A program made the translations under genes and the position numbers. A stretch of DNA of 51,762 nt, from the NCBI GenBank assembly GCA_013361335.1, contig JABFYH010000172.1, positions 1-51,762 of the forward strand, given 5' to 3'. Under the pieces are notes generated by a model. The model did not search any database. It was not told the DNA's origin and saw only the letters and a program-made list of their open reading frames with translations. Below are positions 1 to 51,762 of this stretch, piece after piece; within the stretch, counting starts at the first letter, position 1, and each line of letters starts with the position of its first letter. Source of the stretch: Gemmatimonadaceae bacterium. Its GTDB lineage: Bacteria > Gemmatimonadota > Gemmatimonadetes > Gemmatimonadales > Gemmatimonadaceae.

Positions 1-4
1 CCCC

Positions 5-24
5 CGGTAGCCGACTAGCTACCG
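5..24 (-). terminator. Short hairpin at the end of the sigma/anti-sigma unit
   Basis: GGTAGC (6-11) pairs with GCTACC (18-23), extended by C5-G24, around a 6-base loop that contains the anti-sigma TAG stop (15-17). It could end the sigma/anti-sigma transcript. The window edge hides any T-tract, so this is a weak call. Confidence 0.3.
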
Positions 25-317
25 CGGACCTTGCTCCAGCATCCGCACCCCTGCCCCTTCAGCCCTTCCGCGAGCTTGTCGCGCAGAGCGTTCGGGGCGT
101 CGAGCTGCACGCGCAGCTTCTTCACCGCCTCGAGGAAACAGGCCTGATACTCCTCGTACGACTGGCACTCCGTACACGAGGCGATGTGCGTGCGCAGCCG
201 CTCGGCGCCCTCGGGGGTGATCTGATCGTCGAGGTAGTCCCAGAGGTGCCGCAGCACCTCGGCGCAGCTGCTCGAGAGGCCGAGCGCCTCGAGCTGCACG
301 CGAGCGGGGGCGCTCAT
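15..317 (-). CDS. Zinc-binding anti-sigma factor, RsrA-like
   Basis: A 100-residue cytoplasmic protein with no membrane segment. It should bind and inhibit the ECF sigma factor encoded just upstream and release it on a redox or metal signal. It has Cys18, His44, Cys48 and Cys51, the C-x25-H-x3-C-x2-C spacing of the zinc site in the thiol-sensing anti-sigma RsrA. Further cysteines are at 60, 91 and 93. The start ATG overlaps the sigma stop as ATGA (314-317), which points to translational coupling and fixed stoichiometry. Thiol or disulfide stress is the likely input by family analogy; the true signal is not visible. Confidence 0.85.
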   Translation of the reverse strand: MSAPARVQLEALGLSSSCAEVLRHLWDYLDDQITPEGAERLRTHIASCTECQSYEEYQACFLEAVKKLRVQLDAPNALRDKLAEGLKGQGCGCWSKVRGS

Positions 318-973
318 CGCGCACCCGCCGGCGTGAAGCCGAGATCCTCGGCGACCGTCAACAGCTTCTCCTGCAACAGGCGCCGGCCGCGGAAGAGTCG
401 CGAGCGCACCGTCCCGATCGGCACGCCCATCACCTCGGCGGCCGACTCGTAGGTGAGATCCTCGACGTCGACGAGGATGACCGCCGAGCGGAAGGGCTCG
501 GAGAGCTCGTCGATGGCATCGCGGAGCGCGGGAGCGAGGTCGAGTCGCGCATAGATGTCATCATAGCCCTTCTCGCGCGCCGCCGCGTAGACCGATCCCG
601 CCGCGACGGCATCCTGCTCGCCATCCTCGAGATCGACGGTGGGCCGCTGCCGCTCACGCGAGCGCAGGAAGACGTTGCGACAGATGGTGAACAACCAGCG
701 CCGACAATCGGTGCCGGGGATGAAAGTATGCCAGGAGCGGTAGGCGCGGAGGAAGGTCTCCTGGACCACGTCGTCGGCGTCGGCCTCGTCGCGCGTGAGC
801 GAGAGCGCGAAGCGGTAGACGTCGTCGAGCCAGGGAAGCGCGTCACGCTCGAATGCGGCGTCGCGCTCAGTGTCGCCGGCGGAGAACTGGCTCCGGCCGA
901 CGCCAAGAGCCACGCCGGGGGCCCCGGAGTCGAATCCGGCAGCGTCGGGCGTGGCGAAAGTGGCCGTCGTCAT
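314..973 (-). CDS. ECF RNA polymerase sigma factor
   Basis: About 219 residues. Region 2 contains the LPWLDDVYRFALSLTRD segment and the DDVVQETFLRAYRSW motif. Region 4 contains the helix-turn-helix around YESAAEVMGVPIGTVRSRLFRG. It would direct polymerase to a stress regulon and is held by the overlapping anti-sigma. The frame is open to a TTG at 1027 and an ATG at 1003, but the ATG at 973 has a GAGG ribosome site about 7 bases upstream and begins a normal N-terminal linker, so I chose it. The family matches SigR/RpoE-type ECF factors paired with ZAS anti-sigmas; regulon and autoregulation are inference. Confidence 0.9.
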   Translation of the reverse strand: MTTATFATPDAAGFDSGAPGVALGVGRSQFSAGDTERDAAFERDALPWLDDVYRFALSLTRDEADADDVVQETFLRAYRSWHTFIPGTDCRRWLFTICRNVFLRSRERQRPTVDLEDGEQDAVAAGSVYAAAREKGYDDIYARLDLAPALRDAIDELSEPFRSAVILVDVEDLTYESAAEVMGVPIGTVRSRLFRGRRLLQEKLLTVAEDLGFTPAGAR

Positions 974-1036
974 TGTGGCCTCATTAGTTGATGAATTAAC
1001 CATACACTCATCGAACCGAAATCGCAAGGCGTGGCT
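974..1036. promoter_or_regulatory. AT-rich divergent promoter region
   Basis: This 63-base gap separates the divergent sigma-factor and EamA genes and is strikingly AT-rich (around 980-1005) for this genome. It must hold the promoters of both. I could not assign convincing -35/-10 pairs; an ECF-type autoregulated promoter for the sigma gene is plausible. Confidence 0.4.
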
Positions 1037-1975
1037 ATGTTGCCAGCCATGCGCGCCCGCCTCATCGCCGCCTTCGCGGCCGTCTACGTCATCTGGGGCT
1101 CCACCTACCTGGCCATCCGCTTCGCGGTGGAGACGCTCCCGCCGCTGCTGATGGCTGGGGCGCGGTTCATCCTCGCCGGCTCGATCCTCATGCTCTGGGC
1201 GCGGCTCAGGGAGCGCGGCGCCTGGCCGTCGGCGCAGGACTGGCTCACCGGCCTCGTGAGCGGAGCGCTGCTGCTCTTCGGGGGCAACGGCACGGTAGTC
1301 TGGGCCGAGCTACGGGTCCCGTCGGGGATCGCGGCGTTGCTCGTCGCGGTCGTGCCGTTGTGGATGGTGCTGCTCGACTGGCTGCGGCCGGGTGGACGCC
1401 GGCCGCCCTCGCTGGTGTTCGTCGGCCTGGGGCTCGGTCTCGTCGGGCTCGGTCTACTCGTGGGGCCGGAAGCTTTTCAGGGAAGGAGCGGCGTGGACCT
1501 CGCCGGCGCCGGCGTGTTGATGCTCGGCTCGCTGTCGTGGGCCATCGGATCGCTCTACACCCAGCGTGCACCGAAACCGAGCAGCCCGAAACACGGCTCG
1601 GGGACGCAGATGTTCGCCGGCGGCGTGTGCCTCGTGGTGCTGGCGCTGGTGGTGGGCGAGGGAGGACAGCTCGATCTGGCGCACGCGTCCACACGGTCGT
1701 TGCTCGGCTTCGGCTACCTCGTCACCTTCGGCTCGCTGATCGGCTTCACGGCGTACTTCTACCTGCTGACGCACACCACGGCCGCCAAGGCCTCGACCTA
1801 TGCGTACGTGAATCCGGTGGTCGCGGTGCTGTTGGGCTGGGCGTTCGCGAACGAGCCGGTGACGTCGCGCACGGTCGTCGCGGCGGCGGTGATTCTCGCC
1901 GGTGTGGCGATCATCACCGCGGCGCGCGGCGGTGGCGGCGTCAAACGGTCGAACGAGGAACGCGCGGCAGCCTGA
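1037..1975 (+). CDS. EamA/DMT-family exporter, YedA-like
   Basis: An inner-membrane protein of about 312 residues with ten hydrophobic segments in two EamA halves. The N-terminal AVYVIWGSTYLAIRF signature and the second-half YAYVNPVVAVLLGW motif are typical of YedA/RhaT-like drug/metabolite transporters that export small metabolites or amino acids by proton antiport. The substrate cannot be read from sequence. The ATG at 1037 has AAGG 7 bases upstream; a GTG at 1031 and an ATG at 1049 are alternatives. Its last 35 bases overlap the end of the convergent histidine-kinase gene. Confidence 0.88.
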   Translation: MLPAMRARLIAAFAAVYVIWGSTYLAIRFAVETLPPLLMAGARFILAGSILMLWARLRERGAWPSAQDWLTGLVSGALLLFGGNGTVVWAELRVPSGIAALLVAVVPLWMVLLDWLRPGGRRPPSLVFVGLGLGLVGLGLLVGPEAFQGRSGVDLAGAGVLMLGSLSWAIGSLYTQRAPKPSSPKHGSGTQMFAGGVCLVVLALVVGEGGQLDLAHASTRSLLGFGYLVTFGSLIGFTAYFYLLTHTTAAKASTYAYVNPVVAVLLGWAFANEPVTSRTVVAAAVILAGVAIITAARGGGGVKRSNEERAAA

Positions 1976-3935
1976 CCGTGAAGGTGCTCCCCTGGCCGGG
2001 AGTGCTCTCGACCGTCACGTCGCCGCCGAGCAGCCGCGCGAGGCGACGGGTGACGCTGAGGCCCAGCCCCGTGCCGCCGACTCGCCGCGAGGCGGCCTGC
2101 TCCACCTGCCAGAACGGCTCGAACACGCGCTCCAGATGCGCGTCGGGGATGCCGATCCCCGAGTCGCGCACGCGGAACACGACTTCGTCGCCGTCGGCGG
2201 CCGCGGCGAGCGACACCGTGCCGTGATCGGTGAACTTCACGGCGTTGGTGAGCAAGTTCACGAGAATCTGCCGCAGCTTGAGGAGGTCGGTCTCCAGGTG
2301 CAGCGCGCCGTCGGCGTCGGTCGGCAGCTCGAGCACGAGCGGCAGCTTCTTGGCGGCGGCCATCGGACGCACCAGCGACGCGGCCTCCTCGAACACCGCC
2401 CGGACGTCGACCTCCTGCATCGAGAGCTGCTCGCGGCCGGCCTCGAGGCGCGAGAAGCTCAGCACCTCGTCGATGAGCCCCAGCAGATGGGTGGCGCTCG
2501 CGCGGATACGGAGGAGCTGTTCCTGCTGGGCCGGGCTCACGGGCCCGGTGATCTCGTCGGCGAGGAGCGAGGTGTAGCCGAGGATGGCGTTGAGCGGGGT
2601 GCGCAGCTCGTGGCTCATCGTCGCCATGAACTCGGACTTGGCGCGGTTCGCCAACGCCGCTGCCTGGAACAGCTCGGCGTTCTCGATCGCCAGGGCGCTG
2701 CGCCGCGCGAGCTCCTCGGCGATCGGCAGGTCCTGCGCCGTGAACTGCCGCCCCGACTCGGCGCCGATGAGCGTGATCGCGCCCATGGTGTGACCGTGTG
2801 CGCGGATCGGGACGATCATCGCCGAGCGCATCCCCAGCGTGCGCAGGAGCTGGAGGTGGCCCTCGTCCGCTGCGGCGGCGACGAGCATCTCGTCCGAGAT
2901 CTCGGGATAGAGCTCGGAGCGTCCGGACCGCACGACGGCGGGAACGCCCGTGGTCGCATCGGGATCGATGGGATAGCGTTCGCCGGCCTCGCGCGCCCAG
3001 CGCACCTTGTCCGGATCGGCGTGCGCCACGGCGAGCGTCTCGAGCTTGCCTGACGCGCTGACGAGCACGACGCTGCACCAGTCGGCGAGCGCCGGCGTGA
3101 CGAGCTGCGCGACGCGATTGAGCGTGGCACGGAAGTCGAGCGATTCGGTGAGCACCCGCCCGGCGTCGGCGAGGAGCAGGTTGGCCTGCTCGCGGCGCCG
3201 GCGCTCGGTGATGTTGGTGGCGACGCCGACGACGCCGGCCACCTCGCCGCGCGCATCGCGCCACAGGCCGCGCGCCGCAAGGAAGTAGCGCAGGATGCCA
3301 TCGACGGCCATGAGGTCTTCGCGGTGCGTCGTGATCCCCGTCTCGAGCACCTCGAGCTCTGCCTGGCGGAGATGGTCGGCGGCCTCCTTGCGCATGAACT
3401 CGTGGTTCGTATGGCCGACCACCTCCTCGGGGGTACGGTGCAGCACCGCGGCGCCCGCCGAGTTGATCGCGAGATAGCGTCCATCGCGGTCCTTCACGAA
3501 GATCGCGTCGGTGGTGTTGTTGAGGATCGCATGGAGGAGCGCCTTGCTCTCCTCCGCGCGCTGTTCAGCGGCGTGGCGGTCGGCGATGTCGCGGGTGATG
3601 GCGGTGATCACGCCGGCCGAGGGGACGATCCGGGTCTCCACCCAGCGGCCGAGGGTTGGGGCATGGCGTTCGAAGGTGACGACGCGTCGCTCGGCAGCGG
3701 CGCGGCGCAGCGCCTCCTCCCACTCGGTCCCGATCAGCTCCGGCGTGGCATCCCAGATGATGCGGCCGATGACGTCGTGCGGGTCTCGCCCGCCGCCGCG
3801 CAGATATCCCGTGCCGACCGCGTTGATGTAGAGGATGCGGAAGTCGTAATCGAGCACGGTGACGGCGTCCGGCAGCGCGTCGAGCGCTTCGGTGAGGCTC
3901 GACGCCGGAACGGTGGTCGCTGGACGGCGCATCAT
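1941..3935 (-). CDS. Soluble PAS-PAS-GAF sensor histidine kinase
   Basis: About 664 residues with no membrane segment, so a cytoplasmic sensor. Order: PAS (about 10-120), a second PAS (about 130-245), GAF (about 255-405), HisKA with the phospho-acceptor MSHELRTPLNAI, then an HATPase_c domain with the N-box NLLTNAVKFT and the DSGIGI and GTGLGLS glycine boxes. There is no receiver domain and no response regulator beside it, so the partner is unknown. The frame stays open to 4283, but that extra sequence is the antisense shadow of the M61 gene. The tandem ATGs at 3935/3932 lie 22 bases after the M61 stop, consistent with one operon. The stop lies inside the convergent EamA gene. Confidence 0.92.
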   Translation of the reverse strand: MMRRPATTVPASSLTEALDALPDAVTVLDYDFRILYINAVGTGYLRGGGRDPHDVIGRIIWDATPELIGTEWEEALRRAAAERRVVTFERHAPTLGRWVETRIVPSAGVITAITRDIADRHAAEQRAEESKALLHAILNNTTDAIFVKDRDGRYLAINSAGAAVLHRTPEEVVGHTNHEFMRKEAADHLRQAELEVLETGITTHREDLMAVDGILRYFLAARGLWRDARGEVAGVVGVATNITERRRREQANLLLADAGRVLTESLDFRATLNRVAQLVTPALADWCSVVLVSASGKLETLAVAHADPDKVRWAREAGERYPIDPDATTGVPAVVRSGRSELYPEISDEMLVAAAADEGHLQLLRTLGMRSAMIVPIRAHGHTMGAITLIGAESGRQFTAQDLPIAEELARRSALAIENAELFQAAALANRAKSEFMATMSHELRTPLNAILGYTSLLADEITGPVSPAQQEQLLRIRASATHLLGLIDEVLSFSRLEAGREQLSMQEVDVRAVFEEAASLVRPMAAAKKLPLVLELPTDADGALHLETDLLKLRQILVNLLTNAVKFTDHGTVSLAAAADGDEVVFRVRDSGIGIPDAHLERVFEPFWQVEQAASRRVGGTGLGLSVTRRLARLLGGDVTVESTPGQGSTFTVRLPRVPRSTV

Positions 3936-3957
3936 CCCTGCGTACGACGCGAGCGTC

Positions 3958-5538
3958 TCAGCTCTTGCGTCCCGACGTCCAGCCGTCCCGGATCGCTCGC
4001 TGCTCCGCCGTGGCGGTGGGGAGCTCCTCGATGCGCCAGCGCTCGTCGCGCACGAGCCGCAACCCCGCCCGCGCGAGCAGCGCGTCGTAGTCCAGATCGG
4101 CCGTGCCGCCGACGTAGCGCTCGAACCAGGGATGCATGTCTTCGCCCGCGACCTCGGTTGCGGCGAGTTCGACGTCGCGCTCCGTGTAGCCGCGACCCTG
4201 GAGGTAATACGTGGCGTTCGGCGCGTTCCAGCTCCGCCGCTTGAGCGCGTTGAAGACGTCGTCGAGCGCGCGGCGGTTGCCACTCTTCGCGCGCAGGTAG
4301 AGATCGAGGTACAGCGCGCGCCCAGCGCCGCCGGTGTAGTAGCTGAGGAAGGTGTTGCTGCCGTTGGTGGGCTGCTGCTGTACGGCGCCGTCCCAGAACG
4401 GCGCGTGGAAGGACGCCATGCGCGGCGAGACCTCGGTGCGGCCCGGCGCCGTGAGGTTCGCGCGGATGATGCCCGCCATCGACCGGTAGAACTCCGCGAG
4501 GTCGGTCACGCCGGCCCGATGCAGCGCCGCCTGCCCGTAGTACTGGGTCCATCCCTCGGCGACCCAGAGGCTCGGCTGGTACTGCTCGCGGGTGTAGTCG
4601 AAGGGGCCAAGGGCGGCGGGACGAACGCGCTTGACGTTCCAGACGTGGAAGTACTCGTGGGCCGCGGTGCCGATGCCGGGCAGCACGGCGAGCGAGTCCA
4701 CCCAGGGACGCCGATCGATGATCTGGGTGGAGTACAGATGCTCCATGCCGTCGCCGCCCGGGTAGCCGATGTTGAACAGGAAGGTGTACTGGTCGAGCGG
4801 GGGCGGAGCGAAGACGCTGTTCTCGTAGCGCACGATGCGCTCGACGTCGCGCACGAAGCGCTCGCGCACGCCGCCGGGGGCCGCGCCGTTGTGGTGCACC
4901 ATGGTGCGGTACTTCTTCCCGTCGACGACGAAGGAATCCACCATGAACGACGGGGCGATCTCCGTGGGCGTGTCGATCAGCCGGTCGTAGTTCTCGAACC
5001 GATACTCGCGCTGCCCGGCGCGGCGGGTGTCGCCGTTCAGGATCTGCCAGCCGGCGGGCGGGGTGATGGCGAGCGTGACCGGGTTCTGCTTCCGTCCATC
5101 GACGTACATGAACAGCGATGCGCCGTTCCAGTTCGCGTGCGCGGTATCGAGCACGCTGAAGGTGCCGGAGAGGGCATTGTCGAATGAGCGATAGCGGATG
5201 CGCGCGCCCTTGCCGCCGGTGGTCACGACCCACCGAGAGCCGTCGGACTTGGTCCAGGCGAGCGGCTGGCCGGCGGGATCGGTGGCGCGGAACTCCTGGA
5301 TGTTCTTGGCGAAGTCCATCCTGGCGTAGCGTCCGGGCGACCAGACCGGCAACTGCAGGGCGAGCGTCCTGCCCCGCACGCCATCCACGTCCAGCTCGAC
5401 GTCGTAGAGGTGCGTGGCCGGATCGGGCATCGCGATGCGATACGCGATGTGAGCCGGCCGCGACGACTGGGCGACCGCCGCCGAGTACAGCGGAGCACCG
5501 AGCGCGGCGAAAGCGGTCAGGAGGCGGAAACGCGACAC
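3958..5538 (-). CDS. Secreted M61 family metallopeptidase
   Basis: 526 residues with a GTG start and an N-terminal signal peptide ending near the AVAQ residues. The HEYFHVWNVKR motif at 294-304 is the zinc HExxH of the M61 glycyl-aminopeptidase family. N-terminal beta-sandwich and C-terminal regions are present; I see no PDZ domain as found in longer M61 proteins. It would act in the periplasm or outside the cell as an aminopeptidase. It lies upstream of the histidine kinase in the same orientation. A strong inverted repeat sits in its leader (5566-5599). Confidence 0.92.
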   Translation of the reverse strand: MSRFRLLTAFAALGAPLYSAAVAQSSRPAHIAYRIAMPDPATHLYDVELDVDGVRGRTLALQLPVWSPGRYARMDFAKNIQEFRATDPAGQPLAWTKSDGSRWVVTTGGKGARIRYRSFDNALSGTFSVLDTAHANWNGASLFMYVDGRKQNPVTLAITPPAGWQILNGDTRRAGQREYRFENYDRLIDTPTEIAPSFMVDSFVVDGKKYRTMVHHNGAAPGGVRERFVRDVERIVRYENSVFAPPPLDQYTFLFNIGYPGGDGMEHLYSTQIIDRRPWVDSLAVLPGIGTAAHEYFHVWNVKRVRPAALGPFDYTREQYQPSLWVAEGWTQYYGQAALHRAGVTDLAEFYRSMAGIIRANLTAPGRTEVSPRMASFHAPFWDGAVQQQPTNGSNTFLSYYTGGAGRALYLDLYLRAKSGNRRALDDVFNALKRRSWNAPNATYYLQGRGYTERDVELAATEVAGEDMHPWFERYVGGTADLDYDALLARAGLRLVRDERWRIEELPTATAEQRAIRDGWTSGRKS

Positions 5539-5565
5539 GAGGGCGGAGGCAGAGGGAGAGTGACG

Positions 5566-5599
5566 AGCGCCCGGTCGGACTGGTGTCCGACCGGGCGCT
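5566..5599 (-). terminator. Perfect 15-bp hairpin between the PepSY and M61 genes
   Basis: Bases 5566-5580 are perfectly complementary to 5585-5599 around a TGGT loop. The hairpin lies after the PepSY stop (5651) and before the M61 GTG (5538). No clear T-tract follows on the minus strand, so it is either a GC-rich terminator of the PepSY gene or a structured leader of the M61 gene. Confidence 0.6.
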
Positions 5600-5650
5600 G
5601 GAAGCTCTGGCGGCGACGTGCGGGCCGCAAGCGGCCGGCACGTGCGCGGG

Positions 5651-6082
5651 TCACGGATTCTTCGCTGCCGAATCCCGCTTGGCGTCGAGGAGCTTCTTGT
5701 TCTCCTTGTGATGCAACACGGTGGACTTCACGCCGCCGTGCTGCTCCGCCTCGATGACCTCGCCGGTCATCGCGTCGACCTTGACCGTGCTCTCCCGCTT
5801 GCTCTTGTTCAGCACCTGCACCGAGTAGAGCAGCCGCCCCTTCTCGGTCCTGAGCTTCGCCGAGCTGACCTCGCCGTTGTCGGCGTGGGCGCGGGCGATG
5901 GCGTACGCGGAATCGCCGGAGACTTTCGCCGTGCTGGCGAGGCTCTGATTCACCTGGACCTTCACCTTGGCGGCGCTGCTGGTCGGGTTGACCTGGCCGT
6001 TGCTGGTGGCGGTGGTCGACTGGCCGGCGGCGGGAAGCGCGATCGCCGCCGCGAACGCCGTGGCGATGATGAACCTGTTCAT
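5651..6082 (-). CDS. Secreted PepSY-domain protein
   Basis: 143 residues: an N-terminal signal peptide (cleavage near PAAGQS), a short Ser/Thr/Asn-rich linker, then one PepSY domain (about 55-115) with the typical ARAHADNGEVSSAKLRTE and VKVDAMTGEVIEAEQ segments. PepSY domains are periplasmic and are thought to bind or inhibit peptidases, which fits the neighbouring M61 gene. Start chosen at 6082 because AGGAGG (6088-6093) lies just upstream; an in-frame extension to 6157 lacks such a site. Confidence 0.85.
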   Translation of the reverse strand: MNRFIIATAFAAAIALPAAGQSTTATSNGQVNPTSSAAKVKVQVNQSLASTAKVSGDSAYAIARAHADNGEVSSAKLRTEKGRLLYSVQVLNKSKRESTVKVDAMTGEVIEAEQHGGVKSTVLHHKENKKLLDAKRDSAAKNP

Positions 6083-6173
6083 GGTGACCTCCTGATATGG
6101 GGACGAGCCCGCAGCCCGAGTGGGCGAGCCGTCGGGGTCCGCTGTTGCAGGATGCATGCACCACTGGCAGGCA

Positions 6174-6192
6174 CGAGCGAAAAACCCGCTCG
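6174..6192 (-). terminator. Small hairpin after the enoyl-CoA hydratase gene
   Basis: CGAGCG (6174-6179) pairs with CGCTCG (6187-6192). On the minus strand the loop is GGTTTTT, and the hairpin begins 6 bases after the hydratase stop (6199-6201). The T-run is in the loop rather than the tail, so termination is uncertain. Confidence 0.35.
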
Positions 6193-6198
6193 CGTCGC

Positions 6199-6993
6199 TC
6201 AGCGCCCGTCGAACCGTGGGATCCGCTTCTCCCGGAACGCGGTCATCGCTTCAGCCACGTCGCGCGTGCCGAACGAGTACTTGATATTGGTGAGCTCGTC
6301 ACGGAGCGCGGCGTCCAGGGGGCGATCGAAGGTGGCGGCGAGCAGACGCTTCGTGAGGGCGTGGGCGATGGGCGCTCCACCGGCGAGCCGGCTGGCGTAC
6401 GACGCCACCGCCGCCGAGAGCTCGGCGTCGGGCACGACCAGCGTCGCGAGGCCGATCCGCTCCGCCTCGGTGGCGTCGACGTCGCGGCCGGTGAGCAGGA
6501 TGTCGTTCGCCCGCGCGAGGCCGACATGCCGCGGCAGGAACCAGCTCACCCCGGCGTCGGGGCTGAGGCCGCGTCGGACGTAGCCCGCGGTCATCTTCGC
6601 CGACGCCGCGACGATACGGAGATCACAGGCGAGGGCGAGCCCGAACCCTGCGCCAGCGGCGGCACCGTTCACGGCGGCGATCACCGGCTTCTCGCACGCG
6701 ACCACGCCGCGCACCCACAGGCCGACCCAGGCGTAGGGATCGAGGCGGTCGGCGCGCGTGGCCGTCGGCAGCTCGGGCGGGGCCGACAGATCGAGGCCGG
6801 CGCAGAAGGCGCGGCCAGCGCCCGTGAGCACGACGACGCGGACGGCGTCGTCGATCGCCGCATCGGCGAGGGCCGCAATGAGCGACGACGCGAGCGCACC
6901 GTTGACGGCGTTGAGCTTGTCGGCGCGGTCGAGAGTGATGGTGCGCACGCCGTCCGGCGTGGACTCGAGCCGGAGATGGGGGTATTCGGGCAT
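6199..6993 (-). CDS. Enoyl-CoA hydratase/isomerase family protein
   Basis: 264 residues, normal length for the crotonase fold. The AFCAGLDLS segment and the GAAAGAGFGLALACDLRI motif form the oxyanion hole. The downstream SPDAGVSWFLPRHVG segment has Asp rather than Glu at the position of one catalytic acid, as in PaaG/isomerase-like members. It would hydrate or isomerise an acyl-CoA in fatty-acid or aromatic breakdown; the exact substrate is unknown. It stands downstream of the vWA gene and is separated from it by a repeat-armed hairpin element (7030-7141). Confidence 0.88.
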   Translation of the reverse strand: MPEYPHLRLESTPDGVRTITLDRADKLNAVNGALASSLIAALADAAIDDAVRVVVLTGAGRAFCAGLDLSAPPELPTATRADRLDPYAWVGLWVRGVVACEKPVIAAVNGAAAGAGFGLALACDLRIVAASAKMTAGYVRRGLSPDAGVSWFLPRHVGLARANDILLTGRDVDATEAERIGLATLVVPDAELSAAVASYASRLAGGAPIAHALTKRLLAATFDRPLDAALRDELTNIKYSFGTRDVAEAMTAFREKRIPRFDGR

Positions 6994-7029
6994 GTCGAAT
7001 CATGGGATGACGACGAGGCGCTGTAAACC

Positions 7030-7141
7030 GTGATCCGTGATCCGTGATCCGTAACGACGAAGGGCACACCAGACTCAGTCTGGTGTGCCCTTCACGCCTT
7101 CAAACGCCTCTACGGTTCACCGTTCACGGTTCACGGTTCAC
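7030..7141. repeat. Repeat-armed hairpin element A (GTGAWCC arms)
   Basis: Three tandem GTGATCC units (7030-7050) and four GGTTCAC-type units (7114-7141, one being CGTTCAC) form inverted arms around a perfect 15-bp stem (7059-7073 with 7079-7093, loop CTCAG). The element lies after the vWA gene, whose TGA stop (7131-7133) is inside a unit, and before the enoyl-CoA hydratase start. TGA falls in all three frames for a ribosome entering from either side. Likely a combined translation/transcription stop; the same core recurs at 26229-26263. Confidence 0.85.
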
Positions 7142-9167
7142 GATCTCGGTCCATCGTCGCGAATGGGCGGCTGAGGGTCGACGCGATCTCGGCGAGGCGG
7201 ATGAAATCGGTGCGGTACCCTTCGGGATCGTCGCCCTTCGCGCCACGCGCGAGCGCCACCACCTGCGGCCAGGTGAGGGAGCCGGCGTTGGGGGAGTTGC
7301 GCAGCAGCATGCCGAAGCCGGCGACCGCGCTGGCGAAGCGCATCGACTCGGAGGGAACGTGGCGCTCGTCGCCGCTCCAGCGCACCGGCTGGGTGAGCAG
7401 CACACTCCGCTCCCCGTCCGGCTGCTTGTAGCGCAGCGCCACGTGCAGGAGCTCATCGCCACGACCGCGCAGCATCGGCGCGCGCTGGTAGCGGAGCGGG
7501 GCGACCCCCGGGAGCGCGACGTCGAGCCGTTCGTCGGTCCGGACGATCTCGTACAACGCCGTCACGGCGTGGCCCGCCCCGATGTCGCCGGCGTCCTTCA
7601 CGTCGTTCGCGAAATCCTCGTCGCGCAACAGCCGGTCCTCGTAGCCGAGGAGGCGATACGCCTGCACGCGTGTCGGGTCGAACTCGACCTGCAGCTTCAC
7701 GTCCTTGGCCACGGTGAGCAGCGTCCCGCCCATCTCCTTGACGAGCATCTTGCTCGCCTCGAGCAGGTCGTCGATGTAGGCGTAGTTGCCGTTCCCCGCG
7801 CCCGCCAGCTTCTCCATCTTCTGATCCTTGTAGTTGCCCATGCCGAAGCCGAGGATCGTGAGGAAGGAGCCTTCGCGCCGCCTGTTCTCGATGAGCTGGA
7901 CGAGCTCCGCGTCGCTGGACTGCCCGACGTTGAAGTCACCGTCGGTGCAGAGGATGACGCGGTTGTTGCCGCCGCGCAGGAAGTTCTGACGGGCGACGTC
8001 GTAGGCGAGGCGGATGCCGGCGCCGCCCGCGGTGGAGCCGCCGGCCTGCAGGCCCTCGAGCGCGCCGAGGATGCGCTGCTTGTCGGCGCCCGAGGTGGAC
8101 GGCAGCACGAGACCCGCGCTCCCGGCGTACACGACGATGGCGACCCGATCCTCCTCGCGCAGCTCATTCACGAGGAGCGCGAGCGACTGCTTGACCAGAC
8201 CGAGGCGATTCGGTCCCTGCATCGAGCCCGACACGTCGATCAGGAAGACGAGATTGCTCGCCGGCGCGCGGCGCATGTCGACGTCGCGAGCGCGGAGCCC
8301 GATGCGCACGAGGTCGTGCCGGCCATTCCACGGCGCTGGCGCGACCTCCGTCGTGATGCGGATCGGGTCGCGGCCCTCGGGGGCGGGATCGGCGTACGGG
8401 AAGTAGTTGACCAGCTCCTCGATGCGCACCGCGTCGCGGGGCGGGAGCACGCCGTTGGTGAGGAAGCGGCGGACGTTGGCGTACGACGCGCGGTCGACGT
8501 CGACGGAGAAGGTCGAGAGCGGGGCGACGAGGGGCGACCGGAACGCATTCTCGTCGATGTGCTCGTACGCCTCGGTGTTGCCGCTGTCCGCATGGAGCAG
8601 GTACGGGCGGCGGCGCTCGCGCGGGTAGGCCGGCGTAGCCGAGGCGATCGCGCCGCCGGCCGTCATCGGCCGCTGGCGGGCCGCTTCCTTCCGGACGGGA
8701 GGCAGACCCGTCGGGCGGTCCGGTACGGGGTAGGGCCGTGCTTCCTGCTCGCGAATCGCGTGGTCGGGGACCGGGCCGGCGTCGGTGACGACAAGATCGC
8801 TCAGCTCCGGCATCGTGGGAGTGAGCTGCGCGTCGAGTCGCACCGTGTCCCCGCGCACAGCGAGCGGGAGGTCCTGGCGCCCGTAGCCGGCGCGCCGGAA
8901 GGCGACGACGACACGTTCCAGGTCCGCCTGGCGGGTGACGCGGAGCGCATAGCGTCCGGCGGCATCGGTGAGCGTGCTGCTGGCCCGGTCGACGACGGTG
9001 ACGCTGACCTGGCCGATAGGTCGGCCGCGCGGATCCGTGACGCGTCCGGTGACGACGGTGCTGCCGGCGCGACGCGCGTGCTCCGGAGCGCGCGCGGCGA
9101 CGACGGGAACGAGCAGGGTGGCGAGCAGCAATGCGGCGCGGCGCGGCCGCGGAAGAATGACGAACAT
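7131..9167 (-). CDS. Secreted von Willebrand factor A protein, YfbK-like
   Basis: About 678 residues. Signal peptide (1-25), a carboxypeptidase-regulatory-like beta-domain (about 30-110, TGRVTDPRGRPIGQVSV), a conserved block FSVDVDRASYANVRRFL before the vWA domain, and a vWA domain with the MIDAS motif DVSGSM at 311-316. The C-terminal YfbK-type region contains AYRLLGYEDRLL and DDIGAGH-like text. Such proteins bind a metal and a protein partner at the envelope; the partner is unknown. The start at 9167 gives a clean signal peptide; the open frame above it is not coding. The final codons and the TGA come from repeat element A. Confidence 0.88.
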   Translation of the reverse strand: MFVILPRPRRAALLLATLLVPVVAARAPEHARRAGSTVVTGRVTDPRGRPIGQVSVTVVDRASSTLTDAAGRYALRVTRQADLERVVVAFRRAGYGRQDLPLAVRGDTVRLDAQLTPTMPELSDLVVTDAGPVPDHAIREQEARPYPVPDRPTGLPPVRKEAARQRPMTAGGAIASATPAYPRERRRPYLLHADSGNTEAYEHIDENAFRSPLVAPLSTFSVDVDRASYANVRRFLTNGVLPPRDAVRIEELVNYFPYADPAPEGRDPIRITTEVAPAPWNGRHDLVRIGLRARDVDMRRAPASNLVFLIDVSGSMQGPNRLGLVKQSLALLVNELREEDRVAIVVYAGSAGLVLPSTSGADKQRILGALEGLQAGGSTAGGAGIRLAYDVARQNFLRGGNNRVILCTDGDFNVGQSSDAELVQLIENRRREGSFLTILGFGMGNYKDQKMEKLAGAGNGNYAYIDDLLEASKMLVKEMGGTLLTVAKDVKLQVEFDPTRVQAYRLLGYEDRLLRDEDFANDVKDAGDIGAGHAVTALYEIVRTDERLDVALPGVAPLRYQRAPMLRGRGDELLHVALRYKQPDGERSVLLTQPVRWSGDERHVPSESMRFASAVAGFGMLLRNSPNAGSLTWPQVVALARGAKGDDPEGYRTDFIRLAEIASTLSRPFATMDRDREP

Positions 9168-9288
9168 GGCGAGCCTCGTGTGAAGGAGTTCGCGGGGGAG
9201 ACGCCCCGCGTCCGGCCACTTGCACACGAGGGGGCGCCCCGGGCGCCGTTCTCCGGTATATTCCGTCTCGACCGTCCACCTTTCCCCA

Positions 9289-10071
9289 ATGCCCGCGCGT
9301 CGCACCCCACCCTCCAGCCGCACCGCCAAGACGATGGGCGCTCGTGGCGCGCGTCCCGCCGCCGATTCCGCCGCCGCAGACGCGCCGCACGGATCGCGGC
9401 CGGAGCAGGTCTATCTGCGCCTGCGCGATCTCATCGTGCAGGGGCTCCTCGCGCCAGGCAGCCGCGTGGTGGAGACGGAGGTGGCGACGCGCCTCGGCGT
9501 GAGCCGCACGCCGGTGCGCGAGGCGCTGCAGCGGCTACAGCAGGAGGGGTTCGTGGTGGGGGCGCCGGGCGCGCAGCAGGCGCGCCTCACGGTGGCTCCG
9601 CTGACGCGCGCCGACGTGCACGAGCTGCTGAACATCGTCGGTGAGCTCGAGGGGTTGGGCGCGCGATGGGCGGCGGGGATGCCGATCGCCGAGCGTCGGA
9701 CGTTGACGAAGGAGCTGAAGGCGCTCAACGCCGAATTCCACAAGACGGGGCGCACGGCGCCGATCGATCACGGGCGGATGTACGAAGCGGACGAGCGGCT
9801 GCACCGCCAGATCGTGGTCGCGGGCGCGGGCCCGCGGCTGATCGCGTTGCACGACAGCGTGAAGCCGCAGGCGGAGCGCTACATCCGGATGTACATCAGC
9901 ATGCTCACGAGCGACATCCGCGCGTCGGTGGCCGAGCACGAGCAGATGATCGACGCGATCGAGGCGGGGCTGCCGGACGATGCGCAGGCCGCGGTGCAGA
10001 CGAACTGGCGCCATGCGGCGGAGCGGATCGGCCGCGTGATCGAGGTCGCGGGCGAGCGAGGGAGTTGGTAG
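9289..10071 (+). CDS. GntR/FadR-type transcriptional regulator
   Basis: About 260 residues. After an Ala/Pro/Arg-rich tail (1-40), a winged helix-turn-helix (about 42-105) reads LRDLIVQGLLAPGSRVVE ... LGVSRTPVREALQRLQQEGF, the GntR signature. The C-terminal half is an all-helical FCD ligand-binding domain with metal-ligand-like Asp/His residues (ADERLHRQI, AEHEQMIDAI). It should repress a catabolic operon and respond to an acid or acyl-CoA metabolite; the target is not evident. The ATG at 9289 is chosen over an upstream in-frame start at 9220, which would lie in the leader of the divergent vWA gene. Confidence 0.88.
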   Translation: MPARRTPPSSRTAKTMGARGARPAADSAAADAPHGSRPEQVYLRLRDLIVQGLLAPGSRVVETEVATRLGVSRTPVREALQRLQQEGFVVGAPGAQQARLTVAPLTRADVHELLNIVGELEGLGARWAAGMPIAERRTLTKELKALNAEFHKTGRTAPIDHGRMYEADERLHRQIVVAGAGPRLIALHDSVKPQAERYIRMYISMLTSDIRASVAEHEQMIDAIEAGLPDDAQAAVQTNWRHAAERIGRVIEVAGERGSW

Positions 10072-10106
10072 TCGCGGCGTGCGGCGGCGGGGAGCGGGGC
10101 GGTCGT

Positions 10107-10375
10107 GCGGGGTGAGGCGTACGGCGCGCCGTGCGGCGTCGCGGGGTGCGGGGTGCGGCGGGAGAATTCGGAACTGGGGTCGGTGGGGGTAAGGCGGTCG
10201 AACGGCGTTGCTCCCTGCTTCTCACGCCATCATCCAACCGATACCGCGTTCCGACAGAAACGCCCCCCGCGTCCGCCGTCAGCCCGCCGTGCCCACACCA
10301 GCACCCGCCACCGAATCCCCACGCCGTACACCGCCCGCCGCCCGCCGCACGACCACGCCGTGCGCCGTACACCGC
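10107..10375. repeat. Repeat-armed inverted element G (RCGGYGT arms)
   Basis: This fills the 321-base gap between the convergent GntR and rsgA genes, and I see no gene in it. The left arm is G-rich with period-7 units (for example 10107-10127 and GCGGGGT, GCGGGGT, GCGGCGG at 10141-10161). The right arm is its C-rich counterpart with period-7 units ACGCCGT, ACACCGC, CCGCCGC, CCGCCGC (10321-10348) and ACGCCGT, GCGCCGT, ACACCGC (10355-10375). The arms are imperfect inverted copies. It looks like a third sequence family of the same architecture as elements A-D. Confidence 0.65.
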
Positions 10376-10392
10376 GCGCTCGCGCTCCACGC

Positions 10393-11394
10393 TCATCCTT
10401 CGCTCAGCTCGTCCCGCAGCTTGATGAAGCTCTCGTAACGCGCGCGACTCACGTCGCCGCGGGCGACGGCGTCACGCACGGCGCAGCCGGGTTCCACGCT
10501 GTGACGACAGTCGGCGAACCGGCAGTGCGCGAGGAAGGGGCGGAGCTCGGGAAAGCAGTGATCGAGCTCCGTCGGTGAGAGCGCCCACATCCCCACCTCG
10601 CGCAGGCCCGGCGTGTCGGCAACGTAGCCCCCGCCCGGGAGCGGGTGCAGGTAGCCGCCCACCGTGGTGTGGCGTCCCTTGTTCACCGACTCGCTGATCT
10701 CGCCGACGCGCAGATCGAGGCCGGGGAACATCGCGTTGAGCAGCGACGACTTGCCGACGCCCGACGGACCGGTGAGCACGCTCACCTGACCGGCCAGCGC
10801 GTCGTGCAGTGCCTCCAGCCCCTCCCGACGCTTCACGCTGGTGTAGTGCACCGCGTAGCCGGCGCGCTCGTAATCCTGCCAGCGTGCGCGCGCCGCCTCG
10901 GCGCCGCCGACCAGCTCGACCTTGTTGATCACGATGCGCGAGGCGAGATCGTTGGCCTCGGCGATGACGAGGAAGCGGTCGAGCATTCGCGGATGCGGCT
11001 CCGGGTTCGCCGCCGCGAACACCACCACTACCTGATCGACGTTCGCGGCGACGATCCGTTCCCCCTGGCCGCCGCCCGGCGTGCGCCGGGCGAGCTGCGA
11101 GCGGCGTGGCAGGATCTCGGCGATCGCCGACGCATCGTTCACGTCGTCGCGCTCGAGCACGACGCGGTCGCCGATGGTGAGCTTGAGCGTGTCGGCCGCC
11201 GACGCAATGGTGTCGCGCCGCAGGGAGCCGTCGGCGCGGCGGCCGGCGTTGGCCTTCTTCACGCGGCCGCGGAGCGAGGCCTCCACCACCGACCCGTCGT
11301 CGCGACGCACGCGCCACACCCCACCGGTGCCGCTCAAGACCACGCCCTCCTGCTCCGGCGCGCCGACCGCCTCGGACGTGACGTCGGCGCTCAC
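10393..11394 (-). CDS. rsgA: Ribosome small-subunit-dependent GTPase A
   Basis: About 333 residues. RsgA is a circularly permuted GTPase that checks and releases late 30S assembly factors. In order: an OB-fold (about 15-95), the G4 motif NKVELV, the P-loop GPSGVGKSSLLNAM, the G3 motif DTPGLRE, and a C-terminal zinc knuckle within HCRFADCRHSVEPGCAV. The GTG at 11394 overlaps the stop of the upstream 138-residue gene as GTGA, so the two are probably translated together. Sequence further upstream in frame is antisense shadow. The gene ends convergent to the GntR gene across repeat element G. Confidence 0.95.
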   Translation of the reverse strand: MSADVTSEAVGAPEQEGVVLSGTGGVWRVRRDDGSVVEASLRGRVKKANAGRRADGSLRRDTIASAADTLKLTIGDRVVLERDDVNDASAIAEILPRRSQLARRTPGGGQGERIVAANVDQVVVVFAAANPEPHPRMLDRFLVIAEANDLASRIVINKVELVGGAEAARARWQDYERAGYAVHYTSVKRREGLEALHDALAGQVSVLTGPSGVGKSSLLNAMFPGLDLRVGEISESVNKGRHTTVGGYLHPLPGGGYVADTPGLREVGMWALSPTELDHCFPELRPFLAHCRFADCRHSVEPGCAVRDAVARGDVSRARYESFIKLRDELSEG

Positions 11395-11807
11395 GAGCCT
11401 CCGTCCACGTCCGGCGCGCCCTCGTCCCGCATCGCGTCCCACCAGCGTCGCGTCGGCGCGCCACCCGCACGCTCGGCGATCAGCGCGTGCAGCGCGGCGC
11501 GCACCTGGCCGAGGGTCAGCGCGCCGACGATGGCGCGGGCATCCGCTTCGGTGTCCGCCTCGGCGAGGAAATCGGTCTCGAGATGCCCGACGGGGGAGGT
11601 GCCGCCGATGCGCCCCCACTGCACGAAGAGCAGGTACGCGCCCCAGGGCCGCTCGGGCTCCCCGGTGGGCGATGCGACGATCTCCACGCTGTACGAGAGG
11701 CCATCCGTGCCCTCGAAGGCCGCGGGACGGCCGTGCACCGCGGCGTAGCCGCCGATGGTGTTGGCGTCGCCGCGCGAGTGATCGGCGGGGAGATGCTGGC
11801 CGGCCAT
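11391..11807 (-). CDS. Conserved hypothetical protein with a WGR-like patch
   Basis: 138 residues, soluble. The central stretch FVQWGRIGG followed by an acidic helix ADTEADARAI resembles the core of the WGR domain, but the match is partial and the rest is not recognised. It overlaps rsgA by GTGA (11391-11394), so it is translationally linked to the ribosome-assembly GTPase. Function is unknown. An ATG at 11807 is the only good start. Confidence 0.65.
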   Translation of the reverse strand: MAGQHLPADHSRGDANTIGGYAAVHGRPAAFEGTDGLSYSVEIVASPTGEPERPWGAYLLFVQWGRIGGTSPVGHLETDFLAEADTEADARAIVGALTLGQVRAALHALIAERAGGAPTRRWWDAMRDEGAPDVDGGS

Positions 11808-11823
11808 GACGGTGGCGGGGAGC

Positions 11824-12759
<936 letters not shown>

Positions 12760-12874
12760 TGAGCCTCGAGACGACGACAGCCGGCGTGGGACCGGGAGGA
12801 GCGTGGGAATGTAACCTGAGCCGTCGGGGGCGGTGAAGCTGCGACCATGGTCACGAACGGCCGGTGCCGGGTCG

Positions 12875-14485
12875 TCAGCGAGGACGGACGTCGATGCGCA
12901 AGATCGGGTATGGTCGCCCGACGGCAAGGCGGTCGTCGAAGAGGTTCCAGGTCGTGAAGCCGTCGTCGGACTCGGGGTCGAGCAGGTACATCACGAGTGG
13001 GGCCGTATGTCCCGCGACGGCCAGGAACAGCCTTCGTCCAAGCGCCGCCTCCGGCGCCGGGTGCCAGTGGCCAGCCAGGCGCACCTCGTGATGACCCTGA
13101 AATGCACGCGGTGACCGCACGATCGAGTCGACGACGAACTCGTCCGCTGCCGCATACACGCCGCCCTTCTGCGGCAGCAGGCCGTGCAGCCTCAGGCGGG
13201 CGACGAGCGCCGTATCGTCCTCCGACACCAGATAGCCGAGAGGTCGGCGGACGCGGAGGCGCGGGACGAAGCGGTCGAACACCGGCATCGTCCGCGTGCG
13301 AAAATCGCCAGTGCGACGGAGACCGCGGGGCACGCCCGGCTGCGTCCGCGACGAATCGCCAGTGCGGGCGAGCACCTCGTACGTCACCGGCTGTCCGGGC
13401 GCCTGCTCCGGGAGGGCCGAGCGGAGGGGCACGACCTCGTCCGGCACGCTGTTCACGAACTCCTCCCTCACGCGCGCTCGCGCGACGATCTGTTCCCCCC
13501 GCTCGGCGACGAGCGACAGAAGCTGCCTGGTGAACGCATACGTGCTCTTCACCCGCCGCTCGAAGGGATCGTGCGAGTACGCCTCGCTGAGGATCGAGAT
13601 GCGGTTGCGCAGTCCGTAGTAGTTGGTGCCGAACCGCGGGCGATGATCGTACGTATACCACCCGGAATGCGTCGTGTCCGTGCTCACCTCGTTGCCGAAC
13701 GCGTCGCTGAAGTTGCCGTAGTCGAACGTCTCGTAGCCCTCGCGGTCCCGCACGCGCGTGCGCAACTCGGTCAGCAGCGTCCGCGTGTAGTCGCCGAGCG
13801 GGGCCGCCGGGTTCAACGACGGCGAGTAGGTCAGCGCGTAGCCGTGAAAGCTGCCGTCCGTCGTGTGCAGGTCGACGAAGACATCGGGATTCCAGGCATT
13901 GAACATCGCCAGCGAAGCGCGCGTCTCCGGCGCCTCGGCCTTCACGTAGTCGCGGTTGAGATCGAGCCCCTGCGCGTTCGGGCGCTGGCCGACGAGCTCG
14001 GGCCCGTTCTGCTCGGTGCGCTGCTTGTCCTGCGGACCGAAGCGCTCGTTGCCGTCGGCGTTGTAGATGGGGACGGCGATCAGCACGATCGAGTCGAGCA
14101 CGCTCGGTCCTTTCGCGAAGGCGAGGTCGCGCAGCATCGCCAGCAGCGCCTCTTTCCCCTCGACCTCGCCGGCGTGGATGTTCCCCTGCACGTACACGAT
14201 CGGGCGCCCGGTCGCGCGCGCCTCGGCCGGCGTATGCACGAGCGGGCGCGACGCGATGACGTACGGGATCTCGCGTCCCTCGACGGTCTTGCCGATCGAG
14301 CCGAAGGCGTACGGCGCGCCGAGCGCCCTCAACGAGTCCAGGAAGGCGACGACGTCGGCATAGTGCGAGGTCTCGAGATAGTTGGTGCGCTCGGCGCGCG
14401 TCGCGGGACGAGGCGTCTGCGCGGCCGCCGTCCCGTGTACGGCGGCGGCGCACAGCGCCAGGGCACCGATGGCGCGCCGGCTCAC
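12875..14485 (-). CDS. Secreted M14 family zinc carboxypeptidase
   Basis: About 536 residues starting at a GTG with a signal peptide (cleavage near GTAAAQ). Zinc ligands are His104 and Glu107 in NIHAGE and His207 in VDLHTTDG; Glu301 in ILSEAYS is the catalytic acid. Length and layout match bacterial M14 peptidases that carry a C-terminal beta domain. It acts outside the cytoplasm, trimming peptides. Its GTG overlaps the S9 peptidase stop as GTGA (14482-14485), so both are made from one mRNA and probably act in sequence on peptides. Frame upstream of 14485 is antisense-like shadow inside the S9 gene. Confidence 0.93.
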   Translation of the reverse strand: MSRRAIGALALCAAAVHGTAAAQTPRPATRAERTNYLETSHYADVVAFLDSLRALGAPYAFGSIGKTVEGREIPYVIASRPLVHTPAEARATGRPIVYVQGNIHAGEVEGKEALLAMLRDLAFAKGPSVLDSIVLIAVPIYNADGNERFGPQDKQRTEQNGPELVGQRPNAQGLDLNRDYVKAEAPETRASLAMFNAWNPDVFVDLHTTDGSFHGYALTYSPSLNPAAPLGDYTRTLLTELRTRVRDREGYETFDYGNFSDAFGNEVSTDTTHSGWYTYDHRPRFGTNYYGLRNRISILSEAYSHDPFERRVKSTYAFTRQLLSLVAERGEQIVARARVREEFVNSVPDEVVPLRSALPEQAPGQPVTYEVLARTGDSSRTQPGVPRGLRRTGDFRTRTMPVFDRFVPRLRVRRPLGYLVSEDDTALVARLRLHGLLPQKGGVYAAADEFVVDSIVRSPRAFQGHHEVRLAGHWHPAPEAALGRRLFLAVAGHTAPLVMYLLDPESDDGFTTWNLFDDRLAVGRPYPILRIDVRPR

Positions 14486-16683
14486 AGGTTCTCGAGCAGG
14501 AAGCGCGTGAACGAATTGAACAGATGGACCGAGGTGTTGCCGCCCGAGATGGAGTGCGTGCGGTTCGGGTAGAGCAGCATGTAGAACGGCTTCCCCGCCG
14601 CCTCGAGCTTGTTGGCGTACTGATAGGTGTTCTGCGGGTGGACGTTGTCGTCGCCGGTACCGTGAACGAGGAGCAGGCGCGCCCTGACGCCGTTCACCCA
14701 GGTCTGTGGGGAGCCCTCGCGGTAGCCGGTCGGGTTTTCCTGTGGCGTCGAGAGGAAGCGCTCCGTGTAGATCGAATCGTAGAGGTTCCAGTCGGTGACC
14801 GGCGCGACGACCAGCGCGGCCTTGATCACGTTGCCACCTCGCCCCGCGACGTTCGCAGCCATGAACCCGCCGTAGCTCCAGCCCCAGATCCCGATGCGGT
14901 TCGGGTCGCCCCAGCTCTGCCGGCCGATCCACTTCGCCACGTCGATCTGGTCCTGCGTCTCCTTCACCCCCAGGGTGAGCTGCGTCGTCTTGCGGAAGTC
15001 GCGGCCGCGCCATGCCGCGCCGCGGTTGTCCACGCAGACGATGACGTAGCCCTGCTGCGCCATGCTCTGGTGCCAGAGATAGCGGGTGCCGCCCCATGCA
15101 TCGCTCACCTGTGGCGACGCGGGCCCTCCGTACACGTACATGAGCACCGGATACTTCTTCGTGCTGTCGAAGTCCGCGGGCACGATGCGGTAGCCGTCGA
15201 GCACGAGGCCGTCGGGCATCGGGACCTTGATGAATTCCGGCTGACGGACGGCCAGTCGCGCGAGACGGCCCTTCAACGCCGCGTTGTCCTGGAGCACCCG
15301 GATCACGCGCATCGAGGGCAGCGCGTAGAGCGTGGCGACGGCTGGCGACGAGATGGTGGAGTGGATGTCCACCGCGTAACGCGCGTCGGGGCTGATGTTG
15401 AAGAAGTGGGTGCCGGGCTGCGCGGTCACGCGTTCCATCGTCCCGCCGGTCAGCTTCACGCGATAGGTGTTGCGCTCCATCGGGGTGGGCGCCGCCGCAG
15501 TGACGTACACGACGCCGTTCGCCTCGTCCACCCCGGTCACGCCCAGCACGTCCATGCCGTCTGTGGTGAGTTGGCGGACGATCTTGCCGTCGCGGCCGTA
15601 GAGGTAGAGCTGGCGCCACCCGCTGCGGTCGGAGAGAAAGAGGAACTGGCGCTGCCCGCTGCCGATCCAGCGCAGGTCACCGTTGTGGACGTCGACGTAC
15701 GCGCTGTCCCGGTCGGTCATGATGATGCGTCCGCGCCCGGTCGCGGCGCTGAGCAGCATGACGTCGACGCGATTCTGCTTGCGCGGCACGCGCTGCACGA
15801 CCACCGAGTCGCTCCCCACCCACTCCATGCGCGCGAGGTACTGGCCGGTGTCGGGCCCGACGTCGAGCCAGGTCGGGCGCGCGGTGCTCAGGTGAATGAC
15901 GCCGACCTGCACGCGCGAGTTCGGCTCACCCGCCTTGGGGTAGCGCAGGGTCGTCACCTTGGGATACAGCCCCAGCTCGTCGGTGATCGGCATCGCCGGC
16001 ACGGCGCTCTGGTCGAATCGCCAGAAGGCGATCTGCCGCGAGTCGGGGCTCCAGCGGAAAGCATCGCGGAGGCCGAGCTCCTCCTCGTAGACCCAGTCGG
16101 TGGTGCCGTTGATGATGTTCTCGTTGCCGTCGGCGGTGAGCTGCTCCTCGCGGCCGCTCGCGAGGTCGGTGACGTACAGGTTGTTGTCGCGGACGAAGGC
16201 GACCTTCCGTCCGTCGGGCGACACCTTGGCGAACATCTGGAGCCCGCGCTTGCGCGAGACCGGAGTGAGCTTGCCGGTGCGGAAGTCGTAGACGGTGAAC
16301 AGGCCGCGGGTGTTCGACCGCCAGACCTGCACGGAGTTGTGGAAGAGGATGGCCATCTGCTCGTCGCCGCTGAGCGTGATGTCCTCGACGGCGAGCCGCT
16401 TGCCCTCGGCCGCGAGCTGATCCGCCTTGGCGACGACCGTCTCCGATCCGGTCGCGATGTCGACCTTCACCAGCTCCGTGCCGCCGTCCTTCGCGGGTCT
16501 GGGGACGATGTAGGAGCTTCCGGAGCTCAGCCAGGCCGGCTGGGGGATGCTCCCGCCGCGGAAGTCAGGGGAGGCGAAGATGCGCTCGACGGTGATCCGG
16601 CTGGGGTCGCCGGTGGTCTGGGCGCCGAGTGGGGCAGCGAGTGCGAGTGTGAGCGCGATGCCGGAGCGACGGACGAGATGCAT
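14482..16683 (-). CDS. Secreted S9 prolyl oligopeptidase (DPP IV-like)
   Basis: 733 residues: a signal peptide (1-21), an eight-blade beta-propeller N-terminal domain (about 40-480) and an alpha/beta-hydrolase domain (about 490-733). Catalytic triad candidates: Ser603 in GWSYGG, Asp678/679 in HGTGDDNVHP and His710 in NRTHSI. A double-Glu EEELGL segment in the propeller is the dipeptidyl-peptidase anchor for the peptide N-terminus. It would remove Xaa-Pro dipeptides or tripeptides in the periplasm. First gene of an S9-M14 pair. Confidence 0.94.
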   Translation of the reverse strand: MHLVRRSGIALTLALAAPLGAQTTGDPSRITVERIFASPDFRGGSIPQPAWLSSGSSYIVPRPAKDGGTELVKVDIATGSETVVAKADQLAAEGKRLAVEDITLSGDEQMAILFHNSVQVWRSNTRGLFTVYDFRTGKLTPVSRKRGLQMFAKVSPDGRKVAFVRDNNLYVTDLASGREEQLTADGNENIINGTTDWVYEEELGLRDAFRWSPDSRQIAFWRFDQSAVPAMPITDELGLYPKVTTLRYPKAGEPNSRVQVGVIHLSTARPTWLDVGPDTGQYLARMEWVGSDSVVVQRVPRKQNRVDVMLLSAATGRGRIIMTDRDSAYVDVHNGDLRWIGSGQRQFLFLSDRSGWRQLYLYGRDGKIVRQLTTDGMDVLGVTGVDEANGVVYVTAAAPTPMERNTYRVKLTGGTMERVTAQPGTHFFNISPDARYAVDIHSTISSPAVATLYALPSMRVIRVLQDNAALKGRLARLAVRQPEFIKVPMPDGLVLDGYRIVPADFDSTKKYPVLMYVYGGPASPQVSDAWGGTRYLWHQSMAQQGYVIVCVDNRGAAWRGRDFRKTTQLTLGVKETQDQIDVAKWIGRQSWGDPNRIGIWGWSYGGFMAANVAGRGGNVIKAALVVAPVTDWNLYDSIYTERFLSTPQENPTGYREGSPQTWVNGVRARLLLVHGTGDDNVHPQNTYQYANKLEAAGKPFYMLLYPNRTHSISGGNTSVHLFNSFTRFLLENL

Positions 16684-16723
16684 AGGGCCTGGAGAGGAGG
16701 AGAAAGAATGTTACCGGGGCGGA

Positions 16724-16846
16724 GCGGATGAGCGGTAGAGCGGAGGAGCGGATGAGCGGAACGACGAAGGCACACCGAACCTGGTCGGTGTGCCTCGCAC
16801 GCTTCTCCGTTCTTCCGCTCCGCCGCTCAGCCGTTCATCGGCTCAG
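16724..16846. repeat. Repeat-armed hairpin element C (GCGGATGA arms)
   Basis: Four 8-base units (GCGGATGA, GCGGTAGA, GCGGAGGA, GCGGATGA; 16724-16755) face four CCGCTCAG-type units (16815-16846). The core is a perfect 11-bp stem, 16768-16778 with 16785-16795. The core GGCACACC/GGTGTGCC is shared with elements A and B although the arms differ. It follows the 205-residue gene, whose TGA (16843-16845) lies inside a unit, and precedes the S9 peptidase. Confidence 0.85.
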
Positions 16847-17460
16847 CCGTCGTCCTCGGGCTTCGTGGCCGGCACCGCTTTGGCGCGGGTCTCGGCCGCT
16901 GCCGCCGGGGGTGCGCCCTGGTCGATGTCGCCGCTGACGTTGCGCTGGAACTTGTTGAGGTCGGCGTCCTTGGCTCCGGCGCCGACGAGCGACTTGATGG
17001 CGTTGACGCCCGCTTCGACCGGGACGCCGCGCGACACGAGGTCGGCCAGCACGGTGAACGGCAGGGTGAGCGAGCGCCGGAGACCGCTCTGCTTCTTCAT
17101 CTTGCCCAGCTCGACGGCGGGAACGCCGGCGTGCATGGCCGACGCGGCCGCCTTGATCTCATCGGCGCTGGCGACGGTGCCCAGCGCGCGATGGGCGCTG
17201 GCCATTTCGAGGGTGAGCGACCGGACGGCGGCGACGATGCGCGGTCCGTCGGCGCCCTTCCCCATCCCCTCGTAGACCTTCTCCATCAGCGGCTCGACGG
17301 GGAGCCCCTGCGCGCGGGCCGAGTCGACGAGGGCGGTGATGGCCGCGCGGGAGGGCGCGTCGAGGCGCGGCATGATTCGCGGATCCTGCGCACTCGCCTG
17401 CGCGAGCGCGGCGCTCACGAGGGCGAGGGTGACGAGTCCACGGGCCGGCCGGCTGTTCAT
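16843..17460 (-). CDS. Secreted hypothetical protein of the CBM48/ECF cluster
   Basis: 205 residues with a signal peptide (1-24, ending near ASAQ). The mature part is helical, with a low-complexity Ala/Thr/Pro-rich tail, and I recognise no domain. It overlaps the CBM48 membrane-protein gene as ATGA (17457-17460) and so is third in the sigma/CBM48 unit. The end of the gene runs into repeat element C, which supplies the stop. It may be a periplasmic partner of the CBM48 sensor; that is only inference from position. Confidence 0.75.
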   Translation of the reverse strand: MNSRPARGLVTLALVSAALAQASAQDPRIMPRLDAPSRAAITALVDSARAQGLPVEPLMEKVYEGMGKGADGPRIVAAVRSLTLEMASAHRALGTVASADEIKAAASAMHAGVPAVELGKMKKQSGLRRSLTLPFTVLADLVSRGVPVEAGVNAIKSLVGAGAKDADLNKFQRNVSGDIDQGAPPAAAAETRAKAVPATKPEDDG

Positions 17461-18005
17461 TTCGTGCTGTCCTCGACGACGAGTGCGCTGCTCGGGAGGC
17501 CGAAGTCGTCGCCGGCGGAGCGCGGGGCGTTCGGGTCGGTCACCCATTCCTTGCCGTTCACGACGAAGGCGTAACGGTGCACACCGGCGGGCACGGGCGC
17601 TGTGACGCTCCACACACCCTGATGGTTCGTGGCGACGAGCGCGGTGTCGTTCAGCCCCCAGTCGTTGAAGTCGCCGACGACGGCGACGCTGCGGGCGTCG
17701 GGGCGCACGAGCACGAACTGCACCGGCTCGCGGGGCGAGACGGTGGCGACGCCGGCGGGCCGGCTGCGCATCACGCCGAGGGTGACCATGGCGACCACGC
17801 TGGCGGCGAGGGCGGCGGCCCAGCCGGGATGATACGTGACCCGGGTGAAGCCGCCCAGCCAGCCGCCGACGCCGTGACGGCGGCGCTGCGCATACAGGCG
17901 GCGCACGCGCACCATCACGCGGCGCTCGAACGACTCGTCGAGCCGTACCGGCTGCCGAAGCTCCTCGACGATCAGCTCGAGCGTCGTCCGTCCCCACTCA
18001 CCCAT
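17457..18005 (-). CDS. Membrane protein with periplasmic CBM48 glycogen-binding domain
   Basis: 182 residues: a cytoplasmic N-terminus of about 60 residues, one membrane helix (about 62-79), and an outside domain (about 88-170). That domain has the AMPK-beta/isoamylase early-set pattern: VQFVLVRPDARSVAVVGDFNDW, then GVWSVTAPVPAG, then YAFVVNGKEWVTDP. The tryptophans and lysine/asparagine expected for alpha-glucan binding are present. It overlaps the ECF sigma gene by 8 bases. The layout is that of a transmembrane anti-sigma factor whose sensor is a glucan-binding module; the cytoplasmic part lacks a visible zinc finger, so the anti-sigma role is inferred. Confidence 0.82.
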   Translation of the reverse strand: MGEWGRTTLELIVEELRQPVRLDESFERRVMVRVRRLYAQRRRHGVGGWLGGFTRVTYHPGWAAALAASVVAMVTLGVMRSRPAGVATVSPREPVQFVLVRPDARSVAVVGDFNDWGLNDTALVATNHQGVWSVTAPVPAGVHRYAFVVNGKEWVTDPNAPRSAGDDFGLPSSALVVEDSTK

Positions 18006-18540
18006 TGTGTACCTCCCTCAACAGGGTGCGCAGCCGGTCACAGGCGCGCATGACTCGCATCTTCAGGGCCGAGACACCCACGCCGGTGATCTCGGCCATC
18101 TCGTCGTACCCCAGGTCCTCCACGTACTTCAGCAGGAACGCCTCGCGTTGGTCGGCGCTCAGCTCGCCGAGGGCGCGCTCGATCTCCTCGCGCCACATGG
18201 TCCGCTCGGCCGGGTGCTCCTGCGACGCCTTCATCAGGGCGCCTTCGTCGTAGACGAACGTCTGCCCTCGACGCACGCGCCGTGCCCCACTGGTCCGACA
18301 CCGATTGACGAGGATCCGGAAGAGCCAGGCCCCGAAGCGCTCAGGCTCCTCGCACCGCGCCAGCGATCGGTAGGCGCGCGTGAAAGCGTCCTGAAGGGCT
18401 TCCTCCGCGTCCTCTCGGTTCCCCAGCATGTGCACGGCATACCGAGCGTACCGGTCCCGATACCGCGAGACCAGCGCCCCGTACGCGTTCACGTCGCCAT
18501 GCAGCACGCTGGTGACGAGCGCGGCGTCCGAGCTCTCCAT
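17998..18540 (-). CDS. ECF RNA polymerase sigma factor
   Basis: 180 residues. Region 2 reads YRDRYARYAVHMLGNREDAEEALQDAFTRAYRSL and region 4 EAFLLKYVEDLGYDEMAEITGVGVSALKMRVMRA. It belongs to the RpoE-like ECF group. ATG at 18540 has an AAGG site upstream; a TTG at 18561 is possible but less likely. Its stop overlaps the start of the CBM48 membrane protein, the usual place for its anti-sigma. Probable targets are envelope or glucan functions, not visible here. Confidence 0.9.
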   Translation of the reverse strand: MESSDAALVTSVLHGDVNAYGALVSRYRDRYARYAVHMLGNREDAEEALQDAFTRAYRSLARCEEPERFGAWLFRILVNRCRTSGARRVRRGQTFVYDEGALMKASQEHPAERTMWREEIERALGELSADQREAFLLKYVEDLGYDEMAEITGVGVSALKMRVMRACDRLRTLLREVHNG

Positions 18541-18647
18541 ACCGTCTGGACCTTCTCTCAAATCACACCGTCACAGTGGAGTGTACGCAGCATCGCGTAT
18601 GTATCGTTGGATTCGCGCGCCCAACGCCCCGCAAACATCTGAGTAAT

Positions 18648-20807
18648 CTACGGCAGCGGGTGGCCGTGTGCCGGATAGAACCGCTCCCGGGCCCGCGCCT
18701 TCGCCACCAGGACCCCCGCCGGCTCGAAGCGCCCCGGAAACCGGTCGTTGAGCGCCTGGAGCTCGTCCACCACCCGGCCGGCGCCAAGACTGTCCACGTA
18801 CCGGAAGGGGCCCCCGCGAAAGGGGGGGAAGCCGATCCCGAACACCGCCCCGACGTCGCCGTCCCGGGGTGAGCGAAGCACCCCCTCCTCCAGGCAGCGG
18901 AGCGCCTCGTTCACCATCGCCAGCACGCAGCGCTGCTGGATCTCGACCGGATCCAGCTCCACCCGTGCCGCGCCGTTGGGCAGCAGCTCGTACACGCTGA
19001 AGTCGACTCCGTTCTTGGTGCCGGCGTCGTCGTACTGATAGAACCCCTTCTTGCCCTTGCGTCCCGTGCGCCCCGATTCGACGACCCGGCGCAGCGACTC
19101 GCTGGAGGCCATCCGCTCGCCGAACGCCTCGTACAGGACCTGGCCCACCTTCCCGCCGACGTCGATACCGACTTCATCGAGCAGGGTGATCGGACCGACG
19201 GGAAAGCCGAACGTCGTCAGCGCGGCATCCACCGACTCGATCGCCGCGCCCTCGTCGAGCAGCCGACCCGCCTCGTTCATGTAGGCGGACAGCGTGCGCG
19301 TGGTATAGAAGCCCGGCGCGTCGTTGACCACGATCACCGTCTTCCCGAGCCGCTTCCCGTACGCCACCGCCGTCACCGTCGCGTCGCTGTTTGTCCGCGG
19401 CGTGACGATGACCTCCAGCAGCGGCATCTTGTGCACGGGAGAGAAGAAGTGCATCCCGAGCACCCGCCCCGGCCGGCTCGCCACCTCGGCGATGCGCGTG
19501 ATGGGGATGGTGCTCGTGTTGGAGGCGTAGACGGCGGCCGGCGCGAGGAGGGGCTCCACTTCGCGCAGCACGCGGTGCTTGAGGGAGAGATCCTCGAACA
19601 CCGCCTCGATCACCAGCGTCGCGCGGCCGAAGCCGGCGTAGTCGACGGTCCCGCCGGCGAGCGAGAGCTGATCGTCGTACTGCAGCCGCGTGATCTGCTT
19701 CTTCTTCACGCGCCCGCGCAGCACCTCGCTCACCGCGGCGATGCCGCGCGAGACGCGCGTCGTATCGGTGTCCTTGAGGCGCACCGGCGTGCCCTGCTGC
19801 ACGGCGACGCTCGCGATGCCCGCGCCCATGAAGCCGGCGCCGATGATGCCGAGCGTGTCCACCTCGTGCGGCTCCGGCGCCGGCTCGTCCACCCCGGGGT
19901 CCTTCTTCAGCGCCGTCGTGGCGAAGAACAGGAAGACGAGCTGCTTCGATTCCTCGGAGACCGCCATCTCGCCGAAGGCCCGCGCTTCCGCCTGATAGCC
20001 GGCGTCGTGCCCCTTCTCGTATCCGGCCTGGATGGCCTGCAGAGCGGCAAAGGGCGCGGGATAGTGGCCGTGCGTCTTCTCCTCCACCCCCTCGCGCGCC
20101 TTGCGAAACACGAGCGCGCGGCCGAGCGGGTTGTCTTCCAGCAGCACACCGGCAGCGCCGCGATCCTTGGGCGAGCGACGCCCCACCAGCGTCTTGTCGG
20201 CGAGCTTGCGTGCGCGGTCGATGGCGACGTCGGCGAGGATGGCGGGATGCACCAGCTCGTCGACGAGCCCCATCTGATAGGCCTTCCGCGCGCGCACGTT
20301 GCGGCTGGAGAGGATCATGTCGAGCGCGCGCTGGAGGCCGATGAGGCGAGGCAGCCGCTGCGTACCGCCCGCGCCCGGGATGAGCCCGAGCTGTACCTCG
20401 GGGAGGGCGAGCACCGTCTTGGGATGGTCGGAGGCGATGCGATACCGGCACGCGAGCGCCGTCTCCAGGCCGCCGCCGAGACACGCGCCGTGAATCGCGG
20501 CGACGACGGGAATGTCGAGCGACTCGAGCCGCGCCAGCAGCGCCTGGCCGCTCCGGCTGAGCGCTTCGGCCTCGCCCGCCGTCTGCAGCGTGAGAAACTC
20601 GTCGATGTCGGCGCCGGCGAGCCAGGTGTCGGGCTTGCCGCTCGCGAGCACGACACCGCGCACGGCGCTGTCGGCCGAGAGCCGGTCGAAGGTCGCGGCG
20701 AACTCGGCGCGGAGCGCCGCGGTCACCTTGTTCACCGGCTCGCCCGGCAGATCGATCGTGACGACCGCGATGCCGTCGACGTGCTCCAGCGTGAGGGCGG
20801 CGGTCAT
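18648..20807 (-). CDS. fadJ: Fatty acid oxidation complex alpha subunit (hydratase/3-hydroxyacyl-CoA dehydrogenase)
   Basis: 719 residues. The N-terminal crotonase half has GKPDTWLAGADIDEF and HGACLGGGLETALACRYRI for the oxyanion hole and PEVQLGLIPGAGGTQRLPRL with the catalytic Glu. The C-terminal half has the NAD-binding GIIGAGFMGAGIASV and the HFFSPVHKMPLLEVI catalytic His motif. It carries out hydration and dehydrogenation in beta-oxidation, partnered with the thiolase encoded just upstream. ATG at 20807 overlaps the thiolase stop (ATGA), so the two subunits are coupled. I call it FadJ/FadI-type because of the thiolase sequence and gene order; FadB-type is possible. Confidence 0.93.
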   Translation of the reverse strand: MTAALTLEHVDGIAVVTIDLPGEPVNKVTAALRAEFAATFDRLSADSAVRGVVLASGKPDTWLAGADIDEFLTLQTAGEAEALSRSGQALLARLESLDIPVVAAIHGACLGGGLETALACRYRIASDHPKTVLALPEVQLGLIPGAGGTQRLPRLIGLQRALDMILSSRNVRARKAYQMGLVDELVHPAILADVAIDRARKLADKTLVGRRSPKDRGAAGVLLEDNPLGRALVFRKAREGVEEKTHGHYPAPFAALQAIQAGYEKGHDAGYQAEARAFGEMAVSEESKQLVFLFFATTALKKDPGVDEPAPEPHEVDTLGIIGAGFMGAGIASVAVQQGTPVRLKDTDTTRVSRGIAAVSEVLRGRVKKKQITRLQYDDQLSLAGGTVDYAGFGRATLVIEAVFEDLSLKHRVLREVEPLLAPAAVYASNTSTIPITRIAEVASRPGRVLGMHFFSPVHKMPLLEVIVTPRTNSDATVTAVAYGKRLGKTVIVVNDAPGFYTTRTLSAYMNEAGRLLDEGAAIESVDAALTTFGFPVGPITLLDEVGIDVGGKVGQVLYEAFGERMASSESLRRVVESGRTGRKGKKGFYQYDDAGTKNGVDFSVYELLPNGAARVELDPVEIQQRCVLAMVNEALRCLEEGVLRSPRDGDVGAVFGIGFPPFRGGPFRYVDSLGAGRVVDELQALNDRFPGRFEPAGVLVAKARARERFYPAHGHPLP

Positions 20808-22099
20808 ACGCGCTCGATCACCATGGCGTGGCCCATCCCGCCGGCGGCGCAGACGGTCATGAGGCCGAACTGCCCGTCGCGGCGGGCGAGCTCGTTGCAG
20901 AGCGTGGTGAGGATGCGGCCGCCGGTGGCGCCGAAGGGATGCCCGATGGAGATGGAGCCGCCCATGACGTTGAGCCTCGCGCGATCGACCTCGCCCACGG
21001 GACGGCTGTAGCCCGCTCGCGCCGCCCACGCCTTCGACTCGAAGCCGTGGAGGTTGCAGAGCACCTGTGCGGCGAAGGCCTCGTGCATCTCGATGAGGTC
21101 GATGTCCTTGAGGTCGAGCCCTGCGCGCTCGAGCGCGACCGGCGCGGCGAGCACGGGGCCCATGAGAAGCTGCTCCCCCGGATCGAGCGCGGCGTAGCTG
21201 TAGCTGCGGATGTACGCCATCGGCTTGTATCCGAGCGCGAGCGCGCGCTCCTCGCTCATGAGCAGCACCGCGCTCGCCCCGTCGGTGAGCGGCGACGAGT
21301 TGCCGGCGGTGACGGTACCGTACTTCCGGTCGAACACCGGCTTCAGCGCGCGCAGCTGCTCCATCGTGGAGTCCGGGCGGATGCCGTTGTCCGAGGTCAT
21401 CGCCGCGAACGACGGCGGCACGAACAGCGGCGCGATCTCGGCGGTGAGACGGCCGTCCTCGGTCCCCGCGGCGGCGAGGCGGTGCGACCGCAGGGCGAAG
21501 TGATCCTGATCGGCGCGGGGGATGGCGTTGATCTTCGCCATCTTCTCGGCCGACTCGCCCATCGACTCGCCGGTGGACGGTTCGGCGATCGCCGGGGTGA
21601 TCGGCACGAGGTCGCGCGGGCGGACACGCGCGAGGGCGCGCACGCGGCCACCGAAGCTCTTGGCGCGCGACGCGGCGACGAGCGCCTCGCTCATGCCGCG
21701 CGAGTGCAGGATGGGAACGTTCGACAGTGACTCCGCGCCGCCGGCGATGATCGCGTCGGCGTGGCCGAGGGCGATCTGGTCAGCGGCGTCGGTGATCGCC
21801 TGATTGGCCGAGGCGCAGGCGCGGCTCACGGTGAACGACTGCACGCCCTTGGGGAGCATGGGCAGCAGCGACACCTCGCGGGCGATGTTCGGCGCCTGCA
21901 CCGACGGGACGACGGTGCCGTAGACGACCGCTTCGATGAGCCTGGGGTCGATCTCGCTCCGCTGGATCAGCTCAGCGACGACGCGCTTGCCGAGCTCGAT
22001 CGCCGACAGGGACTTGAGCGTCGTGCCCGAGCGGGCGAACGGGGTGCGGAGCCCCGCGACGATGGCGACGCGGCGGCCCGGCGAGCCGAAAGTGGGCAT
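20804..22099 (-). CDS. fadI: Acetyl-CoA acyltransferase (3-ketoacyl-CoA thiolase)
   Basis: 431 residues, the length of FadI thiolases. Active-site Cys is in SRACASANQA; His motifs are HEAFAAQ and GHPFGATGGR; the second catalytic Cys is in CAAGGMGHAM. It cleaves 3-ketoacyl-CoA to acetyl-CoA, the last step of beta-oxidation. First gene of the fadI-fadJ pair; the start at 22099 has no in-frame rival. Confidence 0.94.
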   Translation of the reverse strand: MPTFGSPGRRVAIVAGLRTPFARSGTTLKSLSAIELGKRVVAELIQRSEIDPRLIEAVVYGTVVPSVQAPNIAREVSLLPMLPKGVQSFTVSRACASANQAITDAADQIALGHADAIIAGGAESLSNVPILHSRGMSEALVAASRAKSFGGRVRALARVRPRDLVPITPAIAEPSTGESMGESAEKMAKINAIPRADQDHFALRSHRLAAAGTEDGRLTAEIAPLFVPPSFAAMTSDNGIRPDSTMEQLRALKPVFDRKYGTVTAGNSSPLTDGASAVLLMSEERALALGYKPMAYIRSYSYAALDPGEQLLMGPVLAAPVALERAGLDLKDIDLIEMHEAFAAQVLCNLHGFESKAWAARAGYSRPVGEVDRARLNVMGGSISIGHPFGATGGRILTTLCNELARRDGQFGLMTVCAAGGMGHAMVIERV

Positions 22100-22147
22100 G
22101 GAGAAAAGCTACCGGCTCGCCCACGGGCCGACCAGCGGCCGACGGAC

Positions 22148-23041
22148 CTACCCGCGCGCCGTCGCCTGCGCCCGGGCTCGCATCACCGCGCGCGCGCGGC
22201 GGCGATGGGTCGCATCGGTCCACTGTTTCCACGGCCACATCGTGCGCCACGCCGTGAGGGTCGCGCCGCGGACGGTATGGCGCAGCCCGTCGGGCGACGG
22301 CTCGCGGTAGCCGATCTGGATGAGATGGCGCTGGAACGCCTGCGATTCGCGGTCGATGTAGGCGAGACGCTCCGCCTCGGTGGCACCGCGGGTCGTCGGC
22401 AGCGGCGGCACGGTGCGCGCGCGGCGCTCGACACGGAACCGATGCAGCGCGTAGAGCTCGCGCGCGTCGTCGACGCCGGTGAAGCGGACGACATCGTGGC
22501 CCGGCGGGGGAGGCCACATCACCGTCGTGCCGGAGTTCGTAGTATACAGCCGGTGGCTGTCGGTGAACTCGGTGACGAAGGTGATCGTGCGGGTCAGCTT
22601 CGGCGTTTCCGTCGCCCCCGAGACGATGCAGACGATGTTCGCCAGATCCCCGGTTGCGGCGTGCTCGAGCAGCGCGCCGACCGATCGCAGCTCCGCCGGG
22701 CTGCCATGCGTGATCCGGTGTGGCGCGCCGAAGCCGGCGGACATCACGGCCATCTCCATCACGGCGATCGATTCGCGCACGCAGGGATGGATGCGGTACT
22801 CCTCCGTGCGGGCGACGGTCCGCGCCGCCTCGATGCGGAGGGGCTTCGAGCGGAGCAGAATCTGCGGGCCGTTCACGTACCGCGTCACGCTGGTCTGCAC
22901 GGCGATCGCACTGTCGATCGCGGCGACGGCCGTATTGAAGGCAGTGAAGAGCAGACGAAAGGGAAGCGGGAGCCGTGGATCGACGTGCAGCGGGCCCCTC
23001 CTGCCGGGCATGTCGGCTACGTTCTCGGTCGTCACGGGCAC
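22148..23041 (-). CDS. Hypothetical protein, unknown function
   Basis: About 297 residues from a GTG at 23041; a GTG at 23035 (GAGG upstream) and an ATG at 23011 are alternatives. I see one weak hydrophobic stretch near the N-terminus (PFRLLFTAFNTAVAAIDSAIAV), no signal peptide and no motif I can name. The C-terminal 40 residues are Arg/Ala-rich and basic. GC and codon bias match the neighbours, so it is probably real. It lies downstream of the divergent glpD promoter region and is not obviously part of an operon. Confidence 0.6.
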   Translation of the reverse strand: MPVTTENVADMPGRRGPLHVDPRLPLPFRLLFTAFNTAVAAIDSAIAVQTSVTRYVNGPQILLRSKPLRIEAARTVARTEEYRIHPCVRESIAVMEMAVMSAGFGAPHRITHGSPAELRSVGALLEHAATGDLANIVCIVSGATETPKLTRTITFVTEFTDSHRLYTTNSGTTVMWPPPPGHDVVRFTGVDDARELYALHRFRVERRARTVPPLPTTRGATEAERLAYIDRESQAFQRHLIQIGYREPSPDGLRHTVRGATLTAWRTMWPWKQWTDATHRRRARAVMRARAQATARG

Positions 23042-23097
23042 CTCGGCGTCGGCTGCATTAGGTTCTCAGGCCCATCCACCTCTCCCCTTCGCCTTTC

Positions 23098-24768
23098 ATG
23101 GACGATTCGCTCCCCGTCGGCGCCACGCGGGCCACCCCCGCCGGCCGCGCCGAGGCGTGGCAGGCGCTCGGCGCGGCCCCGTTCGACGTGCTGGTGGTGG
23201 GGGGCGGGATCACGGGCGCCGGGGTCGCGCGCGACGCGGCACTCCGGGGGCTGCGCACGGCCCTCGTGGAGCAGGCCGACTTCGCGAGCGGCACCTCCAG
23301 CCGCTCCTCGCGGCTCGTCCACGGGGGCGTGCGCTACCTGGAGCACGGGGAGCTGGGCCTGGTGTTCGAGTCGAGCGCCGAGCGTCGGACGCTGCAGCGG
23401 ATCGCGCCGCATCTGGTGCGGCCTCTCGCCTTCACCTGGCCGGTGTACGCCGGCGCGCGCGTGCCCCGATGGAAGCTCGCGGCGGGACTCACCCTGTACG
23501 ATCTGCTCGCGCTCTTCCGGAACGTCGGGCGCCACGAGCGGCTGAACGTCGCCAGGGTGCTGGCGCGCGAGCCCCGGCTGCGGACAGAGGCGCTCCTGGG
23601 CGGCGCCCGGTACTGGGACGCGGCCACCGACGATTCGCGTCTGACGCTCGCGACGGCCCGTTCGGCGATCGCCGCCGGCGCCGTGGTGCTCAACCATGCG
23701 CGGGTCGTCTCGCTTGCCGTCGCCGATGGGCGGGTCACGGGGGCGCGGGTCATCGACGCGAGTGGCGGCGCGAGCACGGAGGTCTCAGCGCGGGTGGTGG
23801 TGAATGCGGCCGGCCCGTGGAGCGACACCGTGGAGCGCATGGCGCACGGGACCGCGCGGCCGGCGGTGCGCGGCAGCAAAGGGGTGCACGTGAACGTGCC
23901 CCACGCGCGCATCGGCAACACCGGCGCGCTGACGCTGCTCGCGCCGAGCGATGGGCGGGTGATGTTCGTGCTGCCGGCGGGGGAGTTCACGATCATCGGC
24001 ACGACGGACACCTACGAGACCGTGGACCCCGATCAGGTGCGCGCCTCGGAGGCGGACGTGTCGTATCTGCTCGATGCGGCGAACCATTTCTTCCCGTCGG
24101 CGCGGCTGGTGCGCGAGGACGTCGTGTCCGCGTGGGCCGGTCTGCGCCCCCTCAAGGCGGAGGGCGACGCCGGCGATCCGAGCGCCGCATCACGCGAGCA
24201 TGCGATCGCCGAGCAGATGCCGGGGCTGGTGACGGTGACCGGAGGCAAGCTCACGACCTACCGTGCGATGGCGCGAGAGGTGGTGGATGCCGTCGAGCGG
24301 TCGATGGGACGCCGGCGCAGCCAGGCCCGGACGTCGCGCCTGCCTCTCGCGGGCGGATCGATCGGCGACGTGGCGGGAGCGATCTCGGAGGCCGCGGCGC
24401 TCGTCGGCGACGGCGCGGTGGCGACGCGGCTCGTGCACGCGCATGGAGACGCGTGGCGTGAGGTCTGGGCGCTCGCGGCCGCGGACCCGGCGCTTCGCGA
24501 GCGCGTCGACGCCGACCGCCCCTATCTGCTGGCCGAGCTCGCGTACGCCGTGCGGCACGAGCTCGCGCTCACCCTGGGCGACCTGCTGATCCGCCGCGTG
24601 CCGTTGGCGTTCGAGACGCGCGACCACGGGCGGAGCGCCGCGCGGCGGGTCGCGGCGCCGGTGGCCTCGTGGCGGCGGTGGAGTGCGGTGGAGATGCGCG
24701 CCGCGATCGCGGAGTACGATGCGGAGGTCGAGCGAATGTTCCGCGTCGAGCCACGCGGCGCGCGCTGA
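23098..24768 (+). CDS. glpD: FAD-dependent glycerol-3-phosphate dehydrogenase
   Basis: 556 residues. Membrane-associated enzyme that oxidises glycerol 3-phosphate to dihydroxyacetone phosphate, feeding quinones. The FAD-binding GGGITGAGVARDAALRG, the FASGTSSRSSRLVHGGVRYLE block, IIGTTDT, the LRPL region and TGGKLTTYR are all GlpD/GlpA hallmarks, and the C-terminal DAO_C region is complete. Glycerol kinase and facilitator are not adjacent. The gene ends 6 bases before a strong bidirectional terminator shared with greA. Confidence 0.95.
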   Translation: MDDSLPVGATRATPAGRAEAWQALGAAPFDVLVVGGGITGAGVARDAALRGLRTALVEQADFASGTSSRSSRLVHGGVRYLEHGELGLVFESSAERRTLQRIAPHLVRPLAFTWPVYAGARVPRWKLAAGLTLYDLLALFRNVGRHERLNVARVLAREPRLRTEALLGGARYWDAATDDSRLTLATARSAIAAGAVVLNHARVVSLAVADGRVTGARVIDASGGASTEVSARVVVNAAGPWSDTVERMAHGTARPAVRGSKGVHVNVPHARIGNTGALTLLAPSDGRVMFVLPAGEFTIIGTTDTYETVDPDQVRASEADVSYLLDAANHFFPSARLVREDVVSAWAGLRPLKAEGDAGDPSAASREHAIAEQMPGLVTVTGGKLTTYRAMAREVVDAVERSMGRRRSQARTSRLPLAGGSIGDVAGAISEAAALVGDGAVATRLVHAHGDAWREVWALAAADPALRERVDADRPYLLAELAYAVRHELALTLGDLLIRRVPLAFETRDHGRSAARRVAAPVASWRRWSAVEMRAAIAEYDAEVERMFRVEPRGAR

Positions 24769-24774
24769 ACGGCT

Positions 24775-24801
24775 CCCGACACTCGCGTCGCGAGTGTCGG
24801 G
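24775..24801. terminator. Bidirectional terminator between glpD and greA
   Basis: A perfect 12-bp stem (24775-24786 with 24790-24801, loop GTC) stands in the 46-base gap between the convergent glpD and greA genes. It should stop transcripts from both sides. No long T-tract is present on either strand. Confidence 0.8.
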
Positions 24802-24814
24802 GTGACATCACGAC

Positions 24815-25297
24815 TCAGATGTCGTCGGGCTTCTGGTCGTGGATGGTCTGGAGCTCGGTGACCTTGAGCTGACGTACCATGGAAGGGAGCTTCAGATAGG
24901 CGATCTCGCCCACCTTCTTGCCGAGCAGGGCGCGGCCGATGGGCGAGGACATCGTCACCTGCCCTTCCTCGAACTCCAGGGCGTCGCCGAAGACGAGATC
25001 GTAGGTCTCCGTGAGGCCGGTCTTCTGGTCGGTGACGACGACCTTCGAGCCGAGGCCGACGCAGTCGGTCGGGATCTGGGTCAGGTCGATGGACGACAGC
25101 TTGCTGAGCCGCTCGCGCAGCTGGCTGAGTCGCGCGCGCACGAACTGCTGCCGCTCGAGGGCGGCCTTGTACTCGCTGTTCTCGCGGAGGTCGCCCATCT
25201 CGACGGCTCTCCGGATCTCGCTCGGCAAGGTAACGTTCAGCTCGAACTGGAGCTTTTCGACTTCTTCCCCGAGCTTCGACTTGAGCGCTTCGATCAT
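24815..25297 (-). CDS. greA: Transcription elongation factor GreA
   Basis: 160 residues. An N-terminal coiled-coil (1-75) carries the acidic tip motif MGDLRENSEYKAA that enters the polymerase secondary channel and stimulates cleavage of backtracked RNA. The C-terminal globular domain has the FKBP-like fold with SPIGRALLGKKVGE. The start at 25297 gives a full-length protein. A terminator-like hairpin with a T7 tract stands only 25-59 bases upstream of the start codon, suggesting leader control. Confidence 0.96.
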   Translation of the reverse strand: MIEALKSKLGEEVEKLQFELNVTLPSEIRRAVEMGDLRENSEYKAALERQQFVRARLSQLRERLSKLSSIDLTQIPTDCVGLGSKVVVTDQKTGLTETYDLVFGDALEFEEGQVTMSSPIGRALLGKKVGEIAYLKLPSMVRQLKVTELQTIHDQKPDDI

Positions 25298-25321
25298 CGG
25301 ATTGCTGGACTGCGGGACAGG

Positions 25322-25356
25322 AAAAAAAGGGGGCGCCGAGCCGGGGGCCGGGCGCC
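25322..25356 (-). promoter_or_regulatory. Terminator-like hairpin in the greA leader
   Basis: On the minus strand GGCGCC (25356-25351) pairs with GGCGCC (25337-25332), with an inner 3-bp stem, and is followed by CCC and then seven Ts (25328-25322). This is an intrinsic-terminator layout placed 24 bases before the greA ATG. A comparable terminator-like structure in the Escherichia coli greA leader yields the GraL RNAs and mediates GreA autoregulation. The same role here is inferred. Confidence 0.6.
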
Positions 25357-25414
25357 GTCGCCATGTCCCTTCATTCTATCGCGGCCGGTCGTCCGGGGCA
25401 ATTCGGGCGCGGCG

Positions 25415-26203
25415 ATGAGCTTGGAGGTGACGGAGGTCGAGCCGGGGGTGGCGCGGTTGCGGCTCCGGTCGTGGCAGGGTCGGCTGGCCGGCTACGAGGT
25501 GAGCGCCTACCTGCTGCACGGTGTGCTCGTCGACACCGGCTTTCCGCACGCGGAGGCGGCGCTCGCCGCGGCGCTCGACACGCTGCGACCTCGCGGCGCC
25601 GTGGTCACCCACTGGCACGAGGATCACGCGGGGAACGCGCCGATGCTCGCCGCGCGCGGGTTGCCGCTGTGTATGCGGCCGGAGTGCGAAGCCACGCTGC
25701 GCACGCGGCCGGTGGTGAAGCTCTACCGTCGGATCGTCTGGGGATGGACGCCGAGGCTCGGCGCCGCGCGGCGCGACTTCGATCCGGCGCCGCTGGAGAT
25801 CCTTCCCTTGCCCGGCCATACGCCCGACCATGTCGTGGTGTGGGATGCCGACCGGCGCATCCTGGTGTCCGGGGATCTCTTCCTGGGTGTGAAGGTGCGG
25901 GTGGCGCATCGACACGAGGCGCCGCGGCGGCTGTTGCAGAGCCTGCGACGCGCGGCGGCGCTGGAGCCGCGACTGCTGCTCGACGCGCACCGGGGCCCGG
26001 TGCGGGATGCGACGGCCGCGCTGCGGGCGAAGATCGCGTGGATGGAGGAGACGATCGGCGCGATCGAGGCGCGACGGGCGAGTGGGGAGGCGCCGCGCGC
26101 CATTGCGCGCGTGGTGCTGGGGCGTGAGGGGCTGGTGGGCTACGCGAGCGGTGGGGAGTACTCCAAGCTCGCGTTCGTCGATGCGGTGCTGTCGGGGACG
26201 TGA
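25415..26203 (+). CDS. Metallo-beta-lactamase-fold hydrolase
   Basis: 262 residues. THWHEDHAGN is the HxHxDH zinc motif; further ligands are His in LPGHTPDH, Asp in VSGDLFLG and His in LLDAHRGP. It resembles glyoxalase-II/hydrolase-type members of the fold with a C-terminal helical tail. Substrate unknown; thioesters are typical. The start at 25415 follows directly from the divergent greA leader. The TGA stop (26201-26203) lies in the first unit of repeat element B. Confidence 0.85.
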   Translation: MSLEVTEVEPGVARLRLRSWQGRLAGYEVSAYLLHGVLVDTGFPHAEAALAAALDTLRPRGAVVTHWHEDHAGNAPMLAARGLPLCMRPECEATLRTRPVVKLYRRIVWGWTPRLGAARRDFDPAPLEILPLPGHTPDHVVVWDADRRILVSGDLFLGVKVRVAHRHEAPRRLLQSLRRAAALEPRLLLDAHRGPVRDATAALRAKIAWMEETIGAIEARRASGEAPRAIARVVLGREGLVGYASGGEYSKLAFVDAVLSGT

Positions 26204-26311
26204 ACGGTGAACGGTGAACCGTAACTACGAAGGGCACACCAGGCTCAGGCCGGTGTGCCGTTCACGCTTCTTGATGCGGTTACGGTTCACGGTTCATGGA
26301 TCACGGTTCAC
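26200..26311. repeat. Repeat-armed hairpin element B (GTGAACC arms)
   Basis: Left units GTGAACG, GTGAACG, GTGAACC (26200-26220), then GTAAC. Right units are GGTTAC (26278-26283), GGTTCAC, GGTTCAT, GGATCAC and GGTTCAC (26284-26311). The core stem pairs GGCACACC (26233-26240) with GGTGTGCC (26252-26259). It separates two convergent genes, and both stops (26201-26203 and 26308-26310) lie in its outermost units. The core and the ACGAAGGGCACACCAG text match element A almost base for base. Confidence 0.87.
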
Positions 26312-27612
26312 CGGTGCATCGGCAGCTTCGCGTCGGTGTCGCTCGGCTCGGTGGGCGCGCCGCCGGCCTTCGCGAACTCGTCGCGCAGCACCTTCATGTT
26401 GTGGGCGCGCTTGTCGAGCAGGCGCTTCAGCTTGCGCGGCGCGTGGCGCGCGTGGGCGTACGCCGTGAGCAGCGGCAGCGCGACGGTGGTGTCGAGGTAG
26501 CAGACCACGGCGTCGGGGAGGCGGTCCGGATCGATCTTGCCCCAGCTCACCGCTTCCGCCGGCGTCGCGCCGGAGAGCCCGCCGGTGTCGGGGCGGGCGT
26601 CGGTGATCTGGAGGAAGTAGTCGTGCCCCTTCTCGTCGATGCCGAGCACTTCCTGGATCTGCGGCTCCGTCTGGAGGGCGAAGTTCTTCGGGCTTCCGCC
26701 GCCGCAGATCATGATCGCGCTCCTGCCGTTGCCGCGCTTGGCGCCGAGGACGATCGACGCCGTCTCGTTGACGTCGGCGTTGGGATCGATGACGCAGCGA
26801 TTCCCCTCGAGGGCCAGCGCGGCGACGTTCATGCCGATCGACGAGTCGCCGGGCGAGGAGGTGTAGATCGGCACGCCGCACTCGTACGCGACGCCGAGCA
26901 GCGACTTGTTGCCGATGCCGAGGGTCTTCTCGCGCTCGCGCACGTACTTCCCGCAGAGCGCGTGGAACTCGGCGCTGCTCATCGGACGCTGGAACTCGGG
27001 GCCCTGAATGATCTTCCGGAAGAACGCGTCGGTGCTGAGGAGGACGTCGTAGTCGAAGAAGATGTCGTAGATGCGGACGATCCCCTCCTCGCGGAGGACC
27101 GTGTCACTGGCCTGCGCATTGCCGCGGTGCATCGACAGGCCCAGCCCGAAGTGCGTGTCGTGATAGAGGTTCGCGCCGGTGGAGATGATCCAGTCGACGA
27201 ACCCGGACTCGATGAGCGGGATGAGCGACGACATGCCGAGGCCCGCCGGCGTGAGGGCGCCGGTGAGGGTGAGGCCGACGGTGACGTCGGGCTCCAGCAT
27301 CTTTCTGGTGTACAGTTGGCAGGCTTCTCGAAGGCGCGCCGCGTTGTAGGCCTGGAAGGTCGAGTCGATGAGGTCGGCGGCGGTCTCGCTGCCGTCGATC
27401 CGGCGCGGCTCGATCTTGCCGCCGCTGAGGAACCGGGACCCTTCGTGGGCGGTATGCTGCGCGCCTTTCTTCTCGCGCTCCTCGGCGGCCCGCTTCTGCT
27501 CGCTCTTGTTGCCGGCGGCCGATGCCTTCGCCTTGCCGGTGCCGTGGCGGGAGGCCTTGAAGCCGCCGCGGGCCCGAGCGTCATCGTTGGAGTTGTCTTT
27601 CTTCTTGGCCAT
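26308..27612 (-). CDS. Deoxyhypusine synthase family protein
   Basis: 434 residues. The C-terminal 375 residues match the deoxyhypusine/homospermidine synthase fold: [16 protein letters not shown]-like text, [38 protein letters not shown] and the active-site block AVSWGKI with Lys359. Eukaryotic enzymes use that lysine to transfer the spermidine aminobutyl group to eIF5A. Bacteria lack eIF5A, and characterised homologues make homospermidine or related polyamines, so a polyamine role is more likely. The N-terminal 55 residues form a Lys/Ala-rich disordered tail ([17 protein letters not shown] and onward). It lies downstream of the LOG gene across repeat element D. Confidence 0.88.
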
Positions 27613-27632
27613 CGGGATCTCGTGCAAGGGTT

Positions 27633-27742
27633 CGGATGAGCGGATGAGCGGATGAGCGGATGAGCGGCGGAGCGTGAACGGCACACGGACATTGTCTGGT
27701 GCGGCTTTCACGCTCGTCCGCTCATCCGCTCCGCCGCTCCAC
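27633..27742. repeat. Repeat-armed hairpin element D (CGGATGAG arms)
   Basis: Four perfect tandem CGGATGAG units (27633-27664) and a variant face four CGCTCRTC-type units (27711-27742). The core pairs AGCGTGAA (27671-27678) with TTCACGCT (27707-27714) and continues imperfectly through GGCACAC to a short loop. It lies between the LOG stop (27753) and the deoxyhypusine-synthase-like start. TGA is present in all three frames in the left arm. Confidence 0.82.
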
Positions 27743-27752
27743 CGGCATCCGA

Positions 27753-28805
27753 TCAGACATTCCGATTCACCGTCTGGCCCTGCGACGCCGCGTATGCCTG
27801 GATCACGGCGTTCGCTGCTTCGTGCGGGTCGTCCGTCAGCAGCATGAGGTCCAGATCGCCCGGGGAGATCTTCCGCTCCGTGAGGACGCGCGTCTGGAGC
27901 CAGCGGATGAGCCCTGCCCAGTAGTGGCGGCCGAAGAGGATCACCGGGAACTGGTAGATCTTGCCCGTCTGGATGAGCGTCAACGCCTCGAAGGCTTCGT
28001 CGAGCGTGCCGAAGCCGCCGGGGAAGATGATGAACGCGCTCGAGTACTTGATGAACATCGTCTTCCGGACGAAGAAGTACCGGAAGTTGACGAGGGTGTC
28101 GACGTACGGATTGGCGCCCTGCTCGAAGGGGAGCTCGATGTTGCACCCGATCGAGCGGCCGCCCCCTTCCTTCGCGCCCTTGTTCGCCGCCTCCATGATG
28201 CCGGGACCGGCGCCGGTGATGATCGAGAACCCCGCCTCGGCGAGGAGGCGCGCCGTCTCCTCCGCGGCGAGATACTGCGGGTCGTCGGGGGCGGTGCGCG
28301 CCGAGCCGAAGATGGAGACGCCGCGCTCGACCTTGGCGAGGTTGTCGAAGCCCTCGATGAACTCACCCATGATGCGCATGACGCGCCAGGTGTCGGTGCG
28401 CGTGAAGTCACCGGGTGCGCGGCGATCGGCGACCGGGGCCTGCAGGAGCTTCTCGTCCTCGGTGACGGGGCCGGTGAAGTCCCGGAGGTCGTCGTCGACC
28501 TTCCGGGCGGCGCCGCTGCTGCGCTTGGGGGTGAGCTGCGACGGTGGCGTGCGACCGGCGGCGCGGTGGCCTTCCTCGGTCCGCTCGCGAAGGCCTTCGC
28601 GGGATGCGGCCTGCGCGGCGGCGAGACGCTCCGGGTCGGCGCGCTTGCCGGTCGCGGTACGCGGGGCTTTCGCGGCGGGCGACGACTTGGCGGGCCTGGC
28701 GTCGGACGCCGGCGTCGACGGTCGGCGGGAGTCGTCGGTGGCCGTGGACTCGGCGGCCGGCGTGCGCTTGCTCGCCGGCGTGGGGCGGCGCTTGGGAGTT
28801 GCCAT
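27753..28805 (-). CDS. LOG family protein (TIGR00730-type) with long disordered N-terminus
   Basis: 350 residues. The C-terminal 220 residues form the Rossmann-like LOG/YgdH domain, with [19 protein letters not shown] and [19 protein letters not shown]. This is the motif set of nucleotide 5'-monophosphate nucleosidases and cytokinin-activating LOG enzymes. The first 110 residues are Ala/Pro/Arg/Lys-rich and low-complexity, like a histone-tail domain, and are not part of the family. Substrate unknown. Downstream neighbour is the deoxyhypusine-synthase-like gene, also with a basic tail. Confidence 0.86.
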
Positions 28806-28833
28806 GCGGGAGTGTAGTCACGGGATGGCGCTT

Positions 28834-28851
28834 CACGCCAGCGCTGGCGTG
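28834..28851. promoter_or_regulatory. Perfect 18-bp palindrome upstream of the LOG gene
   Basis: CACGCCAGCGCTGGCGTG is fully self-complementary and lies 29 bases before the LOG start codon, in the 207-base gap separating it from the divergent YggL-like gene. It could be a dimeric repressor site or a small cruciform. Besides this, the gap holds only a weak 63-codon open frame (28825-29016). Confidence 0.45.
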
Positions 28852-29012
28852 CGCGGTCGGCAGGCGCGTACTTACTGGCAGCGCAACCTGCCCGATCTCT
28901 ATGTCTTCGACGTGCCTGTCAGTCAGCGGTGGTCCTCGCCGAGCGTGCCGGCGCCTGACTTCGGTGCGTTCGGTGGCGATAGGGGATTCGGCGATCCACC
29001 CATGATCGTGTC

Positions 29013-29300
29013 GTGACCGCTCCCTGCCCTCTGCTTGGCTTCCGCGTGACCATCGAGCCCGCCGCCGGGGTCGACGGGCTCGAGGAGCTCACCGATGCCT
29101 GGCTTCACCTGCTCGAGCGCCGAGGGCTGCACTGCACGGGCGGGGGCGGCCTGAACCGTCTGGCATTCGTCGTCGTCAGCGACGCCGCGCAAGCCACTGA
29201 GAACGATCGCGACGCCGCGCGCAGCTGGCTGGACTCGCGGCGCGACGTGTCGTCGTGGCAGGTCGGTGACCTGGAGGACCTCAGCGGGAACGATCGATGA
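29013..29300 (+). CDS. YggL-like (DUF469) 50S ribosome-binding family protein
   Basis: 95 residues from a GTG. The pattern GFRVTIEP, then a helix with LTDAWLHLLERRGLHCTGGGG, then FVVVSD and a terminal WLDSRRDVSSWQVGDLEDL agrees with the short YggL/DUF469 family, whose E. coli member binds 50S subunits. The match is by eye and the sequence is divergent. Its stop overlaps the next small membrane-protein gene as ATGA (29297-29300). Confidence 0.6.
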   Translation: MTAPCPLLGFRVTIEPAAGVDGLEELTDAWLHLLERRGLHCTGGGGLNRLAFVVVSDAAQATENDRDAARSWLDSRRDVSSWQVGDLEDLSGNDR

Positions 29301-29512
29301 GAGGCATCGGCGCCAGCGTCGTCGTCGCCGTGATCAACGGCTTTCTCGCGGGCTTCTTTCTCGCGCAGTACGTCACGCGGGGCGGCGGCGCCGCGGCCGC
29401 ACCGACCACCTGGCTGGTTCTCACCGTGGCCTTCGCGGCGCTCGCGATCTGGCGCGTCAGCCTGATCCTGCGTGCCGTGCGCCGTGCCGCCGACCGGTCG
29501 CGCGCCCCCTGA
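29297..29512 (+). CDS. Small membrane protein with two helices
   Basis: 71 residues with two hydrophobic segments (about 4-25 and 38-59) and a basic C-terminus RAVRRAADRSR that should lie in the cytoplasm. No known domain. The start overlaps the previous stop, so it is translated together with the YggL-like gene. Confidence 0.65.
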   Translation: MRGIGASVVVAVINGFLAGFFLAQYVTRGGGAAAAPTTWLVLTVAFAALAIWRVSLILRAVRRAADRSRAP

Positions 29513-29591
29513 ACGGGGACACAGGCCGGCCCCCTGGACGAAAGCGGCCAGGCCCCACATCGTTGCTGATCCACCGCCACCGGGAGAGCGC

Positions 29592-29984
29592 ATGTCCATC
29601 GGCATCAAGACGACCGGCGTCCATCACGTCGCGCTGCGCGTGAGCAACCTGTCCCGTGCCAAGCGCTTCTATACCGAGACCCTCGGCTTTCCGGTCATCG
29701 CCGAGATGCCGGACCTCGTGCTGTTCCTCGCCGGTGGAACGGCGTTCGGTCTGCGCGCGCCCTCCGATCAGACGCCGGCCGGCGACTCGTTCAGCCCCCA
29801 TCGCGTGGGGATCGATCACATCGCGCTGGCGTGCTCCGAGGAGACGGAGCTGGAGCGCGTGGCTGACGCGCTGGCCAAGGCGGGGATCGAGAACACCGGC
29901 GCCAAGATGGACGAGACGCTCGGCAAGCGATACGTCGCGTTCAAGGATCCGGATCGCATCGCCTGGGAGTTCTACATGGCGTGA
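29592..29984 (+). CDS. VOC (glyoxalase/dioxygenase superfamily) protein
   Basis: 130 residues with two beta-alpha-beta-beta-beta modules. Metal-ligand candidates are His in TGVHHVALRVSNL, His in GIDHIALAC and Glu in AWEFYMA. The RAKRFYTETLGF motif is typical. Substrate unknown: glyoxalase I, antibiotic-resistance and dioxygenase members share these marks. ATG at 29592 follows GGGAG. Confidence 0.85.
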   Translation: MSIGIKTTGVHHVALRVSNLSRAKRFYTETLGFPVIAEMPDLVLFLAGGTAFGLRAPSDQTPAGDSFSPHRVGIDHIALACSEETELERVADALAKAGIENTGAKMDETLGKRYVAFKDPDRIAWEFYMA

Positions 29985-30007
29985 TGCGGGGCGGCGAAGG
30001 AGTGCAT

Positions 30008-30051
30008 GGCGGACTGCTGCACCTCCGCGTCCGTCGGTGTGTCAGTCCGCC
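30008..30051. terminator. Convergent terminator hairpin
   Basis: GGCGGACTG (30008-30016) pairs perfectly with CAGTCCGCC (30043-30051), and GCACC (30019-30023) pairs with GGTGT (30036-30040) inside. It lies between the convergent VOC gene and the ABC ATPase gene; the ATPase stop is in the right arm. Confidence 0.7.
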
Positions 30052-31556
30052 GCTTGTCCGACGCCGCTCCCGAGCCCGGTCATCATCCGCAGGAGCCCAT
30101 CCTGCGTCGCGTCCTGACGTCGCACCTCGCCGACGAGCCGTCCCTCACGCAGCACGAGGATTCGCTCGGACAGGGTGATCACCTCCGGGAGCTCGCTCGA
30201 GATGAGCAGGATCGCCGTCCCCTGCTCCGCCAGCTCGCCGATCAGCGCGTGAATCTCCGCCTTGGCGCCGACGTCGACGCCGCGGGTCGGCTCGTCGAGG
30301 ATGAGCACGCGCGCCCGCATCGCCAGCCACTTCGCGAGCACCACCTTCTGCTGATTGCCCCCGGACAGCCCGCCGACGACGACATCCGGGCTCGCCGCCC
30401 GCACGCGCAGGCGCGCGAAGTACTCCGTCGCCATGCGGCGCTCGCGGTCGCGCTGGATCCACGACAGCCGCGACAGCCGCCAGAGCGAGGGGAGCGACGA
30501 GTTGTGCAGCGCGCTCGCCATGAGCACCAGCCCCTGCTTCTTCCGATCTTCCGGCACGAGAGTGATGCCGGCGGCGATGGCCGCGTCGGGACTGTCGATC
30601 TCCACCTTCGCACCGTTCACATAGATCGCGCCGCTCGTCGCGCGATCCAGACCGAACAGCGTGCAGGCGAACTCGGAGCGTCCCGCGCCCATCAACCCGG
30701 CGAGCCCGACGACCTCCCCGGCCCGCAACGTGAGCGAGAGATCCTCGAACTTGCCGGGCAGCGTCAGCCTCTCCACCCGCAACACCTCGTCCCCCGCGCC
30801 GGTGTCGCGGTGCTTCGGGAGATACTCGGCGATGGAGCGGCCGATCATGAGCTGCACCAGCTCGCCCTCCGTGAGACCGGCAGTGGGTCTCGTCGCCACG
30901 TGGCGGCCGTCGCGCAGCACGCTCAGCGTGTCGCACAACCGGAAGATCTCCGGCATGCGGTGCGACACGAAGATGCAGGTGACCCCGCGCTGCTGGAGCC
31001 GACCCATCAGCGCGTAGAGCTGGTCGGCCTCCACCTGACTGAGGCTGCTCGTCGGCTCGTCGAAGACGATGATGTCCGCGCCGCCGCCGACGGCCGCCGC
31101 GATCTGCACCATCTGCCGCTGCGCGATCGGCAGCTCGCCGAACGGCCGACCGACGTCGAGCACCGTGCCGGTCTCAGCGAGCATCGCCGTGGCGCGACGC
31201 TCCATCTCCCGCCGATCGAGCAACCCGCCGCGGGACGGCAGCGCGGCGAGGCACAGATTCTCGGCCACGGAGAGATTGTCGCAGAAGGCGAGCTCCTGAT
31301 GCACCATCGCGATGCCCGCCATCTGGGCGTCGCGCGGGCTGTCGAGCCGTACCTCCCTGCCATGCACGAACAGCTTGCCTTCGTCGGGGCTCTGAAGCCC
31401 CGCGAGGATCTTGCCGAGGGTGCTCTTGCCCGCGCCGTTCTCGCCGCACAGGGCGTGGCAGGAGCCGGCGGCGATCTCCAGGGAGACGTCGCTCAGCGCC
31501 TGCACGCCGGGAAAGCGTTTGCTGACGTGCTCGAAGCGGACCGCGGGCTCGCCCAT
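30042..31556 (-). CDS. Sugar ABC transporter ATP-binding protein, RbsA-like
   Basis: About 504 residues with two fused nucleotide-binding domains, as in the ribose/galactose (CUT2) class. First half: Walker A GENGAGKSTLGKI, IVFDEPTSSLSQ. Second half: GLMGAGRSEFACT in place of Walker A, LSGGNQQKVVLAKWL signature, LILDEPTRGVD. It energises the permease and lipoprotein encoded upstream. ATG at 31556 is chosen; a GTG at 31565 overlaps the stop of the substrate-binding gene (GTGA) and is a real alternative. Confidence 0.93.
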   Translation of the reverse strand: MGEPAVRFEHVSKRFPGVQALSDVSLEIAAGSCHALCGENGAGKSTLGKILAGLQSPDEGKLFVHGREVRLDSPRDAQMAGIAMVHQELAFCDNLSVAENLCLAALPSRGGLLDRREMERRATAMLAETGTVLDVGRPFGELPIAQRQMVQIAAAVGGGADIIVFDEPTSSLSQVEADQLYALMGRLQQRGVTCIFVSHRMPEIFRLCDTLSVLRDGRHVATRPTAGLTEGELVQLMIGRSIAEYLPKHRDTGAGDEVLRVERLTLPGKFEDLSLTLRAGEVVGLAGLMGAGRSEFACTLFGLDRATSGAIYVNGAKVEIDSPDAAIAAGITLVPEDRKKQGLVLMASALHNSSLPSLWRLSRLSWIQRDRERRMATEYFARLRVRAASPDVVVGGLSGGNQQKVVLAKWLAMRARVLILDEPTRGVDVGAKAEIHALIGELAEQGTAILLISSELPEVITLSERILVLREGRLVGEVRRQDATQDGLLRMMTGLGSGVGQAAD

Positions 31557-31561
31557 CACGC

Positions 31562-32590
31562 TCACATCTTCAGGTATTTGTCCGGCACGTCGGTGAAGCC
31601 CCAGTCCTTGAGCTGGCGCGCCCACTGGCCGAGGTTCTCCTTCGAGACCCGCACGAGCTCCATCGAGATCACCGGCGCCGCCGGATCCTTCTTGTGGACC
31701 ACCTTGTCGACGATCGTCTCCACGCCGACCTTGCCCCAGTTGTACACCGGTTGCGCGAGGAGGACCGGCGCGATCCCGCGCTCGACGTACGGCAGCTCGA
31801 CCGGCAGCGCGTCCACGGCGACGATCTTCTGCTTGGCCGGGTCGAGATCGCTCAGCAGCGTCTGGGTGAACAGCGGCCAGGCGCCGACCATCGCCCAGCC
31901 ACGCACGTCCGGATAGGCGTTGTTCACGCGAATGACCTCGGCAGCGGCGTCCTGCGGGGTCTCGATGTGATTGAACACGCCCGCGATGGTGATGCCGGGA
32001 TACTTCTTCGCCTCTTCCTTCACGCCCTGCACCCGGTGCTGGAGGTTGGGGGCGTTCTGGTTGCCGGCAAGGATGGCCACGCGGCCCTTCCCGTTCATCT
32101 GCTTCGCCAGCTCGGTCATCACGGCCTGGCCCGTCTTGACGTCATCGACGCCATAGTAGGCGAAGCGCTTGGACTGCGGCGCATCGCTGTCGAAGGTCAT
32201 CACGGCGACGCCGCGGGCGACGGCGTCGTTGATCGCGCCGGTGACCTTGCCGGCGTCGGAGGCAGCGATGAGGATCGCGCCGGCGCCGTCGTTCACCGCC
32301 TGCCGGATGCGCTGCGCCTGCACCTCACCGTCTTCCTGCGGCGGGGTGAGCCAGGCGACGTCGATCGTCATCTTCTCCTTCGCGGACAGCTCCTTCGCGG
32401 CCGCCTCGGCGCCGGTCCGCGCGGCGAGGAAGACGGGGTTGTTGGAGCTCTTGCCGATCATGGCGATGGTGAGCTTCTTGCCCGCCGCACCGCCGGCCGC
32501 AGCGGCCTGCGTCGAATCGGCGGGCTTGTCGGACTTCGAGCACCCGGCCGCAGCAAGGAAGGCAACGGCGAGGACGAGTGTCTTCTTCAT
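31562..32590 (-). CDS. Sugar ABC transporter substrate-binding lipoprotein
   Basis: 342 residues. A lipoprotein signal peptide with lipobox LAAAGC, then a Ser/Ala linker and a type-I periplasmic binding fold (about 40-340) of the RbsB/Peripla_BP_4 kind: IGKSSNNPVF, TFDSDAPQSKRFAYYGVDD. GGAG lies ahead of the ATG at 32590. Ligand class is a pentose or hexose by family; the exact sugar is not readable. Second gene of the permease-lipoprotein-ATPase unit. Confidence 0.93.
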   Translation of the reverse strand: MKKTLVLAVAFLAAAGCSKSDKPADSTQAAAAGGAAGKKLTIAMIGKSSNNPVFLAARTGAEAAAKELSAKEKMTIDVAWLTPPQEDGEVQAQRIRQAVNDGAGAILIAASDAGKVTGAINDAVARGVAVMTFDSDAPQSKRFAYYGVDDVKTGQAVMTELAKQMNGKGRVAILAGNQNAPNLQHRVQGVKEEAKKYPGITIAGVFNHIETPQDAAAEVIRVNNAYPDVRGWAMVGAWPLFTQTLLSDLDPAKQKIVAVDALPVELPYVERGIAPVLLAQPVYNWGKVGVETIVDKVVHKKDPAAPVISMELVRVSKENLGQWARQLKDWGFTDVPDKYLKM

Positions 32591-32648
32591 CACGTGTTCT
32601 CCATTAATCAGTCGTTCCGAGTGTGAACGGCAAGGGACTTTGTTTGCC

Positions 32649-32717
32649 ATGGAGGCACAGAGAACACGGAGGACTGCACCAAAGCTGTTCTCGGTGTCCT
32701 CTGTGGTCTCTGTGGCC
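32649..32717. repeat. Repeat-armed inverted element F (9-base ACAGAGGAC-type arms)
   Basis: Left text around 32649-32675 (GGAGGCACAGAGAACACGG...) and right text 32685-32717 (TTCTCGGTGTCCTCTGTGG...) are imperfect inverted copies with a 9-base period, separated by a short AAGC-containing loop. It lies between the permease stop and the substrate-binding gene. From memory, CACAGAGGA-type repeats of this sort are common in unrelated genomes, but I cannot search here. Confidence 0.6.
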
Positions 32718-32777
32718 AAACGATCCTGCTGCTGGATGCTGGGTTGGCCATGCATGGTCGGTAGACACGACTGCTTC

Positions 32778-33830
32778 TCAAGCTGCCGTCTTGAGCTGCT
32801 CGCGGGCGAGGCTGAGGCGCCGCGCGCCGGCGCGCGTGCTCCACTGGTCGACGACGACGGCGATGATGATCGCGCAGCCGATCACGATCCACTCGTAGTT
32901 CTGGTCGAAGTGCAGCGTCCGGATCGACTGGCGGATCAGCACGATGAGCAGGGCGCCGAGCATCGCGCCGAGCGCGCTCCCCTTCCCGCCGATCAGGCTC
33001 GCCCCGCCGACCACCGCGGAGGCGATGACGTACAGCTCGTAGCCCTGGGCGTCGCCCGACGAGGCGGAGCCGTAGAAGCTCGCCCCCAGAAAAGCCGCGA
33101 GCCCCGCGGTGAGCCCCGAGACGGCGAACACGCCGATCTGGATCCGCGACAGCGAGAGTCCGGCGAAGCGACTCGCCTCCACGTTGCCGCCGAAGGCGAA
33201 GATGTGTCGACCCATGACCGTGCGCTGCAGGTAGATCGTGCCGAGGACCATCATCGCGAGCATCGTGAGCATCGGCACGGGATACAGCGTCGACGGAAGA
33301 CCGAGCGGCGCCTTGACGACCGCCGTGAGCGGCGTGGGCACGATGATGCTCTCGGCCTTGGTCGCGACGAAGGCGATGCCGCGCAGAATCCACATCGAGC
33401 CGAGCGTGATGATGAACGGATGGACCCGGAGCCCGACGACGAGCGCGCCGTTGAGGAGACCGCAGAGCAGGCCGACGCCCAAGCACACGGCAAGGCCGAC
33501 GAAGACGGTGGTAGCGCCGCCCGCCGGTCCCATGGCCCGGAGCACGAGCGCCATCGACACACCCGCGAGGGCGTAGATGGACCCGACGGAGAGGTCGATG
33601 CCGCCGGAGATGATCACCATCGTCGCGCCGATGGCCATGATGGCGAAGAAGCTCGCGTCGGTGGCCGTCTGGACGAGCGTGTTGGCGTTCCAGAAGTTGT
33701 TGATCGACGCGCCGGTGGAGAGGTCGGGGTGCGAGCCGGCGAGCAGCGCCAGCGCGAGGGTGACGAGCACCACGACGAGCACGAGCCCGCTCTCCTGCGA
33801 CCCGACGATCCGGTGGACGATTGTACGCAT
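32778..33830 (-). CDS. Sugar ABC transporter permease, RbsC-like
   Basis: 350 residues, hydrophobic, about 8-10 membrane helices. The GGIDLSVGSIYALAG and GLLNGALVVGLRVHPFIITLGSMWILRG segments are typical of the CUT2 permease, and GGNVEASRFAGLSLSRIQ is the ATPase-coupling region. A start at 33830 is supported by family length. It lies upstream of the lipoprotein and ATPase genes, with elements E and F on either side. Confidence 0.93.
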   Translation of the reverse strand: MRTIVHRIVGSQESGLVLVVVLVTLALALLAGSHPDLSTGASINNFWNANTLVQTATDASFFAIMAIGATMVIISGGIDLSVGSIYALAGVSMALVLRAMGPAGGATTVFVGLAVCLGVGLLCGLLNGALVVGLRVHPFIITLGSMWILRGIAFVATKAESIIVPTPLTAVVKAPLGLPSTLYPVPMLTMLAMMVLGTIYLQRTVMGRHIFAFGGNVEASRFAGLSLSRIQIGVFAVSGLTAGLAAFLGASFYGSASSGDAQGYELYVIASAVVGGASLIGGKGSALGAMLGALLIVLIRQSIRTLHFDQNYEWIVIGCAIIIAVVVDQWSTRAGARRLSLAREQLKTAA

Positions 33831-33840
33831 TGAGTTGGGT

Positions 33841-33872
33841 CGGATGAGCGGATGAGCGGATGAGCGGAGAAG
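33841..33872. repeat. One-armed repeat element E (CGGATGAG)
   Basis: Three perfect CGGATGAG units (33841-33864) and one CGGAGAAG variant, identical in unit to element D, but with no core hairpin and no opposing arm. It lies between the MFS stop (33878) and the permease start (33830). TGA occurs in all three frames on the plus strand. It may be a decayed or incipient copy. Confidence 0.75.
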
Positions 33873-33877
33873 CGCTG

Positions 33878-35281
33878 CTAGGCGTTCAGGCCTGTGCTCG
33901 GCACCGGCTGCACCGACTCCGGGACCAGGAAGGGCTCGGTCGCCTCGGCGCGCATGGCATCGCGGTCACCGCCCTCGACCACCACCTCACGCACCATCGC
34001 CACGCATGCCGCGGCGACGAGCATGCAGACCCCGCCCATCATGACGACGTACAGTGGCGCGTTGGGATTGTCCTGGCCGAACAGCGCGCGGATGAGGGGA
34101 CCGAAGCCGAGCGACGCGACGATCTCGGGGATGACGATGAAGAAGTTGAACACACCCATGTACACGCCCATCCGGTGTCCGGGGAGGGCGGTCGACAGGA
34201 TGGCGTACGGCATGGAGAGAATCGACGCCCACGCGATGCCAACGCCGACCATCGTCAGCAGCAGCACGTACTTGTCGTGGATGAGCCAGAGCGACAGCAA
34301 ACCGGCCGCGCCGCAGCAGAGGGCGACGGCGTGGGTCGCCTTGCGGCCGATCCGGGTGGCGAGCCTGGGCAGGAGGAAGGCGACCAGGAAGCAGGTGATC
34401 GAGTAGAAGGCGAAGGCGAAGCCGCCCCACTCGATGCCGCTCGTGTAGAGCGCGGACTGCGGGTCGGTGGCGCCGAACACGTGGCGCGCGGTGGCGGGCA
34501 CGAAGAAGAGCCACATGCAGAAGAGGCCGAGCCAGGTGAAGATCTGCACCACGGCGAGCTGCTTCATCGTCACCGGCATCTCGCGGATGGCCGAGCCGAT
34601 CTCCCGCACGACGTCGCCGACGCTGTTGCGGCTCTCCTTCCCGCGCTTCCACTCGTCGAGGTTCTCGGGGGGAAACTCGTCGGTCGTGAGCACGGTCCAG
34701 AGCACGCAGGCGAGGAAGACGGCGGCGCCGATCTGGAAGGAGTACTTCACCGTGAGCGGGATGCCGCTCGTCGTCGTGCCCGACACGCCAAGCTTGCTCA
34801 GCACGAGCGGCAGCGCGTTGGCGAGGCTGGCGCCAATGCCGATGAAGAAGGACTGCATGACGAAGCCCGCCGTCCGCTGGCTCACCACGAGCTTGTCGGC
34901 GACGAAGGCGCGAAAGGGCTCCATCGAGATGTTCACCGACGCGTCGAGGACCCAGAGCAGGCCGGCCGCCATCCACAGCGTGCCCGACGTGGGCATGAAG
35001 AAGAGGGCGATGGACGCGAGCACGGCGCCGACGAAGAAGTACGGGCGCCGGCGGCCGAAGCGGCCCCACGTCCGGTCGCTCATGGCGCCGATGATCGGCT
35101 GGATGAGCAGCCCGGTCAGGGGCGCGGCGAGCCAGAGCGCGGGCACCTGGTCCGGACGCGCGCCGAGCTTCTCGTACACGGCGGACATGTTGGCCAGCTG
35201 CAGTCCCCAGCCGAACTGGATGCCGAGGAAGCCGAAGCTCATGTTGAACATCTGCCAGAAGTTCAGGCGCGTGCGCTGCAT
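33878..35281 (-). CDS. MFS sugar transporter, SLC45/GPH-like (copy 1)
   Basis: About 467 residues, 12 predicted helices. The loop motif IGAMSDRTWGRFGRRRPYFFVG matches the SLC45/GPH cation-sugar symporter group, and a second RIGRKATHAV loop follows the sixth helix. The start at 35281 has GAGGAG a few bases upstream and is better than the in-frame ATG at 35317. It probably imports a disaccharide or glucoside. It is a clear paralogue of the permease at 42381-43757. It precedes the ABC operon in the same orientation. Confidence 0.87.
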   Translation of the reverse strand: MQRTRLNFWQMFNMSFGFLGIQFGWGLQLANMSAVYEKLGARPDQVPALWLAAPLTGLLIQPIIGAMSDRTWGRFGRRRPYFFVGAVLASIALFFMPTSGTLWMAAGLLWVLDASVNISMEPFRAFVADKLVVSQRTAGFVMQSFFIGIGASLANALPLVLSKLGVSGTTTSGIPLTVKYSFQIGAAVFLACVLWTVLTTDEFPPENLDEWKRGKESRNSVGDVVREIGSAIREMPVTMKQLAVVQIFTWLGLFCMWLFFVPATARHVFGATDPQSALYTSGIEWGGFAFAFYSITCFLVAFLLPRLATRIGRKATHAVALCCGAAGLLSLWLIHDKYVLLLTMVGVGIAWASILSMPYAILSTALPGHRMGVYMGVFNFFIVIPEIVASLGFGPLIRALFGQDNPNAPLYVVMMGGVCMLVAAACVAMVREVVVEGGDRDAMRAEATEPFLVPESVQPVPSTGLNA

Positions 35282-35355
35282 CCGGGACTCCTCTCGCGGG
35301 ACGGACGAACTTGGCATCGTGCGAGCCTGCCGTCAAAGGGACAGTCGGATCGAGC

Positions 35356-35420
35356 GGAGGCGGACGGATCACACGGATCGTTCGTCGTCGGACGACGCTC
35401 CGTTGCATCCGTTCCATTCC
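35356..35420. repeat. Repeat-armed hairpin element H (ACGGATNNN arms)
   Basis: A left arm (35356-35380) and right arm (35396-35420) of 25 bases each are inverted copies with a 9-base period around ACGGAT. The core is CGTCGTC/GACGACG (35383-35389 with 35391-35397). It sits between the NTF2-like stop and the MFS start. Confidence 0.6.
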
Positions 35421-35447
35421 CCATCTCCGAATTCCTTACGCCTGGCC

Positions 35448-35876
35448 TTATCGCGGCATCAGATAGTCCTGGGCAGCGATGATCCGCCAGGTGCCGCCGT
35501 CCCGCAGCCAGGTGTCGGTGAAGCGGTAGCGGTGGTCGAAAGGGCCGGTCTTCGAGCGGCCCTGCAGGCGGAGGATCCCCGTCACGATCGCCGTGTTGCC
35601 GTGATCGTGGACGGTCATCGCCGAGTTGGTCGCCCGCTGCACCGGATCGCCGTCGCGGATCGACGCGATGACCTGCTCGGCGTTCATCACGGTGCTGTCC
35701 TCGGTGTAGACGAAGCGCGGATCGAGCAGCCGGCGAAACATCGCCGTGTCACGGCGGACGACGCCGCGCGCCCAGCTGTCCTCCAGGGCGACGAGGGCGC
35801 GCGTGGTGGGACAGGTCTGGGCGGCGGCCGGGGCCGCGAGGGCGAGTGAAAGGACGAGCGTCTTCAGGCCAGGCAT
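35448..35876 (-). CDS. Secreted NTF2-like (DUF4440/SnoaL fold) protein
   Basis: 142 residues: a signal peptide (1-19, ending AAAQ), then a cone-shaped NTF2 fold with the pattern ALEDSWARGVVRRDTAMFRRLLDPRFVYTED and a C-terminal YRFTDTWLRDGGTWRIIAAQ. Such domains bind small ligands or act as enzymes; none of these is certain. It lies 25 bases downstream of the AhpD-like gene. Confidence 0.82.
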   Translation of the reverse strand: MPGLKTLVLSLALAAPAAAQTCPTTRALVALEDSWARGVVRRDTAMFRRLLDPRFVYTEDSTVMNAEQVIASIRDGDPVQRATNSAMTVHDHGNTAIVTGILRLQGRSKTGPFDHRYRFTDTWLRDGGTWRIIAAQDYLMPR

Positions 35877-35901
35877 GAATCATCTCCGCATCGAGGGCGG
35901 G

Positions 35902-36510
35902 CTAGGGCGACGGGGGTGACGGCGCGTAGCCGCGCGTCGCCAGCCGTTCGCCGGACATGTCGTACAGCTCCGGCGGCATGTCGGCCACCCCGGTCGCGTC
36001 GATCCAGGTGTTGTAGAAGTTGAACAGCGCGCACACGGTGATCGCGTCGTACAGGGCCTCCTCGGTCCATCCCGCGGCGACCGCCGTCCGGATGTCCTCG
36101 GGACCGATGGTGTTGGACGCGCGGTTCACCTTCTCGATGAAGGCGAACAGCGCGCGCTCCTTCTCCGGGATCGGCGCCGTGCGGAAGTCGTCCAGCACGG
36201 CGTCCACCAGCACGCGATCCTCGAGCAGTCTCGCCGCGACCGCGGCGTGCGAGCCGATTCAGAAGGGGCAGTCGTTGCGCCGCGAGACGAAGGCAGCAAT
36301 CAGCTCGCGCATCCCCGGCGAGAGGGGGGAGGGGCCGCGCATCACCCCCTGGGTGAACGCCGAGAGGTGGTCGGTCCGGTCGGGTTTGTAGGCGAAGAGG
36401 TGCATGATCTGCGGCACGGGGATGCCGGCCCCCTGCATCGCCTGGATGGGTCCTGCATAGGCACCCCTCGGCGGAGCCTGCTCCACCTCGCCGAGAAACA
36501 TCGGTCGCAT
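35902..36510 (-). CDS. AhpD-like protein, probable selenoprotein (TGA = Sec84)
   Basis: Read through the TGA at 36259-36261, this is one 202-residue protein of the carboxymuconolactone-decarboxylase/AhpD fold. The active-site block is NDCPF-Sec84-IGSH, so Cys81, Sec84 and His88 fall on the C-x2-C-x3-H layout of AhpD. Glu69 lies 12 residues before Cys81, the spacing of the AhpD proton-relay Glu. Without read-through, the frame would stop at residue 83 although the remaining 118 codons stay open in the same frame and look like the family's C-terminal half. A GGUC-loop hairpin follows at SECIS distance. AGGAG precedes ATG 36510, with a promoter at 36556-36585. It would be an alkylhydroperoxidase or thiol oxidoreductase. 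A nonsense mutation is the alternative. Confidence 0.8.
36232..36261 (-). promoter_or_regulatory. Candidate SECIS element with the UGA codon
   Basis: After the UGA (36261-36259), 17 bases lead to the apical loop. The stem CGCCGC/GCGGCG (36247-36242 with 36237-36232) closes a GGUC loop (36241-36238). The E. coli fdhF SECIS has its GGUC loop 18 bases after the UGA. It lies within the coding sequence, as bacterial SECIS elements do. Folding is by eye. Confidence 0.6.
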
Positions 36511-36555
36511 CGTCGATCTCCTGTGTCACGCCCAGTCGAGCGCTTGTCCGGCCCA

Positions 36556-36585
36556 ACTATACGATCGCGGCCGGCAGGGCGCCAA
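36556..36585 (-). promoter_or_regulatory. Sigma70-type promoter for the AhpD-like gene
   Basis: On the minus strand TTGGCG (36585-36580) is followed after 18 bases by TATAGT (36561-36556), giving a leader of about 40 bases before the ATG at 36510. Confidence 0.55.
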
Positions 36586-36641
36586 GGAGCCCCTGCTTGC
36601 TGGCACGCGGTCGGACGCACTACGATTGACGCCCCCACTCC

Positions 36642-38303
36642 ATGGTCGCCGCGATGCCTCTTCCCTCGATCCCGCCGCGCGCGTGCCGCGCGGTCTCCGG
36701 GCTCACCGCCGTGGTGCTGCTCGCCGGCTCGCTCGCGGCGCAGCCCCGCGCGAAACCCAGCGCGGCCGGCTGGACGCGCGGCGCAACCTGCTACGAGATC
36801 TTCATCCGCTCCTTCCGCGACAGCGACGGGGATGGCATCGGGGACCTGAACGGCCTCACCCGGTCGCTCGACTACATCAACGACGGCAACCCACGCAGCC
36901 GGACCGATCTCGGCGCCCGCTGCATCTGGCTGATGCCGGTCGCGGAGTCGCCGAGCTACCACGGCTACGACGTCTCCAACTACTACAAGGTCGAGCCGGA
37001 CTACGGCACCAACGCGGACTTCAAGCGGATGGTCGCCGCGGCACACCGGCGCGGCATCAAGGTGCTGGTGGACCTCGTGCTCAATCACGCGTCGAGCGAG
37101 CATCCGTACTTCAAGGAGGCGCTCCGCGACACGACGTCGCCGCATCGGCGGTGGTTCCGCTTCGCGCCGACGAAGCCGACCTCCAAGGGCCCCTGGGGAC
37201 AGGACGTGTGGTACAAGTCGCCAGTGCGCGACGAGTGGTACTACGCGGTGTTCTGGAGCGGGATGCCCGACCTCAACTACGAGACACCCGCCGTCCGCGC
37301 GGAGGCGAGCAAGGTCGCGCGCTTCTGGCTGACGGAGATGGGCGTGGACGGCTTCCGTCTGGACGCGGTGCCGTATCTGGTGGAGTCGGGCGATACGCTC
37401 GCCCACGCGCGCGCGACACACGACGTCCTGCGCCGCTTCGCCGCGGACGTGCGCCGCATCGCGCCGCACGCCTTCACGATCGGCGAGGTGTGGGACAGCA
37501 CGAGGACGATCCTCTCGTACTATCCGAACGAGCTCGACGCGCACTTCGCCTTCCCCGTCTCGGACGCGATCCTCGACGCGGCGCGGACCGGCACGCCGGG
37601 AAAGCTCCTTCCGGAGGTGCTCCGCTTCCAGCGCGCCCTCGCCTACGACCGCTGGTCGCCCTTCCTGCGCAACCACGATCAGACGCGCACCCTCACCGCG
37701 CTCGGCGGCGACACGGCGCGCGCCCGGCTCGCCGCCGAGATCCTCTTCACGTTGCCGGGTCTGCCGTTCGTGTATTACGGCGAGGAGATCGGCATGACCG
37801 GCGACAAGCCCGACGAGCGGCTGCGTACGCCGATGCAGTGGACGCCAGACGTCTCGGGCTTCACGAGCGGCAAGCCGTGGGAAGCGCTCCAGGCGGACAC
37901 GTCGACGGCGAACGTCGCCCGCGAGCGGGCCGACTCCGGGTCGCTGTTGAACGTGTATCGTCGGCTGATCCACCTGCGCGCCCGGAGCGCGGCCCTCGCC
38001 ACCGGGGAGCTCATTCCGCTCACGTCGAGCAACCAGAGCGTGCTCGCGTTCCTCCGGCGCGATCCGGCCGGCACGGTGCTCGTGGTGGCGAACCTCGGCG
38101 CCACGGCGCTGGCGGGGCTCACCCTCGCCTCGGGGCCCGGCGCGCTGCTGGCCGGTCGCTACGCGACGAAGGCGCTGTACGGTCCCCCCGTGATCGCGGC
38201 GCTGCGCGCCGGGCCTGACGGCGCGCTGGCCAGCGACGCCCCACTGTCACCGCTCGCGCCGATGCACACGTACATCCTGCAGCTGTCCCGCGCGACACGA
38301 TAA
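36642..38303 (+). CDS. Secreted GH13 alpha-amylase family glycosidase
   Basis: 553 residues with a signal peptide (about 1-32, ending LAAQP). The (beta/alpha)8 barrel shows YEIFIRSFRDSDGDGIGDLNG, the region I motif LVLNHASSEH, region II DGFRLDAV (nucleophile Asp), region III IGEVWD (acid Glu), region IV FLRNHDQTR (third Asp), and GLPFVYYGEEIGM. It belongs with alpha-glucosidase/oligo-1,6-glucosidase or amylase subfamilies. It is the divergent neighbour of the AhpD-like gene; ATG 36642 or 36654 could start it. Confidence 0.92.
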   Translation: MVAAMPLPSIPPRACRAVSGLTAVVLLAGSLAAQPRAKPSAAGWTRGATCYEIFIRSFRDSDGDGIGDLNGLTRSLDYINDGNPRSRTDLGARCIWLMPVAESPSYHGYDVSNYYKVEPDYGTNADFKRMVAAAHRRGIKVLVDLVLNHASSEHPYFKEALRDTTSPHRRWFRFAPTKPTSKGPWGQDVWYKSPVRDEWYYAVFWSGMPDLNYETPAVRAEASKVARFWLTEMGVDGFRLDAVPYLVESGDTLAHARATHDVLRRFAADVRRIAPHAFTIGEVWDSTRTILSYYPNELDAHFAFPVSDAILDAARTGTPGKLLPEVLRFQRALAYDRWSPFLRNHDQTRTLTALGGDTARARLAAEILFTLPGLPFVYYGEEIGMTGDKPDERLRTPMQWTPDVSGFTSGKPWEALQADTSTANVARERADSGSLLNVYRRLIHLRARSAALATGELIPLTSSNQSVLAFLRRDPAGTVLVVANLGATALAGLTLASGPGALLAGRYATKALYGPPVIAALRAGPDGALASDAPLSPLAPMHTYILQLSRATR

Positions 38304-38327
38304 ATCACCGATCAACCCAAGCATCGC

Positions 38328-40610
38328 ATGCGACTCGTCTCTGTCCGCCCTCTCGCCGTCGTCGCGCTGCTCGCGGGCGGCGCGCTCCCCGCACAGCAGC
38401 CCGCGCCGAAGTACGACCGCGCGGCATACGAGCACACGTCGGCCGACATTCCGATGCGCGACGGGCTCAAGCTGCACGTCGAGATCTACGCGCCGAAGAA
38501 TCAGACCGAGCCCCTCCCCTTCCTCTTCCAGCGCACGCCCTACGGCGTCGCCAACGCGGGGAACCGGCTGACCGCCGGATACGCGGAGCTCGCGGAGGAG
38601 GGCTACATCTTCGTCTTCCAGGACATCCGCGGCCGGTACAAGAGCGAAGGCACCTTCGTCATGCAGCGCCCGCCGAGACCGGTGGACTCGCCGGCGATCG
38701 CGATCGACGAGGAGACCGACACGAACGACTCGATCGACTGGATGCTGAAGCACATTCCGAACAACAACGGGCGCGTGGGGATGCTCGGCGTGAGCTACGA
38801 CGGCTGGACGGCGGCGATGGGCATGCTCGGCGCGCATCCCGCGCTGCGCGCCGTGAGCCCGCAGGCGTCGCCCGCCGACATGTGGATCGGCGACGACTTC
38901 CATCACAACGGCGCCTTCCGCCTGAGCTACGGCTTCGAGTACGCGTACCTGACCGAGGCGTCGAAGGAGAACTCCGACTTCGACTTCGACCGCTACGACA
39001 CCTACCAGTGGTATCTCGACGTCGGCCCGCTGTCGAACATCCAGTCCAAGGTGCTGAAGGGCAAGGTGCTTCCCACCTGGACCGATTTCGTGAATCACCC
39101 GAACTACGATGGCTTCTGGCAGCGCCAGGCGATGAAGCCGTATCTGACGCGCGTCACGGTGCCGACGCTGAACGTCGCCGGCTGGTGGGACCAAGAAGAC
39201 TTCTACGGGCCGATCACGATCTACCGCGAGCTCGAGAAGCACGATCAGGGGTCGCGCAACTTTCTCGTCGTCGGGCCCTGGCGGCATGGCGGATGGAGCG
39301 GCGGCTCGGGGCAGAAGCTCGGCAAGATCGATTTCGGGTCGCCGACAGGCGAGTACTATCGGAAGAACATCCAGGCGCCCTTCTTCGCCTACTACCTGAA
39401 GGACAAGGGCACGCTCGCGCAGCCGGAGGCGACGGTGTTCGAGTCGGGGAGCAACCAGTGGCGCACCTTCGACTCGTGGCCGCCCAAGAGCGCGGTCACC
39501 CGGTCGCTGTACTTCCACCGTGACGGAAAGCTCTCCTTCGACGCACCGACGTCCGCCGAGGGATCGCAGTTCGATTCGTACGTGAGCGACCCGGCGCACC
39601 CGGTGCCGTATCGGCCACGACCGATCGAGCCGACGTACTACCCGAAGGGCTCGGGGTGGTACACCTGGCTGCTCGAGGATCAGCGGTTCGTGGACGATCG
39701 GCCCGACGTGTTGTCGTGGGAGACGGAGCCGTTGACGGAGGACGTCGTGGTGGCCGGCGAGATCACGGCGAAGCTGTTCGCCAGCACCACCGGCCAGGAT
39801 GCGGATTGGGTGGTGAAGCTGATCGACGTCTACCCCGAGCACTACGAGCCCGACTTCAAGCTCGGCGGCTACCAGCTGATGGTGGCGAACGACGTCTTCC
39901 GTGGCCGCTTCTGGAAGTCACGCGAGCAGCCGACACCGCTCGTCCCGAACGCCGTGACGCCATTCACGGTCGACCTGCACACCCAGAGCTATCGGTTCCA
40001 GAAAGGCCACCGGATCATGGTGCAGGTGCAGAGCACCTGGTTCCCGATCATCGACCGCAACCCGCAGACCTGGGTGCCCAACATCTTCCGCGCCACCGAG
40101 AAGGACTTCAAGGCGCAGACGCATCGGGTGTGGCGCACGCCGGCGCAGGCGTCGCGGGTGGAGATCCAGACCGTGCCGACCGTGGAGTCGGTGAATGATC
40201 CGGTGCCGTCGCGCACCGTGGGCGCGCGCGGTGAGGGGCTCGATCTCAACGGATCCTGGGTCTCCGGGAGCGGCGCCGAACCGACGGTCGAGCACTTCAC
40301 CCTCGAGCTGCAGTGCAACCGTACGCCGGCCATGTGGATCATCGAGCAGGTCGGCGATACGGTGCGCTCGTTCATCAGTCCGGAGAGCTTCAGCCGAGGC
40401 GTCGCGAGTCCCCCAGGCTCGATTCCGATGCCGGTCACGGCCGTCGGCCGGATCTCCGGCCTCAACGTCGCGATGAGCGATCCTTCATCGCGCTACCGCC
40501 TGCACTATGACGTCTCGAGCGGCCATCTCCGCGGCACCTTGAACGGCCGCCCATTCTGGGCGGTCCGCCAGGAGGTCGTGCATCCGAAAGGGTGCAGGTA
40601 CCCGCGGTAA
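38328..40610 (+). CDS. Secreted CocE/NonD family hydrolase with C-terminal extension
   Basis: 760 residues. Signal peptide (1-22, ending LPAQQ). The S15/CocE alpha/beta-hydrolase domain has the nucleophile elbow GVSYDGW, a second catalytic block VAGWWDQEDFYGP (Asp) and VGPWRHGGW (His). A beta-jelly-roll follows (about 430-640). The last about 120 residues (after ESVNDPVPS) are not part of CocE and form a separate beta-rich region of unknown role. It would hydrolyse an ester or peptide outside the cytoplasm. It ends 7 bases from the convergent trehalase gene. Confidence 0.9.
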   Translation: MRLVSVRPLAVVALLAGGALPAQQPAPKYDRAAYEHTSADIPMRDGLKLHVEIYAPKNQTEPLPFLFQRTPYGVANAGNRLTAGYAELAEEGYIFVFQDIRGRYKSEGTFVMQRPPRPVDSPAIAIDEETDTNDSIDWMLKHIPNNNGRVGMLGVSYDGWTAAMGMLGAHPALRAVSPQASPADMWIGDDFHHNGAFRLSYGFEYAYLTEASKENSDFDFDRYDTYQWYLDVGPLSNIQSKVLKGKVLPTWTDFVNHPNYDGFWQRQAMKPYLTRVTVPTLNVAGWWDQEDFYGPITIYRELEKHDQGSRNFLVVGPWRHGGWSGGSGQKLGKIDFGSPTGEYYRKNIQAPFFAYYLKDKGTLAQPEATVFESGSNQWRTFDSWPPKSAVTRSLYFHRDGKLSFDAPTSAEGSQFDSYVSDPAHPVPYRPRPIEPTYYPKGSGWYTWLLEDQRFVDDRPDVLSWETEPLTEDVVVAGEITAKLFASTTGQDADWVVKLIDVYPEHYEPDFKLGGYQLMVANDVFRGRFWKSREQPTPLVPNAVTPFTVDLHTQSYRFQKGHRIMVQVQSTWFPIIDRNPQTWVPNIFRATEKDFKAQTHRVWRTPAQASRVEIQTVPTVESVNDPVPSRTVGARGEGLDLNGSWVSGSGAEPTVEHFTLELQCNRTPAMWIIEQVGDTVRSFISPESFSRGVASPPGSIPMPVTAVGRISGLNVAMSDPSSRYRLHYDVSSGHLRGTLNGRPFWAVRQEVVHPKGCRYPR

Positions 40611-40617
40611 TCCACAG

Positions 40618-42291
40618 CTACGGCCGGGCGGGCGCCGGCATCGTACGGGCGCGCTCCTGCGCCGCGAGGCCGAGCGCCACGCCGTTCGTCCACCCGAAGC
40701 CGTCCTGCGTGGGATACTCGCCGCCGCCGGCCCGCTTGCTCAGGTCGGTCACGTCGTACTTCTCCGTCATCTTGCCGGTGACGCGATAGGTACGCCGGTT
40801 GAGCGCGAGCCAGCGGTTGCGCGCGTCCTCGGCGACGTCGCCACGACCGTAGCGCGTGACGCCCTGGATGGCGAGCCACTGGAGTGGTGGCCAGCCGTTG
40901 GGCGCGTCCCACTGCTGCCCCGAGGCGATCTGGGTGGTGACGAACCCGCCCGGCTTGAGGAAGTCGCGCTGGAGCCGCGCCGCGACGGCACGCCCCTGCT
41001 CCGGTGAGGCGAGCCCGAAGTAGAGGGGCGCCGCCGCGGCCAGGGTGGGCCGGTCAGTCACGCGCTCACCGGTGCGCCACCGGACGTCGAAGAAGTAGCC
41101 CTCGCCCGGGTCGTAGGCGATGGCCATCAGCGCTCGGCGGCGCTCCTCTGCGGCGCGCAGGTACTGTGCGGCGACGGCACTGTCGCCGGTGCGCCCACGA
41201 ACGGCGCGCAGCGCCGCGATCGTGCGCTCGGCGTGATAGAGGAGCGCGTTGAGGTCCACCGGCACCAGGTCGACCGTCTCCAGGGTGCGCAGGTCCTTCG
41301 GGTCGCGCATCCAGCGGCTGGAGAAGTCCCAGCCGCTCTCCGCCGACGCGCGGATGTTCCGATAGAGCGCCGCGCGCTGCGCTTCGGCCACCGTCTGCGC
41401 GAGCTGGTAGTCCTCGCGATACGACTCCGGGCGCGGCTCCGGTCGGTCGTCCCAGTAGCGGTTGAGCAGGGTGCCGTCGCGCAGACGGACGACGCGCCGG
41501 TGCGCCTCGCCCGGTGCGAGCGCCGCGGCGCCCTCCATCCAGAACGCGTGCTCCTGCTCGAGCGCCTCGAGGTAGGGAAGCGCACGGGTCGTATCCGTCG
41601 CGCTGGCGTAGAGCCCGACCATCGCCGCGAAGTACGGGGGCTGGCTGCGGCTCAGGTAGTAGGTGCGGTTCGCGTTCGGGATGTGCCCGACGGTGGACAC
41701 GAGATGAGCGAAGTTGTCGAGCATCCCCTTCACCAGATCGGTGCGGCCGCTCTCCACGAGCCCCTGCATGGTGAAGTACGAATCCCAGTAGTAGACCTCG
41801 CGGAAGCGTCCACCGGGGACGACGTACGCCGTCGGCAGCGGAACGAGGGACGACCGCGGGTCGGCGACGTCGGCGGCGCGGGTCAGAGCGGGCCACAGCG
41901 CGCGGATGTGTTCTTCCATCGTCTGCGCCGTGTCGGTGCGCACGCCCTCACCCGCGGGGGCCGGCGCATCGAAGTGCTCGGCCACGAACGCCTTCAAGTC
42001 GACCGGTCCCCTCGCGTTGGCCGCGATGTAGCGCGCCACGATGTCTGCCGGTGCCGAGCGTGGCCGGGCATCCACGAGGGTCTTGGAGTCGGGATAGACG
42101 CGCGCGAGCTGGATGTCGTGGAAGAGCGGCCCCAGATCCCGCGCCGGATCGTACAACGAGTCGACCGCGCTCGCCACGACATGGGCCGGCACGCTCGCCG
42201 GCGGAGCAGGTGCGTGGCACCCCAACACCAGGACGAGGGCGGCGGCGAACCTGAACCGGAGACTGGTGGCGCGATGGGACCGTGCGGGCAT
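40618..42291 (-). CDS. treA: Periplasmic trehalase, lipoprotein form
   Basis: 557 residues. Lipoprotein signal peptide with lipobox LVLGC (about 20-24), then the GH37 (alpha/alpha)6 domain. It has both family signatures: PGGRFREVYYWDSYFTMQGL and QWDAPNGWPPLQ. It hydrolyses trehalose to two glucoses at the cell surface or in the periplasm. The ATG at 42291 gives a clean lipobox; longer frames are shadow. The upstream gap holds two GATGGGATTGGT units. The second SLC45-type permease lies directly upstream in the same orientation, suggesting uptake and breakdown of alpha-glucosides. Confidence 0.93.
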   Translation of the reverse strand: MPARSHRATSLRFRFAAALVLVLGCHAPAPPASVPAHVVASAVDSLYDPARDLGPLFHDIQLARVYPDSKTLVDARPRSAPADIVARYIAANARGPVDLKAFVAEHFDAPAPAGEGVRTDTAQTMEEHIRALWPALTRAADVADPRSSLVPLPTAYVVPGGRFREVYYWDSYFTMQGLVESGRTDLVKGMLDNFAHLVSTVGHIPNANRTYYLSRSQPPYFAAMVGLYASATDTTRALPYLEALEQEHAFWMEGAAALAPGEAHRRVVRLRDGTLLNRYWDDRPEPRPESYREDYQLAQTVAEAQRAALYRNIRASAESGWDFSSRWMRDPKDLRTLETVDLVPVDLNALLYHAERTIAALRAVRGRTGDSAVAAQYLRAAEERRRALMAIAYDPGEGYFFDVRWRTGERVTDRPTLAAAAPLYFGLASPEQGRAVAARLQRDFLKPGGFVTTQIASGQQWDAPNGWPPLQWLAIQGVTRYGRGDVAEDARNRWLALNRRTYRVTGKMTEKYDVTDLSKRAGGGEYPTQDGFGWTNGVALGLAAQERARTMPAPARP

Positions 42292-42300
42292 CGGGAAGGT

Positions 42301-42324
42301 GATGGGATTGGTGATGGGATTGGT
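42301..42324. repeat. Two direct 12-base repeats before the trehalase gene
   Basis: GATGGGATTGGT occurs twice in tandem (42301-42312, 42313-42324) immediately upstream of the trehalase start (minus strand). It could be a regulator site or a simple duplication. Confidence 0.5.
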
Positions 42325-42380
42325 ATGACGCAAGGGCCGGTTGGCGTGACGCCTGCGGCGGCGAGATGCGATGGACACGT

Positions 42381-43757
42381 CTAGCCCGCAAGCGCCGGGG
42401 CAAGGGCCGCATCTGGCGCCTCGCGGGCGACGGCGACTCGCACGAACAGCACCGCCACCGCCGCGCAGAGCATCAATGCCCCGGCGAGCCGGATCACGTT
42501 GTCCGGGCGACCGCCGAGCCACGCCTCGTAGAACAGCGGCAGCGTGAAGATCTGGATCATCATCGGAATGACGATGAACATGTTGAAGATGCCCATGTAC
42601 ACGCCGACCCGATGCTGCGGGATGCAGCCGGCGAGCATCACGTACGGATTCGACATGATGCTCGCCCAGGCGAGCCCGACTCCGAGCATCGGGATGAAGA
42701 GCAGCGTGCGATCGGAGATGAGCGGGATGCAGAGCATCCCCGCGCCGGCGAGCGAGAGGCAGATCGCATGGGTCAGTCGGCTGCCCACCCGCCTCGCGAC
42801 GGGCACCAGCGCGAATGCACCGACGAACGCCACGAAGTTGTAGAAGCCGCCGATCTGACCGTTCACGAGGCTCGCTTCACGGAAGCCCGGCGACGCGGCG
42901 TCATGGGTGTGAAAGAGGGTCGCGGCAAGGGAGAGCACGATGTACTGCCAGTAGCAGAACATGGCGTACCACTGGAAGAGCTTCATGACGGCGAGCTGCT
43001 TCATGGTCGTCGGCATCTGGCGCATCGCCTCCGCGACCTCGCGCAGCGAGGCCCCGAGGCCGCGCGGCATCGCCGCGATCCGGGTGCGTTCCTCCTCGCT
43101 CAGCTGGATCTCCTTCGTCGTCCGCACCGTCCAGAGGATGGAGGTGATGGAGAGCACCGATCCGATGACGAACGCGCACACGGTGATGAGCGGGATCCCC
43201 CGCCCGTTCACGAGGTCGCGATCGAGGCCCAGATACACGAGGATCGACGGCGTCAGGTACGAGAGCGTCTGGCCGAGCCCCGTGAAGGCGCTCTGCGTGC
43301 CGAAGCCGATCGAGTGCTGACGCTCGTCCAGCTTGTCGCTGACGAAGGCGCGATACGGCTCCATCGTCACGTTGTTCCCGGCATCGAGGATCCACAAAAG
43401 GCCCGCGGCCATCCAGAGCGAGGCGCTGAAGGGCATCCAGAGCAGGGCGAGGCTGCACAGGACGGCCCCGACGAGGAAGTACGGCGTGCGGCGGCCGCGG
43501 GGGCTCAGCGTGCGGTCGCTCATCGCGCCGATCAGCGGCTGCACGAGCAGGCCGGTCATCGGCCCCGCAAGCCACAGCAGCGGCAGGCTCGCCTCGTTCG
43601 CGCCGAGGTAACGGTAGATCGGGCTCATGTTGCTCTGCTGGAGCCCGAAGCTGTACTGAATGCCGAAGAACCCGACATTCATGTTGAGGATCTGGGCAAA
43701 GGAGAGCTGCGGACGCCGCTGCGTGAATGACGTGGATGTCGCCGGTATGGATGGCAT
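42381..43757 (-). CDS. MFS sugar transporter, SLC45/GPH-like (copy 2)
   Basis: 458 residues, 12 helices. The loops GPMTGLLVQPLIGAMSDRT and GRRTPYFLVGAVL, and the order of helices, parallel copy 1 (33878-35281) across the full length, so the two are paralogues. ATG 43757 has AGGTGAG ahead; a GTG at 43766 is an alternative. It probably imports trehalose or another glucoside for the trehalase downstream. Confidence 0.87.
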   Translation of the reverse strand: MPSIPATSTSFTQRRPQLSFAQILNMNVGFFGIQYSFGLQQSNMSPIYRYLGANEASLPLLWLAGPMTGLLVQPLIGAMSDRTLSPRGRRTPYFLVGAVLCSLALLWMPFSASLWMAAGLLWILDAGNNVTMEPYRAFVSDKLDERQHSIGFGTQSAFTGLGQTLSYLTPSILVYLGLDRDLVNGRGIPLITVCAFVIGSVLSITSILWTVRTTKEIQLSEEERTRIAAMPRGLGASLREVAEAMRQMPTTMKQLAVMKLFQWYAMFCYWQYIVLSLAATLFHTHDAASPGFREASLVNGQIGGFYNFVAFVGAFALVPVARRVGSRLTHAICLSLAGAGMLCIPLISDRTLLFIPMLGVGLAWASIMSNPYVMLAGCIPQHRVGVYMGIFNMFIVIPMMIQIFTLPLFYEAWLGGRPDNVIRLAGALMLCAAVAVLFVRVAVAREAPDAALAPALAG

Positions 43758-43798
43758 CTCTCTCACCTGGGTGGGACGGCGGCGCTATGTTCCCCGCG

Positions 43799-44944
43799 AT
43801 GACCTCTTTCGCCTCGCTGCTCCAGGACGCCCGCGCCCTGCTGCGCACCCTGAGTGGTCCCCACGGCATCCGCGCGTCGACGTCGACGACGGCCAACTAC
43901 GCGGCCGTGTTCACCCGCGACGCCGTGATGGCCGGCGTGGCCGGAATTCTCGAGGACGATTCTACGATCCAGGCCGCGCTTGCGCGAACGCTGGACCAGC
44001 TTCGAGGCTTTCAGGGGCGGTCGGGGCAGATCCCGTCGAACTACGAGCTCGCCGGCGCCGGCGCCACGCGGGTCAGCTTCGGCTCGCTCGTCCCTCGGCT
44101 CGACGCGCCGCTCTGGTACCTGATCGGCATCGGGGCCGGCGCGCGGGCCGGCGCGCTCGACGCCGGGCCGTTCCACGAGTCGGTGCGGCGGGTGGTGGGT
44201 CTCCTCGAGGGACTCGAGTACAACGGCCGACATCTCCTCTACGTGCCCGTCGGCGGCGACTGGGCCGACGAGTACGTCTACGAGGGCTACGTCCTGCACG
44301 ATCAGGTGCTGCGCGCCTGGGCGCTCCACCTGGTGGCGGCCACCTACGACGAGCCCGCGTGGCGAGCGAAGGCAGCGCTGATCGGCCAGGCAGTGGAGGA
44401 GCGATTCTGGACGGCCGACGCGATCGCCCGCGGCTTCCCGCTCGCCGCCTATACTCCGACGCGCACGTTCGAGATGTTCGACCTGGCGACCTGCAGCCTG
44501 CTCGCGCTGTCGGGGGTCGCCCCGGCGGTCGGCGAGGCCGCGCTGCGCTGGATCGGCGATCGGTATCTGGCCGGCGGCGAGCTGCCGCCGGCGTTCGCGC
44601 CCGTGATCGCGGACGGCGACGCGGATTGGCCTGCCCTCCGACGGTATCACCTGCATGGCTTCCGGAACCGCCCGCACGAGTACCACAACGGCGGGATCTG
44701 GCCCATCTGGCTCGGGTGGCTCGCGCTCGCGCTGGCTCGGCACGGCCGGCTCCCCGACCTGGAGCGGCTCCGAACGTCTCTGGCGCGGCGCCTCGACTCC
44801 GTCCCTCGCTACGACTTCGAGGAATACCTGCATGGGCTCACCGGAGCGCCCGGCGGCACCTCCGGCATGGCGTACAGCGCGACCGGGGTGATGCTGATGG
44901 ACGCCCCCCGCGCGCCGCAGCGGCTGGCGCTGCTTCTTCCGTGA
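43799..44944 (+). CDS. Glycoside hydrolase, GH100 invertase-like
   Basis: 381 residues, no signal peptide. (alpha/alpha)6-type barrel with segments typical of bacterial neutral invertases: ANYAAVFTRDAVMAG, GQIPSNYEL, VPVGGDWADEYVYEGYVL with an acid pair, and HNGGIWPIWLGW near the end. It should hydrolyse a disaccharide in the cytoplasm, which suits the adjacent permease. An ATG at 43787 would add four residues. It lies only about 40 bases from the divergent permease start. Its stop overlaps the next gene as GTGA. Confidence 0.78.
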   Translation: MTSFASLLQDARALLRTLSGPHGIRASTSTTANYAAVFTRDAVMAGVAGILEDDSTIQAALARTLDQLRGFQGRSGQIPSNYELAGAGATRVSFGSLVPRLDAPLWYLIGIGAGARAGALDAGPFHESVRRVVGLLEGLEYNGRHLLYVPVGGDWADEYVYEGYVLHDQVLRAWALHLVAATYDEPAWRAKAALIGQAVEERFWTADAIARGFPLAAYTPTRTFEMFDLATCSLLALSGVAPAVGEAALRWIGDRYLAGGELPPAFAPVIADGDADWPALRRYHLHGFRNRPHEYHNGGIWPIWLGWLALALARHGRLPDLERLRTSLARRLDSVPRYDFEEYLHGLTGAPGGTSGMAYSATGVMLMDAPRAPQRLALLLP

Positions 44945-45588
44945 CCGGCGAAGAGCGGCTGTCGATCGAGCCGTCCCATCTCGCGTTCGCGCGAGCGTTG
45001 CTCGACACGATCAGGCGCGACGTCGGCATCCGGACCGATGCGCGACCGGTCATCGGAATCGCCGGCGAGTCGGGGAGCGGCAAGTCCATCACCGCCACGG
45101 CGCTGGCGCAGGTGCTCCGCGAGACGGGATGCTCCACGGTCGTGCTGCATCAGGACGATTATTTCCTGCGCCCGCCGCGGGCCAACCACCAGCACCGGTG
45201 CGGCGACCTCGCCAGCGTCGGCCCGCAGGAAGTGGATCTCACTCGGCTTGCGACGCACGTCGCCGCATTCCGGATGGGGCGCGACGCCGTGGGGCCGGCG
45301 GTCGATCATCGCCTGGACGCGTTTCACACCCGGCCCCTCCCGCTCGCGCAGGCGACGGTGCTGATCGTCGAGGGCACCTACGTGCTCGACCTCGACGATC
45401 TGGATGTCCGCATCTTCCTCGAGGCGACGCACCAGGACACGGTCGAGCGGCGGCGGCGGCGCAATCGCGACGTCGACGCGCCGATCGTCGATCAGGTGCT
45501 CGCCATCGAGCACGGGCTGATCGCCCCGTACGCCGAGCGGGCACACCTCCTGATCGACCGCGATTTCGTCGTCCGCCTCCGGCGCTAG
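44941..45588 (+). CDS. Uridine-kinase-like P-loop protein
   Basis: 215 residues from a GTG that overlaps the GH100-like stop (44941-44944). Walker A GESGSGKSITATALAQ, the lid motif VLHQDDYFL and an Arg-rich RRRRRNRDVD segment match uridine kinase/phosphoribulokinase-type kinases. It would phosphorylate a nucleoside or sugar. Tight coupling to the glycosidase suggests a sugar substrate rather than uridine; that is inference. Confidence 0.82.
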   Translation: MTGEERLSIEPSHLAFARALLDTIRRDVGIRTDARPVIGIAGESGSGKSITATALAQVLRETGCSTVVLHQDDYFLRPPRANHQHRCGDLASVGPQEVDLTRLATHVAAFRMGRDAVGPAVDHRLDAFHTRPLPLAQATVLIVEGTYVLDLDDLDVRIFLEATHQDTVERRRRRNRDVDAPIVDQVLAIEHGLIAPYAERAHLLIDRDFVVRLRR

Positions 45589-45609
45589 CGCCGACGCTGC
45601 GGCGCGCGC

Positions 45610-45762
45610 TCAGCCCTGCCGCTTGAAGAACTGCACGGCCTTCTCGTGCTTCTCGGCGGCTGCTCTCGTCTTGAAGGTGCCGAGGTTCCGGCGCTTGCCC
45701 GTCTTCGGGTCCTTCTTGCGGGAGTAGAGTCGGTACTCTCCGCTCTTGAGCTTGCGGATCAT
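45610..45762 (-). CDS. Small basic protein of a conserved 50-residue type
   Basis: 50 residues: MIRKLKSGEYRLYSRKKDP then TGKRRNLGTFKTRAAAEKHE. GGAGG precedes the ATG at 45762. The three-strand pattern resembles the arm-type DNA-binding domain of integrases, and similar stand-alone proteins are widespread. It may bind nucleic acid. Neighbours are a convergent kinase and a GNAT gene. Confidence 0.75.
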   Translation of the reverse strand: MIRKLKSGEYRLYSRKKDPKTGKRRNLGTFKTRAAAEKHEKAVQFFKRQG

Positions 45763-45784
45763 GGTCCTCCGGATGGTGAGAGCG

Positions 45785-46312
45785 CTATGGGATGTCGCGC
45801 GCCATGCGGGCGAAGGGAAGCTCGAGATCCCCGAGCGGCAGGAGCAGGCGCTCGACGACGGTGAAGCCGAGGGCGCGGTAGAGCGGCTCGCCGGGCAGGG
45901 TGGCCATGAGCTCGAAGCGATGAAAGCCGTTCGCCACCGCCGTTTGCTCGCATACGCCATAGAGCTTGCGCGCGAGCCCACGTCGCGCATAGGTGGGGTG
46001 GACGAAGAAGGCGCGGATGCGGGCCGGCTCGCTCGCGGGGTCGAGACGTCGGTCGACCGGGCCCTTGGTCTGGTCGCCGCCGTACAGGGTGCCGCGCCCA
46101 CTCCATCCGCCGGCCGCGGCCGGCCCGCCGGCGCCGTCGATGACGTAATAGGTCTCGTCGGCGATGAGCTGCGTGTCCACCCCGAAGATCCCCTGGAGGG
46201 CCGCGTCGATCTGGGCCGGGGAGTAATAGCCGACGCTGAGCTGCCGCACCGAGGTGGCGATCAGCGCGTTCAGCGTCGGGACGTCGGCCATCGTGGCCAC
46301 GCGGATGTTCAT
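45785..46312 (-). CDS. GNAT family N-acetyltransferase
   Basis: 175 residues. The acetyl-CoA loop is AFFVHPTYARRGLARKLYGVCE, with the beta-bulge and the YRALGF segment near the C-terminus. It acetylates an unknown amine. The start at 46312 is 10 bases downstream of the FG-GAP gene stop, so it may be co-transcribed. Confidence 0.85.
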   Translation of the reverse strand: MNIRVATMADVPTLNALIATSVRQLSVGYYSPAQIDAALQGIFGVDTQLIADETYYVIDGAGGPAAAGGWSGRGTLYGGDQTKGPVDRRLDPASEPARIRAFFVHPTYARRGLARKLYGVCEQTAVANGFHRFELMATLPGEPLYRALGFTVVERLLLPLGDLELPFARMARDIP

Positions 46313-46321
46313 CGCTGTCCG

Positions 46322-49300
46322 TCAGTGTGTCCTGGCTGTTGCCATCGCCGGCCGCGGGCCCGGGGTGCGCGCACGCAGGACCTGGAGCGTGGTGTCGTTC
46401 CGCGCCACCACGACCAGTCGATCACCGTTCGCCCCCCGCAGCGCGCGCATGTGGCGCACCTCGCCCTCGATCAGGACGCCGCTGCGCTCCATCTCCACCG
46501 GCGCGAAGCCCCCTGCCCCGTCTCCCTGTAAGAGCAGTCCATAGCTCGCGTCGTACCGTCCGAAGGTAGGCGTCACGCCGGAGAAGTTGCCGCCGAGCAG
46601 CAGGTCCGGGACGCCATCTCCGGTGTAATCGCCCGCCACCACTGCATACACCGGCGCGAACTGCGCCTCGGCCGGGAGCGGCTTCAACGCATACCCACCC
46701 TTGCCGTCGCTCAGCGCGACCGCGCTCGCGAAGGTGCGCGCCTCCATCACCCTGGCCTGCGCGAGGTCGGCCTTCGGGAAGATGTCCTCCACACGGCTCG
46801 CCCCGAAATCCTTGTACGAGGCGTATTTGCTGCGCAGCGACGGGATGAGCCGCACCAGCTCGTCGCGCCCGGCCACCGGATAGCTCACCCCGTCCTTGTA
46901 GAAGGTGAGGATCTGCAGCTGCGTGCCGTTGTGCGCGAAGTCGCCGACGTACAACCGCGCCGGCTCGGCGGGCGACGCCCGCAGATACGAGTTGAGGCCG
47001 AGATTGCCCAGCACCAGATCGGCGCGTCCGGTGCCGCGGAGATCGGCGGCGGTCACCGTGTTCCACCACCCGCTCGTGCCGGCGAGCCCGGACTCGGTGG
47101 TGCGGTCGACGAAGCGCCCCTGCTCCTGACGGAACACCCGCACCGGCATCCATTCGCCGACCACCACGAGATCCAGCCTGCCCGCCGTCGCCGACGGCAC
47201 CCACGCGGCGGACGACACCATCCCCGCCTGGGACAGGGCGGGTGCGATCGTCGCCGTGACGTCGGTGAAGTGGCCCGTGCCGTCGTTGTGCAGGAGGTGG
47301 CTGTGCGGGATCATGCCGTACTCCCGCGCCACGACGCGGCTGCCGACGAACAGGTCGATGTGCCCGTCGCCGTCGAAGTCGCCCGGCACGACGCACGACG
47401 CATTCTCGAAGATGGCGGGCAGCGCAGCGGGGTCGCGACGGAAGTTGCCGCGGCCGTCGTTGAGATAGAGTCGGGGACGCAGCGGCTCGGCGTCGCCCCA
47501 GAACTCGTTGCCGGCGGCGGCGACGACGAGGTCCGGATGCCCATCGCCGTTCGCGTCGAAGAAGGCGGCGTCGACGTCCTCGGCCAGGCTGTCGGCGGCG
47601 AGCGCGGGCTGCGCGCTTGCGCGGAAGCGGCCGTCGCGCTGCTGGAGGTAGATGCGGCTCGCCTGCCATTTTGCGCCGCCGACGAAGATGTCGTCGAGCC
47701 CGTCCCCGTTCACGTCCGCCACCGCGAGCGCCGGCCCCTCGCGCGAGAGGAGGTGCGGCATCAGTGGCTCGCGATTGTAGTCGAGGAAGGTCTGCTCGGC
47801 GTGCTTGAAGTCGATCGCCGTGTGCGGCGTCACGTCGTCGAAGAGCGGCGGGGCCGCGGCGGGCCGGTAGACGTATCGGCCCGTGGCGTTCTTCTGCTCG
47901 AGGGTGAGGATGCGGTCCACCGCGACGCCGGTGAGCGTCTGGAAGCGTCGGTCGGGCCAGATCACCGTCAGCGTGTCGACGCGAGCCGATGCGCCGAGCC
48001 CGAGATGCAACCGCGGGTCGACCGCGGACTGGAAGCCGCGCGTCGGCATCGCCTCGAGCATCTGGGTCGTCCCGCCCGCCCGCGCGATCACCTTCGCGCC
48101 GATCCCGCCGGTGTTCGCCCCGTCGCCGCGCAGCGCGATCGTGAGGTAGTGACGGCCGTTCAGCTCGCGCGCCCGGTTCCGGTAGATCGACGCCGGGGCG
48201 TTCACGTTGTTCACCACCAGATCCAGCGCGCCGCTGTTGTTGAGATCCACGTAGACGGCGCCGTTGGAGAAGCCCGGCTGCGCCAGCCCCCACGCCGCCG
48301 CCAGGTTCGTGAAGGTCAGGTCGCCGTTGTTGTGGAAGGCGTAGTTGGCGAGCGGCACCTGCGGCATCTTCTGCAGCAGCGACAGGTTGTCGCGCGTGAT
48401 CCCGCGCGCGAGCGAGGCCTGGACCGCCTCGTTTCCGACGTAGTTGATGTAGTCGAGGTCGTTCGGCCGGCGGTAGATGCCGTTCGTGATGAAGAGATCC
48501 TTCCGGCCGTCGTTGTCGAGGTCGGCGAAGAGCGGCGCCCAGCTCCAGTCGGTGGCGAAGACACCGGCCTGATAGCCGATCTCGCTGAACCGGCCGGCGC
48601 CGCGGTTGAGCTGGAGAGCATTGCGCGCGTACTGGGCGTGGTAGCCCGCCTTGACCTTCATGTCGAAGAGGTTGTAGCTCTCGGCGCTTGCCGACGTCTT
48701 CAGGATCTCCTCGCGCTGCGGGAGCATGTCCACGGAGATCAGGTCCGGCAGCCCGTCGTTGTTCACGTCGGCGGCGTCCACGCCCATGGAGAAGCGGCTG
48801 GTGTGGCCGGTGGCCGTGGCGATGCGCTCGCTGAAGGTGCCGTCGCAATTGTTGATGTAGAGGTAGTCGTTCTCCTGAAAATCGTTGGCGACGTACAGGT
48901 CCGGGCAGCCGTCGAGGTTGAAGTCGCTCGCGACGACCCCGAGTCCGAAGGCCTCCACCCCGCCGTAGATGTGCGCCTGCGCACTCACGTCGGTGAAGTG
49001 GCCGCCGTCGTTGCGGAACAGCATGCCTCCGGTGCGCGGATTCCGCGCGTTGCGATCCGCCTGGCGTCCGATCGTCTGCTCGGTGTGCACCGAGTGGTTG
49101 AGCAGGAACATGTCCAGGTCACCGTCTCCGTCGTAATCGAAGAAGAGCGCCTGGGTGGAGTAGCCGACGTGACCGAGGCCGAACTCGGCGGTGCGGTCGG
49201 TGAAGGTGCCGTCGCCGTTGTTGATGTAGAGGATGTTGTGCCCCTGCATCCCGAGGTAGCTGACGCCGGAGACGTAGAGATCGAGGCGCCCGTCACCATT

Positions 49301-49675
49301 CACGTCGGCCATCGTGACACCGGTCGTCCAGCCGCCCGCGCCGCCGACACCGGCCCGCGCGGTCACGTCCTCGAAGTGGTAGTTGCCCCGGTTGAGATAG
49401 AGGTGGTTTCCGCCGACGTTCGCCGTGAAGTAGAGGTCGGGGAGCCCGTCACCGTTGACGTCGCCCGCAGCCACTCCCCCGCCGTTGTAGTAGTACAGGT
49501 AGTTGAGGATGTTGTAGGCGGTGTCCTCGGGCAGCCGATTCTCGAACCGCACGCCCGTCACCGAGGGCGACAGGAGCTCGAACAACGGCGGCTCCTGCTT
49601 GGCGGGATGGCACGCGAGCGCCAGCAGCACGCTCGCGCCGAGCAGCGCGGCGCGCTTCAGCACGCAGGGCTCCAT
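46322..49675 (-). CDS. FG-GAP/VCBS repeat lipoprotein with ASPIC/UnbV domain
   Basis: 1117 residues. Lipoprotein signal (lipobox LLALAC, about 18-23). Many calcium-binding FG-GAP blades with the DVNGDGLPDLYF/DFDGDGHIDLFV pattern form two seven-blade propellers (about 60-480 and 640-1100). An ASPIC/UnbV segment (GIGAKVIARAGGTTQMLEAMPTRGFQSAVDP) stands between them. Such CRTAC1-like proteins are surface or periplasmic, and in related phyla occur with SusC/D-like systems. Role unknown. A second truncated gene of this type lies at 51653-51762. Confidence 0.88.
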   Translation of the reverse strand: MEPCVLKRAALLGASVLLALACHPAKQEPPLFELLSPSVTGVRFENRLPEDTAYNILNYLYYYNGGGVAAGDVNGDGLPDLYFTANVGGNHLYLNRGNYHFEDVTARAGVGGAGGWTTGVTMADVNGDGRLDLYVSGVSYLGMQGHNILYINNGDGTFTDRTAEFGLGHVGYSTQALFFDYDGDGDLDMFLLNHSVHTEQTIGRQADRNARNPRTGGMLFRNDGGHFTDVSAQAHIYGGVEAFGLGVVASDFNLDGCPDLYVANDFQENDYLYINNCDGTFSERIATATGHTSRFSMGVDAADVNNDGLPDLISVDMLPQREEILKTSASAESYNLFDMKVKAGYHAQYARNALQLNRGAGRFSEIGYQAGVFATDWSWAPLFADLDNDGRKDLFITNGIYRRPNDLDYINYVGNEAVQASLARGITRDNLSLLQKMPQVPLANYAFHNNGDLTFTNLAAAWGLAQPGFSNGAVYVDLNNSGALDLVVNNVNAPASIYRNRARELNGRHYLTIALRGDGANTGGIGAKVIARAGGTTQMLEAMPTRGFQSAVDPRLHLGLGASARVDTLTVIWPDRRFQTLTGVAVDRILTLEQKNATGRYVYRPAAAPPLFDDVTPHTAIDFKHAEQTFLDYNREPLMPHLLSREGPALAVADVNGDGLDDIFVGGAKWQASRIYLQQRDGRFRASAQPALAADSLAEDVDAAFFDANGDGHPDLVVAAAGNEFWGDAEPLRPRLYLNDGRGNFRRDPAALPAIFENASCVVPGDFDGDGHIDLFVGSRVVAREYGMIPHSHLLHNDGTGHFTDVTATIAPALSQAGMVSSAAWVPSATAGRLDLVVVGEWMPVRVFRQEQGRFVDRTTESGLAGTSGWWNTVTAADLRGTGRADLVLGNLGLNSYLRASPAEPARLYVGDFAHNGTQLQILTFYKDGVSYPVAGRDELVRLIPSLRSKYASYKDFGASRVEDIFPKADLAQARVMEARTFASAVALSDGKGGYALKPLPAEAQFAPVYAVVAGDYTGDGVPDLLLGGNFSGVTPTFGRYDASYGLLLQGDGAGGFAPVEMERSGVLIEGEVRHMRALRGANGDRLVVVARNDTTLQVLRARTPGPRPAMATARTH

Positions 49676-49752
49676 TGCACGGCAACGCTACTTGACTCGG
49701 CATGGGGGATGCTGCCCATTTGGACCACTCTCCACCTCAACCCGGGACTTCC

Positions 49753-50235
49753 ATGATGCCGCCCATCCTCAACGATCGGCTCGTCCCGATCCTGGCGACC
49801 GCGCTGCTTGCCGCCTGCGCCGGCTCGAAGGATCCGCAGACCGCCCCCGCACCCGACGCCACTTCGTCGGCTGCCGCCTCCTCCTCCGCCAGCGCGTCGA
49901 ACGACGCCGTCAGCAACGCGCAGATCCAGCAGACGCCCGGCGATCCGCTCGAGAAGCTGCTGATGGCCCGCTCGCCGGGTGTCTGGGTCGGCCGGGCCTC
50001 CGACGGGAGCCTCGCCGTGCGCATCCGCGGCGGGTCGTCGCTGATGGGGAACAACGAGCCGCTCTACATCCTCGACGGCAGCCCCTTCACGCCCGGCCCC
50101 GAGGGCGCGCTCACCGGCATCAACCCGAACGACATCGACTCGATCAAGGTCCTGAAGAACCCGGCCGAGCTCTCGATGTACGGCGCGCGCGGCGCCAACG
50201 GCGTGATCATCATCAAGACCAAGCAGAAGCGCTAG
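49753..50235 (+). CDS. Lipoprotein consisting of a lone TonB-receptor plug domain
   Basis: 160 residues. Lipobox LLAACAG (residue about 18), a Ser/Ala-rich linker, then a plug-like domain (about 60-160): VRIRGGSSLMGNNEPLYILDGSPF, then INPNDIDSIKVLKNPAELSMYGARGANGVIIIKTK, the RagA/SusC plug signature. No beta-barrel follows, so it is not a receptor. It could mimic or regulate a plug. The stop shares a CTAG with the convergent haloperoxidase-like gene. Confidence 0.8.
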   Translation: MMPPILNDRLVPILATALLAACAGSKDPQTAPAPDATSSAAASSSASASNDAVSNAQIQQTPGDPLEKLLMARSPGVWVGRASDGSLAVRIRGGSSLMGNNEPLYILDGSPFTPGPEGALTGINPNDIDSIKVLKNPAELSMYGARGANGVIIIKTKQKR

Positions 50236-51653
50236 CGTTCCCCGGCGGTCGCCGCGCGCACCGGGGCGGCGGCGACCACCTGCTTCGCCCGGGGGTCGTG
50301 CGTCGCCACGCGGCTCACGAGCAGCGATCCGACCTGCCGTCCAACCCGTGCCCCTTCATCGATCGCCGGACGGTAGTGGATGCCCGCGTACAGCCGGCTG
50401 ATCGCCGCCTCCGCGGCCGCCGCCTCGAACGACGGGAAGCTCCGCGCCGGCAGCCCGAACTCCACCTCCGACGAGTCGACGAAGGCGACCGAGTCGCCGT
50501 AGAGCTGCGTCAGCGCGGTCGCGGCGGCGGTGGAGACGACGCTGTGACCGCTCGGATACTCCGGGAACGGGGGCGTCTGGAGCACCGGCTCCCACCTCTC
50601 GTCCAGGTACGCGTTGATCATCGTCTCCGGGCGCGCGACGTTGCTGCGGTACTTCTCCGCCCAGGTGGCGATGAAGGCGTCCGCCATGGCGAGCGCGGTG
50701 CGCGCGTAGGCCTCCGACGAGCGCATGATGTCCGCGTCGGCGTTCCGCGACGCGATGGCGACGATCCCCATCCAGTGGCCGCCCGGCGTGATCTTCTTCG
50801 TCGCGAACATCGTGTGCCCCTGCACGTGCATCACGTACGGGTTGCAATCCCAGAAGGCGGCGATCGCGCGCTGCTCGTCGGTGAGGTGTCGGCTGGTCTC
50901 GAGCACCTCCGAGACCATGCGCATGTACGCGCTGCTCTTCGTGGTGTCGAAGCTGGGGGGCGCCGCCGGCCGGAACAGGCTCCCCGAGTCCATCACGAAC
51001 GGGCGCAGCACTCCCCAGTTGGCCTCGATGGCGTCCATGTACGCCGGCGGTGTCGGGACCCAGCGGCCGGGCGCGGCGCTGACCGTGTACTTCGGGTAGC
51101 CGCGCGTCTGGAGGAACCGGTCCGTCGACGCCCAGGCCAGCACGTGCTTCGCCACCGTGTCCCCGTACGCGACGGAGCGGTCGTACACGGCCGGCGACAG
51201 CGTTCCGCGAAACCGCTCGTCCATCGCCGAACGGAGGGAGTCCATCCGGGCGCGGGAGAAGGTGAGCTGACGACCCACCGTCATGAAGGCGTGCACCCCG
51301 GCAAGCGACAGGGAATACTCGGTCCCGGGATCGGGGGCCGGCACGGCGGTGAGCCCGTTGAGCTGGCCGGCGAAGCTCCGATACTCCGGGTGGCCGGCCC
51401 GCAGCGCCTCGTAGGCCGCCACCGTGGCATACGCGTACACGCGGCTCGCCTGCGGCGGGCTGAAGATGTCGTACACCATCACGCCGCTGAGCTGGTGCAC
51501 GGCGGCGTGCAGGGCTTCGGCGTCCGGCGGAGCGGGGTGGCTGTCGCGCGTCACGATCGCGCACCCTGCCATCGTGACCACGAGCGCGCCGACCATCATG
51601 GTCCATCCCGATGCTCGCGTCGCTCGTGCGGGCCGAGGTCGTCGCTGCATCAT
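50232..51653 (-). CDS. Vanadium-dependent haloperoxidase-like PAP2 protein
   Basis: 473 residues with an N-terminal lipoprotein-like signal (VTMAGC). C-terminal motifs KYRSNVARP (K-x6-RP), PSGHSVVS and SRLYAGIHYRPAID are the PAP2/vanadium haloperoxidase phosphate or vanadate site. The N-terminal helical part also matches that family. It could be an acid phosphatase or a halogenating enzyme outside the cytoplasm. Its ATG overlaps the stop of the upstream FG-GAP gene (TGATG). Confidence 0.88.
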   Translation of the reverse strand: MMQRRPRPARATRASGWTMMVGALVVTMAGCAIVTRDSHPAPPDAEALHAAVHQLSGVMVYDIFSPPQASRVYAYATVAAYEALRAGHPEYRSFAGQLNGLTAVPAPDPGTEYSLSLAGVHAFMTVGRQLTFSRARMDSLRSAMDERFRGTLSPAVYDRSVAYGDTVAKHVLAWASTDRFLQTRGYPKYTVSAAPGRWVPTPPAYMDAIEANWGVLRPFVMDSGSLFRPAAPPSFDTTKSSAYMRMVSEVLETSRHLTDEQRAIAAFWDCNPYVMHVQGHTMFATKKITPGGHWMGIVAIASRNADADIMRSSEAYARTALAMADAFIATWAEKYRSNVARPETMINAYLDERWEPVLQTPPFPEYPSGHSVVSTAAATALTQLYGDSVAFVDSSEVEFGLPARSFPSFEAAAAEAAISRLYAGIHYRPAIDEGARVGRQVGSLLVSRVATHDPRAKQVVAAAPVRAATAGER

Positions 51654-51762
51654 CAACGCCTCCCTGCGAACCGGGCCGGCCGCGCCGACCGGAACACCAG
51701 CGGCCGGTCGTTGTTGCGCGCCACCACGATCAGCTCTCCATTCGCCGTCCGCACGCGCTGGA
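51653..51762 (-). CDS. 3' end of a second FG-GAP repeat protein (partial)
   Basis: Only the last 36 codons are inside the window: QRVRTANGELIVVARNND then PLVFR, ending at TGA 51653-51655. The pattern resembles the C-terminus of the 1117-residue FG-GAP protein (GANGDRLVVVARND). It is cut by the window edge and is coupled to the haloperoxidase-like gene. Confidence 0.6.
   Translation of the reverse strand, partial: QRVRTANGELIVVARNNDRPLVFRSARPARFAGRR

What the first reader, a model, noticed from the sequence alone, without database searches (positions are those of the whole stretch)
35902..36510. Hidden selenoprotein: AhpD-like gene with UGA at the catalytic cysteine
Standard translation splits this locus into two fragments in the same frame. 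Joined through the TGA they make a full-length AhpD/carboxymuconolactone-decarboxylase protein. The TGA falls exactly where family members have the second Cys of C-x2-C-x3-H (Cys81, Sec84, His88), and Glu69 keeps AhpD's -12 spacing. The other 118 codons remain open and family-like. AhpD-like selenoproteins have been described in marine metagenomes, but I know of none annotated in this kind of organism, and automated annotation would call this a pseudogene or two ORFs.
Basis: partly seen in the sequence, partly recalled or inferred. Interest (0 to 1): 0.85.

Follow-up and report, generated by a model that had tools for sequence, protein, structure and literature searches.

The report
AhpD-like selenoprotein in a gemmatimonad
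A stretch that standard reading splits into two genes is, by all signs in the DNA, one redox enzyme of a known family that carries selenocysteine, encoded by an internal UGA, at its active site.

Summary
The finding holds. On the minus strand, window 36510-35902 encodes a 202-residue AhpD-like protein with an in-frame TGA at 36261-36259 (residue 84, CPFU-IGSH). Codon 84 is TGA in 81 and TGC in 9 of 90 homologous loci read (some are copies). Just after the TGA lies a 6-bp hairpin with a GGUC loop: present in 65 of 65 distinct sequences of the main Sec group, in 0 of 9 Cys homologues, with covarying pairs. The host genome, an 84%-complete MAG, has selA, selC, selD and a selB cut by a contig end. 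In two related genomes the gene directly precedes selA and selB, with tRNA-Sec within 5 kb. Pseudogene, read error or other recoding are very unlikely. The kind is already known: AhpD-like CxxU selenoproteins (TIGR01926/COG2128), reported from the Sargasso Sea in 2005 (PMC1088965) and listed in a 2026 review (PMC13188914); this protein passes the TIGR01926 cut-off. Added here: a gemmatimonad host (by kinship), a strongly conserved SECIS-like hairpin and linkage to the sel operon. The enzymatic role (peroxide reduction through Sec84 and Cys81) is inferred. Moderate interest.

The parts
35902..36510 (-). AhpD-like (peroxidase-related, TIGR01926) selenoprotein gene, 202 residues plus stop, here called cmdU
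36259..36261 (-). In-frame TGA = Sec84
   Evidence: TGA in 81 of 90 loci, TGC in 9
36232..36247 (-). SECIS-like hairpin, 6 bp stem, GGUC apical loop at 36241-36238; bases +15 to +30 counted from the T of the TGA as 1
36518..36522 (-). Shine-Dalgarno-like AGGAG, 7 nt before the ATG
   Evidence: read directly
36268..36270 (-). Cys81 codon of CxxU
   Evidence: Cys in 90 of 90 loci
36304..36306 (-). Glu69 codon, proton-relay residue 12 before Cys81
   Evidence: invariant in the 25 rows aligned; spacing as in PMC3141380 (passages)
36247..36249 (-). His88 codon, proton-relay residue 4 after Sec84
   Evidence: His in 89 of 90 loci, Ser in L100

Best explanation
The locus is one functional gene for an AhpD-like (carboxymuconolactone-decarboxylase superfamily, peroxidase-related) selenoprotein. 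SelB with Sec-tRNA(Sec) recognises the GGUC-loop hairpin just after UGA codon 84 and selenocysteine is inserted, giving the 202-residue protein (codon, hairpin and factors shown by sequence; insertion itself inferred). By analogy with AhpD, Sec84 and Cys81 in CxxU, helped by Glu69 and His88, reduce a hydroperoxide and form a selenenylsulfide that a cellular thiol system resets (inferred; substrate and reductant unknown).
For: Only TGA (81) or TGC (9) at the codon in 90 loci. The family match needs read-through: halves no Pfam hit, joined CMD 1.1e-10; TIGR01926 93.5 bits over its cut-off of 81.8. Hairpin with GGTC loop and 5-7 bp stem in 65 of 65 main-group TGA sequences, 0 of 9 Cys ones; the loop's Val codon is GTC in 65 of 65, against 106 of 214 Val codons elsewhere in these stretches; a synonymous-codon null gives the hairpin in 10.8% of draws. 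Covariation on 63 distinct rows: 99.2% of cells paired against 88.4% shuffled (0 of 500), both-side changes GC to UA in 11, CG to GU in 13, CG to GC in 1 row. selA 537 bits, selB 310 bits, tRNA-Sec 74 bits with anticodon tca, selD 371 bits. Of 51 phylum genomes with the TGA form 50 have selB and/or a tRNA-Sec match, of 7 Cys-only genomes 2 with strict or 4 with loose tRNA-Sec matches counted (Fisher p 2.7e-5; 0.0043; kinship ignored; counts). cmdU-selA-selB contiguous in two genomes. Model pLDDT 94.3, nearest solved folds 2prr, 6k40, 3c1l, 2pfx.
Against: No protein or RNA data. The window genome's selB is cut by its contig end, so its C-terminal part is unseen. G004 (77% complete) carries two TGA genes but no selB or tRNA-Sec match; of 13 genome contigs genomes 2 (G398, G408) lack both. 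The hairpin is mostly alanine codons in a GC-rich gene; folding energy is only weakly below the synonymous null (mean z -0.85). Two of the five covariation measures are less clear (18 and 6 of 500 shuffles reach them), relatedness alone can raise them, and the changes come from few lineages. L040 is frameshifted and L100 lacks His88. Phe83 stands where studied AhpDs have His or Tyr, a position not strictly conserved (PMC3141380, passages).
Confidence: 0.96

Rival explanations
1. Pseudogene: an inactivating TGA in a former AhpD-like gene.
For: Standard reading shows two ORFs in one frame; one relative, L040, is frameshifted.
Against: Same codon TGA in 81 of 90 loci; dN below dS on both sides in 9 of 9 pairs; hairpin conserved.
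Confidence: 0.01
2. Sequencing or assembly error changing TGC or TGT to TGA.
For: The window is a MAG contig; no reads could be seen.
Against: TGA in 13 of 13 close relatives from other assemblies.
Confidence: 0.005
3. UGA decoded by something other than Sec insertion (near-cognate read-through or a changed code).
For: None found; Cys would fit the site chemically.
Against: The TGA form goes with the Sec machinery (50 of 51 genomes) more than the Cys form does (2 or 4 of 7); the hairpin is in TGA forms only; TGA also ends some homologues.
Confidence: 0.02
4. A selenoprotein, but not a peroxidase: an AhpD-fold adaptor, dehalogenase-type or other redox enzyme.
For: The fold search also lists the debrominase Bmp8 (6ohj E 0.0039, 6ohi E 0.011) and sestrin; M. 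tuberculosis AhpD acts as an adaptor for AhpC (PMC3141380, passages); no general neighbour hints at a substrate.
Against: AhpD's relay spacing is kept and the best matches are called peroxidase-related or AhpD.
Confidence: 0.3

Closest known systems
AhpD-like selenoprotein, CxxU (TIGR01926/COG2128): PMC1088965, PMC2398784, PMC13188914 (passages)
   Same: Family model, CxxU, stem-loop directly after the UGA with G in a small loop, Cys homologues
   Different: Host: the passages name no gemmatimonad; here also a link to the sel operon in two genomes
NF041238 AhpD_rel_CFYUT and NF053654 GroundWater_YciW (seleno)proteins
   Same: AhpD-related (seleno)protein models; NF041238 matches this protein (44.9 bits), NF053654 matches the genome's paralogue L029 (60.9 bits)
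   Different: Far below their cut-offs (175 and 310 bits), so not those families
AhpD of M. tuberculosis (1gu9) and PA0269 (2o4d)
   Same: Glu, Cys, Cys/Sec, His relay with spacing 12, 3, 4 (PMC3141380, passages)
   Different: Sec for the second Cys; Phe at the His132/Tyr50 position; fold closer to 2o4d than to 1gu9
Peroxidase-related structures 2prr, 2pfx, 3c1l, 6k40, 2oyo
   Same: Best sequence and fold matches
   Different: Not known here as selenoproteins; 23-29% identity in the fold alignments

Membership tests
TIGR01926 peroxidase-related / AhpD-like (COG2128) | Score over the curated cut-off (81.8 bits) | tested here: met
   93.5 bits, residues 32-172
TIGR01926 peroxidase-related / AhpD-like (COG2128) | CxxC (or CxxU) with Glu and His of the relay | tested here: met
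   E69, C81, U84, H88 invariant in 25 aligned rows; over 90 loci Cys 90, His 89; spacing as in PMC3141380
TIGR01926 peroxidase-related / AhpD-like (COG2128) | AhpD-like helical fold | tested here: met
   pLDDT 94.3 with Cys for Sec; 2prr TM 0.75-0.81
TIGR01926 peroxidase-related / AhpD-like (COG2128) | Hydroperoxidase activity | not testable with these tools
   needs protein
Bacterial selenoprotein | In-frame UGA aligned with Cys in homologues | tested here: met
   81 TGA, 9 TGC of 90 loci
Bacterial selenoprotein | SECIS stem-loop directly after the UGA with G in a small loop | tested here: met
   criterion from PMC1088965 (passages)
Bacterial selenoprotein | selA, selB, selC, selD in the genome | tested here: met
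   selB only as a fragment cut by a contig end
Bacterial selenoprotein | Sec in the protein | not testable with these tools
   needs mass spectrometry
NF041238 AhpD_rel_CFYUT | Score over the cut-off (175 bits) | tested here: not met
   44.9 bits

The most novel reading that the evidence does not exclude
In gemmatimonads this AhpD-like protein is a companion selenoprotein that travels with and helps to keep the Sec-decoding operon (cmdU-selA-selB with selC nearby), the part that fdhA or selD plays in proteobacteria; and its GGUC hairpin is so constrained that the protein follows the RNA: residues +5 and +9 after Sec switch together (Ala/Ala, Ser/Glu, Gly/Ser) because their codons pair.
Probability: 0.25. 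Interest if true: 0.6.

Novelty: new member of a known kind. Interest (0 to 1): 0.42.

Why it matters
It shows a gene that stop-codon-based annotation would lose, in a phylum where the Sec machinery proves common: selB over the family cut-off in 281 of 395 sampled genomes. It supplies Sec and Cys forms with and without a conserved hairpin, useful for Sec-aware annotation, and, in two genomes, an AhpD-like selenoprotein gene next to a sel operon where proteobacteria have fdhA.

Tried and rejected
The plus strand of 35902-36510 gives nothing. One search lists G124 with a TGA; read directly, its codon 84 is TGC and the TGA lies at +115, so it was moved to the Cys set before the counts. G251 holds a Cys gene (L078) beside TGA genes and was counted with the TGA genomes. 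Conserved neighbourhood: ORFs of 31 regions (window and 30 loci, most with only 1.5-3 kb flanks) showed no general partner, only loose sharing of carbohydrate genes and, in two loci, the ORF later shown to be selA. Folding energy of +9 to +38 is only weakly below the synonymous null; loop identity and covariation carry the SECIS argument. Counting compensatory events on a tree is weak: 148 columns for 77 rows, many unresolved forks, stem codons not removed, and three loci with other hairpins (L109-L111) add to the counts. A scan of the window for TGA followed by a GGTC-loop hairpin gave 3 hits, of which only this gene is open for long on both sides (other loop sequences were not scanned). In one search, 8 of 73 distinct TGA rows were set aside: 5 of the L029 group (L023, L024, L027-L029) and L109-L111; their hairpins have other sequences.

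Full report
Observation. The gene lies on the minus strand: ATG 36510, AGGAG 7 nt upstream, TGA at 36261-36259, stop at 35904-35902. Read through, it is a 202-residue protein with ...RRND-C81-P-F-U84-I-G-S-H88 and Glu69. The two conventional ORFs (83 and 103 aa) match no Pfam family at E 0.001; the joined protein matches CMD (1.1e-10) and TIGR01926 peroxidase-related above its cut-off (93.5 against 81.8 bits).

Where it comes from. The genome has 3.75 Mb in 230 contigs and 84% completeness.

Homologues. In genome contigs 13 loci encode close relatives, 13 of 13 with TGA at this codon; L041 and L042 are cut by contig ends and L040 shifts frame after about residue 147. Their record titles name gemmatimonads (7), Acidobacteria (3), Deltaproteobacteria (2) and Bacteroidetes (1). 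In 395 genomes of the phylum, 58 have a match at E 1e-20 or better. Codon 84, read in 90 loci, is TGA in 81 and TGC in 9; Cys at -3 in 90, His at +4 in 89 (Ser in L100). Some loci are one gene under two names; distinct downstream sequences are 82, of which 73 TGA and 9 TGC. Other in-frame TGAs inside the aligned stretches occur in 5 loci, at +112 to +115, where these genes end; aligned stretches were cut at TAA and TAG beforehand. Where one search also counts a TAG (6 matches), the ranges place it after residue 195; one was read directly (L022). dN is below dS before and after the TGA in 9 of 9 pairs.

SECIS. In 65 of 65 distinct sequences of the main Sec group a 5-7 bp stem closes a GGTC loop at bases 21-24 from the TGA. 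None of the 9 Cys homologues has it (loops GGCC, CGCC, CGCG, AGTC; stems 0-3 bp). Synonymous codons drawn at the group's own usage give the hairpin in 10.8% of draws, so one sequence alone would prove little. On 63 distinct rows 99.2% of cells pair (0 of 500 shuffles reach this), the covariation score is 0.224 against 0.038 shuffled (0 of 500), while pairs with both-side changes (3) and further pair types (4) are reached by 18 and 6 of 500 shuffles. Sliding the partner by 1 to 3 columns lowers cells paired to 20-77% and the score to at most 0.07. RNAalifold finds five of the six pairs. Most switches alter amino acids at both ends (H-A-A-V-A-A, H-S-A-V-A-E, H-G-A-V-A-S), one is silent at both (L092) (read). 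Independent events are few. One Cys homologue, L079 of G367, sits in the Sec part of the tree with an AGTC loop and a 3 bp stem, like a decayed hairpin (long branch); that genome's selB match holds a TAA.

Machinery. The window's genome has tRNA-Sec (74.1 bits, anticodon tca), selD just before it (371 bits, itself with an in-frame TGA in RCAGUAAKL), selA (537 bits) and selB running off a contig end (310 bits). It has two further AhpD-like TGA genes (L026 on C51, L029 on C77). In the phylum sample selB is over the cut-off in 281 of 395 genomes and tRNA-Sec in 313 of 395 (matches near 1e-8 in selB-less genomes suggest some false ones). Of 51 genomes with the TGA form 45 have selB at E 1e-60 or better; of the 6 without, 5 have a tRNA-Sec match at 3.4e-13 or better; only G004 (77% complete) has neither. 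Of 7 Cys-only genomes (G124, G284, G291, G310, G351, G367, G382) selB is in 2 (G351, G367); tRNA-Sec is strong in G367 and weak (1.6e-8 and 3e-8) in G284 and G124. Fisher p: 0.0017 for selB alone, 2.7e-5 for selB or strong tRNA-Sec, 0.0043 if the weak matches count; kinship is ignored throughout. Of the 13 genome contigs genomes 11 have selB and/or tRNA-Sec, G398 and G408 neither; some of these genomes are also in the phylum sample.

Operon. In G087 (4 contigs, 100% complete) the TGA gene ends at 3731 of L112, selA runs 3782-5149 and selB 5152-7017, with tRNA-Sec at 8128-8224 on the other strand. In G251 the same order holds on the minus strand of L113: the TGA gene ends at 6557, selA 6492-5068, selB 5054-3141, tRNA-Sec at 1958-2053. 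selA scores 436.8 bits in each, selB 284.5 and 263.8 bits, all over cut-off. A 2006 survey describes selA-selB-selC operons with a neighbouring fdhA, or selD, in proteobacteria (PMC1794560, passages). In the window itself the neighbours are DUF4440, alpha-amylase, MFS transporter, S15 peptidase and trehalase genes, with no evident functional link.

Mechanism. Shown: conservation of codon, hairpin and machinery; a confident model (pLDDT 94.3 with Cys for Sec) nearest to 2prr, 6k40, 3c1l and 2pfx. From the literature: AhpD works by a relay of Glu, Cys, His (or Tyr), Cys and His (PMC3141380, passages), and 69-81-84-88 has the spacing of its Glu, Cys, Cys and His. Inferred: Sec84 attacks, Cys81 resolves, peroxide is the substrate. 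That the second Cys of AhpD is the attacking one is recalled, from no call.

What is known. AhpD-like CxxU selenoproteins: 27 Sargasso Sea sequences in 2005 (PMC1088965, passages), 299 and 70 sequences in two groups in 2008 (PMC2398784, passages); the 2026 review lists TIGR01926 CxxU (PMC13188914, passages). A find for 'gemmatimonad' gives 0 in the held texts of PMC13188914, PMC9312934 and PMC5029168. Searches with gemmatimonad names listed no paper on selenoproteins of the phylum (20 of 26 listed; 14 of 14; 10 of 3,328). PMC3281104 names Gemmatimonadetes among phyla with SELO homologues (passage), and PMC8938466 reports sel genes in about half of a MAG set that includes the phylum, without tying the two (passages). 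Subscription papers and annotation databases were not searched. So: new member of a known kind, in a host group not seen reported in those searches.

Noticed in passing
L044:8352-9395 (G000 C98): selD of the same genome carries its own in-frame TGA (RCAGUAAKL), a Sec-containing selenophosphate synthetase, directly upstream of tRNA-Sec.
   Followed up: partly
L026 and L029 (G000 C51 and C77): Two more AhpD-like genes with TGA at the same site; L029 has an unrelated hairpin (CCGCCTT-loop-AAGGCGG) and matches NF053654 YciW-related (seleno)protein below cut-off.
   Followed up: partly
L112 and L113: cmdU, selA and selB contiguous, tRNA-Sec about 1.1 kb beyond selB: a selenoprotein gene inside the Sec-decoding cluster.
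   Followed up: partly
L079 (G367): Cys form in the Sec part of the tree with a decayed-looking hairpin; that genome's selB match contains a TAA. Possible change from Sec back to Cys.
   Followed up: no
phylum sample of 395 genomes: Sec machinery is common, but none of the 283 genomes listed with selB is of genus g4, which includes three single-contig genomes without it (G028, G047, G081).
   Followed up: no
window 33878-42522: MFS transporter, alpha-amylase and trehalase genes around the gene; parts recur near the homologue in a few other loci.
   Followed up: partly
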